Origin: Phorcus lineatus
Lineage: Eukaryota; Mollusca; Gastropoda; Trochida; Trochidae
Reading direction: 5' to 3'
Assembly (NCBI GenBank): GCA_921293015.1
Contig: OV121081.1
Location: 3,968,001 to 4,032,000, forward strand
Length of the DNA: 64,000 bases
The notes beneath the pieces were generated by a model. That model did not search any database and had not been told where the DNA came from. It was given only the letters and a program-made list of their open reading frames with translations. Numbering within the stretch: the first letter of the stretch is position 1; each line of letters begins with the position of its first letter. Of the stretch, positions 1 to 64,000 are shown piece by piece. A program made the position numbers and the translations under genes.

Positions 1-2050
1 GCATACAGTGTATTGTCTTCTGGCATTGTTGGTGCATGTAGCATGCATACAGTGTATTGTCTTCTGGCGCTGTCGGTGCATGTAGCATGCATACAGTGTA
101 TTGTCTTCTGGCTCTGTTGGTGCATATAGCATGCATACAGTGTAATGACCTCTGGCGCTGTTGGTGCATGTAGCATGCATACAGTGTATTGTCTTCTGGC
201 GCTGTTGGTGCATGTAGCATGCATACAGTGTAATGACCTCTGGCGCTGTTGGTGCATGTAGCATGCATACAGTGTATTGTCTTCTGGCGCTGTTGGTGCA
301 TGTAGCATGCATACAGTGTAATGACCTCTGGCTCTGTTGGTGCATGTTGCATGCATACAGTGTAATGACCTCTGGCTCTGTTGATGCATGTAGCATGCAT
401 ACAGTGTATTGTCTTCTGGCGCTGTTGGTACATGTTACATGCATACAGTGTATTGTCTTCTGGCGCTGTTGGTGCATGTTATATGCATACAGTGTATTGT
501 CTTCTGGCGCTGTTGATGCATGTAGCATGCATACAGTGTATTGTCTTCTGGCGCTGTTGGTACATGTTACATGCATACAGTGTATTGTCTTCTGGCGCTG
601 TTGGTGCATGTTATATGCATACAGTGTATTGTCTTCTGGCGCTGTTGGTACATGTTGCATGCATACAGTGTATTGACCTCTGGCTCTGTTGATGCATGTT
701 GCATGCATACAGTGAATTGTCTTCTGGCTCTGTCGGTGCATGTTACATGCATACAATGTATTGTCTTTTGGCGCTGTCGGTGCACGTTACATGCATACAG
801 TGTATTGTCTTCTGGCGCTGTTGGTACATGTTGCATGCATACAGTGTATTGTCTTCTGGCTCTGTTGATGCATGTTACATGCATACAGTGTATTGTCTTC
901 TGGCTCTGTTGGTGCATGTTGCATGCATACAGTGTATTGTCTTCTGGCGCTGTTGGTGCATGTTACATGCATACAGTGTATTGTCTTCTGGCGCTGTTGG
1001 TGCATGTTGCATGCATGTAGTAGCAATGTCTTCTGGCTCTGTTGGTACATGTTGCATGCATATAGTGTAATGTCTTCTGGCTCTGTTGGTGCATGTTGCA
1101 TGCATACAGTGTATTGTCTTCTGGCGCTGTTGGTACATGTTGCATGCATACAATGTATTGTCTTCTGGCGCTGTTGGTACATGTTGCATGCATACAATGT
1201 ATTGTCTTTTGGCGCTGTTGGTACATGTTACATGCATACAGTGTATTGTCTTCTGGCGCTGTCGGTGCATGTAGCATGCATACAGTGTAATGTCTTCTGG
1301 CCCTGTTGGTATATGTTGCATGCATACAGTGTATTGTCTTCTGGCTCTGTTGGTGCATGTTGCATGTATACAGTGTAATGTCTTCTGGCTCTGTTGGTAC
1401 ATGTTGCATGCATACAGTGTAATATCTTTTGGCTCTGTTGGTGCATGTTGCATGCATACAGTGTATTGTCTTCTGGCACTGTCGGTGCATGTAGCATGCA
1501 TACAGTGTAATGTCTTCTGGCCCTGTTGGTACATGTTGCATGCATACAGTGTATTGTCTTCTGGCTCTGTTGGTGCATGTTGCATGTATACAGTGTAATG
1601 TCTTCTGGCTCTGTTGGTACATGTTGCATGCATACAATGTATTGTCTTCTGGCTCTGTCGGTGCATGTTGCATGCATACAGTGTATTGTCTTCTGGCCCT
1701 GTTGGTACATGTTACATGCATACAGTGTATTGTCTTCTGGCTCTGTCGGTGCATGTTGCATGCATACAGTGTATTGTCTTCTGGCTCTGTCGGTGCATGT
1801 TACATGCATGCAGTGTATTGTCTTCTGGCGCTGTTGGTACATGTTGCATGCATACAATGTATTGTCTTCTGGCTCTGTTGGTGCATAAGGCATGCATATA
1901 GTGTATTGTCTTCTGGCTCTGTTGGTACATGTAGCATGCATACAGTGTATTGTCTTCTGGCTCTGTTGGTGCATAAGGCATGCATGCAGTGTATTGTCTT
2001 CTGGCACTGTTGAGGCATGTTGCATGCATTTAGTGGTAATGTCTTATGTC
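1..2050. repeat. 44-bp minisatellite array, about 46 copies
   Basis: A head-to-tail array of a 44-bp unit begins before the window and decays near 2050. Each unit carries the core GTCTTCTGGCGCTGTTGG followed by a dyad TGCATG-TAG-CATGCA (variants TTG or TTA at the centre, TACATG on the left). Units vary at a few fixed sites: TATTGTCTTC, TAATGACCTC or TAATGTCTTC before the core; GCGCTG or GCTCTG inside it; GGTGC or GGTAC before the dyad. Because 44 is not a multiple of three, every frame cycles through the same peptide every 132 bases. This produces long stop-free frames on both strands that have no coding meaning. The function is unknown; each unit could form a small hairpin. Confidence 0.95.
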
Positions 2051-5000
2051 ATGTTGAGGTAATGACTTCGGTTAAAACAAATAATGTATATAGCAAATTA
2101 GTTAAAACATTTTCAAACATTTAGGTAAGCTAACTCTTAAAATGGCTGCAATTATTGGGTAATTGACAACAGTAACAGAGAGTACTTGGTTTGTGTTACA
2201 CTTTAACCCTTTAACTGTGGATTATAGAATGTTTTGGAATAGGTGATAGGAAGAAAGTGGTGAATTCAATATCATTACAATTGTTAACAACTTGTTATTC
2301 CTGTAAGTGGCCAAAATTTGCATAAATAAATACATTTATAATAAATAATTTTGTATACAGATATGATACAATGTTTGAAAAAGCTGCCCGCCCGCCAGCC
2401 ATTTGCTGGCAACAAAATTTCTACATATTGCAAAGGGCTAGTTGATTTTCTGAACCACAAACCCCGCTTGCTTGATAGCTTCAAGGCTATCAAGAAATAT
2501 GCCAAGAACTAAAACATGGGGTAATTAATAATACATGCATTTATATAGCGCATCAGTTCACTGAAAAGGCTCTGTGCGCTTAGATAGTTTGCTGTTTTGA
2601 AGCTTAATGTTGTTATTAGAAATAGTAACATATAAGGCTGTCAAAACTGAACTTGAATCATTAAACATGCCGTGAAGTCAGGTTTTTACGTTAATGTAGG
2701 TACTATAGAAATTGACGTTAAAGTGGCAAAAAACAATTCTGTGACCCCCTATTATCATTTCTGAAACCTCTTCCTTATTAAACTGAGTACATGATATTAC
2801 ACTTTTAGCAATATGTAAAATTTATGTGTCTGTAAAATCATGGTGAAATATGAGAAAAACCGTTGAAAAATGTCCTTATCTTCAAAACAGGCTTAGATTA
2901 TTGTTGTTTCTTCAACCATCGGCATTAGTTGTTAATAAATAGACATGCTAAACATCCCCAAATGGTATTGAAATTTATCTGAAAGGATTTTGAATTCATG
3001 AAAAGTGTGCGCCTTATCCAAGAAGACAAAACCAGTCCAAAATATTGCAATTTGCCTACAACAGCTTTGTTATAAAAGACAATTTTTCTTTAAATTATTG
3101 AGTGACCACGTTATTTTCTTACATTTTTATATGAATTACATAAAAAAACTTGCTATCTAGAAAAAAAATTCTAAAATATTTTATTGTTCAGCCCATCTCT
3201 CCTTTATAGCTGCATTAAATGAATCAAATGAAGGGCATATCTTGACATGTAATGGCACTTCATTTATATTTGTTGCTTCATTTTAAGCAAAGGTCTTGCA
3301 AATGTTTGACAATATCACAAAGCTTCACTTTGTACACTTTGGGCACTACAAAATCAACTATAGGTGAAAGTTGTTACTATTGTTCAAAGCCTGACTCTAC
3401 ACATAAAATTGACTCTATCCTTCTGATTGGTTGTAAACATTGAAGCTCATTCATTGGTTGACTAACCTCAAGGAAGTGAGCACACAAGTGAGATGAGCTT
3501 GGAAGAGAGCATGATAGGCCTTGATCTAGATCTAGTGCCAATGTGTACTAATTACCTCTACAGAAGCTCAGAGAACCCTTATAACTCAATCACTTCATTA
3601 AAACCAGAAACTCTCTTAGCCAAGCATCTTATGATTGCTTTTTTAACATTGCTAGATTTTTAACATTACTTCTAAAGCTTTCTACTGTGTATCTTGTCAT
3701 ACATATTGATAACAGTTTGCACTACTTTTGAAGTTTTTCTTAAATTTTCACTTTAAATGACAATAATACGTCAGACTAGAAAATGGCAGCTTATTTCCAG
3801 ACCATTAAGACAATTATCTAAAGATGCTAGTGATACTACAGCATATTATGATTCTGCGACAAGATGATAAATTCAGAAATATGTAATTGTACACCACTCA
3901 TCTACTTTCAAATTCAACTGATGTGTTTGCAAAAGGTAGTACCATTTAACTGCAACCTCGACATCTTTGTGTAGTTAAGAAAAACCCATTATCCCCTCAT
4001 TACATAATAAAGGGAAAGCAAATTTACTCCACCAGTTATCCATGATGTGCAAAGATTGATTTTGCATCATATTAACTTATCCATAGAGAAAAATGATCCG
4101 CTTACACCATTTACTCAGGCTATAATTCCCCTATAACTTGTGGATCATACAAGCCATATCCCCTGGAGCTACTCTGTCTGTTAATGCCTATATTACACAG
4201 CTAGGGCAGGAAAACATGACTTAACGTCCAATGGGCAGACGGATGAAGCAAAGCTGGGACAAGACATTAGCCTTGAGGAGAGGAAGAGCCTGTTGGCGGG
4301 CTGCATGTCCCGGACTGAGACTATCAATACGATAGCCCACCTCACACTGTACCTGGATCAATACTACCCATACTCAACAACTTCACCAAACCAACAAACT
4401 AGGCCACTGTCTACTTCCGGACTTACAATTTGTCATGTGTAATTTAGCTTGCAGACAAAACTGAAGCAAAAAGCACTTTTCTGATGAAATAATCACTCGC
4501 TGAAGCCAGACTTTGGCGGCAGCAAATTTTCCAATTGTTGTAGAGTAGATCATGAAAGTCCTATGACTTATCTACATTACATTTGAACAGCTTCACACAA
4601 AGAGATTCAAAATGAACCATGTGACAGGTAATGTGCTTCTGTAGTCCTGAGGCAATAACCTTAATTTCAAATGCCAGCATGTTTGAATTTACAAATAGTA
4701 CTATCATCACTAAGGTTATACAATAATTGGCATAGTTTGTTTGTGAAAAGGAAACCCACTCATTCAGTATGGTATTCAGAGTATGAATTTATTTCACACT
4801 TTCTGCCATGTAAAGTTATTAGAGATTCCTGGCATGCCTACACAATATGAGTTCTACATTATATCCGGGTCCTAATTTCACAAAGCCTACTTAGTGATAA
4901 AGGTGCCCTTAATCCATTGTTTTAACCCATTGTATTAACCCATTGTAATCAATAGGGTATTACAACCTTAGACAAAGAGGCCTCACTGCAAATGGGCCTT

Positions 5001-6107
5001 CCAATATGACTGCTTGTAAAATAGGAATCTTTGATACAGCCTAGACCTGCATTCTGCAAGTTTTTCCTCTACCAATACAAATGATCAAGAAATTAACATA
5101 TACAAATTATTGCAATATTTTTTTAAAATATTTTGAAGACCAAAATTACTCTAGTCCAAATTGAACACTGTGTGCTATATTTGAGGGCATCAAAAACTTT
5201 AAAGGATAATGACAAAGAAAAACTTAAGATGTGACATCCAATCAGATTTCATAAATAACATCATTAAGCAAGAATATTAGTTATTGACTTCATCCTAGAA
5301 TGTTGTCCTATTCTTATTCATGACATCCATGATCAAATATTCATGTCAGTTGGATGAGTGTGATTGGAATTTTGCATGTTGAACATTAGTCATATGAGCA
5401 CATTTATGGTGATACTCTTTGAAGAACATCCTATTATTGTCCCTTCAGATAAGATTTTATACATATTGGCCAAGGTATTGACTTCACACTGACCATCAAA
5501 TGTCCATAAGCTTAAGTTATTGGAAATCCATTTCCCAAAGGTCGTCAACTGATGTTCCATCTTCCATGTAATAGCCTCTATCTGTTATGATGGCTACTGA
5601 AGACTGTCCCTAAGCCACAAAAACAGGAAACTCTCCCTTAGAAGCATACAATCAGTGGATCTTCCGAGCTTCCAACAACTCACTTTTTGACTTGAAGAAA
5701 TAATTAATCCCCTGGTGCAGTTTGACAAGATACAATGCCCAGGAGATCAGCTACGTATTGATAGAATCTATGGTGAGAACTGTGCTTTAGTGCTGTGTTG
5801 TTAAACAAATCCACTATGAAACCACAATGGATGTTTGAGCTCCGTGTTCAACTTGTGTGTGTGCTGGCTATGATGGTTTATACTAGCCAATGTAAGATAC
5901 TGCAGTGTAATATCTATTTGACAGTATTAAACTAGTGTAATACCACGCGCGTATGACAACATAACATTGTGTGGTTGTGACGTCACAATGTTAGCACCGC
6001 CGTCACAATGGCGGCCAAGTTGCGGAAATGTTTTGATCAGTAGGAGTAGGCCTACACTTTCGGCAATCAAACGTGATTAGTGAGGTCAAGTAATAAACAG
6101 AAAACTT
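2051..6107. other. Intergenic, no gene recognised
   Basis: AT-rich single-copy-looking DNA. No exon with both coding character and splice sites was found on either strand. Scattered short open frames (for example 2284-2505 minus and 3252-3443 plus) have no recognisable motif. A GC-richer patch at 4195-4390 and a CCCGCCCGCC-containing patch near 2388 may be remnants of transposable elements, but no ends could be defined. Confidence 0.5.
5978..6036 (+). promoter_or_regulatory. Possible promoter patch with CRE and YY1-like motifs
   Basis: A perfect cAMP-response palindrome TGACGTCA (5978-5985) is followed by a second CGTCACAATG and then CAATGGCGGCCAAG, which resembles the YY1/initiator ATGGCGGC motif of many metazoan promoters. 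The only reading frame from that ATG is about ten codons long. No downstream exon was identified, so this may be a solo promoter-like or repeat-derived sequence. Confidence 0.25.
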
Positions 6108-6223
6108 CCTTCAATTAAATACTATTTTTATTAAATTCGTTAATGATTTGGTATCAAACTAGCTTTCGCTTTTCTTATACTTGATCATTAACTCGTTTAA
6201 TAAAAATAGTATTTAATGGAAGG
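6108..6223. repeat. Foldback (MITE-like) element
   Basis: Two arms of about 43 bases (6108-6151 and 6179-6223) are near-perfect inverted copies; the left arm starts CCTTCAATTAAATACTATTT and the right arm ends AATAGTATTTAATGGAAGG. They are separated by a loop of about 28 bases. The arrangement is typical of small non-autonomous DNA transposons. No target-site duplication was verified. Confidence 0.7.
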
Positions 6224-7284
6224 TCGTTTAGTATCCTCTATTTCTTCTTAGGGATCTACTAGAGGAAGCAATTATAGGATTGACAGTGACAACACTTCTG
6301 ATTTAAACAATTTCAAAACGTGAAATATTGAATACCACAATTAATGTGGAGCCTTTGGGGTTGTGGCATAGTTAACAAGAAGTCTCTAAGAATTAAAAGT
6401 TAAACTTGGAATTCTAATTTTTATTGGGAAAAGGTATCTTGTTTCAGGTTGAAATGAAGTAAAATCATGAAACTACGAGTTAAACTATTGTTGACAGTAT
6501 GGTTAAAAAATTGGGCAGTGAACGAGCAGAACCAGTAAACAAGACACAGATGCATTGTGGGAGTTATTGTGACCTGCAGGAAGCAGACAATACAGGATTC
6601 TATTGGTCCAAGTCTCGAGGGAGAAAGGACCACTCAGACTTCTCATCTTCCCATATGAATATTCATGAATCTTACACAATACAGTCCCAGGTGAAGCAAC
6701 CACATTACCGCTAATTCTTCTCTGCAAGATTTACCCATGTGCTGTGAATATGAACACAATAGATTTCATGTTGCAGAATGCTGAGTTTGAATGCTCCAAC
6801 TTCATGTCATTTCTGTGACAAGGTATTACAGCTTTTCTGGATCAGGAGACTTGAAAACTCCCTTTTCATATAAAAAAACAGTAAAATTCCATTTGCATTG
6901 ACAGGCCTTAATCACATGGGAATGAACTCAAACTTTTCAGAAATACTTCAATTTATTAATAATTCAGTAACTAAACTTCTTATTTCAAAGAGTGTTCTAC
7001 TATCTACACATAATGAAGGCAAAAAATTTGTATTCATAATCAAAAGAACAAAAGAAGACAATTCAAAACAAAATAAGGCCTCACAATAAATCATACACAG
7101 TCAGGGCAAAGACAATCAAACCATTCTCATAAAAATTTGTCTGTACAATTAACATCAGGATAATGCACTATATAAGAAAGGACTGTCAAATACTTCAACA
7201 CACAGTCAATTGTTGCTGGGATTTTTCCAAGGTTACTGAAAGTAAAGTCAATGTTGGTAGTCAAAACCCTATACACCAATATCC
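6224..7284. other. Intergenic, no gene recognised
   Basis: Short open frames on both strands at 6421-6727 overlap one another and show no family motif, codon bias or splice context. Nothing else is supported here. Confidence 0.45.
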
Positions 7285-8200
7285 TTTTCCAAACATTCCC
7301 TTTTTTTGAAACACCCTCTTAACAGACAGTACCTTTCCTATCACAACATCTAAACAGACATTGCCTCATAATTCTGACACACCCTCTAAACAGATATAAT
7401 TTATTCTGACAGACTCTCTAAAGAGACATTCCCTATTCTGACACACCCTCAAAAAAGACATTCCCTATAATGAAACACCATCTAACCAGATATTCACTAT
7501 ACTGACACACCCTCTAAACAGACATTCCCTATAATAAAACACCCTCTATAAACAGACATTCCCTATCCTGACACCCTCTAAACAGACATTCCCTATTCTA
7601 ACACACCCTCTAAACAGACATTCCCTATTCTGACACAACCTCTAAACAGACATTCCCTATTCTGACACAACCTCTAAACAGACATTCACTATTCTAACAC
7701 ACCTTCTAAACAGACATTCCCTATTATGAAACACCCTCTAACCAGACTGAGACGGTATATTTTCTATCACAACCTCTGAGCAGACATTGTCTCATAATTA
7801 TGACACACTCTCTTACCAGACATTCCCTATTATAAAACACCCTCTATAAACAGACATTCACTATTCTGACACCCTCCAAACAGACATTCCCTATTCTGAC
7901 GCACTCTCTGAACAGACATTCCCTATTTTGACACACCCACTGAATTAACATTCACTATTCCAACACAACCTTTAAACCAAAATTCCCTATTCTGACACAC
8001 CCACTAAACAGACATTCCCTATTCTAACACACTCTCTAAACAAACATTCCCTATTCTAACACACCCACTAAACAGACATTCCCTATTTTGACACACCCAC
8101 TAAATTAACATTCACTATTCTAACACACCCTTTAAACCAAAATTCCCTATTCTGACACAACCACTAAACTAACATTTGCTTTTCTGACAAGCTCTCTAAA
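7285..8200. repeat. Degenerate tandem array, unit about 32 bp
   Basis: Roughly 28 diverged copies of a 32-bp unit resembling ACACCCTCTAAACAG followed by ACATTCCCTATTCTG. Individual copies differ by substitutions and small indels (CACCATCTAACC, CACCCACTAAATT and so on), so the array is much older than the 44-bp array at the left edge. A few copies are expanded to about 33-36 bp. No reading frame persists through it. Confidence 0.85.
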
Positions 8201-8667
8201 CACATATTCTTTATTCCAAAAAAGACATATTTAACCATTAATGTGCCTGTTTGGGGTTAAATTCCTTGCACATAACTCCTGTAAAATCCTAATTCTTAAT
8301 CAATAAGCATCAGCACTAGTTGTTAAAGTTGTGTAAGCAGGTTGAGTTACATCATGCAGTCAATGTCATGACCAAATTGATTTGCTATTACATTAAGACG
8401 AACAACAGACAAAAAGTCAGATAGAATGACTACAATTTAACTATGTATAATTTTTATTTCTTATATAATGAAAGGCTTTAATAATGTATGACGCAATTTC
8501 TTACTTCTTTTCAGAAAGCTATCACTAATGGACAGAGTAATTATGGATTGTTTAACCGACCCCATAAATATTCACAATCATGGAACAGGACAGCTAATTA
8601 GGCAAAAGTAATCACATTTTTAATTGTGTATTATCATTATCAAAGTCAATAAGAAAATAAATACTTC

Positions 8668-10236
8668 TTGTCAGAAAGCATAGCTCCACCACAAATTGAC
8701 CCAGAAACGCATTTGTTAAATGAGATGTTAGATTCACCTATTAGCAGAGAAGAAATCCTGAAAAGCATAAACGATCTTAAATGTAATAAAGCTCCGGGTA
8801 TAGACGATACCCTCCCTGAATTCTTTAAAAATTCCACTGATATTTTGCTACCATATTTGGAATTATTATTCAATGTCATTTTAGACAATGGAAAGTTTCC
8901 TGAATCATGGTCCATCGGAATTATTGTTCCGATCCATAAACAAGGTAGTAGACAAGATATGAACAACTATAGAGGAATTACCCTTCTTAGCATCTTCGGC
9001 AAAATATTTACCTATATTATTAATAAAAGACTAGTTTTTTGGGCAGAATCTTTGGATAAAATAAACGAAGAACAAGCGGGATTCAGAGAAGGATATTCAA
9101 CCATCGATAACATTTTCACTTTACAAACCTTGATTCAAAAGTATTTGAAAACAAAGGGGGGTAAATTTTATGTATTTTTTGTTGATTTTGCAAAAGCGTT
9201 TGACACTATTGAAAGACACAAACTATGGAAGCTATTGAGATCGCATAGTCTTAGTAAGAAAATGAACAAATTATTATGTAGTATTTACGAGAATGTCAAA
9301 GTATGTGTGCGGAATAATAATGATATGTCTGATACCTTTACTAGTCACTTGGGAGTTAGACAGGGGTGCATACTAAGCCCGTTTTTATTCACGATCTTCA
9401 TTAACGAATTAGCCATTCAGATTAGGAAGAATTGTACCCATGGTATACAGCTTCATCCAGATATATTGGAATTATTTTTATTATTATTTGCAGATGATAT
9501 TATCCTTTTTTCCCCAACCGTAATTGGTCTTCAAAGGCAAATATATGAACTAGAAAAGTATTCTGATGAATGGAAACTAACAGTGAATAGATCTAAATCA
9601 AAAGTTATGGTATTCAAAAATGGGGGGAAATTATCAAAAACGGAAAAATGGTATTTCAAAGAAGAGCGACTGGAGACAACTTCACTTTATAAATATTTGG
9701 GTGTATTATTCAGCAAAAACCTTGCATGGAACAATCATTTCAACCAGGCAGCAACACAAGCTAAAAAGGTATTTATTGCTATCTGTAAACAAACCCACAT
9801 CTTAGGCGATCTCTCGTACCAAACCTTTTTTAAAATCTTTGATAGTAAAATAAAACCAATATTATTGTATGGGTCGGAAATATGGGGTTTACAAAATATA
9901 TATATAATTGAAAAGGTTCATCTATTTGCATGTAAAAAATATCTAGGAGTAAAATTAAGTACACCTAGTGTTATGGTTTATGGAGAACTAGGAAGGTTTC
10001 CACTTTATATCTATGCCTCTATAAATGCAGTCAAATATTGGTTGAAACTTTTAGCTATGTCTCATAAAAGAATACCAAAAAAATGTTATAATATGATGTT
10101 ATTGTATGACAAGAATGGACAAATAAATTGGGTATCTCAGGTTAGAAACTTTTTATTTGCTATTGGCTTTGGAAATATATGGAATGATCAATATGTAGAA
10201 TTTCAATCACTATTCATTAATTCCCTAACTGTTTGA
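8668..10236 (+). CDS. LINE reverse transcriptase (ORF2 fragment)
   Basis: A 522-codon frame for the RT domain of a non-LTR retrotransposon. Visible motifs in order: NKAPGIDD (template-grip region, about residues 40-47), NNYRGITLLS (about 92-101), EEQAGFREGYSTIDN, the first catalytic Asp in FFVDFAKAFDTI (Asp173), GVRQGCILSPFLFTIFINEL, the FADD catalytic box (274-277, DNA 9487-9498), and YKYLGVLF with ILLYGSEIWG in the thumb region. All three catalytic aspartates are present. The listed start is an arbitrary TTG, because the true N-terminus with the endonuclease is missing. The frame stops at TGA 10234-10236 but continues in the same frame downstream. Confidence 0.9.
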   Translation: MSESIAPPQIDPETHLLNEMLDSPISREEILKSINDLKCNKAPGIDDTLPEFFKNSTDILLPYLELLFNVILDNGKFPESWSIGIIVPIHKQGSRQDMNNYRGITLLSIFGKIFTYIINKRLVFWAESLDKINEEQAGFREGYSTIDNIFTLQTLIQKYLKTKGGKFYVFFVDFAKAFDTIERHKLWKLLRSHSLSKKMNKLLCSIYENVKVCVRNNNDMSDTFTSHLGVRQGCILSPFLFTIFINELAIQIRKNCTHGIQLHPDILELFLLLFADDIILFSPTVIGLQRQIYELEKYSDEWKLTVNRSKSKVMVFKNGGKLSKTEKWYFKEERLETTSLYKYLGVLFSKNLAWNNHFNQAATQAKKVFIAICKQTHILGDLSYQTFFKIFDSKIKPILLYGSEIWGLQNIYIIEKVHLFACKKYLGVKLSTPSVMVYGELGRFPLYIYASINAVKYWLKLLAMSHKRIPKKCYNMMLLYDKNGQINWVSQVRNFLFAIGFGNIWNDQYVEFQSLFINSLTV

Positions 10237-10278
10237 CTTAAAGACATTTATCTTCAAACATGGTGTGATAAAACTCAT

Positions 10279-10689
10279 TTGTCAAGTAAATGTTTTTACT
10301 ATTCACAATTTAAACACGACTTATTCAAAGAAACCTACTTGTCATGTATTGATATAAGAAAATTTAGGCGGTCTCTAGCACGCTTTCGATGCTCTTCACA
10401 CGATTTATTAATCGAAACTGGTAGATATAAAAATGTTAAAAAGGAAGACCGAATATGTACACTTTGTACTTTAAATGAAATAGAAGACGAATACCATTTT
10501 CTTTTTATTTGTCCAGTATATAATGCATTACGATGTAAGTATATTAAACAGTACTACTATGTCCATCCAAGTATTATAAAATTCTGTAATCTTATGAACA
10601 GTAAAAATCAAATTACACTACAAAATCTGGCTATGTACATCTACAATGCAATGAAGTACAGAACATATGTTTTATCACTAAAGTGTTAA
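10279..10689 (+). CDS. LINE C-terminal domain, in frame after a TGA
   Basis: This is the continuation of the LINE protein, not an independent gene. The 42 bases between the upstream TGA and this segment are in the same frame and contain no further stop. The segment has the conserved LINE tail: RRSLARFRCSSHDLLIETGRY, then a zinc-binding-like C-X2-C-X9-H-X4-C (ICTLC ... YHFLFIC) typical of the region after RT in many arthropod and molluscan LINEs. It ends at TAA 10687-10689. The single TGA is most simply a disabling mutation. Confidence 0.8.
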   Translation: MSSKCFYYSQFKHDLFKETYLSCIDIRKFRRSLARFRCSSHDLLIETGRYKNVKKEDRICTLCTLNEIEDEYHFLFICPVYNALRCKYIKQYYYVHPSIIKFCNLMNSKNQITLQNLAMYIYNAMKYRTYVLSLKC

Positions 10690-10760
10690 CTACTTTTGTA
10701 TATATGTACTATAGGCCTGAGGCCTCTTCAGTACCGAAATAAAGATTGATGAGGTGTCAG

Positions 10761-11195
10761 AAAATAAACCATTATTTTTCACAAACATGCACGTGTGATA
10801 AAAAGCTCGGAAATTCAGATTTGGAAACATTATCTTCTAGTAATGGTTCCATTATTTGCATTATTGTTGACCTCAATAAAGAAAGGAAATACACAGAAGC
10901 ACATAACATGATAAAAGTCTGTTAACAGCAATCACGTAAATTAATGCTGACGTTTGCTAATCCCTGCTAGGCCTAATGCAGCTTAAAATGATTCTCCTGT
11001 CTCTTGTCATAGCTGTTTGGTTAGTCACATTCAAGGCCAGTCTTTTATATATTTTTACCTTTAATTCACCCTAAGCATCCTTGTCTTCTCAAAAACAAGT
11101 CAAGATTGAGGTGAACAGTTTGGAATTTCCCTTTCTCAAGGGATCATTTCCAATATTTGATGAAATGGTTATATCATATGAATGAATAAATCAGG
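10761..11195. other. Intergenic spacer
   Basis: No coding, RNA or repeat signal could be supported between the LINE 3' end and the candidate exon at 11196. Confidence 0.4.
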
Positions 11196-11377
11196 TTATT
11201 CAGAGACTAGATGTAAGTCTATCTTTGGATTGATACTAGAGGGACTAGACAAGGTCACGCTTCTCTCTCTATCATTGGTTCTCATGGTACCTAGACTGCA
11301 GGCAGTCTCCATAATCTGATGGCAAACTTTGAGAATGTGTTCTACATCCGCTCTTGCAGGAATCTTCATTTCATGCC
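11196..11377 (-). CDS. Candidate terminal exon of a small gene, product unknown
   Basis: On the minus strand a good acceptor (TTATCATCATTTTAG) is followed by 182 bases open to TAA (11196-11198). The translation begins HEMKIPARADVEHILK, continues through VCHQIMETACSLGTM and ends IDLHLVSE. It looks like real protein (mixed amphipathic, low codon monotony), but I do not recognise the family. It needs one base from the preceding exon (phase 1). The only upstream exon found, 15190-15242, ends in phase 2, so either an intermediate exon was missed or the two belong to different genes. Confidence 0.5.
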
Positions 11378-11562
11378 CTAAAATGATGATAAAATAATGA
11401 AAATTACTCTTATCAAGCTGATTTTGGTCAAATTACCATTGATTTCTTGATGTCAATAAACCATAGGCCCATACAACTAGAGCTGCTCCTGGGTGCAACT
11501 ATACCAAGTTATAAATCTTTGGTAATTTGACTTATGTTTACATATATTGTTACTATACAACA

Positions 11563-11674
11563 GGGGCTAGATTTTCAAAGCTCTCTCAGATAGATAAGAT
11601 AGTCATAAGTACCATCAATTAACATTGGCCAATGACTATCTTATCACTAAGAGAGCTTCGGAAATCTAGGCCCA
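11563..11674. repeat. Foldback MITE, family A copy 1
   Basis: Inverted arms reading CTAGATTTTCAAAGCTCTCT and, on the other side, AGAGAGCTTCGGAAATCTAG, plus inner arms GATAAGATAGTCAT and ATGACTATCTTATC. A related copy lies at 29969-30073. The structure is typical of a short non-autonomous DNA transposon. Confidence 0.75.
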
Positions 11675-14600
11675 GCTTTTGAATCTCAATTGTTAGGTAT
11701 CTCTGTTTTATGAAGTCATTAGCTTGCTGCAGCTTCTTACATTCTCACAGAACTTTGTCTGAAACTAGTTTGGTAGTTAGAAAACAAATGAAAATCATTG
11801 GCTTTTCAGTGATTTTCCAGGTAAGGCATGAATAAAAGTTTGTACGTCAGTGACCTAAAACCTACATTAGTCTTCACCCCTATTTGAACATACTTCCATT
11901 CACCAAATCAGTTGATAATGCAATACTCAAGACTTCTTAAGTTGTTTCTTTTCATGATCTCATGGTGCAGGTGAGTCTCAAGGGCTTAGCTAAGTCCTTG
12001 TTGCTTTATAGAATAAGTATTAGGTGTGTTTTTATCCAGTCATATCCTATATGAATTGTTGGCCCCATGCTCAACAATAACACTGAAAGTATTACTTTCA
12101 TTCCCATACTTTGTATTGCAATGGTTGGAGCTGTTACATTATATCTTAGCATTGAGAATCAGATACTTAATCTGATGATGTATGTATCATGATACAGTTT
12201 CTGTATTGTGATACCTATCGTTGGCTTAATAATTGTTTAATTTACCTCAAAATCGAGATGCTTGTCAAAAGTTAATCTTTCTTTTTAATCAGAAATCCCT
12301 GAAAATAGTGTACTGTGATTGTATAATAATAATTTGTTCCATAATGAGATATCATGAAACCTTTCAATCTGTATTGTCAACCAGTATTGTTGTGAGATTG
12401 ATGTGCTGCACATCACACCATCTCCAATCTACTGTTTGAAATGATGCTTGTCAAGCATGGATACATGTTAACCTATCTTCTTAGGTTTCTTTTGGGGAAA
12501 CTTTTAATTTTCTTCTCTAGATTAAATTTCCAGAGATTAGGGTTAGGGTTAGATTGTACTGGTACATACCAAACCGACAACTGTTTATCATTTCTCTAAA
12601 ATGACTTTATATAAAAAAACATTGTAATTAGAAACACCGACCATGATTCTGGAGGTACATTTTCTGAAAGATACGGGAATTATTTTTCTAAACAAGAATG
12701 CCATAACCAGTAATCTAATTAACTTGATATTAATAACAAAATAAAAACATGATGAACAACTATATATAACACGAGAAAAAGAGAGCCTTGAAGGTCAATC
12801 CCAATAAATATAAGGCAGATAAAATCTAATCACTGTGCTATAGTAATACTAGCCAGCCCGGCTGACATCTAACTGGCCTTTGTTCAAGGTGAAACTGTTA
12901 GATAATATGATTTACCGACACGAGAACAACACAAGCTGCCATACATAGCCAGGTCATTTATAAGTCCTGTTATGGTAGCCTTTTATTTTTATGGCAGTAT
13001 TAATTGATATAAAATAATTTGAAGATGTTTACAACTGGTTCTAAATTAAATACACAAAACACAAATAATGCTGCTGAGCGATGTAATGATACATTGACAA
13101 TTAATAGATCATTCAATCATGTTGAAATAGTAGTTTATCGATTTAAAATGATAGTGTAGCATGTTTTTATCTAAAAGAACTTACAAGAATATGTTAGAGA
13201 AGTGTGATCTAGAGGTATGGTACATTGATCCTTAGGTGCAAGATAGCAAACAGAGTGTTGTTGATGATACTCTAATAGTCTTTGATGACATTAACCCTAA
13301 TTAAAAACTTAGATGAGTTTCTTATAAACTTTGAAATAATAAAATATTACAGTTCATTGTTTGGATCAAAAAGTTGCCATGGATCTTTCCAAAGAATAGG
13401 TTTGTTTGATTTTGCTGAATTTTAAAATAAAATATGATTTTCAATTCTACAATCTAATCTTATCTGGATTAAAAAAATGACTTTTGATCAGAAGTTTATT
13501 CTTGAGACAATTTTGTTCATCAACCACTGTATCTGTTAAGAACTAAAAGGTAAACTGTGTGGTATTCCCTAAATTCAAAGGAAATAGATTTTTGGATATT
13601 TTTTATTTCTTATCAAGATACTTGATTGCCCTTTCACCATGACATGTTTTATCTCAACCAGGAAGAAGTCCTTGTTTCAAATTCAAGAAGAATGAGATAC
13701 TATGAGAATTTCAAACACGAGAGAGATTTTTTCTTGATATCAAGAATGTTACCTTTGACCTTAAGGAACACTTTTACAATCCCAGTGGATACATGGTGAC
13801 AATAATGATAGTTCTCTTTAAGGAATGATTGAATGTTAATATACAAAGAATTCACAAGAATCTTATAAATCAATTTGTATCCATACATTTATTCATATTG
13901 GAATATTCATCCATGAATGGGTTATTTTTGCTTAATACACTGTGATGTTATTCAAAATAACCTCAAAACTTCAATTTAAAGGGAAAATAACATTGGCTTA
14001 TAGAATGCACTCTCTTGAAAATAAAAATATTATTTTATGAAACATAATCATACTTCATACATCACAGATGATTTTGTCAAACAATGAAACATTCAAACAA
14101 ACAAAAGCTATTACTATAATGACTATATATAGAGATCATAACACAAGGAGCAATTGTTGTGTCTAATGACTCTTACAAAATGATCTTGAATATTTTAATG
14201 AAGCAGTGACAGCAAGGGCAAAGCACAAACAGAGGTGTTGACATCTTATGTTTCACTTCAGCTGCATAACTATGAAATAAGGCTTGTCCCAAAGGCTTAG
14301 ACCTAGGTAGTTACATTTCTGGGCTGGTAAATTTGAGAGTTTTCCTTCCAGTCTGATATTTCTTTTGAATAAATTTCACTTTAAGATTGATGAGTTGTTA
14401 AGAATTATCAATTCACAAAATGTTAGGTTTTTTCACAACACTTTTTTTTATCATTACTGATACTTTAATAGCATGGTTTGTTGACAAATGAAAACAAATA
14501 AACTATGGAAATGATACACAGATATCAAGTATATGACAAGTTATTAAAGTATCAATGAGTGTGAAATTTTTCTTTAGGTATCAAACTTTTGAGAAACAAT

Positions 14601-15189
14601 TACAAAACATGACCCGTTCATGTATTAATAAAAAAATTATTTTTTTACTTTATTTGAATCATTTTAAGGCAAGCAATCATGAATAATATAAGCAGCAAAA
14701 TACTTCTGACCAATCCACTTTTATCCCAGTGTCTCTTATACATACAGTAATATTATAAATTTTTGCCCTGAATAAAAAACAAATCACTTCAAAATGTAAC
14801 TTTCTTTTGTGACTTATTTGCATTAAAATTCATGGTCACAGCATCAACAGGGTGTTATCTGTATTTTCAGAGAGTTGAATTAATATGTAATTGACATGCT
14901 TTCTTAACTGAATTGGCGACAGTCCAAGCAGAGTTATTCCTAAACTTATACAAGATATCATGTGTACAAGTGAAGAACAACATGAAAATAAGTGGTGAAT
15001 GCATGAATGTCCACATGTTACCCAGCCTGTGAACCCCAAGATCAATGTTTAGTCACATCAATAACAAACAGTGGTTATTTGGACTGTTCAGTGCAAAGGC
15101 CAACTAAACACCAACAGGAAATTATCATAGCTAAGTAATTGATTATTGAGCAAAGGTCAACAAAATAAAATGCCACACAAATTACTTAC
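11675..15189. other. AT-rich non-coding stretch, probable intron and intergenic DNA
   Basis: No exon with both splice sites and an open frame was found on either strand. A short run of TTAGGG-like sequence occurs near 12535-12555 (about two and a half copies), too little to call an interstitial telomeric tract. If 15190-15242 and 11196-11377 belong to one gene, this is largely its intron. Confidence 0.35.
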
Positions 15190-15242
15190 CTTCCCAAATT
15201 TTGCATCATCGCTAACGGTTTTTCGAATAGTTTCCTACTCAT
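15190..15242 (-). CDS. Candidate first coding exon of a minus-strand gene
   Basis: On the minus strand an ATG (15240-15242) opens MSRKLFEKPLAMMQNLG and runs into a consensus donor AAG|GTAAGT at 15190/15189. The upstream minus-strand sequence contains a short ATG frame ending TAG just before this start, which could act as an upstream ORF. The region beyond 15300 is GC- and CpG-richer and includes an ETS-like CTTCCGCTTT, consistent with a promoter. Product unknown; the link to exon 11196-11377 is plausible but the phases do not join directly. Confidence 0.45.
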
Positions 15243-18200
15243 ATTTTCTGTATTTCAGATGAAAACAACGCACGATCATGTCATCAACAGCTGATGTCAT
15301 TTTCACTCACGCAGCAGAATCATTGTACGTTTTCTGCATCGCCCAAACGTCTGACAGTCATTAGCCACAACGCTCACTTCAGCGGAACCATCATCAAAAT
15401 GCAATGCAGTCTCAACATGATTCTAAACGACATAACAACATGAAAATGTTGTCTTTTTCATCACGCCCACGATTGCAGCCATTTATGTTGTCCTCTGAAA
15501 GTACTTCCGCTTTAATCGAAGGGAGAGAACTCTAATTCTATGTGATAATACGGTCACTAGTGAAATAAATTACATAGTCCATGCCCGGTAACTATCATTG
15601 GACAGATTCTTCCTATCTAGTTAATTTCAGAAATTCCTTTGATATTTATAAGTTGATCGAATTTAATTATTTTCTAATGCATTTCACACATTAAATGCAA
15701 CGTAGACCATACAATATAAAAGTTCAGGTCAACGAGGCTTTCATAAAGTGTACATAAAATCAATATTGTAATGAGTTCATGCAACGTGTCTTATTCATCA
15801 ATCTCATTAAAATAAGCTCTGATTGTTCTGAAATACGTTACGTGTCGTAGCTCTGTACTGTTAAGGTCTTTATTCATTTAGATGTTTTACAATATATTTT
15901 GTTTTTAATATCACAGGTTATGCAAGAAAATACCAATTATAAATATCATTGCTGATATGGGCAAAAAATTTAAGATAAAGACTGGACTTCTGATAGCGAC
16001 AATGTTTCATTAGGTGAGCAAATATTGTGATAAACACCTGTTGAATGTAGAATAAATATTCATCTTAGAACTCTGAAGAATACCTTCGTTGAATTAATTA
16101 TATTTTTGATTCGCTTATTTACGAAGAGGTCAACTAAAAAGTGTAAAGTCTTGTTTTGCACGTCTACATTTGGACAATATGTATATTACGAAAACTAGAA
16201 TACTCTGTGGATTGTCAACTTTTTCATTATTCACAACAGCAAATTTTCTGAAGAAACTGTTATACCTTTCAAGCACATTATTATATGTATGTTAGACAAT
16301 ATATTGCTAGTGTAACATAGAGAAGCGCCTCTGGCTCCTTGCACGGTACATCTAAACAGCCAAGTGGCGGAGCGTGTGAGAGCGTCTGATCGATATTAGC
16401 CTACACTGATTACAAGGGCTGGGAACAGCGGTCAAGCTGTACACTTCGGCTACGGGAACCTCAGCCAATTTATCTTTTCATGTCGAAAATGATCAATTCC
16501 AGAAAATTACCCTTATAGGCCACGTTCCTGGGATAGATGCCCTTTCATATAAACCGTTATTTCGGAGTTTACAGAGGCGACCCAAAAGAGAAATTATATT
16601 TATACATAATGATGGTGAACAAATAGGCAATTCAAATATCATATAAGTAATTGATTGTAGACGTTCAAAACGAAACCAGGTCATCAACAGAAAATGGGGT
16701 GAAATCGGAGACCAAATTTATTCAGATGTAACTACATACAAAAATAGTTGCGGTGTGATTTATTTCCATTATTTCTTTACGGTGAAAATGTAAAAGCATC
16801 ACATTTGAAGAAATCTTTCATGATTACAGCAGAGGACTTCTTTAGATGTTTTAGATTTATATAAATGCTTTCATTTCTGTGCACCCCGGTTACACTAGGA
16901 ATATTATCATCCAGGAAACTGCCAAAACGTCATAGTTAAATGATTTCTAAAACAAACAAAATCACATTGATTTTTTTAATGAAAAAGAAAATCAAATACG
17001 ACAATCCATACCTTTAAAAGATTAATTATCAAGCAAAATAGGACAGTAATAATTCGGTCATCTTTTAATAAGATATCGTACACGCACCATTCGGCATAAA
17101 AACTAGTTTTACTGCATTGATCAAAGAATATACTTTTTTCACTATGATCATAATGTCTCAATGTTTGCTTTTATATAAAAAGAACAAAACTTGATAAAGA
17201 AGAGTTCAACAGTAACATCTGTACAGATAGTTTTCTCCTAATACTATGAATAAATCAAAAACAACATCAACGAACACATTTTTTTTACAGGCAAAGATTA
17301 TCAATTCCAAGGAGAGTTTGATGTTATGAAAGAAATCAGTTTTCCGTTCATCAAGACAACAAAAACATTGACCACAACTGTTGTAGATTTTCATATTTCT
17401 AGAAAAGGGACAACAGGATTAACCCCTTGCATTACTTAAAGTAGAGAAGTCAGATAATATTTAATTCTTATGTTTTAAGAAATATATAAGTACGTAAATA
17501 ACTGAATAAATTACTGAAGCCTTCTTGATTTAGAGTCTTATGTTTCTTTTAAGGGTTTAAAAATTATACAGTTTCAATCAATTGCACATTAAAATTCTTC
17601 TTGACAATTTGACTGCGCCCTTGATTACCTGTCAATCGAACTGAAAATATCAATGCAGAGAAATTGATAACTGTATTTCAATTTGTTTAACTATACCTCA
17701 AAAAGTTAAAAAGGTCACCCTTGGGTTATTCTTAACTTATCTACCGATTGGACTGATTAAAATCGGTTTAATCTGTGTATACGTCACTAGATGCGCTGTA
17801 ATGTCATGTTTATGCAATTTATGCAAGACCAACACACATTTCGAATAAGATTCGAACACGAAAAAGAAAATATGAATATTCATATAAATTTCATATTGAA
17901 GTTAGCATGCATATACTACAAGTTCACAAAGTGCAATCAATGCCCCTCGGTGTAGGAAACGGAAGGAAGCTAGGTCTTCATCATGATACTGCATCTAACT
18001 ATAGTTCAGAAAAAATCATTTTTTCTCACACGATATGATTTTGCAAAGGGCTTCAATAGATAAGAACTATCTATATAAAGGTCACTGTACTTAATTAGGT
18101 AGATGTTTGTGATGATTATAATTTTAAAATATTAATTATATCCCAAATTAACAGATCATAATTCTTTGAAGTCCATGAGTCACGCGTAGACTATCCACCA

Positions 18201-21200
18201 GAGGAAACAGTCTGGAAGTGTCTAGCTGCACCTGACTTCGTTCATCCTGAAACTGCAAGAAAGTGCAATAGTATAAATGAACATGATAGCGTAGTTCGAT
18301 GACATATCGGATACGCTTATCAATCTAAATCAATCGGTAAGTAATCTAAAACTTTTCTTTATAGTTGCTTTCATTTTATCTTCTTAAAATCGAAATCTAT
18401 CTAAGTAACAACTTGTATTCACCTGTATATATATGTGGAAGTCAATTTTGTCACGATAATTTGAAAAGGATGGAATTTGTCTATGAAAGTTGTTCAAAAA
18501 CTAATTCACTAAACAAAGGCAAACATATTTTCCCGGTCCAGAATCATGTCAAACTACGAATATGTAAACATCAATAAATGTAAGAACATTTCGTCAGTTA
18601 ATTACTCTGCAAACTCAGCCACAAGTTCATCATAAATCGTCCCATTCGGAATCTAGGTCGATTCTAGTCGTACGTTTAGTATACATGAAAGCCAGCACAA
18701 AGATGATCTCCCATCTCATTTCGATCTGTTGTCTTCTTCAAATATATAATGGGCAAATCAATGCCTTTTAAAGTCAGCTTGTTGTTCCTCGCGACTGCTC
18801 TCATATTCATTATTGATTGAAATCCTCTTCCTTTGCAAATATTGACTACATTTTCTTTACTTTTGGTTCTTGAATGATACGAAGCTGCTTTGTATGCTTT
18901 AAGCCGCAAGAGCATCTACTGAAGACGTCGATATAACGCAAGTCAGGCAGCGCCTAGAAGACACGGAGGATGTTTATAACTCTTACCGTCCCGTCTTGTA
19001 TTGAAGAGGAGCTTAACTTGGCTTTGTTTAATTGTTAACATTGCTTTGGGTAAATTTCGAAGTTTTCATAACAAAAAGGTGATTATTGGGGTAAATTATG
19101 TCTAAGCGTGAAACGTATGTCAAGAAGATATAGAGTGAATTTGTGTAGGCATATAAGATGTAACTCCTTAAGGGTAGCACCTGTGTGGCAAACGTTAACG
19201 TGCAAGAAAAGTAAAGACAGATTAAACAGTTCGGTAAATAGCTTTCATCGGTAGAATCTATCCAAAGCATCGGCGCATATAAAAACAAATCATAGCAATA
19301 ATATGCTACATGTTATTTAGATTGAAGATACATTGCAACTTCTCCATCGTAATATTATGCAATTAGGTTAATAAGTATGACAAAATAACAATAAAGCAAT
19401 TCTAAAACTACACTGTTACGTGAAATTTAATTAACTGTTCCATTATCACGTTAAAGCATATAAGATATTACATTATTACGTGGAAGTAGATTAAGTGCAA
19501 CACTGTTACCTAAAAGCATATCAAATGATATAATGTTATGTAAAAGGATATCAAACAAAACAATGTAAAGAATTTTTTTTAGATAAAATACAACATCATA
19601 GTAACAATTTATTGAATTTAAAAAATTAAAGTTAAGTTTATCAAAAATCGAATCTGACGAGAAAGTATTTAAAATGTTAAGAACGCTATTTATGGATGAC
19701 AACTTCTTTATTCTGTAATCCATTAATTGCGTGCTTATCTTTTTATCTGATATACAACTTCTGAAATGCCATTCAAAACATGTTTAAAAATAAAACAATG
19801 TTATGTAAAAGTATAGCAGTATAACGATCAGTATAAAAGTATATTGGACTTAAGCATGTTACATAACAGTATATCAAGTATATCAATTTTACATAAACGT
19901 AAAAAAACAACTAGAACAGTTAAAGTATATAAAAAAAACCACTATAACATTTAAGTACTTGTTAATAAAATAGGAAAATTTTAAGTACTCTTTTATGCAT
20001 GGGGGCCAGACACTATCAGATCCCTCGTTTTTCTACAATTTAAGCTCGCTTCCAATCAAAAGATATTCAAAACATAAAGACGCTGGGAGGAGGGTTGGTA
20101 GCTGTGATATATATATTACAATTACAGACGCTCGAAACAAAACCACTATTAACCAAGACAATATTCAATAAAGAAGGTTCAGGACCTAAAAAGGAGAAGA
20201 AACCGTTGGAATTAATCGTTTTGGCAAAATGACTGCAACAGAAGCAGATCTATGCCACTGTCTGGCTCAGGAGTGGAATCTCCGCTTTTCATCCCAACGC
20301 TAATTTAATTTGCATAGATTTAGGAAATGGAAGCGCGTTGTAAAATGTTCATACAGAGAGTGTGGTGGGTCGATAGTTACTTCATCCCCTCACTCCATAC
20401 CCTGGCACCATTAATCGTAACGAATACTCCAAATCCTATAATGGCGCTATCGGAAATGAACGGAAACTCTGGCAAAACTCGAATCCTTGAGAAAATATCT
20501 TCCCAAGAACTGTGTTGACTTTGGTTTACACCATTATATGTTTGGAAAAAAAATGCTGATGGATTATTTCAATAGAACGCATAGTATGGAGTCTCAGATT
20601 GACATCATGAGTAAAACTACGTTAAAATTTACGTTTTTAAATTGTTTTAAAAGCAAGTTAGAAAAGATGGGCCACAGGGGGAAATGAGATTAAATATAAG
20701 CAATTATATGTAAGAATTTACGTTTTCAAAACATTTTATGACATTTGATCCAGTTGCGAGTTGAGACATTATAACACATTAAAAATGGGTCTTGGTAATA
20801 AAAAGGGATGAATCTTTAGTAATCGATTCCTTTTATGGCTTTCTTATTTGAATGCACCAAGGGCGGTTAATATGCTAATCTGTTTAACTTACTTGAATGA
20901 TTCACAGCTTTATGCTCACACAAAAATGGCCGTCTGCAGTTTTCGTTTAATAAATGACCACTTATTCCACGACTACGGGCCATCGAGTAGAGAAATCTGT
21001 TTTTAAACCTCTTAAGATATATAATCTGTATACGCTATTATTTAATGGGAGAAATGTGGACAAATTTTTCAAGAATCGTGTAAATGCGTCCATTGGTTTA
21101 CAGACCAATTCAACTTACAATTGTGTATTGCGATTTATAAAATTTTATCTTTCTTTATGTATTTCGTCATAATTATAAAAGTAACGGAGGAAGGGTGTTT

Positions 21201-22309
21201 CTATACATACAATGTTTTAGAAAACGTGCACCCTCCCTTGTTTAAATATCGACGATAACACAATTAAGAAGAGCACGATATATAATGTTGTAGTTCATTA
21301 AAAGGCGTAAACCACACAATAGGTTGTGCATGACTATGTTGCGATAAATGTATTGAAACGTTACATATATACATATCAATCGTTATCCACTGACCATGAC
21401 TGCAATCTCTTCTGACATTATTTAGTATTTTGATTAAGAGTCGGATGTTGAACAAATTATAAATAAATGTTTTGTGAAACAGTTACTAAAACTATGAATT
21501 CTTAGGAAACGTAGAATGACGTATATATATGTACCAAAGTACTTTGGATCATCAAGACGATTGCATCAACTATATCAGGATTGTTTCCCCTCAGACGTAA
21601 CTGCGGAGTCGTTTACATACACTGATATATTGCAGAACATCCTCGCTGAGACAGCGAGAATCAAGAAAAAAATCTCGGTTCCGAGATATCTAATTAAGCG
21701 TACTTGATAAAAAAAACTGTTCTGTCCCATCGATGAGGATAACTTATTAAGCATCTCCAATGAAAAACTTGCACACTTGTTCATTGCACTTTCATCAAAG
21801 TTTATTAGTTATATTTGAATCCTTACATAAATGCTGTTATCGTAAGTTTAATCTATGAAATCTATTATCATATCATTAAAAACATTATTTTTTTCATTAT
21901 TTTTTTTTTCATTTTATTGTATACAGATAGAAATACGAGGAACACGAAACGTTTAAAATTATTTCAATTCGAGTTCAACTATCCTTTTCCTTTTCTTCTT
22001 TTTTCCTCTTAATAACCAAGTAAAAGTTTCTTCAAAGGGCGTTATGAAATTTTCATTCTTTGGATCAACTTACTTTATATGCAACGAATCTTCTTTTTGA
22101 TAAAATAACACATCTTAAAACATAACCTCTTTACAACTGAATTTTAAACTGTATAGGGAATGCTCTGTAGAAATTGGCAAATTGTGATAAAGTACCTGTT
22201 CTTCCCCTATAGTGCGTAATTTGTTTCCTCTACGCTATCTGGCAAAGGTGATGTAGATGTCGGGGTGAATGGAGCGAGATACACACACATAGGTATACAG
22301 ATGTCCGCC
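15243..22309. other. Gene-poor region
   Basis: About 7 kb with no supportable gene. A 79-codon minus-strand frame at 18676-18915 and others near 16.5, 17.0, 19.0 and 20.4 kb have no recognisable domains or splice context. The 19400-19970 portion is a degenerate AT-rich tandem region with recurring TTATGTAAAAGTATA-like words. 19690-19785 contains a copy of the dispersed AACTTCTTTATT repeat. Confidence 0.4.
19690..19785. repeat. Dispersed AACTTCTTTATT repeat, copy 1
   Basis: The words TATGGATGACAACTTC plus TTTATTCTG, and further on TTATCTGATA and CAACTTCT with AAATGCCA, recur in the same order at 37864-38000. The same core also forms the foldbacks at 25929-26045 and 58730-58807. This points to one dispersed non-autonomous family with at least four copies in the window. 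Confidence 0.6.
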
Positions 22310-22411
22310 CCGCCTATAATACAATACAGTAGACAACCCGACTGGTTCCGTGTGCAGGTCACGTGACTAGAATCAGTATAACCAGCTACCGTGGAGACAT
22401 ACAGAACACAG
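22310..22411 (+). promoter_or_regulatory. Candidate promoter/5' UTR exon with CLEAR-type E-box
   Basis: A perfect palindrome GTCACGTGAC lies at 22358-22367. It matches the CLEAR consensus bound by TFEB/TFE3/MITF-type bHLH-Zip factors in animals. About 45 bases later a strong donor CACAG|GTACGT occurs. A spliced 5' UTR exon ending at 22411 and joining the acceptor at 25394/25395 would place this just upstream of the secreted cysteine-rich protein gene. The link is inferred only from proximity, strand and splice sites. Confidence 0.3.
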
Positions 22412-25394
22412 GTACGTCTTAAGAAACACGTACTTTATAACACATAAGTACCATTTTACTTATTTAAGGAACACTTAATATTTGGCATTTCATTTTCAGA
22501 AGTTGAATTTGAGATCAGAACGATTAGAAGTAACGTCAAATTCTTATTATGTCACTATATATACAATCTAAAGGATAGTGTCTCTGTATCCTCAAATGTA
22601 TATAGTTGAACTGTGTCGAAATACAGAAGAAGTTGAGTCACAATTATTACAATTGTCTTTACAACACCATGCGCGTTTAATCGAATCCTATTGTCGATTA
22701 TTTATAAACTTTAAATTAATCAAATGAAAGTGAATGTTGATTAGGATAATTGGAGGTGAACACGTGATTATGAAACATGGTTTACATTTGTTTCATTTTC
22801 TATAAAATGTCGTATTTGTTTGTTGCTATTTGTAATTGATAGTCATAATATAGATATATAATGCAAAATCTATTTGTTTTTCTATCATGTAAGCTTCCTG
22901 TTATCTAATTAGTGTTTTGTGAAAATATATTTTATACTTTTCTTTGATTTGATGGTGTACAATGAACTGTTACTTCTTAATTGAATGCATTGAAAACATG
23001 ATATAACTTCTTAAAATCGGGGATATATTTAATTGCAAAATTCGAGACGTCTTCTGTAGAAGGAAACTAATTTTACCGTGGTCCTTTCATTGATAATTAC
23101 CAAATTGTTATCAACAAATTTGATGAATTTATCGGACATGTACTGGAACTTTTGAGTACTGAAGTACTTTGCATTTGCGTTTGCCTTGCATTAGCTTTGA
23201 TTCTATTATTCTGCTTTCCTCGAAAGTACAGGAAAATAATCATAAATTTTGGAAAACATCTATAATGTACAAACATTACCTATTGTCAGGCCATTTAAAC
23301 AAACTTGTATGATTATTTGATATTTCCTTATGCCGGTATTCAGTCTACAGAACGCTGCTATGCATTTTTTAAGATCTTATTAACAGTTTCTGTAAGTTAA
23401 AACAGATTTTCATTTAATTATCCATTTAAATTGCATAATAGTTGTCTATTAACTGTTCATTAAAAGGAAATGATTTAATGGTAAAAATGGAAGTCTCAAA
23501 TCGATGGAAGCGAAATCGATGATTACAAGAAAGGACATTACATGTGTCAATGAACTACACAAAGTAGGCATAATCTGCAATATTTTTGCTCAGAATAGAA
23601 TCGACTGTTTAGACAGTCTGGGGCACCTGACAATCATTTCCTGGGTATTCTTCGTTGGAATTATTTTAGACAAAGAGTTAGGAAAAAACAAGTCTTTTTG
23701 TTGATAGCCAAGTTTCAACCAGTTTTACAATCACGTAACCACTTCCTAGCCAGACGTTTGTCCTGTTGTCTCTGAAAATAAACACGGCCTCTGCTCCACT
23801 TACCTCCAGCACCCGAATGGCCCACTTCCCCGGTCTCAGAGAAATGCCGCCCAGAACTACATAAACTAAACCAGATCTCGAGGAAATAGAAAACAGGATA
23901 ACATACTACTTATATTATTCTCCTGTCTTTTATACAGAATGTTTGAATACGGTAAAAACGAAGTCTGTGACTTTTAAATGTAATTTACTGTACAAGATAT
24001 TCCATTTGCATGCAAATATCAAGTTAAAGACACCGCCAAGTGTAAACCAACAATCTGCGATGGAGAAAGGATTCGTACTGTTTATATCACCAAGGGGAAG
24101 AATTACCGATGATGTTTTAATGTCAATGTTTTAAAAGATTATGCTACTACGTCGTTAATAGCGAGTACTTGGTAAGTCTTCGATTCACGTGAAACACTTT
24201 CCGAAATTGCCATGCAATAAGAGATATGAACTTATTATCAATAGATCGAGACTGAAGTACATTACGAGGTTCTTCAGAAGAACATTCGTTTAGGAAAGTA
24301 TCCAATATGCAGCTCTTGGAAAGAAATAGCCTCAGAAGATCCGCCTGTTTATACAGAATACACGTGCAGCTAAACACTTACCTGTGCAGCGTTTTCTTGT
24401 AGTTTGTAGTTGTCTAGAGAACAGGTAGGCAAGAAGAACAGAAACCACCTGTATATAAATGTCAGTATTTACGTTTTGGCCCTGTACAGTATCAACCTTT
24501 TGTTGTTTATTATTCCTCGGCACATACATACATGAAATGCTTTAAAGATGTACTTCATTGAAACCAAAGCTTGTACTCTCCGTAAACACACGGTGTTACG
24601 ATAACATATATATTTCATATGTGTGATGTTGTTAAAAACATCATATTATGTAACAATATAATCTAATGCATTTACCAAAAAAAAGCAATATTCTCCACTT
24701 TGACAAGATGAAAATACTAACTCCTGAGAACAATACTCGTATTTATATGAAAGAACATCTGGAAAAGGCGTACTGCGGTCGATTTAGATCTGTTTGTGGA
24801 CATGATTGACGTGATTTTTCTATTGCACTTGGGTACTTACTCGAAAGATCAAAGTACGACAGTTCCTTCCGTACGAAGTACGCCAATCCCGTTTTTAGTA
24901 CGTTCGTACTCCATCCAATTCTAATGTTCAAGCTATTGATTGTGTAAGGCCAATTGATTACATGAAAGTCAATTAAAAAAGGAATGGTTACAATTTATTT
25001 TCTTTGATAAGGGTGATGACGCGCTGAAGGGATGAAGTATCCTTGGTCATGATTCATGGATGGTTTGAAACGATGGATTATTATGGCGTCAAGAAGTTTT
25101 CTAATCTTGAAGTCTGACCGGTTTGTTTCCAAGATGTGGCAACCATATCCATATCCTTTCATTATTATGTGGGCATGGACAGACCTATTCTATTCAAACC
25201 TCGTTGTCTAGAAATGAGCGGTCATATTTATATTCAATACGTCAAGGTGAGGACATTGGCTTTCATATTATATCCTACGACTCATTTGACTGAGATGTGC
25301 AATTATATTAACCTCAAAAACGTCATATTTTGGACATGAACACTCAGATAAATAATGATATTGACTTATATCTGAAAACTGTTTCCATTTCCAG
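22412..25394. other. Possible long first intron, otherwise non-coding
   Basis: No plus-strand exon found. On the minus strand 23705-23890 there is an open stretch of about 60 codons reading YVVLGGISLRPGKWAIRVLE and onward, with an acceptor-like TTTAG in front and a donor-like GAG|GTAAGT inside. It is vaguely like a C1q/TNF-type beta-sandwich and may be a decayed gene fragment, but it is too short to assign. Confidence 0.3.
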
Positions 25395-25409
25395 CTAGCT
25401 GGGTGTGAG

Positions 25410-26696
25410 ATGCATTGTACTGCACTGGGCAGTGTCCTGGTCGTCTTCGCCATCTTCTCAACTTTCTCACCCATCATCCAGGCCAAGTCAAGAAGTACGT
25501 GTTCTTTGTACCTTTTAGGATAAGGGTTTCCAATTCCTCATATGTTAAGTCGGCTTTTGTTCAGAGGTCGGACTGCCTCATTTTGTTCATTATCAGCTAT
25601 CAAATTGATTATTTGTATTTCATTGACATCCAAAGTTCGTTTTGCATCTTTAAAACATGTCAATGAAGGTTTTGCTCAAAGAAATATTCATTATTGTTAT
25701 TAAGAATATCAGATAAAAAAGGGATCGAGATAAAATTATGTTTTTGCGACAGGTGCCCGTTCTGTGCTCAATGAGTTTAGAGTGAAGGAGAGGGCCTACA
25801 GATTATCCTGCCGGAGACACAACTGTACTGTGTGAGTCTCTTTCCTAAATACTTATTCATGAATATACACAGCATCAATCTGTTTGAAAGGTACTTTAGA
25901 TATATGAATGGCAAAAATCAATAGGAATATATGGATAACGACTTCTTTATTCATGACAAGAAACGTTACCATAAACGTCTATCAATAAAGAATAAAGAAT
26001 CTATGTCCAACTGTCGCATATAATGAATAAAGAAGTTGCGAATAATATACGTTTCTCAATCTACGATTAACTTTTCAAAATAAGATGTAGTTCTACCCTG
26101 TACACGTTGATGCATAAAGATAGAAAGTATGAATGACGTGTACATCTGTTGATTAGTCTTTTGAGCAATTGTTTGAAGGTCGAGAATTAAACACTGTCGG
26201 ACAGTAAATGAGTAATCGTTTTAACCAAAAATGAAATTAACATTTACCGAGATTTTCATACGAAAGGCAGTGCTTACTTAGTATTTTAAAAGCTTCTACA
26301 TAAAGAACCTATGATATTGGATGTAACAACCTTTAAACTTGAAAATGAACGTTGTTATGTGCAAGTTGCGCTGTTGGTCTGTACTCTAACGTTACATATG
26401 GCATCAGTGTATAACGCCTGATTCCGTCCTACAGGCTACCAGCATGCCGTAACCCCCGGGGCTGGTCGATCTGGGGGTCTGACACGGGGTGCTGTGGGAA
26501 CTACCAAGGGTGCTGTCGCCTCGCATCCGTATATTGCTGGGCCCACGACGTGTTGTGTCGGTGCTGCGATTACGGCTTCTTCCTGTGCGGACCCCTCTGT
26601 ACCAAGGAGCCGGACTGTCCCGTGGAGAGGGAGATGGGCAGCGGGGAGATCCACGTTATTGACAGCCCTGTTAAAGATGTTCGGACAGATGCGTGA
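25410..26696 (+). CDS. Secreted cysteine-rich protein, 141 aa, three exons
   Basis: Coding exons 25410-25494, 25753-25831 and 26435-26696 join in matched phases (1, then 2) with GT-AG introns into a 141-residue protein ending TGA. Residues 1-25 are a signal peptide (hydrophobic core LGSVLVVFAIFSTFSPII, likely cleavage near QA-KS). The mature part contains 14 cysteines: C48, C53, C59, C74-C75, C81-C82, C89, C96, C98-C99, C106, C110 and C116. The order is C-X4-C-X5-C-X14-CC-X5-CC-X6-C-X6-C-X-CC-X6-C-X3-C-X5-C. The even number suggests seven disulfides. There is an N-glycosylation sequon at N52-C-T and an acidic, cysteine-free tail after 117. The acceptor at 25394 in front of the ATG implies a non-coding first exon. 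I do not recognise the fold; it is not an obvious EGF, VWC, Kazal or granulin pattern. Extracellular location is inferred from the signal peptide. Confidence 0.85.
25929..26045. repeat. Foldback of the AACTTCTTTATT family, in intron 2 of the cysteine-rich gene
   Basis: Left arm CGACTTCTTTATTCAT (from 25939) and right arm ATGAATAAAGAAGTTGCG (26023-26040) are inverted copies separated by about 70 bases that contain two tandem AATAAAGAAT words. It shares its arm sequence with the 78-bp palindrome at 58730. Confidence 0.65.
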
Positions 26697-29479
26697 CCAC
26701 TGTGGTAGACCAACAACTTGCTGCCTTTGCTTCTGTCTCGAAATTCCCTTCTCGAGAGTCCCTCAAAGTTAGCAGTTTAGCAGTATGGGTCAAGAGTGCC
26801 CTAGTAATAAGGGAGGGATAACTGTTGGTAAATGCATCAGGTTAATAACGCCCTCTTAGAGAAGGGAACTACATCATTTTACCACCATTGTACCGATGCA
26901 CTTAGCCCTTTGGTGAAGTATCTTTAGCAACGAATCATCAGCTAAACTCAAATGATTACGGTAAAGGGATTTTAAGGTCCCTTTGGTCAAATCTCACTCT
27001 GATCTTCTCAATTTATTATATATAAATGAATAATTTAAGTCTTACGTAGTTCATAACAGCAGCGCTATAATGTACTTCATGACCAACTGTGTCAAAACCT
27101 TCAATGAAGTTGAAATTAGTTCTGTGGGAATTGGAACTGGAAAAATATGTTTTATAAAAAATATAAAATATGGTTTATGTGATCGTTGTTAGTGCCCTCG
27201 CAATTCAATGATTTCAACTCATTGTGATGTTTCCTCAAATTAGTTTATGATGCAGCGATCGTCATGTTCGATTGTTTGGACTTGTTTTCAATTTACCAAT
27301 TGCAATTTACTGTTTCAAGTGCACTAAGCCTTTTTCAGTTTCAGTTTCATTTAAAACTTGTCCTTACAACATCGAAATATATGTTGTGAAGCGACTTTAT
27401 TTTGTTAGAGTGATAAAATTCCCTTACGAAACAGTAGAGAGGAAAGACTGTCGTCAAAAATACAACTTTCCGGTGCCTTATTATTAAATTTGAATATGTA
27501 CATACTATACAGTGAGGTTATTTCAATTTGCATAGTGCATTATACATGTATATAGGCAACTTGTATATCCTCCAGTAAAAAAATTTTAAAAATAAAAGAA
27601 TTTCACATTTGAATCTCGAATTAAAAACCTTTTCATACATATGACCCTCTCACTGGATGCTTGTTTATTCCCTTTGAGAAAAAGCAAATAAAAACAATTG
27701 TAGACGCTATGGATTTCATTCGATCTATTCTTTAGAGAAACTTCTGAGTTGTTGAGCGTCAAATGCCAAACTGAATCATTTGTGTCGATTTCTTAAAGTT
27801 GCTAATAAGTATCATTTTATTGACAATCGTTTTCGTACAGTGAATCTGAGGGTAAAATGTAGCAACTTCGATCGAAAAATGGACAATGACGAACGGGAAT
27901 AAGTGAAACGTAATTTTGGAAAGTTATCTTATTCAGGAAGAAGGCGAATTAGGGATTGATTGTGTTTCACAGTCAATACAATTAATATTCATGATAATAA
28001 AACGTAAGAGCGCAACGTTGCATTAAATACTTCCGGTCTTTTCCATTCATTTTATTACCTGACTATGTAATATGGTAAATAACTTACGAGGTACATTACC
28101 TTTGTACCGTTAGTAACGACAGACATGCATTATCTATAAATTCGTTGAATATACGAAATATTGGTGTGCACTTGTGCCTTTAACCCCTACAATTTTCTTT
28201 TGAAAAACGTTGTTGCTATGTTGGCGAGTAGTATATGTAACTGTCCATGTAAATTGTTACTTAAAATATCACAAACGTACACGTTTTGTTGTCATATCAT
28301 TAAAATGTTGAGTTGAATTTGTCTTTAAGTTTTTGTTATTACTGTACTCTGGAATTAGATATCAAAAAATCATATCATATTTTGGAATACATTTCAAGTT
28401 TGAATGGTAATTTGTTTTTCTTAACTTTCTTAACTTTGCCTTTGACAGTTTTGTTAAATCAACCCATTTTTTAATATTTTAACAAATTAACAAACTGTGA
28501 TCAAACGAGATCACAGATATATGTTTCATGTACACTAGCTACTCATATGGGTAAGACTCAGTCATAAGTATCCTCTCTATAGTCAGAAAATGTATATTCT
28601 TTTGAATTTTCTCATTACTTAGATGGTCAATTGATCAGCCACAAAGGCAAAACATTTGGAAAAGAATCCTGTTCTTTCTTGCCTCTTCTCAATCTTTTAT
28701 TATACTGTTTTATGTTAGAACATCTTTCTTTATACATTGCAAATATGGAAATTTTTCTGTATACAAAGCCAAAGGATCTGTAGATTATCAGGTATTGCAT
28801 ATTTACCCAAAAAGTTTAAGATAAAGGCAAAACAGAGCACTACCCAGCTTGTCTTATAACAGACAGACAGAATTAACAATCTAATATCTTACTTGTCAAG
28901 ACATAAGTACACCAAATTTCATTATCTTTGTTCTATACTTTCTGAAAATGAAGAAACTAAAAACCACTTAAAGAGAACCCTTTCATCAGACCTGCTTACC
29001 TGAGTGAGTGAGTTTATGTAAACACAGTGTGGCAGTATTTCAGTCATTAGCAGCATGTGCAGGATAGCACTTAATGGACAAAAAAATAAGTTTTAAAAAC
29101 CATTAACATCAGCTGGATAGATGCCAGTGATATCCTGAATACTTTTATTAGAAGAGGTTCAAAATCTCAATACTGAAATAATGCTACATGTATGTTGTCA
29201 CATTGTCAGTACGAGATAAGGATGGAGATAAGGATGGGTATCGGCCCTCAATTTCTTTTCGTTTTTTCACACTTTGCCAACAACTTTCAGTAATATCACA
29301 TTTTTTCTTGTTACGTTTCTCTGCAATTTTACATGGAAATTGTAAATTTTAAAACCTCTGATATATTTAATGTTTTCAAAAGAGTGTATTGGTACATATC
29401 GTGTTGTTTCTGTATTGCAATATACCGATAATACTGCGTATCACAGATGCCCTCAGAGTGCTGCCCGACTGAAAAATCT

Positions 29480-29541
29480 TTGTCTCAACTCAATGTCTCA
29501 ACTCAATGTCTCAACTCAATGTCTCAACTCAATGTCTTAAC
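29480..29541. repeat. 13-bp minisatellite, about 4.5 copies
   Basis: Perfect tandem copies of TCTCAACTCAATG, the last one diverging to TCTTAACTCAG. Short, recent and in non-coding DNA. Confidence 0.9.
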
Positions 29542-29968
29542 TCAGATTCAATATTGTGGCTAAATACTGTACTCACTTATTCTTATCAATATTACACTCA
29601 TTTGAGCCTGTTTTAAACAAACATTTGATGTTTAGAATCACAAAAAGTCATAGTCAAGTTCTTGAATACAATGAGCATGATTTTCTGCGATGTCAACAAG
29701 TAGACAAGATGAGGCATATGTAGTTGTTGAAAACATAAAATACTTTTTCTACATATTATTCATTTATTTTCATTTGACAACACAGAAACATCTGCAATCA
29801 CAGCCTTTCTGTTCATAAAATAGTTTCATAGTATATTACATCATATTGCACAATTTACAAAAAAGCAGAACATTCATTTTATAACAACAAACATTCAATA
29901 TACTTAACATTGGCCCAGTTTTTATTACCTTCACAACTACAATATGTGAAATACTTATGAGCCTATAC

Positions 29969-30073
29969 CTAGATTTTGAAGCTCTCTTAGTGCTATGATG
30001 GTTATTGGTAGCTAACATTAATATCTGCCTTAGCTATCTATCTTATCTTAGCACTAAGAGAGCTTTAAAAATT
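29969..30073. repeat. Foldback MITE, family A copy 2
   Basis: Arms CTAGATTTTGAAGCTCTCTT and AAGAGAGCTTTAAAAAT are inverted, with inner words AGTGCTA and TAGCACT. The outer arm is the same family as the copy at 11563-11674 (shared GCTCTCTTAGTG / CACTAAGAGAGC), but with a different central part. Confidence 0.75.
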
Positions 30074-30494
30074 AATGTCCTGATGTGCATTTCATTGACT
30101 GACTTCCCCAGTTGAAGCAGTAAAACATAAGTGTAGACACTCCAAAGTCTCAAAACACTGGTTAACAATTGGGAACAAACACAATCATTGTTTTACTTGT
30201 ACAATAGCATCATTGATTATACTCAGAAAATGTTTCTATGTTCAGATTCTTGATAATTTAGTCCCAAAAATTACCTTTTTTTTTTTTGCACAAGTAACTT
30301 ATTACAAAAAACCCGAAAAAAATCTTTTATATAACTTAATACTGGTAAAGATTTCACTATTTCAGAATTCTTTCTCTGTTATAAATGTATCAATATCTGT
30401 ACCAGTCACTTATCATTTTGCATGATTTTTAAATCCTGGTATATTTAACTGCATTCAAGCTATTTGGTGTGAATTGAAAGCTGTTGTGTAAGTT

Positions 30495-33400
30495 CTAAGG
30501 AAATCGTCCCTGAGGCAAGCGCTGATGTGTAGGGGAGTCTGTGATAAGCGTCACCTGCACACAGAGAGACGAAATAATTATTCAGCGGTTAGAGTGTGTT
30601 GTTCTAAGAAATCTTTTACATTAAATGGATTTCATTAACAATCCTATCACGAAGAGCACATTCATTCATGCTATTCAACAATCTCATTACACAACAGTAT
30701 ATATTTACAATGATTCCGGTTGCTTACTAGTGTTGCAGTTTCTAATTGTTTTATTTTACTTATTAATCACTTTGAAGTGACATTTAAAACAAAACAATCC
30801 AAACAAAGACTGATATTCACATATTAGAAGCCATTTTTGTCTGTTTCTAACAATTCATACACTTAGCATACGGTTCATGATTACAGGATTAGACAGATAT
30901 AACAGAAACAAAGGTCTAGATTATCATAAAGCACTTGCCTTGTTAAACACTCCTCTTCCAAAATAGTCAGCAACCACAGAGAAACCATCTGGCGCTCTCT
31001 CCAGCTGTAGGATAGAACAACCCAGTGAAGGTTTTGTTGTTTAATAATCTCCAAGGTATTCATGCATTGTGTTACATCATTATTTCTTGCCAATTGACAT
31101 GACATCACAATTTTGAAGACTTGACACTACAACAATTACTTCTTAGTTCTTTCCAAAAGTGGTTTTAAAGTTGACACAAATGAATATTGTCTGAATTGTT
31201 TTTCTATTGTTCAAATTTTACTAATTCAAACTATTTGTGCAAGCAATATTAAGCTCTGAGGGTAAAACATCTCATTACTAAACCCAATAATCCTTACTTT
31301 TAAAAAAGTGTCAGGTTTGAAGTGAAAATGTGGCCATTAGTGTGAACACCTTTTCATCACCCAAGTAAGGGAAATTGACTTGCATAGCTTAATTAGATTT
31401 ATTATGTTTGTTTAACGACTACTTTTATTGATAAGTAAGGACTGTCATGGAATTGGTAACACTCATTTTCCTTTCCTTCACAACATATTATTTCCCTTGA
31501 CAACATATTATTTCCCTTGATAACCATGCTTTACAGCCAGTAGAGTAACAAGCTTGAGGGGACCCACCTGATTGTGAAAGTGTTCATGGATATCTTTTGT
31601 TTGTTCTTGAGCCTGGATTATATCCATGATTTTTCTGAAAGACAATACAACACAAGAATTATCAGTATTCTGTTTGAGATCAAAAGTGTATGAATGCCAT
31701 CAGTTAACTATCGATTCAACTTAAGCATTTTTGGGTACATCCTGAAATCAAAAAGCCCAAGCACAAATTTGACCTATGCTGGACATGAAATTAAGATCTG
31801 CTTTTTACTAATTTCTATTTCTTTTGAATCAGCCAACCTATTCATATTTATAAAAAATAGAGCCATGGGCTCTGTAGCTCATCAGACTTTTGATAGAAAT
31901 AGGTGTTTGGGTTTAGACCATGGGGTCATGGGCAGTGTAGGAAAGATAGCCTGTCCCAACGTCCGACCAAATAAAAAAGGCCCATTGCCCATTTGGGGTC
32001 AAGGGGTCACCAAACCTAAAATTCAGAATCCCCATTGTCCAAGGAGTCTACACACAACTATTAAGCTATCAAGACCTTTTGGAACTGGAGAAGAAGATGA
32101 AAGTAGGATTTTTAGGTTTTGACCCCTGTGACCCCATTTGGGGTCATGGGGTCACCAAACCTACAATTTAGAATCCCCGTTGGCCAAGGAGTCTACACAC
32201 ACCTTTTCAGCTCTCTAGACCTTTTGGAACTAGGGAAAAAGATGAAATTAGGTTTTTTAGGTTTTGACCCCTGTGACCCCATTTGGGGTCAAGGGGTCAC
32301 CAAACCTACAATTCAGAATCCCCATTGTCCAAGGAGTCTACACACAACTATTAAGCGATCAAGACCTTTTGGAACTGGAGAAGAAGATGAAAGTAGGATT
32401 TTAAGGTTTTGACCCCTGTGACCCCATTTGGGGTCATGGGGTCACCAAACCTACAATTTAGAATCCCCATTGTCCAAGGAGTCTTCACACAATTTTTCAG
32501 CTCTCTAGACCTTTTGGAACTAGGGAAAAAGATGAAATTAGGTTTTTTAGGTTTTGACCCCTGTGACCCCATTTGGGGTCATGGGGTCACCAAACCTACA
32601 ATTTAGAATCCTCGTTGGCCAAGGAGTCTACACACACCTTTTCAGCTCTCTAGACCTTTTGGAACTGGAGAAGAAGATGAAAATAGGTTTTTAAGGTTTT
32701 GACCCTTGTGACCCCATTTGGGGTCATGGGGTCATGAAATCTACAATTTAGAATCCCCATTTGCCAAGGAGTATGCACATAAAATTTCAGCTCTCTAGAG
32801 TCATTGGTTCTGGAGAAGAAGTCGAAAAAGTGAAAAGTTTACGGACGGACGGACGGATGGACGGATGCCGGACGCCATGCCATGCCATAAGCCCATCGGG
32901 TCTTTCAGACCTGATGAGCTAAAATAGTTCATATCAATATATATTTACCTATTTTCTGCAGCACACACAGGGCATTCAGTGTCATTTTCTGCATAACTCT
33001 CGAAACAGCTGAAAGACAGGGAAACAAATGTCCACAAAATGTAATAATCAAAGCAATTCAATATTTTCTTAGCATATGTTTGTACCAATGCCTGAAGTAC
33101 AGCATAAGGATTTAGCATTATCTATTCATGTCATAAAGAAATGGACTATCTAAAGAACTTGTTCTGATAATGGCATTATTGGTACCCATTTCATCTATGA
33201 TAGACTGCACTCACTGTTTTTGTTTCCAAAGGATTGTAATCATTTTTACTAATTTACAACTTGCCTATCAATAAAGCAAGGCTGCACTCACAACAATACT
33301 TGTTGGTTGTCTCGAATGGATTGTAATTATGTTTTACTTATTTTACAACTAACTTGCCCTATGAATGGATGAGAGGCTGTACTCACTGTTGATGGTAGGA

Positions 33401-34034
33401 GTGAGGTTCACACAGGAAGTGCACTGACGGGAGCTCCAGTGGGTGGTTACAGATGTTACACTTGGACGCCTGGAAGATCTTTGCACTGGGACACGAGAAA
33501 AGTTTATTTACCAGAGAACTATCATGAAAAAATTTATGGTGAACATTTTTGGAATCTTTCTTTTAGTGCCATTTAAGAGGACGTGTAAGGAATCATATAA
33601 CAAACTGGTTAATATGTAAGCAAGATAACAAATCTGTAAGGAAACATGATACCCAGATCATAAATGATCAGCTCAACTTAGTAAGAGTCATCACTCTTTC
33701 TACATTGTCTTGAGATTACTGTAAGATGGCTTTATCGACAGAATGGCTATTTCTTATTTTATAGAAAACAGTTTCTTTATCAAAACAAATAGTGTATGTG
33801 ATGGGTTCAACATAGTCCCTGATTATTCCTCAACATTTGCTTACAGTCAACCTAATCAAGTAATAAAGGAACAAAAGAATACAACAAACGAATGGTAAAA
33901 TGTGGCACTGACGATGTTTTGAGCTCCTCGATCTGAATGCGCTTCCTGTCCGAGTCCTCCTTGTACTGTTTGATAAGCCGCTCATCCTCCGCGATCTGGT
34001 CGTTCTCCAGCTGTAGTCGGCGGATAATATAGTC
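30495..34034 (-). CDS. VPS11: VPS11 exons 24-29, coiled coil, RING-H2 and tail
   Basis: Exons: 34034-33913, 33485-33387, 33008-32949, 31634-31568, 31004-30939, 30554-30495 (residues 760-916). Exon 24 is a charged coiled coil. The RING is split over exons 25 and 26: C809-X2-C812-X12-C825-X2-H828-X2-H831-X2-C834-X10-C845-X2-C848, all eight metal ligands present. The spacer between C825 and H828 is two residues (EP), against one in human VPS11. The tail contains DIIQAQEQTKDIHEHF and DGFSVVADYFGRGVFNK and ends GRFP-stop. Intron 28 uses a GC donor (AAG|GCAAGT at 30939). Confidence 0.95.
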
Positions 34035-37000
34035 CTGACAACATATCAACCATGAATATTTAATTGATAAAGTCTTGAGGACATAAAAACAATGATTATT
34101 TCAACAAAATGGAATAACGAATATTTCTACATTTACCATTTAATTAAATTAATTTTTATTTTTGTTTGTAATGAACACTTTCTTAATGAAGCACTTGGTC
34201 TAATGACATTTTATCATTTCTTGGTTCAGTGACACATATAAGCATGTAAATTGTGTTTTCCATCCCATATATATGAAACAGCCAATACATTTTTCAGGTT
34301 TCATTCTATACAATATCAAGATCAGAAATGAATTCTTGAAATAGGAATGAAAGAAAGTTTTGAGTCATTGATTTAACTTTCACACCAACAGGCCTATAAA
34401 AGGCCTGCAAACATACTTGTTACTGGTTTCTTAGGGGAGAAAGTGTTAAGGATCCTTGCTAAATATTCCTGCAAACAGAATCAATAATTGACTAAGAAAG
34501 GCAGCTGTACCTTGACGACAGAGAGCGTTGCTGTGGAGTTGTGAGCGAGGGTCTGAATCACCAGCAGCGGGGGCAGGAGGTTCTTCTTGTCAATGTCTGT
34601 CTCGTTAGGGACAATGTCAGTGATATACGTGTAGATTGTGTTGAATAGTACAAGCACTAAGGAGTGCGTTAATGAGGATACAAAGGAATTGGCAAGGACA
34701 AATCAGGATGAAAGATTTCAACATAAGCATGGTGTTTTCAAGTCCAAAGGGAACCCTAAAGTAGAAAATGCTCCCAGGACAAACCCAAAACCAACCCACT
34801 GAAATCTGGGATAGGCTTTATTTAACCAGCGCCAGTCTTTTGGTTTTATTTAACAAGTCGTAGTTCTTTATAACTGCCTCCTTAGAAAGGTTTGGCACTT
34901 ACTAGATAACAGCAAAAGACCTTAAATTTTCATCCAAGGAAATACAAGCAACAATGGCATCATCCACTGTAACCTAACAAAGGATACGAGACAAGACCTC
35001 CATGAGCTGAGCCTTACAGTTCTCCTCCTTCCGGGCGAAGAATGACAGAGCTTGAACCCACAGGCTTGGGTCAATTTGGCTGACAGGAAAAAAAAAATTG
35101 AAATGATACAGTTGAAATATCATGATTATGACAAAAACGACAGGTGTTAAAATATAAAATTTGTATCATATTCACATACAGATCCATTTATTTTGAATGT
35201 CTATTTGTTAATGATAGATTTCTCCACGGAAGTTGAAACAATGGGTACCTGAACTTCTTGCAGGCATCAATGACGTGGACATATTCATCATGCTCCATAT
35301 GGTAGCGAAGTATCTGCTGGTAGCTGAAATACAAGGATACATACAGTTTTAATAAATAAATTTCATTTTTGAACACAAATGGATACAAACAAGCTGACAC
35401 CCCACCTTCATAACAGTACAAAACAAACAAAAACAAAAAAGGTAGAGAAACCCAAATTAACATGTAAAATAATCTCATTACGAAACTCATCACAGTGTCC
35501 AATTAAAAATCATTGGTTATTAGAACACAACTTCAATTATAAAATAGATCTTATTGTAGCCAGAATTCTATAGGAATTACTTATCATGTTAAAGGGTTAT
35601 CATGAATAAAATGCAATAACAGCATGTGTGAGACAGCAATAATGCATCATTCTGATGAATCTAATACAAGAAGCAGCGCAAGCAACTTACAGGTGAGCTT
35701 TTTCATACAGGTAGAGGATTCCTGCCTTGAAGTTGTTCATCTGACACAGTATGAGGGCCTGATCTATGTCATACCTCGACTGGAACATGGATAAATACAT
35801 AACAGGAGTTGAATAAGACCAAGATGAAAAGAAAGGCATGCCATTAGAGCCAATGGTTCTTATGATCAAGAGGCTAAATGCTCTATCTTATAAGATAATA
35901 TTAAACCAATGAGAGAATACTTCTTCCAGCTATAAAGACTTGAAGCTTAAAACTTTACAAACTTTTAAGTTAGAAATTTTGAAATGACAAATAATAATAC
36001 ATTTATTTATCAACACTGATAAAATAAAAAACTATTATTTTTTCCAGACTACCTTAACAAATTTCTGAAAATTATACAATTGTTGGTCAATCCACTACTA
36101 TGAGCTTTTTTAAGTTTTAAACTTGAAAATGTACTTACATCAGGATTTTTAAGTAGCTCAAGTGTACGTCTTTCTCTCTTGACTTTCATCTGTAAACACA
36201 AAACACACGTTATTGTTAACTTCAGTCAACATTGACCAAAAGATTCAACAGTCTTTAGGGGTGAAGATTTCATGATGGTTCTAGTCATATTCAACATCAC
36301 AATCGTATTTTAACTATACATATGAAAGTTATGGATATATCTCACCACACTAATTTCATCATGATGAATACATTGACATGAGTAAAACAGAGGGGAAAGA
36401 CGTCAGATGTAACAAGAAAGAGTGAATTTCATTAGAAGTGCCACTGTCAAGAATGCAGTTTGGGCTCATGATAATGACAATGATATTCCAATGGAAATAT
36501 TTCCCAACCTTTAGATGTCTGATGATGGGGAGAAAATGCTCCACGAAACGTAACTAAATTTTTCTCCTTGAAGCTTGTACCTTCTGTTGATTTATATGTT
36601 TGGCGAATACTCCCCCTACTTTTATACTTTACTAGTGTTTAACCACATTAGCTGTATTCACCCGCATCCGCATGTAATTAACAGAAAATCACTCCCTTCA
36701 AACCCCACATGGATAAGCGCTGCTAACTCCCAGTAAGAAGATAGTTATTTAAGTGGTTGACAGAGCATAAAGGAAATCACTGACATGGTGGCAAGTTTCC
36801 ATTGATGTAATGTTGCAAGACGATTCATACAACTATGATATTATAACATGGGTAAGCAAGATACAAGAGACTACAGTAGACGTAGGTATCAACAACAAAG
36901 ACAACTGGCTCAGTGTCACATACCGTCATGTCCTTCTCGCGCGTCATGTGATGCAGTAGGAGCTCCAGGAGAGTGTTGTACACTAGGTTGGTTGAGTACG

Positions 37001-40000
37001 GCTGCACCTGCAATACAGACATTGCACACTCAAGCAAGATTTTGTCTACTTGGACATCTTTGATTGTCACTCAAGAAGTTTGAGTGATAAAGACTGATGA
37101 CCTTTTTTATTTTTTAAGGATACCTTTTTATTCCCCACAGGCGACATTTTGACACAGATAATAATGTTGTTGTCCAAAAAAGTAAAAACTGAAAAAAACC
37201 CTTGCAATGACTAACAAACAACAGCTTGGTTTTTTTCTTACCGAATATTCCTCCTTAAATGAATTATCTCCCTTGCAGATCAACTACGAAAAAATCAACT
37301 TGTAGATACAGCTATAATCAAACCAATTTAATGGTAAGTTTTTCCACCAGACAACAACATCAAAGATGGTTTATAACAAATTAGACTTACTTCAACCATG
37401 TGTTCAAGAAACTCTGTAAGTTTGCCCGAGTTGTTGACAAAAATGTGGATGAACTCTTCTGCGTTTGCTTTCTTTATCTTGTGATGACCTCCTGTAACAG
37501 GACCACATGCAGGGAACACTTTGTCTTTATCCAAACTATTTCCACAACTGTGTTCAACAGAAGCTATTGCTTCTCTACTTTCTAGAAGATATCATTTAGA
37601 TAGTAGTTTTATGATAATGCCTGTCATTGTCAAAGACATTACAATACTGTTACATCATCAAATAATGACATCATAATTCTATGATGTTATAAATATGAAG
37701 ACATCAGAATATTATGAAATCATCACGTAAATCAAATGGCAGTAGTCTATTCATTTTTTATTTAAATGAATGACAATAGGAAATAATATTTGGATGATAG
37801 ATAAAATATTGACCTCATGTCTTCTAAAATCAAACATATTAACACTCATGTAAGAGACAAATATATGGATGACAACTTCTTTATTCTGAGAACACAACTT
37901 TTCGACACAGCTTCAAGTGTCGTTGTAGCGTATATGTGTGTTGTGTCATATATTCGTCTCTTATCTGATCCCCAACTTCTAAATGCCACTCAAAGAAGAC
38001 ATTATACCTCCTTGATAAAAGTTAAATCAGCAAAGGCTTTCCTTGTATACTGGTTAGTCTTACCAACCTATGTTGATATTTTTCATATTGGAAGACACTT
38101 TGATGAAATTTTCTATAAAAGTCATATCGAAAAGACAATTTTCATAATATCTACTCACCGTCCATACTCGACTGGTCAATCAATGGTTCTGAAATACAGA
38201 GGTTTGAAATATGAAACATGACTTTGTAGAAAGGTATACAAACATAAGGAAACTAATAAGAATAGACAGAGGCAGCAAGGTCAGATTTACATAATTCCAC
38301 TAAAACAGGGACCAGATTCTCAATGATACGTTAAAGACATTATAATTTGATAATAAAAAAAGGTCAGAAAATTTCTCCAAAGACTGTCTCTAGGAACAAC
38401 GTTTGATGCATCAAGAGAAGAAGAGAATAAACATACGATCAACAGGTTTGTAGTCTGTACAGAGACGTTTGAGGAGCTCCGTGGTTTGTTGAGGAACTTC
38501 ACTCATCAGGACCTTCCCATACTGCTTCAGATTCTGCTCCGCCTGCAGTGAAATACAGAGATTATCAAAGAGGTAAAGTGTAATTTGACTTGAATTAAAC
38601 AAGTGTGTAATTTCTTTTTACCCAAGTGAGAGAAGAGAACTGAAGCACTGACCTCTTGAAATTCGAGTTTGGCGATGTAGTCGAGAGCCTTGTGGTATCG
38701 CTTGATGTCCTCCAGTTGTATCTTGAGGTACCATTCATGCTTGGCATGTTTCTCTGCCAAGGAGAGGGCGTGGTCGTGGTACCCCGCCTGGCGGCACACC
38801 TTGATGGCCGTCTCCACATCAAAGTCTACCTCACGGTCCTTTGTCTACAAGGCCAACGGGAGTAACATCTTAGAGTCAATGAGTCACAGACTTACACCAG
38901 GTTTTGTATTCGGTCATAGACTTTGTACTGTATTCAAGACACTTTCGGAGATATTTGTTTAGAAAAGGATCAAGCCTTCAACTTTTCAGTCAAAGATTAA
39001 ATGTTGTACCAAGTGACCATAGACTTAAGATATTTTAAGCCTTAATGGTAGCAATGTAACAATAATGAAAACTAAACAATGTAACTGAAACAACAATGTT
39101 ACTCGTCATTATGATGAAAAATAATATTTTTGATGTATATTCAAGTATTTGAGGCTCAGGGTTTGCAAACTATTGAGGACTGCCCTTTTATATCTTGGAA
39201 CTAATTTTTCGAAAACCTATTTACATTTTAGAAATATAAACACAGAGGGGACAGAACTCCGCACAGCTCACCATGATGAACTCGTCTAGCTTGGAGACGT
39301 CCTTGAGCTTAGTGTAACAGTTGAGGAGGAGGGTGGTGTGTTCCTCTGTCGCCATCTGGGCCTTGTGGAGCGCCTGCAAGTACTTGGTCAGGTTGTGGAT
39401 CCTCTGGGCGTCAAGGAACTGGTGTGGAGAAATGTGTTGTTAGCTCAAATCAAATGTCTTTGAAAGGCACAAAGAAATCGCATAAATTAGAAAATGAAGA
39501 TTTTCTAGATAACAACCTCTATTGTGAATGTTGTGTGAAAATACACAACATTTTGGAGTGATTGCTGAGGATGATGAAATTGTTTTGGAGAAACTCTTGC
39601 ATTTCTTATCCAAGTTTCACTACTAATCCTGTGTCATTATCTTCACCATTGATCATCAACAGTACTTGGTTTCACTCATTGTAACTTTAAGTGCAGGTAA
39701 ACAGCATAATATATATGATAGATAATAGGTTTCTATCTGTATAACATACCTAATGTTAGAGGAATGCAATCACCACATTATATGACATAAAATCTTATTC
39801 AAGTGTCATTGAAAAATGAAGAAACACATTCCAATTGCAATAATTTGAAAACAAACGTTCTATTACTAACACACTTGCAACACCAAGAAGCAATTATCTA
39901 GACAGTCTTCACGGATGAAAGTTACAAAACCTACCTTCCTGATGACATACGAGGCCTCCAGTTTGCCTATGGTCTTGATGTACTGATCGATGGCGCCGTC

Positions 40001-43000
40001 ATGGTCCCCCTTGCTGTACAGGTGGTCTCCGTACTGGGTGAAGATGTCGATCAGACCATCGGCGTCATACTGCTGGCTCTTAGCTAGGCTGTTGCATAAG
40101 ATATTTGTATTCAATATGATATTTATTTGGCAGTGCATGGGGAACAATTCAGCCGTCAGTGGAGTAAATACTGAAATTTACTGTTATGCTAAAAACCAAG
40201 ACAAGTTGCTATCAGTTGATCATGGTGACAATCATCTCTTATTTGAAGCTCTGTTGTACCTAACAGTGAATTAATGTTGATAATTGAATAAGATTCATCA
40301 GTTTTAAACAAGATGAAAGAACATAATTGATAAGATCATAAAAAATTACGACAGATGTGAACTTCTTCAGTAAATCATTGATTTTGATTTGTTGTCACAT
40401 TATTGAGTCACAGAAGGTTAATGATACTAAACCTGATAGCAAGAGTATAGTTATTCTTCTTGAAGAGCATCTCTAATTTTGTCTGAGTGTCCTTTTCTTG
40501 TAACTGATACAGCTGAAAATGGCGACAAATGATGAATTACATTTTGAACATTTTACAATAATGGTAGAAAATGGTAAAAATAACTGACATCATAACTTTT
40601 TGTTTGAAAGACCTCTTTAAAGCATGGAGGTTGAAAAGTGGTCAACTTGAATTACTTTGTAATACATACATTTATATAAAATATATACAAAATCATACCT
40701 ATGACCATTTTATCTAAGTAAGGAAATACTGAAAACCATGCAAACCTTCCTGTCCCCAGCAAGGACGTAGAGAGATCCCCACTCACACATGACATCGATG
40801 ACATCTGGGTAGGGGGCAGAGTAGGCAATAAACTTGTTCTGTATGTCATACACAGTCACCGTGTTCATCTCTAGGCCTTGGGTTCCCCTAGGAAGAAATC
40901 AGGATTGCAGCAAACTTCAGTTGTAGAATCAGTTTACATTTTGACTTTCTAGGATTTTTGTATCAAAAAATTCTTATCAAATTTGGACTAATTTCAAGCT
41001 TGACAACAAATATGCTGATATGGACCTACTCGTCCAAAACAGACAGTCTAGTTTGGAAGATAAACAATTCATAATAGATAAGTGAAACTAGTTCATGTCT
41101 AACACTCTCCTTGTGCAGCTACACAGCTACAACTGTGGTTTGATATTTTAACATTTTCCAAAGGAAAGTGAGACACTCAGAAGACCAGAACTCAAGACCA
41201 ATCTTTTTCCCCTTCTTTTTTGGAAGTGATTTTATTACCACTAAACACTTACAAGACGGGAGCTCGTGGCATGTTCTTATTGTCCTTCCCGACCACCACC
41301 AGGTAGCCTCGGAACCAGTGCAGTTGAAGTTTCTCTCCTTCAAACGCAAGACATGGACCACGCCCATCAGGCTGGTAGAAATAGACCGCCTGAAACATAG
41401 ACACAAATACAAAAAGATTATTTTGTTCAATAACATAACAGATCAACTGTATAAAGGCCACTTATTTTATGAATTTAATAATTTCAAATGTATTTCTGGA
41501 AGCTGACCTTAATTAAAAAGAATCCTTGTGCACGTGGGATTAAAACCTCATCAATTGGATATTGTGACCTTTAGCAAATTGAATTAAAATGCCTCATTGG
41601 TGAGATACTTGGTAGCAGAATGGCTTGAAAGCAATCTGGTCAGCATGAAATGTCAAATATACTTCTAAAACATCATATCATATTTGCCTTGTATGACCAT
41701 TTGCCTAGTCACCAGTGCACCCTTAACTTAACATGTATGCACTTACTCCCAAATTTCTTGCTTTGAAGAATGAATTGAAAGTTCATTTAACTATTCATAT
41801 TGATAGGGATAAGATGCCAAGATTCAGCAAGTGTTTAGGACTATATATTAGTTACAATTACTGGAAAGTGAAGCGAGTTGTTCTTAGAGTTACATTCATC
41901 ATAAATACACCAAGATGAAGTGGTTGGATTAAAGGTGATTATCTGCACCTTTGTTAACAGAACGTTGTTACAGTCAGATACTCTAAACAGCAGAGTTAAA
42001 CAATCTCTTTAAGAAGTGGGAATTGTTTGTCACGAACTATGTTAGCAGGTATGGTATTAAAGTTACTCACATCAGGTCTGCCAACGACAAGCTGGTTATC
42101 CTGACTGGCGTCACTGGTAACGGTACATCTCATCTTGGCGCCAAACGACTCCAGGGTTTCCTGTGGACAAATTCCTAACAATAAGACCTTCATCTTTTAA
42201 CTTCTCATCCAGCAGTCAACCAACTGAACATTTTTAACCAATGCATGGTTACATTTTCTAATTGCGGGTGCTAGCTTATTCAATAAGTATACAATGTGAA
42301 GCGGGTTCAAATTACTTTGAACATTTTATTTGATATACTGCTGACCCTGTGAGCACCTACCCTATGATCTTTGGCAGTGAGGTTGATAGCATTAACAGCT
42401 ATCTCGGTAACCACAAACAGAATGATGTCTCGTCCCGAGGTCTTGAAAGACAAGCCTGTGATAGCCCTCTGGTTCTCATATACTGTACGTGACTTACTGT
42501 GTCTGAAACAGTGGCAAGTGATATCAACACTTTACAAGAACAAGGATTCGTTTCCTTAAAGGTTGCAAGGTATTGATTGATTGAGAGATATTTTAGGGGC
42601 TTGTTTATGAAATGAATGTGTAATTATATTAAAAGCTCTTCATCTCCTTGATATGGATGCTAGTATAAACCATGAAAGAATGACTTCACCATATTAAAGA
42701 AACTGACTCTTTATAAATTTGGTTGTCCAAGCAATAAATACCTATCTCGGGTCACATCTCCTTTGTAGACCACCACAGTTCCATTTTCAAATCCAACTGC
42801 CATGTAGTTGAGGTTCTCATGTACACCCAAACATGTCACCTAAAATAACATCATTTCAACATAAAGCAAGGCATAAAGTATGTCAGTCACCCCCATCAGC
42901 TACTTCAATAATTGTTATCGCGCTTTCTTACCATTTCAGGAAAAAGTTTTGATTTTATTTCTATTTGAGGGCATCACCCTCATCAGATATTAGAACTATC

Positions 43001-45338
43001 CTGTTGGAGATTTGTAAACCATTAAGATCAAGTGCAGTTTGCTGAAGAACTGACACAAAATGCTTCAAGACTAAAGTTAGCAAGTGATTGTGACTGTTGT
43101 ATATCATCTCACTGACTGTCCAGATGTCATCAAACTAAGCCATTGAAAACTGTAAGCCCTCACTTTGTATCAGCTGATGACACTATATTTCGTAATTTGG
43201 TCTTGGTAGTCAAGGAAATGATTTGAAAGTTTACCGAAGTTGGTTTGTTGCCTGGAATGGCCCTTGTTATTCTGGTACATACTGGAATTCCTCGCTCCAT
43301 CTGTCAGAGTAGAAATTCGCATAACTCACACGACAATTCAACTGGTAAAGTGTAAATCAAATATTTATAATTGCACTTTAAGCTGGAGAGCATCCATATT
43401 ACTAACTTGCATTAAAAGAGGGTGGTATGATTAGAAATGTAATTTAGCTTTCACATTGATAATGAGAAATTTTTGCCATCCTTAATTCAAACCAATTTCT
43501 GAAGTCACTTAATAATATGTGTAACAAAATAAACATATCTGCCAACACTTTCCATCTGTAATTATAATGAAACATGAGAAACATTCATAATTTCCTAGTT
43601 AGCCAATCTGAGTTTTTCAAGGCTTTCTGATTCATGTTGGACATACTTTTAGACACTTGAAACCTATAATTATCATTACCTTGTCAAGATTCCAAACTTT
43701 GATGAGAGGGTTGACACCTTGCTCATCCTCCTGTAAAAGAGTTTTGTTCGTCCCACTTTTTGTAACAGTTGTTCAATTATCAGACAAATAGACCGGTTAA
43801 AGTATTTGGATAGTAAAGCATAACTGGGTAAAAAATAATTTCAGCCAATATATTCAAGCAAGAGGACCAAAATCAATAGTCAAGAAAAATTTCACATGTA
43901 ACTTTAAAATTGTCGGAAATAATTGACGCATATTCAACTGATGGATAGGAGAAGAGGAAAGACACTAAAAAAAACATCTGCAAGTATTTTTACTTTCATC
44001 TTTATCATTCAGAAATCTCTCAAATTGTGAAAACTTGACACTTACTCCAATAGAAACAAGAATGTTGTGTTGTTTCATTTGATGGACGTGGGTCACCCTA
44101 ATCTCATAGGCCTTGAAGGAGGACTGTTGAAGCTGTCTACTGATAAAGTAGAGGCTGCCTTCGAAGTCACCCACGATGAGTTGCCCGCGCCCACTTGCAC
44201 ACACTGACACATTCTTGTCCTGTACACGAAATTGTAAACTAACTTGCTATGTCAGCATACAATCAAATCTACAACATTTTGTTCGCCCATAAAAAGGTGT
44301 TTAGAGGTGTGTAGAGAAGTAAGCCCAAAAATGTAACTTTATCAATTGGAATAAAAGATTTGATCAAATCCCTGCAACTCACAGGCGCCAGACATGAAGG
44401 AATATAACATAAACAAGGCCTGACACTGTCATGTCTGCAATAGGACCGGAAATGATTATACTGGTTTCCTTGCTCGGTTACCCTATGTAAACAGACAGAT
44501 CCCAGTTCGCACTTCCGGTCCATTGCAGACCTTGTTTATGTTATATAGTTACATGTATATATACCCTTACATGATATTGTACATTCAGAGTCTGGCGCCT
44601 GTGCTGCAACTGTCACCATCCAAAAACATGTAATATCAAATTTTTTAGCTAATGGACTAGTCCCATTTGATAAAGTCAATAGAATTCTGCTAATTAGAAT
44701 TGATGAACTCACCTTTAGCTGGTCAAAGTACTGGTCAGTTTGAGGATCCTTTACTGTTTCCTTCTCAAAGAAGTTGAATCTTCTCCACTGGACAACAGCA
44801 GATAAACAAATGAAATTAAATAACGAATGCATCAACTCACAAAATATTGTGATGTTTTTCAAATGACAAGTTCCTTATCAAAACTCCTTGCTTTTCCACA
44901 AGGGAAAGTTGGATGGGATATTATTTGTTGGGAGGGAATTTGCAGGAGATGTAAGATTTGATTGCTCATAGAATTTAAACATCATATTCATAATGCGTAA
45001 CAGATTGACACAGATCGTGTATTTTTTTTTTTTTTTAGAGTATTGATGCTAACAGTAATTCGATATTCATCAATTCAAAAGATCATGTACTTAACGTTAA
45101 TCGTGCCAATTCGTTTTCACTTCCTACTGGTTGACGTCTGTATTTTTGTAAATCATTCACGAATAAATCGATATAGATCCTCAAATGCAAATGATTCATT
45201 GCAATTCACATGTAATATTTATTAGGAAATGTTGATATATTGTGTTTAATTTTGATAGGTACAATAATTCAGTTGAAACTAAAGTATTTTGACAAATTAA
45301 ATTAAACTTGACATCACGCCTACCTGTAGGAAGGCCAT
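30495..45338 (-). CDS. VPS11: VPS11, core subunit of HOPS and CORVET tethering complexes
   Basis: A complete gene of 29 coding exons was assembled by hand; phases agree at every junction and the product is 916 aa (human 941). VPS11 is a cytosolic peripheral subunit of the late-endosome/lysosome HOPS and early-endosome CORVET complexes. It scaffolds VPS18, VPS16 and VPS33 and supports SNARE-mediated fusion. The protein has an N-terminal beta-propeller (about 1-330), an alpha-solenoid with clathrin-heavy-chain-type repeats (about 340-760), a coiled coil (about 760-800), a RING-H2 finger (809-848) and the conserved tail ADYFGRGVFNK. Introns are GT-AG except the last (GC-AG). The start MAFLQ-WRRFNFF aligns with the metazoan start. 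Several repeats sit inside introns and no frame damage was seen. The gene is divergently arranged with the coiled-coil gene at 46437. Confidence 0.97.
31855..32926. repeat. Non-autonomous element with internal 145-bp tandem repeats, in VPS11 intron 26
   Basis: Terminal words TAGCTCATCAG (31875-31885) and CTGATGAGCTA (32911-32921) are inverted. Inside are about six copies of a 145-bp unit with GACCCCATTTGGGGTCA starting at 32131, 32275, 32420, 32565 and 32710 (plus a partial first copy near 31986). Copies alternate between two subtypes (ACTATTAAG versus CAGCTCTCTAGACC), indicating a 290-bp dimeric higher-order unit. The right end carries GGACGGACGGACGGATGGAC and GCCGGACGCCATGCCATG, a hallmark seen at the end of many molluscan non-autonomous repeats (recalled, not searched). 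The plus-strand open frames at 31.7-32.6 kb are products of the tandem unit. Confidence 0.85.
33209..33387 (-). repeat. Tandem triplication around the exon-25 splice donor of VPS11
   Basis: On the minus strand the functional donor GTGAGTACAGCCT after exon 25 is followed 95 and 172 bases later by GTGAGTGCAGCCT and GTGAGTGCAGTCT. Each is embedded in similar flanks (GGCAAGTT..GTAAA..AGTAAAA..AT.ATTACAATCC). This is a degenerate three-copy direct repeat of 77-95 bp that starts at the 5' splice site, leaving two decoy donor sequences in intron 25. Confidence 0.65.
34511..40512 (-). CDS. VPS11: VPS11 exons 11-23, alpha-solenoid part
   Basis: Exons: 40512-40433, 40088-39935, 39418-39272, 38844-38653, 38542-38437, 38188-38159, 37491-37391, 37007-36924, 36189-36139, 35779-35691, 35323-35249, 35079-34988, 34596-34511 (residues 331-759). 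Clear family landmarks are QYGDHLYSKGDHDGAIDQY, IGKLEASYVIRK, HTTLLLNCYTKLKD, AKHEWYLKIQLEDIK, EEFIHIFVNN, LILCQMNNFKAGILYLYEK, LWVQALSFFARKEE and LLPPLLVIQTLAHNSTATLSV. Exon 16 is only 30 bases. An earlier acceptor choice for exon 17 (37583) leads to a stop, so 37491 is preferred. Confidence 0.94.
37864..38000. repeat. Dispersed AACTTCTTTATT repeat, copy in VPS11 intron 16
   Basis: Matches the 19690 copy at TATGGATGACAACTTC plus TTTATTCTG and again at CTTATCTGAT and CAACTTCT with AAATGCCA, but with extra sequence between that includes GAGAACACAACTTTTCGACA. It lies in the intron between exons 16 and 17. The 134-codon plus-strand frame across it is not a gene. Confidence 0.6.
40746..45338 (-). 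CDS. VPS11: VPS11 exons 1-10, beta-propeller part
   Basis: Exons in transcript order: 45338-45324, 44787-44713, 44219-44046, 43730-43680, 43300-43235, 42839-42742, 42502-42361, 42160-42071, 41389-41253, 40887-40746 (residues 1-330). Diagnostic stretches are WRRFNFFEKE, YEIRVTHVHQMKQHNILVSIG, VHENLNYMAVGFENGTV and YQPDGRGPCLAFEG followed by HWFRGYLVVV. They correspond to propeller blades in the VPS11 family. Exon 1 encodes only five residues (MAFLQ). Confidence 0.95.
44380..44603. repeat. 224-bp foldback element in VPS11 intron 2
   Basis: Perfect 14-bp ends CACAGGCGCCAGAC and GTCTGGCGCCTGTG are inverted. Further nested inverted pairs TATAACATAAACAAGG / CCTTGTTTATGTTATA and GGACCGGAAATG / CACTTCCGGTCC lie inside. 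This is a MITE-like element with multi-part palindromic structure, inserted between exons 2 and 3. Confidence 0.85.
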
Positions 45339-46436
45339 ATTTGCGTCCTTCACCTCGCCTCACACTAAGCTGTCAAAATTTTCGGATAACCACAGACATC
45401 ATTATTTTCATAAACAAATACTAAAACATCGAATAAATATATATTTATATGATAGTTTATGTGCTTAGATTCCTAGTTTCGTCCACTTATTCGAACTCAA
45501 AGATAATAGCTTTACTTTCCTGGCTGACCGCGCATGCTATTATCTTTAAAACTATATATTAACTTTCAGTTTGCATAATGGTTTTATATTGAATGACGTT
45601 TTCTTTCTAGTTGTTTTAAAATAAATCTTGTTTGCATCAATAAATAGAACTCAAAAAATAATTATAATCATTTTCGTTCACATTAAATTGTCATCACTTC
45701 CTATGAAACTTCTCACTAATTATATAAAAATGCAAAAGTTGTTGAAAGACAAAGCTACACTTGTGTCAAAATTGCAGTCTGAAACATTCATGGTCACCAA
45801 CATATTTGATAAAATCGTTTAAATCTGGAGAAATTATTATCGTTTTGAGAACATTATTTTATAAAGTTTTATATCTTGACCACTTTGGAAATGAAAAAGA
45901 ATAAAAGAAAATATTTTTAGCAAGGTAAATAAAACTTGCGTGATATTAGGATTTACCAATGATATTCAGTATGAAGTTTTTGATTGAATGTCCAGACGTA
46001 TTATTAGAATAGTTTTGTATTAAAAAAGGGTAACGATACCAGTTAAATCATCAATTGAAATGTCTCCATTACACTGATAAAGAAAAAAGTTTCAAATAAT
46101 ATTGATTTCAGAAAAATCCGCAGTTAATTCTATGAACAAGATAGATAAATGCTAATGGTTTTAAAACTGAAAACTGAAAAAGACACCATACCAGCATAGA
46201 AAATGACATATTTACTATCCATGAAAATTATATTTCACATAAATATTTTAATTGTAAAATATTTGCAAAACATTTCCTACGAATAAAGGGATAATAAAGC
46301 AAATCAGAAGAGCCCTATGAAATGACTGTAAGGCAAACAACTGATGTTCGTTCATATTTGATATGCTTCTAAGAAAATAGTATATTCCGTTGCCGGTCAA
46401 CGAGCGCCGCGTTTCAACTTGCTTCCTGTTGGAAAG
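45339..46436. promoter_or_regulatory. Divergent intergenic region between VPS11 and the coiled-coil gene
   Basis: The two start codons are 1.1 kb apart and point away from each other, so both core promoters must lie here (or in first introns). Most of it is AT-rich. A GC-richer patch just upstream of 46437 includes GTTGCCGGTCAAC (46389-46401), one base off the RFX X-box consensus that marks many ciliary gene promoters. No CpG island is evident. A T16 tract lies at about 45022-45037. Confidence 0.5.
46389..46401 (+). promoter_or_regulatory. RFX X-box-like motif
   Basis: GTTGCCGGTCAAC fits the RYYNYY-N-RRNRAC X-box except at one position (T for the second R of the right half-site). It lies 36 bases upstream of the ATG of the coiled-coil gene. 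X-boxes close to the start codon are characteristic of RFX-driven ciliary genes in animals. Confidence 0.35.
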
Positions 46437-49400
46437 ATGTCGAGAACTGCATCCACATTTGGAAAACAGACGAGGTCAAGGTCCTCTGTGAGAAATTTCG
46501 GAGGTTTGTAATCACGCAAGACACCGATTCAGTTATTTCCAAGGATATTGCATTACGATTTTGTGAATAATCGATCTTTTTGTGTCAGCTGTTTCTGGCC
46601 TAATCACTCAGTGAGGGTGTTGTGAGAGTTGTTGTTACTGCAGTTGAGTTACTGCAGGCGTTTCTCACCTGGATTTCTCAGTGTTCTTCACTCATAAACG
46701 AATCATCTGCTGGTGATTATTTTATATATAACAATTGTGTGATACCATTGCCGCCTTTCTTTCTGATTTATATCCGAAATTGCAATAAAATGTCAAGAAT
46801 TTCCCGACCTCTAGGATCTCAAACACCCGATGTTTATGATTGGAGCAGAAAACTTAGGTCAAGGAGTCCCTCTCCTTCAAGATTTTCACATACTGAATCA
46901 AAAGGTACAGTTACAATGATATGTAAACCTTTCCCTACATTTTGTTGTTTAATTTTTTTTATATTTTTTTCAAATAATAAAAATTGTTTGTATAAACAAT
47001 TTTGGTAGACTGCATTTTACAAGGTGCACATCAAATCTGCTCATTTTGTTCATTCTCTTTAAAGCTTTGATTCCCATTAGACTATTTCATGACTTTATCC
47101 CTTGGATATTTGTAAACTATCTTTTTTAATCCTAAGATCCCTTTCGACAATCTTTTAGGGTTAGTTTGTCTTGAGTAAGGGTAGACAATGTGTTACATAT
47201 GATAATTACCATTGCCCATTAAAGTGAAGTTTTCCCTTATATATATTTATCATCTTCTAATGGGAAGACTTCACTTGACTGAGCACTGTTAACAGTGTTA
47301 TCTTCAAACTAAACCTTAAAAAATCAACAATGGGTAGTGATCAGTTAAAAACATGTTTACCGCTTATGTTTAATGCTTGATGTCTTTAGGCTAATAAAAG
47401 TTTCGGTTTGAGGATTTGAAAGAATTGGTTTTTTTTAAACATTTGAACAATGTTATTGGATCCCCATTAGATTTAAAACCCCAAAACTTAATTTATTTCA
47501 CATTAATTCACATTTCATGTACTCCATTTATCTATGATTCTATGAAGGAATGTTAGTATAAATATGAGACTCTTGATTTCATACAAAAGGCTGATTATCC
47601 ATTAAAATAAAGTTGCAATTATAATTTCAAAACTATTTTCAGATAAATTTCATATCTGACATTGATACCTTTTATTGCATTGTGTTGTAAGATCCGAAAA
47701 CAACATAAAATAGATAATTTGACAGTAATTTTATATCAAGGCAATCATTTGTTATTTTATCGGGCATTTGTTGTGATACTAGTTAATTGTTAAGAAGTTG
47801 ATGTGATATTCATAATACTTTATATATCATAATTGATATAATTACAGCTGCATTTATGACTGATGTGCCTTCCAAAGCTTCCAGCCTACTTAAGAAAGAC
47901 AGCTCAATGAGCAACTCTCTTCGCAAGAGTACTGGCAATCTTGCTGCTGGATTATCAGGGTAATTGATTTTGACAGATATTATTCTCCCTATTGTAATTG
48001 AAAAATTCCTACAGCAGAAGAAATTTCACAGAGAAACTTGTAATCAATCTAGAAATACACTAGTTTAGTCTATTATCTGTTTTCACATTTCAGGAAATCA
48101 AGTAAAAGTGGGATGAACTTCTCCAATGTGGAGGCGGAATATATAAAAAATCTTCAGCAGCAGATCTACTTCCTTGAGCTTGAAGCCAATTATCTATATC
48201 CTTCTTGAGTTTTTTTAATGCATTTTATCTTGCAAAACACTGTCCTTTTTTCAGAAGGAAAATAATTTTAGTTTATCCTTAATTTAAAAAATTTCAACTG
48301 TCATTTGTTTCCACTTTCTGTTTAAAAACGTTTTGACTTTATAAGAATGGTTTACAACTTTTATAATAACTCAGATGAAAATGTTTCTTTAAATCATTCA
48401 GAAAGGTCATTAAAGTTTTCTTGTAGTAGTTATAACAAGCCTTTTGTGGTTATATTCCTTGACACCAGTGAACACGTGATCAAGCCAAGAAAGCTACTGA
48501 CATGCATCCTCAAATGACAGCAGAGGCAGAGAGAATGCTCTCAAAGCTGAGGGTTTGTACTTTTTTCTTTTATATTATCAAGTATGTAGCTTATAGGAAT
48601 AAATATTAATAAACTAATATTGTACAAATTTTTTTCGATATGATTTGATTATAAACTTGGAAATCAGAGCCTTGCTTAAACCTACACTCTATCATCTATC
48701 TAGGTAATTTGTTTGAATGTTTATTTTATCTTGTCAAGGTATTGATTATCAAGAAAAGACTCATTTTCTCGGAAATGAATTGATTCACCATCATTTATTG
48801 GATTATTGCACTTTGACAGGAATAAATGTTTGAAGACAGACAGGTGGCCAGCTTATGCTTAGGATTTCTCCAATGTCAATCATAACTCGTAAAAATTTAT
48901 AACATTATGTACATGTCAGATTATACTATATTCACAATGCAAGTGGTATATAATGGTTTATTCCTCGTTATCCCTGAGAGAATACTGTAATTTAGGCACT
49001 AGCGTTGTGTACTCATTATACCACGGAAGCCCCTATGATAACTGTATATGTGGTGTCTGTGTGCAGGTGATGCAGGTTGATATGGACAGTATGCAAACAG
49101 AGATCAGACACAAGGAGTCCAGCGTGGCTGTAGTTGAGAGTGAGAAGGAACAGCTGGAAGCGCAGTACAGACAAAACCAAGGTAAATATTGCCTGGAAAA
49201 TGTAGATTTAGATTAAGACCGCTGCCTGTCCATCATTAGAGATCTGGTAACTTCATATCATCAAAGAACATATTTCATAGCATTCTTTAAAGAGGTACAT
49301 CAACTCAAACTAGAGAGGCTTTATTCTTTGATGCTTTAGTCATTTGACTGTACACCGCTCAAATGAGTCACTTTTGCAGACCACCGTAAGGTAAAACACT

Positions 49401-52400
49401 GACTGAATCATCAAATTGGTCAAGGTGATAACAGTGAAGAATTCCATGAATTAAAATGTTTTGTTGTCTAAAATTAGGCAGATAGTTTCAGTTGGCTTTG
49501 CTGGACTCTCGGAAAGTGTTCGAGTTTGAACAAAGATCAACTTCAGAGGATACAAAGGAAGCTATTTCTTTCAGGAGAGAAAGGTTACATAGCTGTATAA
49601 AGGTTTATATTGGTACTCCTTGGATGATCCAAATTACTATGAAAACCTTAGTGCGATATCATTCTACTAAGCTTACCTAAGAATTTTAGTTCTTTTTGTG
49701 CTAAAAGGACATGTTCATTTGAAATGATTATTTTTCGTTAAAAAATGTTAATAAATTGACATTCTTTTTTGTTTGCAGAAAACTGGCTGAGAGAAAAGCG
49801 GCTGTTGACAGATGAACTTATTACATTTAAAAAAGAAAAGGACAGGCTACAGAGAGAGACGGCACGTAAAGACGCCCAGCTGCTGGAGGCCAAGACTGAG
49901 ATTGACAAGAGTGCTGCTGCAATGAAGAACGCTGAACTCCAGATCACAACCCTCAAGAGTCAGGTTCGTATGAAAGATTGACCTTGTTAATTCTCTTGAG
50001 CATATAAAAAAAACCCAACCCAATAGCAAAAAGGTTGATAGAATTTCTGTGACTAAATCTCCCTAAAAATGTTGTATTTGTTTACTCTCATTCTAGGTCC
50101 TTCTTTGTAGCAAATTCCTTGATCCATGACTGATATATGATGACTGTTAAACTTTTAAGCCCCCTTGCATGTGATAGCCAAATGGAAGATCCTTAACCAA
50201 TGGTATCATGATATTTTCTGTGTAACTACCACTACCTGTCATGCAACATTGTGAGTTATGTGACAACAGCTGGACCAAAGAGTGGAGCAGCACAAGCTGA
50301 CTCAGCTGAATCTTGAGGAGAAGAGGTCAGAGCTGCTCACTGTGGAGACACAGCTGCGGGAGTTGGAGGAGAAGTATTACAGCAGCACGGTCACCATCCA
50401 GGACAAGGTCACTCAGGATCTCAGGGTCAGTCAGAATAACAGCCTTTATGATCACATTTGTAACACTGTTGGTAGGTGCAGTTTGCTTACAAGAATTCAT
50501 TTGTAAACTTGTATTATGACAAAAGATTGATGACAAGAAATATTACAACTATCTGTTAATATCTAATGTGTGGTTTTACTTTTCATGTTGTTATTTCGCC
50601 TCACAAAAATATTGGTCTTTGGTATCCCCTCCAGGATGAGATTCGGTTCCTGCGGCAAAAGCTTAAGGAGGCTGAACTAGCGGCTGAGAAGGACCGTTAC
50701 CTGCGGGACAAGGCATCAGAGGACAGCTCTCACCTCACCAAGGAGATCGCTCTCCTCCAACAGGAGAACTCAGAGCTCCGTAAACAGATTGAAAGGGTAG
50801 GACTAGAGTCAGTGATAAACTAGTTTTAATGAACTATACATTAATAGAGCAGACAGGCTAGAGTGGCAGATTAATAAAATATACCTTGAGACTTGATCCA
50901 TCGAATAAGAAATGATTGTATTATTACTTTTAATTGATATGTCTTCACAAGTGATATATGTGCTGCTCATCTTTAAACATTTCCATTCCAAGGACAAAGG
51001 GTCCCAACCTTTGAATGTGATTGTATGTTTTACTAAGATGACACTCACATATGAGGGAATTGATATCATGTCTTTGTTTCCACTGTTTGAAATTACTATG
51101 CATAACTAACATAACCTAAAACTTCATTATTCAGGCAAGATTATCAAGCAAATCATAAAAACCAATTGCCTGAAAGTACAGAACTTGAATGAGTAGGACG
51201 TTGACTGGCAGCTGTGCTATGTGTATTGTATGAGAAGACAAGTAATCATGTATCTGACTTTCAGTAATCATGTATCTGACTTTCAGTAATCATGTATCTG
51301 ACTTTCAGTGATCATGTATCTGACTTTCAGTGATCATGTATCTGACTTTCAGTGATCATGTATCTGACTTTCAGTAATCATGTATCTGACTTTCAGTAAT
51401 CATGTATCTGACTTTCAGTGATCATGTATCTGACTTTCAGTAATCATGTATCTGACTTTCAGTGATCATGTATCTGACTTTCAGTAATCATGTATCTGAC
51501 TTTCAGTAATCATGTATCTGACTTTCAGTGATCATGTATCTGACTTTCAGTGATCATGTATCTGACTTTCAGTAATCATGTATCTGACTTTCAGTGATCA
51601 TGTATCTGACTTTCAGTAATCATGTATCTGACTTTCAGTCATCATGTATCTGACTTTCAGTCATCATGTATCTGACTTTCAGTAATCATGTATCTGACTT
51701 TCAGTGATCATGTATCTGACTTTCAGTAATCATGTATCTGACTTTCAGTGATCATGTATCTGACTTTCAGTGATCATGTATCTGACTTTCAGTAATCATG
51801 TATCTGACTTTCAGTAATCATGTATCTGACTTTCAGTGATCATGTATCTGACTTTCAGTGATCATGTATCTGACTTTCAGGAGAGAGGACTGCGAGACAG
51901 CAACGAGCAACGACACTCCCAGAACATTGTGGAGCTGGTGACAAGTCGGGACAAGGAGAAGCAGCTTCAGTTTGAATTGGAACAACTACGGGAACAACTC
52001 AGGCGCGAGACAGAGAAATCTCAACACTATCTTGAGGAGGTAGGGAAACCAGCATCGTGACTTTTGGCTTTGCCACTTGGTAATCTTATACTTGTACTAA
52101 GTCGTAGGCTTGAGAAAGCTAGGGATAGTTAGATTTGGACAGAACTATTTATTAGGTTGTAATAGAAACAAGACTATGTCAATTTATTGTTCTTTTGGTT
52201 CTTTGTGACTACCATGGTTGAACTTAAACTGATTTGAATATTCAGGAGGAACATTTTATATGTGGAGTTAAGATGGTGAAGACCTCAAGCAACTTTTGCT
52301 TAGAATTTCAAGACCTAATAATGCTGCTTTGCCAACTTTGAAGTTATGAACAGACAGTCAATTAGGACAATATCATTAGAAAGATACTGGAGTTTTGTAT

Positions 52401-53440
52401 CATCACTCTCATGAATAATAAGTAAATGATTTCTATTTGGGTAGAGAGGTAAGATTTTTCTATCTTTTCATTATGAACACAAAGCATAAGGACACCCATT
52501 ATGAAAGAAACAGTGAGAACATGAAATCATCTATCTGTTTGTTGTAGTTGACAAAGAAGGACACTGTGCAGGGCAGTACAGAGCAACAGCTGAAGACTGC
52601 CAAATACCGCCTCACTGAGCTTGAGTCTATGCAAGTGGCCACAGATTCAGAAAACACTCAGCTCAGGAAAGACAAGTTGCTGCTTGTTGACCATGTGGCA
52701 GAACTACAGGCTCAGGTAGGGGAAAGAAGTCATGTAGAGGACTTGTACAGCAGACTTTTGAGATTTACTGACACTTGAGCATGGGTAAAGTAAAGATTTC
52801 TAGTTGGGGCTCATTTGTATTATCATTTAATTTTACATTTTAAAAGCAACACAATGACATATAAGTAAATTTGCACCAGCTTTTCTATTTTGAGCGTATT
52901 GTGGTTCTTGAATCAGTCTTAGCCTTCTATTAGTCAATAAAAGCTGTTGTGAATACATAAAGGGTATCTATCTTTTCTTGAACGAAATAGTTTTCATTGT
53001 ATATAGCGTTGAGAAAGTTTATATTTTCATGTCTGACTAGCAGTAACAGGATCATTTTTTACCAGCTGCCATGACAAGCTCAGTAACAATTGATTTCGAA
53101 AGAATTTCTTTATGATACCAACTCTTGGACTTTGACCTTGGACTGACAGCAGATCTATTCCACTGAATGAATGCTGTATTTCCATGATACAATGCAAGCT
53201 TCTGACTGCTTGTTGCAGCTGGAGGACAAGGAGCGGGATGTGCTGCAGATGCAACACGAGTTGGTTTCCATGGAGGCGCGGGTCAGCGAGACCGAGCACG
53301 AGAAGAGTCTCGAGCACACTGTCCAGAGTCAGAAGTGGGAGGAGTTTGGTCGTCTTGCTGAAAGCATGCGGTCTCTCTCTCGTACTATGGCCTCCCAGGT
53401 CGCCTCACCACGCTCAAGCACTAAGATACTGCGATACTAG
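46437..53440 (+). CDS. Coiled-coil protein, about 508 aa, possibly ciliary or centrosomal
   Basis: Eleven coding exons join in phase: 46437-46503, 47848-47959, 48094-48195, 48474-48552, 49067-49181, 49779-49963, 50270-50425, 50635-50796, 51881-52039, 52548-52715, 53219-53440 (stop TAG). The protein has a Ser/Arg-rich N-terminus (MSRTASTFGKQTRSRSSVRN), then VEAEYIKNLQQQIYFLELEA from about residue 73. From there an almost uninterrupted heptad coiled coil rich in Glu, Lys, Gln and Leu runs to about residue 480, followed by a short Ser/Arg tail ending TKILRY. There is no signal peptide, membrane segment or catalytic domain. Coiled coil of this kind, plus an RFX-like X-box upstream, fits a centrosomal or axonemal scaffold, but I cannot name the ortholog. 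The intron after 48195 is U12-type AT-AC; all others are GT-AG. A second possible first exon is at 46790-46904. Confidence 0.9.
46790..46904 (+). CDS. Alternative first coding exon of the coiled-coil gene
   Basis: An ATG at 46790 opens MSRISRPLGSQTPDVYDWSR and continues KLRSRSPSPSRFSHTESK, reaching a donor AAAG|GTACAG at 46904/46905 in phase 1. The canonical exon 1 also ends in phase 1, so both can splice to the exon at 47848, giving N-termini of 22 or 38 residues and proteins of about 508 or 524 aa. The frame is open further upstream to about 46622, and the start could lie there. Both versions begin MSR and are Arg/Ser-rich. Confidence 0.6.
48196..48473 (+). other. U12-type AT-AC intron, 278 bp
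   Basis: The 5' splice site is |ATATCCTTCT, an exact match to the U12 AT-AC donor ATATCCTT. A U12 branch-site consensus TTCCTTGAC lies at 48455-48463 with the branch adenosine 11 bases from the 3' end, and the intron ends in AC (GTGAAC|ACGTGATC). Joining CT to ACGTGATC restores NYLRDQAKKATDMHP in frame. No GT donor exists nearby: the unspliced frame stops at TATCTATATCCTTCTTGA. Confidence 0.9.
51243..51880 (+). repeat. 29-copy, 22-bp minisatellite made of 3' splice sites
   Basis: Exactly 29 tandem units of 22 bp (638 bp) with no length variation. Each unit ends in CTGACTTTCAG, that is, a branch-site-like CTGAC followed by an acceptor. The last unit provides the actual AG in front of the exon at 51881 (GAGAGAGGACTGCGAG). 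Units differ only at their second base (A in 14, G in 13, C in 2). The order from the left is AAAGGGAAGAGAAGGAGACC then AGAGGAAGG. The intron before this exon therefore contains 28 decoy acceptors in perfect copies of the real one. Confidence 0.97.
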
Positions 53441-54745
53441 GGCAGTACTTAGATCCATATTCCTGCTTTATCTATACTCAATGACGTAGTTGCATAGCCA
53501 GTTTACATACAGCGAAATAGATCTCAAGTGGGATATCCGACACATGATATGAAAATATTGACATTTTAACATGTATTTAAGTAACTTAAGTAACAAATTT
53601 GAAGTACATATGTTGTGAACAAACATTTTCTGTCTTGTATGTTTGAAGATTGAATTTGTCAATTTTGCTAAAGTTTTTAATTTCCTTTGCTGGCTGTAGT
53701 TGCAGTACATGAGAACAAAGAACACTTATCTATTTTTATACTTTTGTCTGGAATGCAAATATCTTATTTAAAAAACACTAATTACAAACAATCAGCATGT
53801 GCTTCCCATTTTCCATTAGCTATATTTAACAAACTAATATCTAGCACTTGTTTTGTTTACTGTGTGGAAGAGAAACTGTTATGGACGAACCAAGATTCAT
53901 GTCAAAATTTATTCTTCAGCTACCCATCCTACCTCCACTTGATCTGAATGATGTAATCCATGCAAACATTCCGTCCAGTTTTATTAAATAGTCTTATTTA
54001 TCAAAATGTGCGACCTGTGATATGAAGCTTTGATTATTATTCTCTTTACAAGATTTCTTTTCGCCATGTTTTATGTTATTGTTTGTTTTATGGGTATATT
54101 CATGTATGTATTCATTACATAGTGAAGACAACTAGAAGTATGTATTTATTTATGTAGTGAGTCTACAATAATGCAGCGAATTGACAAAAAACATTCACTG
54201 TACTGTATTAACATTAAAGAAATATGACAATACAAACATTTAGTTTTTGATTTATTTTATTACAATATTTCATTTTCTATAAAAAGATTGGTATTTCAAA
54301 CAAACTTTATTTAATCATATCAAGAATTTACAGAATCTTGTGTTGATTTATATGCATCTTTATTTAACATCATTCACAGTTATATAACACAGCATTAAGA
54401 ATCAACATTTATATGACAATATAAAATTGATTCAGTAATATAATAATTTATAAATGACATCAATATTTTCTAATCACCTCCATGACTTATAATTATGACA
54501 TATCCACATACTATGATTGCCATCATCTCAACTGGAAGAAAGATGCCCAGGGCAGCTCAATATAAATATAAGATTACATTTTTTTTTTTATAAATTTCAG
54601 ATTAAATGAATATGCACACAAAAATAAAGTACTAAGTTATATCACCTTCACAACAATACTTTGACAATAGTCTGCATATTTTTTTAACATACAGGGCTTG
54701 AAACTCCTTTAGTGCTGGGACAGTTATAAGTCCCATATACTAATT
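53441..54745 (+). other. Probable 3' UTR of the coiled-coil gene and spacer
   Basis: AT-rich DNA after the TAG. A plausible poly(A) signal ATTAAA occurs near 54211, giving a 3' UTR of about 800 bases. No open frame or RNA structure of note follows up to the repeat at 54746. Confidence 0.45.
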
Positions 54746-56350
54746 AAGGATTCAGCAGAAATGCTGAATCCTTATTGTTATTGGCGTGTTTTTTATTATT
54801 ATTATTATTATTCCACGATTCTTGTGTACAAAATTCAGCCAAAACTAGCAACTCTATTACAACCAAACTTTACAATCTTATAGCCCTTACAAAAACCTCG
54901 CGACACGAAGCTTTTCAGCCAATTCGGACATTGCATTAAAGGCTCAGTACCACTCAAACTTTTCAAAATTAACATTGGAATTTTTTTCAAAATGTACTTA
55001 GAGACTTGAAACTTTTTTTAAACGATGCGCAATAACATTTCAAGCGAAAAAGTAAATCATGGCAAATTCGTAGCATGAATACTTTCGCCGCCATGTTGCT
55101 TTTTTTGACTTTTTGAAATTTCCGGACCCCATGCATCTTTGAAATGTATCACCTCTGAAGATACTTGCGTCTAAGAGCTGAAAATCTCCAAGAATGTAGC
55201 TGAGACATTGGGAATTTCAGGGTGATTCAGATTTTGATGAAAGTCAAATATTTATTTCTCGGCAACCCTTCAAAGTCGGGCGACTTTGCTCGTTTTAGCA
55301 TATTCAAGGGCAGATAACTCAAAAACCTACCCGTCGAATTTCATGAATTTTGCATGAGAGGTAAACATGATCGAGGTCATCAAGAATCAAGAATAAAATG
55401 AATCGCGAACAGTCATTTCAGTTCACACGAGGGAGTCCAAGTTTGCATCATACTATATGTCAATTAAGTGCGTTAGCAAGGGTTAAATTGCAAACAATTG
55501 AAGGAAAACATCAATATTGAAGAACGGTCAAGACGTGTGACATGTCCAAATGCAGGTACATGCGCTCTTGCATGTGTGAAAGGGCAAAAGTTGACAGAAA
55601 TACTCTACATTGCTTTTGTAGCAAGATTCGCTGAGTGCGTTAGCAAGGGTTAATTTGCAAAGTTGAAGGAAAACACCCTTCCTGTCAAGACATGGTACAC
55701 GGGGCAAAGTTTGAGAGAAACACCCTCTGATGTCTTATATGCGAGCACGTAATTGACAGTGTACAGAAGGACGAAATCGCTCTTTAAAGCAGAAGTCCGT
55801 ACGACTGTACGTATGGTCAAAGTGCGAGATGACCAAATGCACGCAAGTGCGGCAAGAGCTGTCTATATCTGTTCAGACAGGCAGAGAAGCAAGCAAAAAA
55901 GCCTGCCTGACTGACCTGAGCTGACTGACTGACATAGTCTTGATTATTTATATATATTACGATCCTAAACCTATGTACCAGCACTCGGGAACTATATTCC
56001 AGTGTCGGCAAACCACTTGATCTCGCCAAAGGAAAACACTAGCCCTTTTTCAACTTTCAAACCTCTACTGCCTCCCCTCCAGATACCCCTCACATTTTGA
56101 TGTTGTTGCTTTCTTGCCTCAACTGGCAGCAGGCCGTGTACATCGAGTAAACCTCACTTCCGCTCAATTGTCTCTCTACGTACTGAAAACGTATACAAAA
56201 CGTCACTTTGCTTCAGAATACGGCTAAATCAACTGCAGTGTACTAAAAATGTCTTCAAAACGCTATCTTAACTTGGAAAAGCACTTAGTTTGCCCCCCAA
56301 GAGCCACGGGTGCTTATATTTTGCTGAATCCTGGCATTGTCGTCGCTTGC
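54746..56350. mobile_element. Non-autonomous repeat element with hairpin terminus
   Basis: The left end is a perfect 10-bp stem GGATTCAGCA closed by a GAAA loop (54748-54771), followed by a TTA microsatellite (54793-54813) and TCCACG. The right end carries the inverted word TGCTGAATCCTGG (56322-56334) and GTCGTCGCTTGCGAC. Inside, a 40-bp segment containing GTGCGTTAGCAAGGGTTAA is directly repeated at 55468 and 55635. No protein was found, so it looks like a non-autonomous transposon. Its right end lies about 80 bases beyond the ECHDC3 stop codon and may overlap that gene's 3' UTR. Confidence 0.6.
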
Positions 56351-56430
56351 GACTATATTATTTGTTTATGATTATTGTAGCCCTAAGAGTGCTTCAAACA
56401 TCAAGGTCAAACTTCCACCAAACATTGCAG

Positions 56431-58269
56431 TTATTCAGGCAGGTTCATGGAGTGTGTCCAGGTAGGTTTGCGTTTGTCAATGAAAGCCCTGATTCCCTCG
56501 CGTCCATCTTCCAGAGATAGATTGTCCACCATCACTCCACCAGCCAATCTGTGTGTCAAATAGAAATTGTTATACCTGTCCCAAGATATTATTTGGATAG
56601 AAATGACCTTTCACAACCTTTCAGAGTTTCATGGCTATGAACAGAATAGTGACAATCGAACAATTCAGAAGACAATACCTATCACATTATTTCAGAACGA
56701 TGTGATTATACATGTCATGATACCTTATTTTTCAGAGAATTTTAATACAAAAAAACCCATTAATCTTGATGAACACCATTAATTTTTGGCTAGATAAAGT
56801 TTTAAAGTGATCAAAGAGCATCATAATGTGTACAACATATCATGGTACATATATCTTAAAGTGACACAGAGTATGTTTCATAATTTTTAATTTGGCTTTA
56901 GTAAGAGCCAAAATACCTTATGACGTGAGTTCAGTTAAAATCGCCCCCTAAATTTGCATCTTCATCTGTTAAATGCCAAAATTATGATACTTTCTTGTTT
57001 TCACTGATAATCGGACAAAACAGCCCTATCAATGTTAAGAATTCAAAATTATGTGTTCAATTAACGTGTATATTAGTTAAATGACCTTCTTAACTCTATC
57101 AGCCATTTTTTGTCTTTGTATCTGCTGTAAATAATTTTCCGAAATTACGTTTAACTCATTGGTGCGCGCCACTGTCGGGTTTTCAATCACTAATCAGGAC
57201 ATTAACCTGTTTATTGTCATTATTGTGGGTTGATAAGCATTAGGATTCTGCTTTTCTGAAACAACCACTACTTCTCGATACAATATCACCATTTATGAAG
57301 TTTGACATATTTGACTCCAACAACATACTCTGTGCCCCTTTAAAGATCACAATGAAATCCATGATACATTGTCTGATTGTCACAAATTGCGGTGAATCTG
57401 ATTAACAAACACTTTTACCTGAAAAGGTTTGAGCATGTGAACCCAGAAAGCCTACAAAAAAACTCATTCTTCATTTAAGGCTCCATTCATTCTGGAGTAG
57501 AGGTAACTTACAATACTGATATAAGATCTTGTCTTCGTCCTGGGCTTGGATAAGCAAAATACTCTTACCCTTTATTTTATTAGATGTTCAAAGAATGGGT
57601 TACAACAAATTTAGGCTCTACGGTTGCTAAGATACACAATTACCCCAAAGATAAATTGAAAGACTAATCACTTGTATGCTTTCTTCCTCTCTAAGGCCAT
57701 CTGAGCGTAGAATGTGGCTTTACCCAGCGCTGTGACACTCCTACTGACTGCACAGATCCTCCTGGCTATATCTTCTACCTGCAAGGAGTTGTATACAACC
57801 TAGAGTGCGATCTTTCCTTGATATTCTTCAGGTTTGATAAGTACAAGTATATATTATGACAATTTTCATTTGATGGGATGTTGAAGCTCTTTTATTGACC
57901 ATGCTTGAATTCTGTCAAACAAATTGTATATGGCATGAAGTCTGCAAAGAAAGATGACGGATAAACATGAGTGAAACACATCCAGTAATGATAACTAACT
58001 GCAAAAACTGACATGACATTGAGCACTATCAGTATGTGACCTGGACATGTTGCACAAAAAAACTAAGGTAACCTTAGTAACAAATAGCCTTTTTGGAATG
58101 TTGAAAGTTGGCTCAACGTTGGTTTTAAAGTTATGAGATGAGTTGTGAGATGACAACCTTGATCTCTATATGCACATTTTCCCCAGAAAATGTTAATGTG
58201 AATGCCTCACTGTTTTGTCGAGGTCCTCTTCAGCCACCACTCTACTGACCAGTCCATGTAACAGTGCAT
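56431..58269 (-). CDS. ECHDC3: ECHDC3, last three exons (enoyl-CoA hydratase domain-containing 3)
   Basis: Minus-strand exons 58269-58211, 57778-57672 and 56548-56431 join in phase and end in TAA. They encode DALLHGLVSRVVAEEDLD, then SVTALGKATFYAQM, then MVDNLSLEDGREGIRAFIDK with RKPTWTHS. This corresponds to the C-terminal third of the crotonase-fold protein ECHDC3, a predicted mitochondrial enoyl-CoA hydratase-like enzyme. The spacing and the GKATFY and AFxxKRKPxWxH motifs are diagnostic. The upstream exons with the oxyanion-hole residues are not in 58270-58730. They presumably lie beyond 64000 on the far side of the DIRS element. The donor of the middle exon is weak (AA|GTGATT). Confidence 0.88.
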
Positions 58270-58729
58270 CTGGAACAAGCAGTTAGTTACACAGTGTTTA
58301 CAAAGGATTCAGGTCATCATAGATTTTGTATTTCCTGATAAGCAAACAAATAATGGAGAATCAGTGGCAGATCAAGAGGGTTTGAATATCCTCCCTTTGG
58401 AAATTGTCTTAAAAATATCGAGTGAAGCTCTGCCACTGTCACTGTACTAATGTCACGGTAAAATGTCATGATGGGAGTAGAGGTTTTTAGCGCTAATGTT
58501 GACATTCAATCAAAGCTCAAGGCCATAAAATAAACTGGTAGGGCATGTATGATGAGTAAAACAAGTCAAGTAAAGCAAGAATTGTCATTATGATGTCATA
58601 TCTTCTTATGTTGCATATAAAACTAAAAAGTGTTTGTGAATCATTGAATACCAGTGTCTAGATTGTGACAGTTCTTGTAACTTCCTTAAGGGGCATTTTA
58701 GAAGCTGGATTGATGAAGAAGAACGAATA
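58270..58729. other. ECHDC3 intron sequence, no exon seen
   Basis: No minus-strand exon matching the preceding part of ECHDC3 was found. A 62-codon minus frame at 58317-58505 is not related to the family. Confidence 0.5.
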
Positions 58730-58807
58730 ATTTCTTATGGATAGTCAACTTCTTTATTGCATGAATTGCAATTCATGCAATAAAGAAGTTGACTATCCAT
58801 AAGAAAT
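58730..58807. repeat. Perfect 78-bp palindrome
   Basis: Two 39-base arms with no spacer and no mismatch. The arm reads ATTTCTTATGGATAGTCAAC then TTCTTTATTGCATGAATTG. The core GTCAACTTCTTTATT links it to the dispersed repeats at 19690, 25929 and 37864. The palindrome abuts and by three bases overlaps the inverted repeat of the DIRS element. Confidence 0.97.
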
Positions 58808-59138
58808 AGTATGTTTTTGTTTAAACATCATTATTTATACTCACCGTCGATAGTTAACAATATGCCCGATTATCCTAATCTGTCTAATTCCGACAATCCT
58901 TACACAGAGTAAAGACAGAGTTATCGCTGCTCTAGCCTGCATCGAATACTCGCCACCAGGTGGCTAACCCTACGTCATCATTGCTTCTTCTGACGGGCAG
59001 AGAAACCGATCGTACAGAGGGGAGGCCGGATGGGAGCTAACGATTGTTAACTATCGACGGTGAGTATAAATAATGATGTTTAAACAAAAACATACTATTA
59101 TTTAATATACTCTCCTCGATAGTTAACAATATGCCCGA
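58805..59138. repeat. DIRS 3' terminal region: inverted and direct repeats
   Basis: Arms 58805-58861 and 59043-59099 are a perfect 57-bp inverted repeat separated by 181 bases. A 23-bp word beginning TCGATAGTTAACAATATGCC occurs as a direct repeat at 58847-58869 and 59116-59138; its first copy straddles the end of the left arm. DIRS elements carry inverted termini and an internal complementary region thought to template circularisation; this block probably corresponds to the right terminus plus that complementary segment. Confidence 0.8.
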
Positions 59139-59372
59139 ATCCCACAGACGGAGGTGGGTACGAGCGGCCAAGCGATAACAACTCTCTCTTTACACAAGAA
59201 ACTGGGGACCTGTAAGATGACACTCCGCGTGAACCCCTAGGGGACGGAGTGGCCAGCCTTGACCCATCCTCGCTGTGCGAGGAGGTCCGCAACCAAGGTC
59301 GCCAACTAAAATACAAAAGACAACAAACAACCAACTAAGATCATCTCGGGTTTATTCGAATTGGTTCGAGAG

Positions 59373-60428
59373 TTAACGAGTAGGAGGGTGACTCCCGCGC
59401 TGAGGAGCCGAAGGAACTCGCTGCTGGGCGTACACCTGTGCGCCCAGCCGGTTGATCCCCTCCAAATCCTCGTTGGAGATGTCCCGGAGGTAGTGGTTGG
59501 CGAACACCAAGCCTGACTTCCAGAAGCAGCCAGCCATGATGTCCGCCACCGCCAAGTTGCTGTGGAGGGCCATCGTCGCTGAGATGGCCCTGATCTCGTG
59601 CGGATTTGCCCTCGCTGGAGGGTCAAGGTCCGCTGCTTTGTAGGCGTCTAGGACCGCTGAGCGGAGGTAAACGCCCAGTTGTCTTTTATCAATTTCCCGG
59701 ACACTGGTCTGGGAATGTGGGATGAAGAGTCTCCTTCTCCCTTGACGCAGTGTCCGGGTTTTCTCGGCATAGATCCGTAGCGCGCGTACCGGACAGAGGA
59801 GACGATTCTCCTCGTCTGTCGGATCTACGCTCCCGGAAATGGACGGTAACGAGAAGGTTCTACCCCTCTCGTCCGCGGTTTGGTTTTTGCAGATAAACTC
59901 AGGCGCCAGTCCCAGAGTAGCCGACCCCCCATCCCTCACATCAAAACGCAAAAGGTCCGCCTGGAGAGCATGTAGCTCTGAAATCCTGGCTGCGGACCCC
60001 ATTGCGACCAAAAAGGCGGTTTTGATGGTGAGACGGAGGACGGTTGTCTCCGTCAACGGTTCATAGTGGTCAGACTTAAGATGGTTGAGGACCACCGCTA
60101 AGTCCCACTCTGGGGGCCTGAGTTTCATCCGCCCGTCCACATTCCGGTAGGTTCTCACGAGCTCCTTGAGGACCGAGATGTCCAACTGGGGGTCTCGCTT
60201 CCTAAGCACGGACATTATCGCTGCCAGATTGGTGTTAATGGACGAGGCTTTAAGCTTCCTCGTCTCTCGCAGGTAGACCAGGTACTCTGCAACCTGCGGG
60301 ACCGTAACTACCTGGACATCGTACCCCTCCTTGGCGCAGAAAGTCGCGAAAGCCCCCCACTGAGCGTCATAGAGATTCCTAGTGGAGGGCCTCTGGGAAG
60401 TCGCCACCGCCTCGGCAACGGATTTGGA
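59373..60428 (-). CDS. DIRS tyrosine recombinase
   Basis: About 351 codons of a lambda-integrase-type recombinase. The N-terminal SAM-like core-binding domain includes TRNLYDAQWGAFATFCAKEG; the catalytic domain follows. Catalytic residues are Arg in GSAARISELHAL, His and Arg in NPHEIRAIS, Trp in CFWKS and the nucleophile Tyr in FANHYLRDIS, so the R-H-R-Y set is complete. It ends TAG at 59373. The frame is open far upstream (to 62267), but the part above roughly 60430 overlaps the RT gene in another frame and lacks domain character. The true start is probably near 60430-60560, overlapping the end of the RT ORF as in other DIRS elements. Confidence 0.9.
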   Translation of the reverse strand, partial: SKSVAEAVATSQRPSTRNLYDAQWGAFATFCAKEGYDVQVVTVPQVAEYLVYLRETRKLKASSINTNLAAIMSVLRKRDPQLDISVLKELVRTYRNVDGRMKLRPPEWDLAVVLNHLKSDHYEPLTETTVLRLTIKTAFLVAMGSAARISELHALQADLLRFDVRDGGSATLGLAPEFICKNQTADERGRTFSLPSISGSVDPTDEENRLLCPVRALRIYAEKTRTLRQGRRRLFIPHSQTSVREIDKRQLGVYLRSAVLDAYKAADLDPPARANPHEIRAISATMALHSNLAVADIMAGCFWKSGLVFANHYLRDISNEDLEGINRLGAQVYAQQRVPSAPQRGSHPPTR

Positions 60429-60442
60429 AAAACCCGCCCCCG

Positions 60443-62602
60443 TCAGGCCTCTCTGGAGACAAACCAAGCGTGAAGCTGTAGAGCCTGGGGGTTCTCGTGA
60501 ACCCGCCCGCTCGGTCTGCTCGACAGCAGGTCCCACCTCAGAGGGAGGGGGACCGGGTCTTGGCGGCACATCCTTCGGAGGGGAACGTACCAGGTCCTGG
60601 CTGGCCACCGCGGCGCTATCAACAACAGTTGAAGAACTCGAGTCTCCTGTATCTTCTCCACCACGAGGTTCAGGATGGCGGGAGGGGGATAGGCGTAGGC
60701 AACCATCCCCTCCCATTCTAACGCGAGCGCATCGAGAGCCCACGCGGTAGGGTCCGGTACAGGAGACACGTACGTCGGCAACTGGTGGTTGAGCCGAGTC
60801 GCGAAGAGGTCTATGTGAGGCTTGCCGAACCTCAGACACAGACTCTCGAACACTCTCGGGTGCAGCATCCACTCTGTTGATGGAGGTTTGTCCGGGCGAG
60901 ACAAGGCGTCCGCTAGGACGTTCTTGGCTCCCGGGATGTGCACCGCGCGGAGAGAGAGTCCGAGACTGTCTACTAGGCGAAACAGCTCCAACACCAGTTG
61001 CAGAAGCGAGTCTGCTTTGGTCGAGCCTTGCTTGTTGATGGCCCAGGCCGCCGCTGAGCTGTCCGTGTGAACACACAGGATCTGCCCCCGCAGGCGACCT
61101 GACCAATGGTCGATTGCTAGACGAATCGCGTCTAGCTCTAGGACGTTGATGTGGCGTCTCACTTGGGTTGATGACCACACCCCCGCCGTCTGCTCCGTAT
61201 CGAGATGGGCTCCCCACCCTTGGGTGGAGGCGTCCACAAACAGGTGACATGTTGCTGGCGGTTCCCTGAGGGGGACCCCCACCAACACGTTGGACTCCTG
61301 TTGCCACCAGGAGAGGTGGTGTCTGAGTCCCGAGGGTAGAGAGAAAAGGTGATGGCACGCCTTCTCTCTGACGTGAACGTTTACGAAGATCTGCAGGGGC
61401 CTGAGCTGCAACCTTCCCCTTCGGGTGAAGTGTTGGGTCGCACTCAAGAACCCTAGCAGCCTTTGCCACTTGCGTAGCGACAGAGGCCCCCGAAGCGCTA
61501 GCTCCAGGAGATCTCGGTAACGTCCCATTCGTTCCCGGGTAACGAAGGCTTTGTAGATAGCGGTGTCCAGGCGGGCGCCCAGAAACACCAAGGACGTCGT
61601 CGGCAGCAGGTCTGACTTGTCTAGATTGACTAGCCACCCCAGCCGCCTGAACAACGCTATCACAAAGTCCCGTTGAGCTTCCAGAATAGACGGGGATCTG
61701 TTGTGACCGAACCCGTCGTCCAGGTACATCGCAAACTGTACGTCCACTGTGTGGAGATATTGGACGATGGGCTGGGTCACGCGAGTGAACAGCCACGGAG
61801 CCGACGAGATCCCGAACGGAAGGACGTTCCACTGAAAGTGGCGACCCGCTAGGACGAAGCGGAGGTACCTGCGATCCCCATGATAAATGGGGATGTGCAG
61901 ATACGCGTCCTGCAGGTCGAGGGATATCATCGAGTCCGAGGGCTCCAGTAATCGCATTACTGACGGCACTGTCATGAGACGAAAATATGGCGGCGGATCT
62001 AGGAAGGAGTGGTTGAACTCCTTCATGTCGTGGATCAGCCGCCACTTCTTCGGGTCTCGCTTCGGTCGGATGAAGACCGGAGAGTAGAAACCTGGTGCAA
62101 GGTCCTGGAGCGGTAGTTCCTCCACCGCCCGCTTGGAGATGAGCGTCTCCACCTGTTCCAGAGTCAGCGCGAGCCGATCGGGCTCCAGCGGCCGCTCTGT
62201 AGGAGAACAGGTCAGCGGGGGGCGGCGTAACACGGGAATGCGGAACCCCCGCTCCAGGATATTGCAAATGAACGGGTCCAGACCCAACTGTCTCCAGTTG
62301 GGCGCGAATCGCGCGAGACGGCCTCCAACTGGTGCGTCCAGAGGTGGGACCACCTGCGGCGGTAGGTCCGGAGGTACCCAGTCATTGTTTCTTGGGGGTA
62401 CCTCCGTAGGCACGACCTTTGAGGCGTTGGTTGCCTTTCTTGGGAGTGCGCTTGGGGGAGGGGCCGGCACTGAAGTCGCGACTTCTGTCCTGCCGACTCC
62501 TCCCCCCGAGAAATGACACTCCTCCCGTCTTCGTAGGGAAGGAGGGCCCACCTCCACCCTTCTTCTTAGGCGTTGTCGTCTGGGCAGATACTCTGCCCCC
62601 AC
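60443..62602 (-). CDS. DIRS reverse transcriptase-RNase H
   Basis: About 719 codons. RT motifs: KKWRLIHDMKEFN, SLDLQDAYLHIPI with the first catalytic Asp, LPFGISSAPWLFT, and the YLDD box (residues 293-296, DNA 61715-61726). RNase H follows with LFVDASTQGWGAH (Asp near 457), NVLELDAIRLAI, CVHTDSSAAAWAINKQG and NVLADALSR, so all four acidic positions are visible. The C-terminal extension HIDLFATRLN...LPTYVSPVPDP is conserved in DIRS polyproteins and is sometimes annotated as methyltransferase-like. The ORF overlaps the gag-like ORF by about 220 bases in a different frame; the real initiation point is uncertain. Confidence 0.92.
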   Translation of the reverse strand: MGAEYLPRRQRLRRRVEVGPPSLRRREECHFSGGGVGRTEVATSVPAPPPSALPRKATNASKVVPTEVPPRNNDWVPPDLPPQVVPPLDAPVGGRLARFAPNWRQLGLDPFICNILERGFRIPVLRRPPLTCSPTERPLEPDRLALTLEQVETLISKRAVEELPLQDLAPGFYSPVFIRPKRDPKKWRLIHDMKEFNHSFLDPPPYFRLMTVPSVMRLLEPSDSMISLDLQDAYLHIPIYHGDRRYLRFVLAGRHFQWNVLPFGISSAPWLFTRVTQPIVQYLHTVDVQFAMYLDDGFGHNRSPSILEAQRDFVIALFRRLGWLVNLDKSDLLPTTSLVFLGARLDTAIYKAFVTRERMGRYRDLLELALRGPLSLRKWQRLLGFLSATQHFTRRGRLQLRPLQIFVNVHVREKACHHLFSLPSGLRHHLSWWQQESNVLVGVPLREPPATCHLFVDASTQGWGAHLDTEQTAGVWSSTQVRRHINVLELDAIRLAIDHWSGRLRGQILCVHTDSSAAAWAINKQGSTKADSLLQLVLELFRLVDSLGLSLRAVHIPGAKNVLADALSRPDKPPSTEWMLHPRVFESLCLRFGKPHIDLFATRLNHQLPTYVSPVPDPTAWALDALALEWEGMVAYAYPPPAILNLVVEKIQETRVLQLLLIAPRWPARTWYVPLRRMCRQDPVPLPLRWDLLSSRPSGRVHENPQALQLHAWFVSREA

Positions 62603-64000
62603 CAGCGGCCAGTCTGTTTGTTAGCTCTTGTTGTTGGCTTTCCTGCCGCTGGCGAAGAGCCCCCGCGACTTGCCCGTCGAAGAGGGTAGCGGAAGTCCCA
62701 GGAGCGGACCTCAGTCGGTTCCGGAGCTCCGCCGGAAGGTTCGTCCGCGCCAGGAATCCATCGCGCCTGAGATTCGTCACCCCCGCTGAGATGCGAGAGG
62801 CAGACAGCATCATCTGCGCGAGATTCCCGGCCACGGATCCAAAGCCACGATAGAGAGCCTTGGCCCCTTGCTCCATGCCCGCCTCGTTCGCGAATGCTGC
62901 CATCGCTTGGCAGGCGTGCGCGACGTGGTTGGCCAGCCCCAAGATGCTCCTTGCTTCCTTGTCAAGGTGTGACAAGTGAGCATCTGACACCTGGTGAGGT
63001 ATGGCAGGGGCCGCCACTCGCCGGATGTCGTCGTCCAAGGCGGGGGGAGAAAAGGGCAAGGAACAGCCATGTACTGGGAGACCAGATCGGACCTTGTCCG
63101 ATAACACCAGGGGGGGCAAGAGACGACCCGGCGCTGCAGCTGCAACGTTGGAGTCGAAGTCTCTGCCCGCCGCCTGCAGGAGCCTGTGCGCCGGAAGCGC
63201 CAGCTGGCGCTGCGTCGGCGTCTCCTCCTCCGCGCAGAAGGTTTCCAACCTGGCCACCCTAGTCGAAGAAGGTTCTTCCTCCAACTCCTGCACGCTTACC
63301 TGACACCAATCAGCGATGGCAGTCAGGCGGTCTTTTAGATCGGGAGCGTCGTCCGCCGTGGTCACAGCCGTGACAGGCGGTGGGGGAGTCACGTTCCCCC
63401 GCCCAGGCGTTCCTTCATCCTGGCCTCGATCAGGAGTTGGGGAAGAGTCATGATCCGAGGGGGTGGCAGCGGGAGAAACGACCACCACCCTCCTCCTCTT
63501 AGGAGAGGACGGCGCCTCAGGGGAGGGCGGGGATGAAGTAGTCCCCTCCTCGACCCTGGGCCGCTCACGTTCTCTGGACTCGAACATGGATACGACCAGA
63601 TCCTTCACTGAGGACATGATATCGTCCGTCAGCTTCTTCTGGTCGAAGGCCACTGGGGAAGCGGGTCTCGACCTCTTCCTCTTCTTATGTTTCCTCTTCC
63701 TCCTGGCGGCCCGGCGGCCCGGGGAAGAGGCAGTGTCAGGGGAGGATCTCCTTCCAGGAGATCGCTCTACCCCGCTAGAGGGAGGAGAGGCGACCGGCGC
63801 ATCCTCAACCGGCGACACGATCTTATCGGACCCGCCGCCTGTCTCCGACAGGTCAAATTCCGCGGCGTCCTCCGAAATGACAAGATCTGAGTTTTGCGCA
63901 ACATCCGCGCCCTTGGTGGCGGTAGCTGAGGAGGACGCAGAAGGCCGCCTAGTGGATCTGAGTCTCTGCTGAGACTCCGACTTCTTTACCGCGGCGCGGT
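62382..64000 (-). CDS. DIRS gag-like protein, 5' end outside window
   Basis: Open from the right edge to the stop at 62382 with no in-frame stop (about 539 codons visible); the start lies beyond 64000. The N-terminal half is low complexity, with Ser/Pro/acidic tracts and a strong basic nuclear-localisation-like run RRAARRKRKHKKRKRSR. The central part contains a helical segment (LPVHGCSLPFSPPALDDDIR, LGLANHVAHACQAMAAFANE) of the type seen in DIRS ORF1. The tail is Gly/Arg/Lys-rich (QTTTPKKKGGGGPSFPTK), probably nucleic-acid binding. There is no CCHC zinc knuckle, as is usual for DIRS gag. Confidence 0.8.
   Translation of the reverse strand, partial: RAAVKKSESQQRLRSTRRPSASSSATATKGADVAQNSDLVISEDAAEFDLSETGGGSDKIVSPVEDAPVASPPSSGVERSPGRRSSPDTASSPGRRAARRKRKHKKRKRSRPASPVAFDQKKLTDDIMSSVKDLVVSMFESRERERPRVEEGTTSSPPSPEAPSSPKRRRVVVVSPAATPSDHDSSPTPDRGQDEGTPGRGNVTPPPPVTAVTTADDAPDLKDRLTAIADWCQVSVQELEEEPSSTRVARLETFCAEEETPTQRQLALPAHRLLQAAGRDFDSNVAAAAPGRLLPPLVLSDKVRSGLPVHGCSLPFSPPALDDDIRRVAAPAIPHQVSDAHLSHLDKEARSILGLANHVAHACQAMAAFANEAGMEQGAKALYRGFGSVAGNLAQMMLSASRISAGVTNLRRDGFLARTNLPAELRNRLRSAPGTSATLFDGQVAGALRQRQESQQQELTNRLAAGGGRVSAQTTTPKKKGGGGPSFPTKTGGVSFLGGRSRQDRSRDFSAGPSPKRTPKKGNQRLKGRAYGGTPKKQ

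Follow-up and report, generated by a model that had tools for sequence, protein, structure and literature searches.

In amphioxus, tandem duplications located at intron-exon boundaries (termed 'mirages') have been described for Adh3, for the globin genes BflGb6 and BflGb9 and for troponin C, and similar imperfect repeats that 'coincide with or overlap' splice sites have been reported for PGBD5 (PMC3087553, PMC3902484). The Adh3 units range from 10 to 72 bp and are described as unstable in length, even somatically, and the normal mRNA of genes carrying mirages is reportedly undisturbed (PMC3087553, PMC3902484). In the human genome, intron 18 of ABCA7 is reported to harbor a VNTR of 25-bp units (23.7 copies in the reference, with alleles of ~12 to 427 units), in which the first two bases of the unit correspond to the exon 18 donor; the length of the array affects splicing, the products include transcripts that retain one unit as well as transcripts with in-frame exon skipping, and length has also been tied to disease risk (PMC5954066). 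Competition between AGs at a single exon edge, as considered here, is familiar from reports of NAGNAG tandem acceptors (PMC3250501), in which the AGs are 3 nt apart, whereas those described below are 22 nt apart and each unit holds its own branch-point motif. Finally, a minisatellite that gives rise to multiple splice donor sites in a human interferon-induced transcript is known from a title cited in PMC2572611. It resembles the present array in offering multiple splice sites, which are donors according to that title and acceptors here. We take the transcript in question to be IFI6 (6-16). Minisatellites at splice sites are thus already known in kind, and the singularity implied by a preliminary description of the present locus was too strong in view of the reports from amphioxus genes and human ABCA7.

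The array described here is found in a window of 64 kb (the whole stretch of DNA that was analysed), at the 3' end of an intron in a modelled gene. Like this array, the amphioxus mirages are reported to be minisatellite-like, to include 3' boundaries and to carry AG/GT signals in many units; by the definition given in PMC3087553, however, a mirage extends across the boundary and includes duplicated exon sequence, whereas the repeat here contains no exon sequence, does not span the exon-intron boundary and stops at the end of the intron. The dimensions also differ, with the units of BflGb6 described as 150-160 bp long and numbering 6 in one haplotype and 3 in another, compared to 29 units of 22 bp here. 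The ABCA7 VNTR, as reported, shares with it an array that is flush with an exon and a terminal unit that provides the splice site; it lies on the donor side, however, and both its polymorphism and its effect on splicing have been shown, whereas the present array lies on the acceptor side and is known from one sequence.

Anatomy of the array

The array and the modelled features that surround it are as follows (a slash marks the exon-intron junction).

51243-51880, + strand: 22-bp minisatellite of 29 units, TNATCATGTATCTGACTTTCAG (direct reading, TRF and unit search)
46790-53440, + strand: host gene, modelled with 11 exons and 524 aa from ATG to TAG, of coiled-coil-like composition
50635-50796, + strand: exon 8 (upstream coding exon, modelled), 162 nt, ending ...KQIER, phase 0, donor GAAAGG/GTAGGA
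50797-51880, + strand: intron 8 (modelled), 1084 nt, GT-AG, of which the final 638 nt are the array
51881-52039, + strand: exon 9 (downstream coding exon, modelled), 159 nt, phase 0/0, ERGLRDSNEQ...HYLEE, donor GAGGAG/GTAGGG

Direct reading of 51243-51880 (+) gives 29 contiguous 22-bp units without indels, each of them ending in CTGACTTTCAG, and TRF returned nearly the same interval (51241-51880, period 22, 29.1 copies, 97% match, 0% indels), so that the number and exact length of the units given in the preliminary description are borne out. That description had also confined variation to a single base, which is correct as to position, since position 2 of the unit is the only variable base and the other 21 of 22 positions are identical in 29/29 units; the base in question has three states, however (A in 14 units, G in 13 and C in 2). 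When the unit was searched against the window with as many as three mismatches, all 29 matches fell inside the array and no second copy was found outside it; across 100 dinucleotide shuffles the mean was 0.01 unit matches, and none reached 29. Exact copies of the unit numbered 0 in the viral contigs searched.

Along the array, the variants of position 2 follow the order AAAGGGAAGAGAAGGAGACCAGAGGAAGG, which is without blocks: the map of A, G and C contains 18 runs where 17.3 are expected, and its longest repeated variant block is 5 where 6.0 is expected. A recent, block-wise amplification was considered and rejected on the grounds that the variant map holds no such blocks, and the random interspersion of the variants makes repeated shuffling a likelier history than one amplification. 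The 'very recent expansion' that had been proposed for the locus consequently survives only in part: the identity of 21/22 positions in all 29 units agrees with it, but the randomly interspersed variants do not. As read from the units themselves, their near-identity points to recent homogenisation.

The array stops at the final base of the intron, with the units starting TNATCATG and exon 9 starting GAGAGAGG. Its end at 51880 adjoins modelled exon 9 to the base, and the terminal unit is therefore the predicted splice site of a coding exon, in agreement with the earlier assertion that the acceptor of the next coding exon comes from the final unit.

The host gene

The exon model was built from splice sites and reading frame, and the start of exon 9 at 51881 was modelled from frame, splice motifs and composition. 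Exon 9 carries the open frame onward at phase 0, with just one of its three frames open, and has a GC content of 0.51, as compared to 0.34 for intron 8. Exons 8, 9 and 10 each have a length divisible by three and are in phase 0, and exon 8 joined straight to exon 10 is still in frame, so that continuity of the frame is by itself no proof of exon 9, which could be optional. A simple heptad test gave P <=0.05 for 6/11 exons; exon 9 was not significant (P 0.355). For the whole protein, Pfam returned only three matches, all of them below threshold (DUF4200, E 0.019; Cnn_1N, E 0.046; ATG16, E 0.22), and a PDB search with the protein, exon 9 included, gave 0 matches at E 0.01; the gene has accordingly been left without a name.

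A scan for exact 11-mer repeats within 250 nt of other exon ends covered 20/22 ends, counting those formed by the start and stop codons and leaving out 50796 and 51881, and such repeats were absent at 19/20 of the ends examined. At the one remaining end, 52039, five 11-mer pairs were listed, all of which are array units.

Within the model, 9/10 introns are GT-AG. The exception, at 48196-48473 (+), starts with ATATCCTT and ends with AC, preserves the frame and has, in TTCCTTGAC, an A at a distance of 11 nt from the intron's final base. By the U12-type consensus, we take this to be a probable U12-type AT-AC intron.

The unit as an acceptor module

Both CTGAC and TTTCAG occur in 29/29 units, with AG splice signals recurring in tandem along the array; no unit has a second yUnAy motif besides CTGAC, or a second AG besides that of TTTCAG. 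The roles assigned to the units in the model are listed below.

51243-51858, + strand: units 1-28, decoy acceptors with T as the next base, any use of which adds an in-frame stop (computed)
51848-51852, + strand: putative branch-point motif CTGAC of unit 28, with its A at 51851, at a distance of 29 nt from the final base of the intron
51859-51880, + strand: unit 29, which provides the TTTCAG modelled as the true acceptor, after which comes the exon G (direct reading)

From the A of each CTGAC, the distance to the AG within that unit is 7 nt, as against 29 nt to the AG of the unit that follows. AGs that lie ~12-15 nt or less from a branch point can reportedly be bypassed (PMC1431707), so that a unit's own AG would be open to bypass and adjacent units would act in pairs. 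Most simply, then, a working acceptor would consist of the branch motif of one unit and the AG of the unit that follows, with the modelled site formed by units 28 and 29. In the most likely course of events, 51881 is the point to which exon 8 is spliced: unit 28 would contribute its CTGAC as branch point, the AG of unit 28 would be too near to it and would be skipped, and the AG of unit 29 would be the next one met. The last copy would probably prevail over its 28 twins because it alone has AG/G and leads on to genuine exon sequence with a donor beyond it.

By the stricter of two measures, a CTRAY motif located 18-40 nt from the acceptor, intron 8 stands alone among the 10 introns of the model. 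The looser yUnAy motif occurs in the same interval in 4/10 introns, intron 8 among them, and by that measure its branch-point match is not special. Between positions -20 and -4, pyrimidines occupy 11/17 positions in intron 8, and 7-13 in the other eight GT-AG introns.

The 28 remaining units are in exact register, as had been claimed, with TTTCAG recurring at 22-bp steps; each is AG/T (28/28), AG/G being found at the last unit alone. The proposal that the decoys carry stop codons proved to understate the case, since the predicted use of any decoy adds a multiple of 22 nt (22k) together with an in-frame stop in 28/28 cases. In 26 of these the stop is the first added codon; in the other two (units 18 and 19, each of which precedes a TCA unit) it is the fifth. 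Every decoy is thus predicted to be unproductive, regardless of whether 22k is divisible by three. Were splicing to slip to unit 28 or farther upstream, the messages would be stopped immediately and would presumably be eliminated as nonsense mRNA, and skipping of exon 9 would keep the frame at the cost of 53 aa. The one-unit retention and in-frame skipping reported for ABCA7 show, by analogy and from the donor side, these same predicted failure modes.

Masking of the decoys by RNA structure was considered and rejected: the segment 51727-51940 (units 23-29 and the first 60 nt of exon 9) folds worse than its shuffles (z +1.43, with 190/200 shuffles at least as stable). A structure in single-stranded DNA was rejected as well, six units giving z -0.99 with 31/200 shuffles at least as stable.

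Origin of the array and alternative explanations

The explanation that we consider probable is that the native acceptor was amplified in tandem, with the last copy needed, and hence kept, and with decoys that are unproductive and an array that is tolerated. The 3' splice-site region of intron 8 (a branch motif, a short pyrimidine run and CAG) would have been duplicated in tandem, and slippage or unequal exchange would then have spread this module into a minisatellite of 29 copies. The coincidence of the array's end with the modelled end of the intron suits such an amplification with selection holding the last copy; while this anatomy can be read directly, it is as a matter of presumed history that the array would have stayed flush with the exon because the gene needs that copy. 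The repeat contains no exon sequence, and the argument for duplication of an acceptor is accordingly one of position, with no duplicated junction to accompany it. Against amplification stands the 22-mer located directly upstream of the array, which matches the unit at 10/22 positions, a level at least equalled by 9% of 905 control 22-mers; in that comparison, an ancestral single unit was not found.

The same two observations, a unit free of exon sequence and an upstream 22-mer that is no significant older unit, leave room for a different origin, in which a minisatellite from elsewhere in the intron, or an imported one, reached the edge of the exon and replaced the old acceptor; a unit that by chance held CTGAC and TTTCAG could have taken over in this way. 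That such motifs can arise by chance in satellites is illustrated within the window by a degenerate 32-bp array at 7290-8216 (~76% matches), whose TRF consensus, read by eye, includes TTCTGACACACCCTCTAAACAG, a branch motif plus CAG module with CTGAC, and which has no known exon beside it. We nonetheless hold a captured satellite to be quite improbable, given an array whose end coincides, to the base, with the border of the modelled exon, and the lack of any other copy of the unit in the window at up to three mismatches. Still further down the scale, to the point of being highly improbable, is an array inflated or homogenised by the assembler at a locus with few true copies: consensus polishing might well yield near-perfect units, but the map of the three variants is interspersed and follows no regular order, unlike a copied block, and 638 bp is a length that long or Sanger reads can span.

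Two further proposals concern what the array does. In one, it would act as a splicing rheostat, in which the number of decoys shifts transcripts towards stop-containing mRNA or in-frame skipping and gene dose follows the length of the allele. The prediction that 28/28 decoys are unproductive favours this idea, near-identical modules would in principle compete, and the length of the ABCA7 VNTR is reported to alter isoform ratios (PMC5954066); the amphioxus mirages, however, reportedly leave splicing undisturbed (PMC3087553, PMC3902484), and nothing points to selection on copy number. A function for copy number is rated unlikely, and so is the rheostat as a whole. In the other proposal, which we would place among the distinctly unlikely ones, each inner unit is half of two acceptors, because its own AG is too near the branch point and the next is in range, and the number of units sets the rate of slippage into an immediately stopped message. 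If this were true, an unstable minisatellite would constitute a dial, heritable and perhaps also variable in somatic tissue, that sets a single gene's output. Under the amplified native acceptor that we prefer, in contrast, the unproductive decoys and the in-frame skipping of exon 9 make the array probably a by-product, and most likely a tolerated and mildly noisy one rather than a device.

Other features of the window

GC content lies between 0.30 and 0.40 in 27/32 bins of 2 kb across the window. Other tandem arrays include a 44-bp minisatellite at 1-2045, which starts at the window edge and has at least 46 copies, and a 145-bp array at 31988-32821 (5.8 copies) that terminates in a simple repeat resembling GGACGGACGGACGGATGGACGG. 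A reverse transcriptase frame at 8653-10689 (+) (RVT_1, E 8.5e-37) is followed by a stop and then by a second open stretch without a Pfam match, and presumably belongs to a LINE-like element. At 59373-62620 (-) lies a GC-rich mobile element, which we assume to be DIRS/Ngaro-like; its reverse transcriptase frame (RVT_1, E 2.8e-19) overlaps a second frame of 1002 codons that has no Pfam match, RNase H was matched only below the cut-off, and the element explains at least part of the rise in GC at the right end of the window. A VPS11 gene is represented by exons at 38530-40177 (-), with a match to the PEP5/VPS11 clathrin repeat at 38530-38844 (E 5.2e-20) and a second such match, below the cut-off, at 39869-40177 (-) (E 2.3e-05); the stretch 38527-38844 gave no PDB match. 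Searches with Rfam, at its gathering scores, and with ARAGORN, under the bacterial code, each gave 0 matches.

Significance

Among the matches listed in the literature search, which mostly excluded subscription journals, none described a strictly intronic acceptor minisatellite of this kind, as judged by title and the start of the abstract. Within the literature searched, then, a strictly intronic acceptor module in 29 copies, whose putative branch point and AG interlock, constitutes a new form of splice-site minisatellite. The locus constitutes a natural test of splicing, in which 29 near-identical acceptor modules are arranged in series ahead of one exon and the spliceosome must choose between them; the use of junctions at each unit would tell first-AG scanning, exon proximity and a preference for AG/G apart in vivo. 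The array would also mirror the ABCA7 donor VNTR from the acceptor side, and it suggests that splice sites may be recurring seeds of minisatellites.
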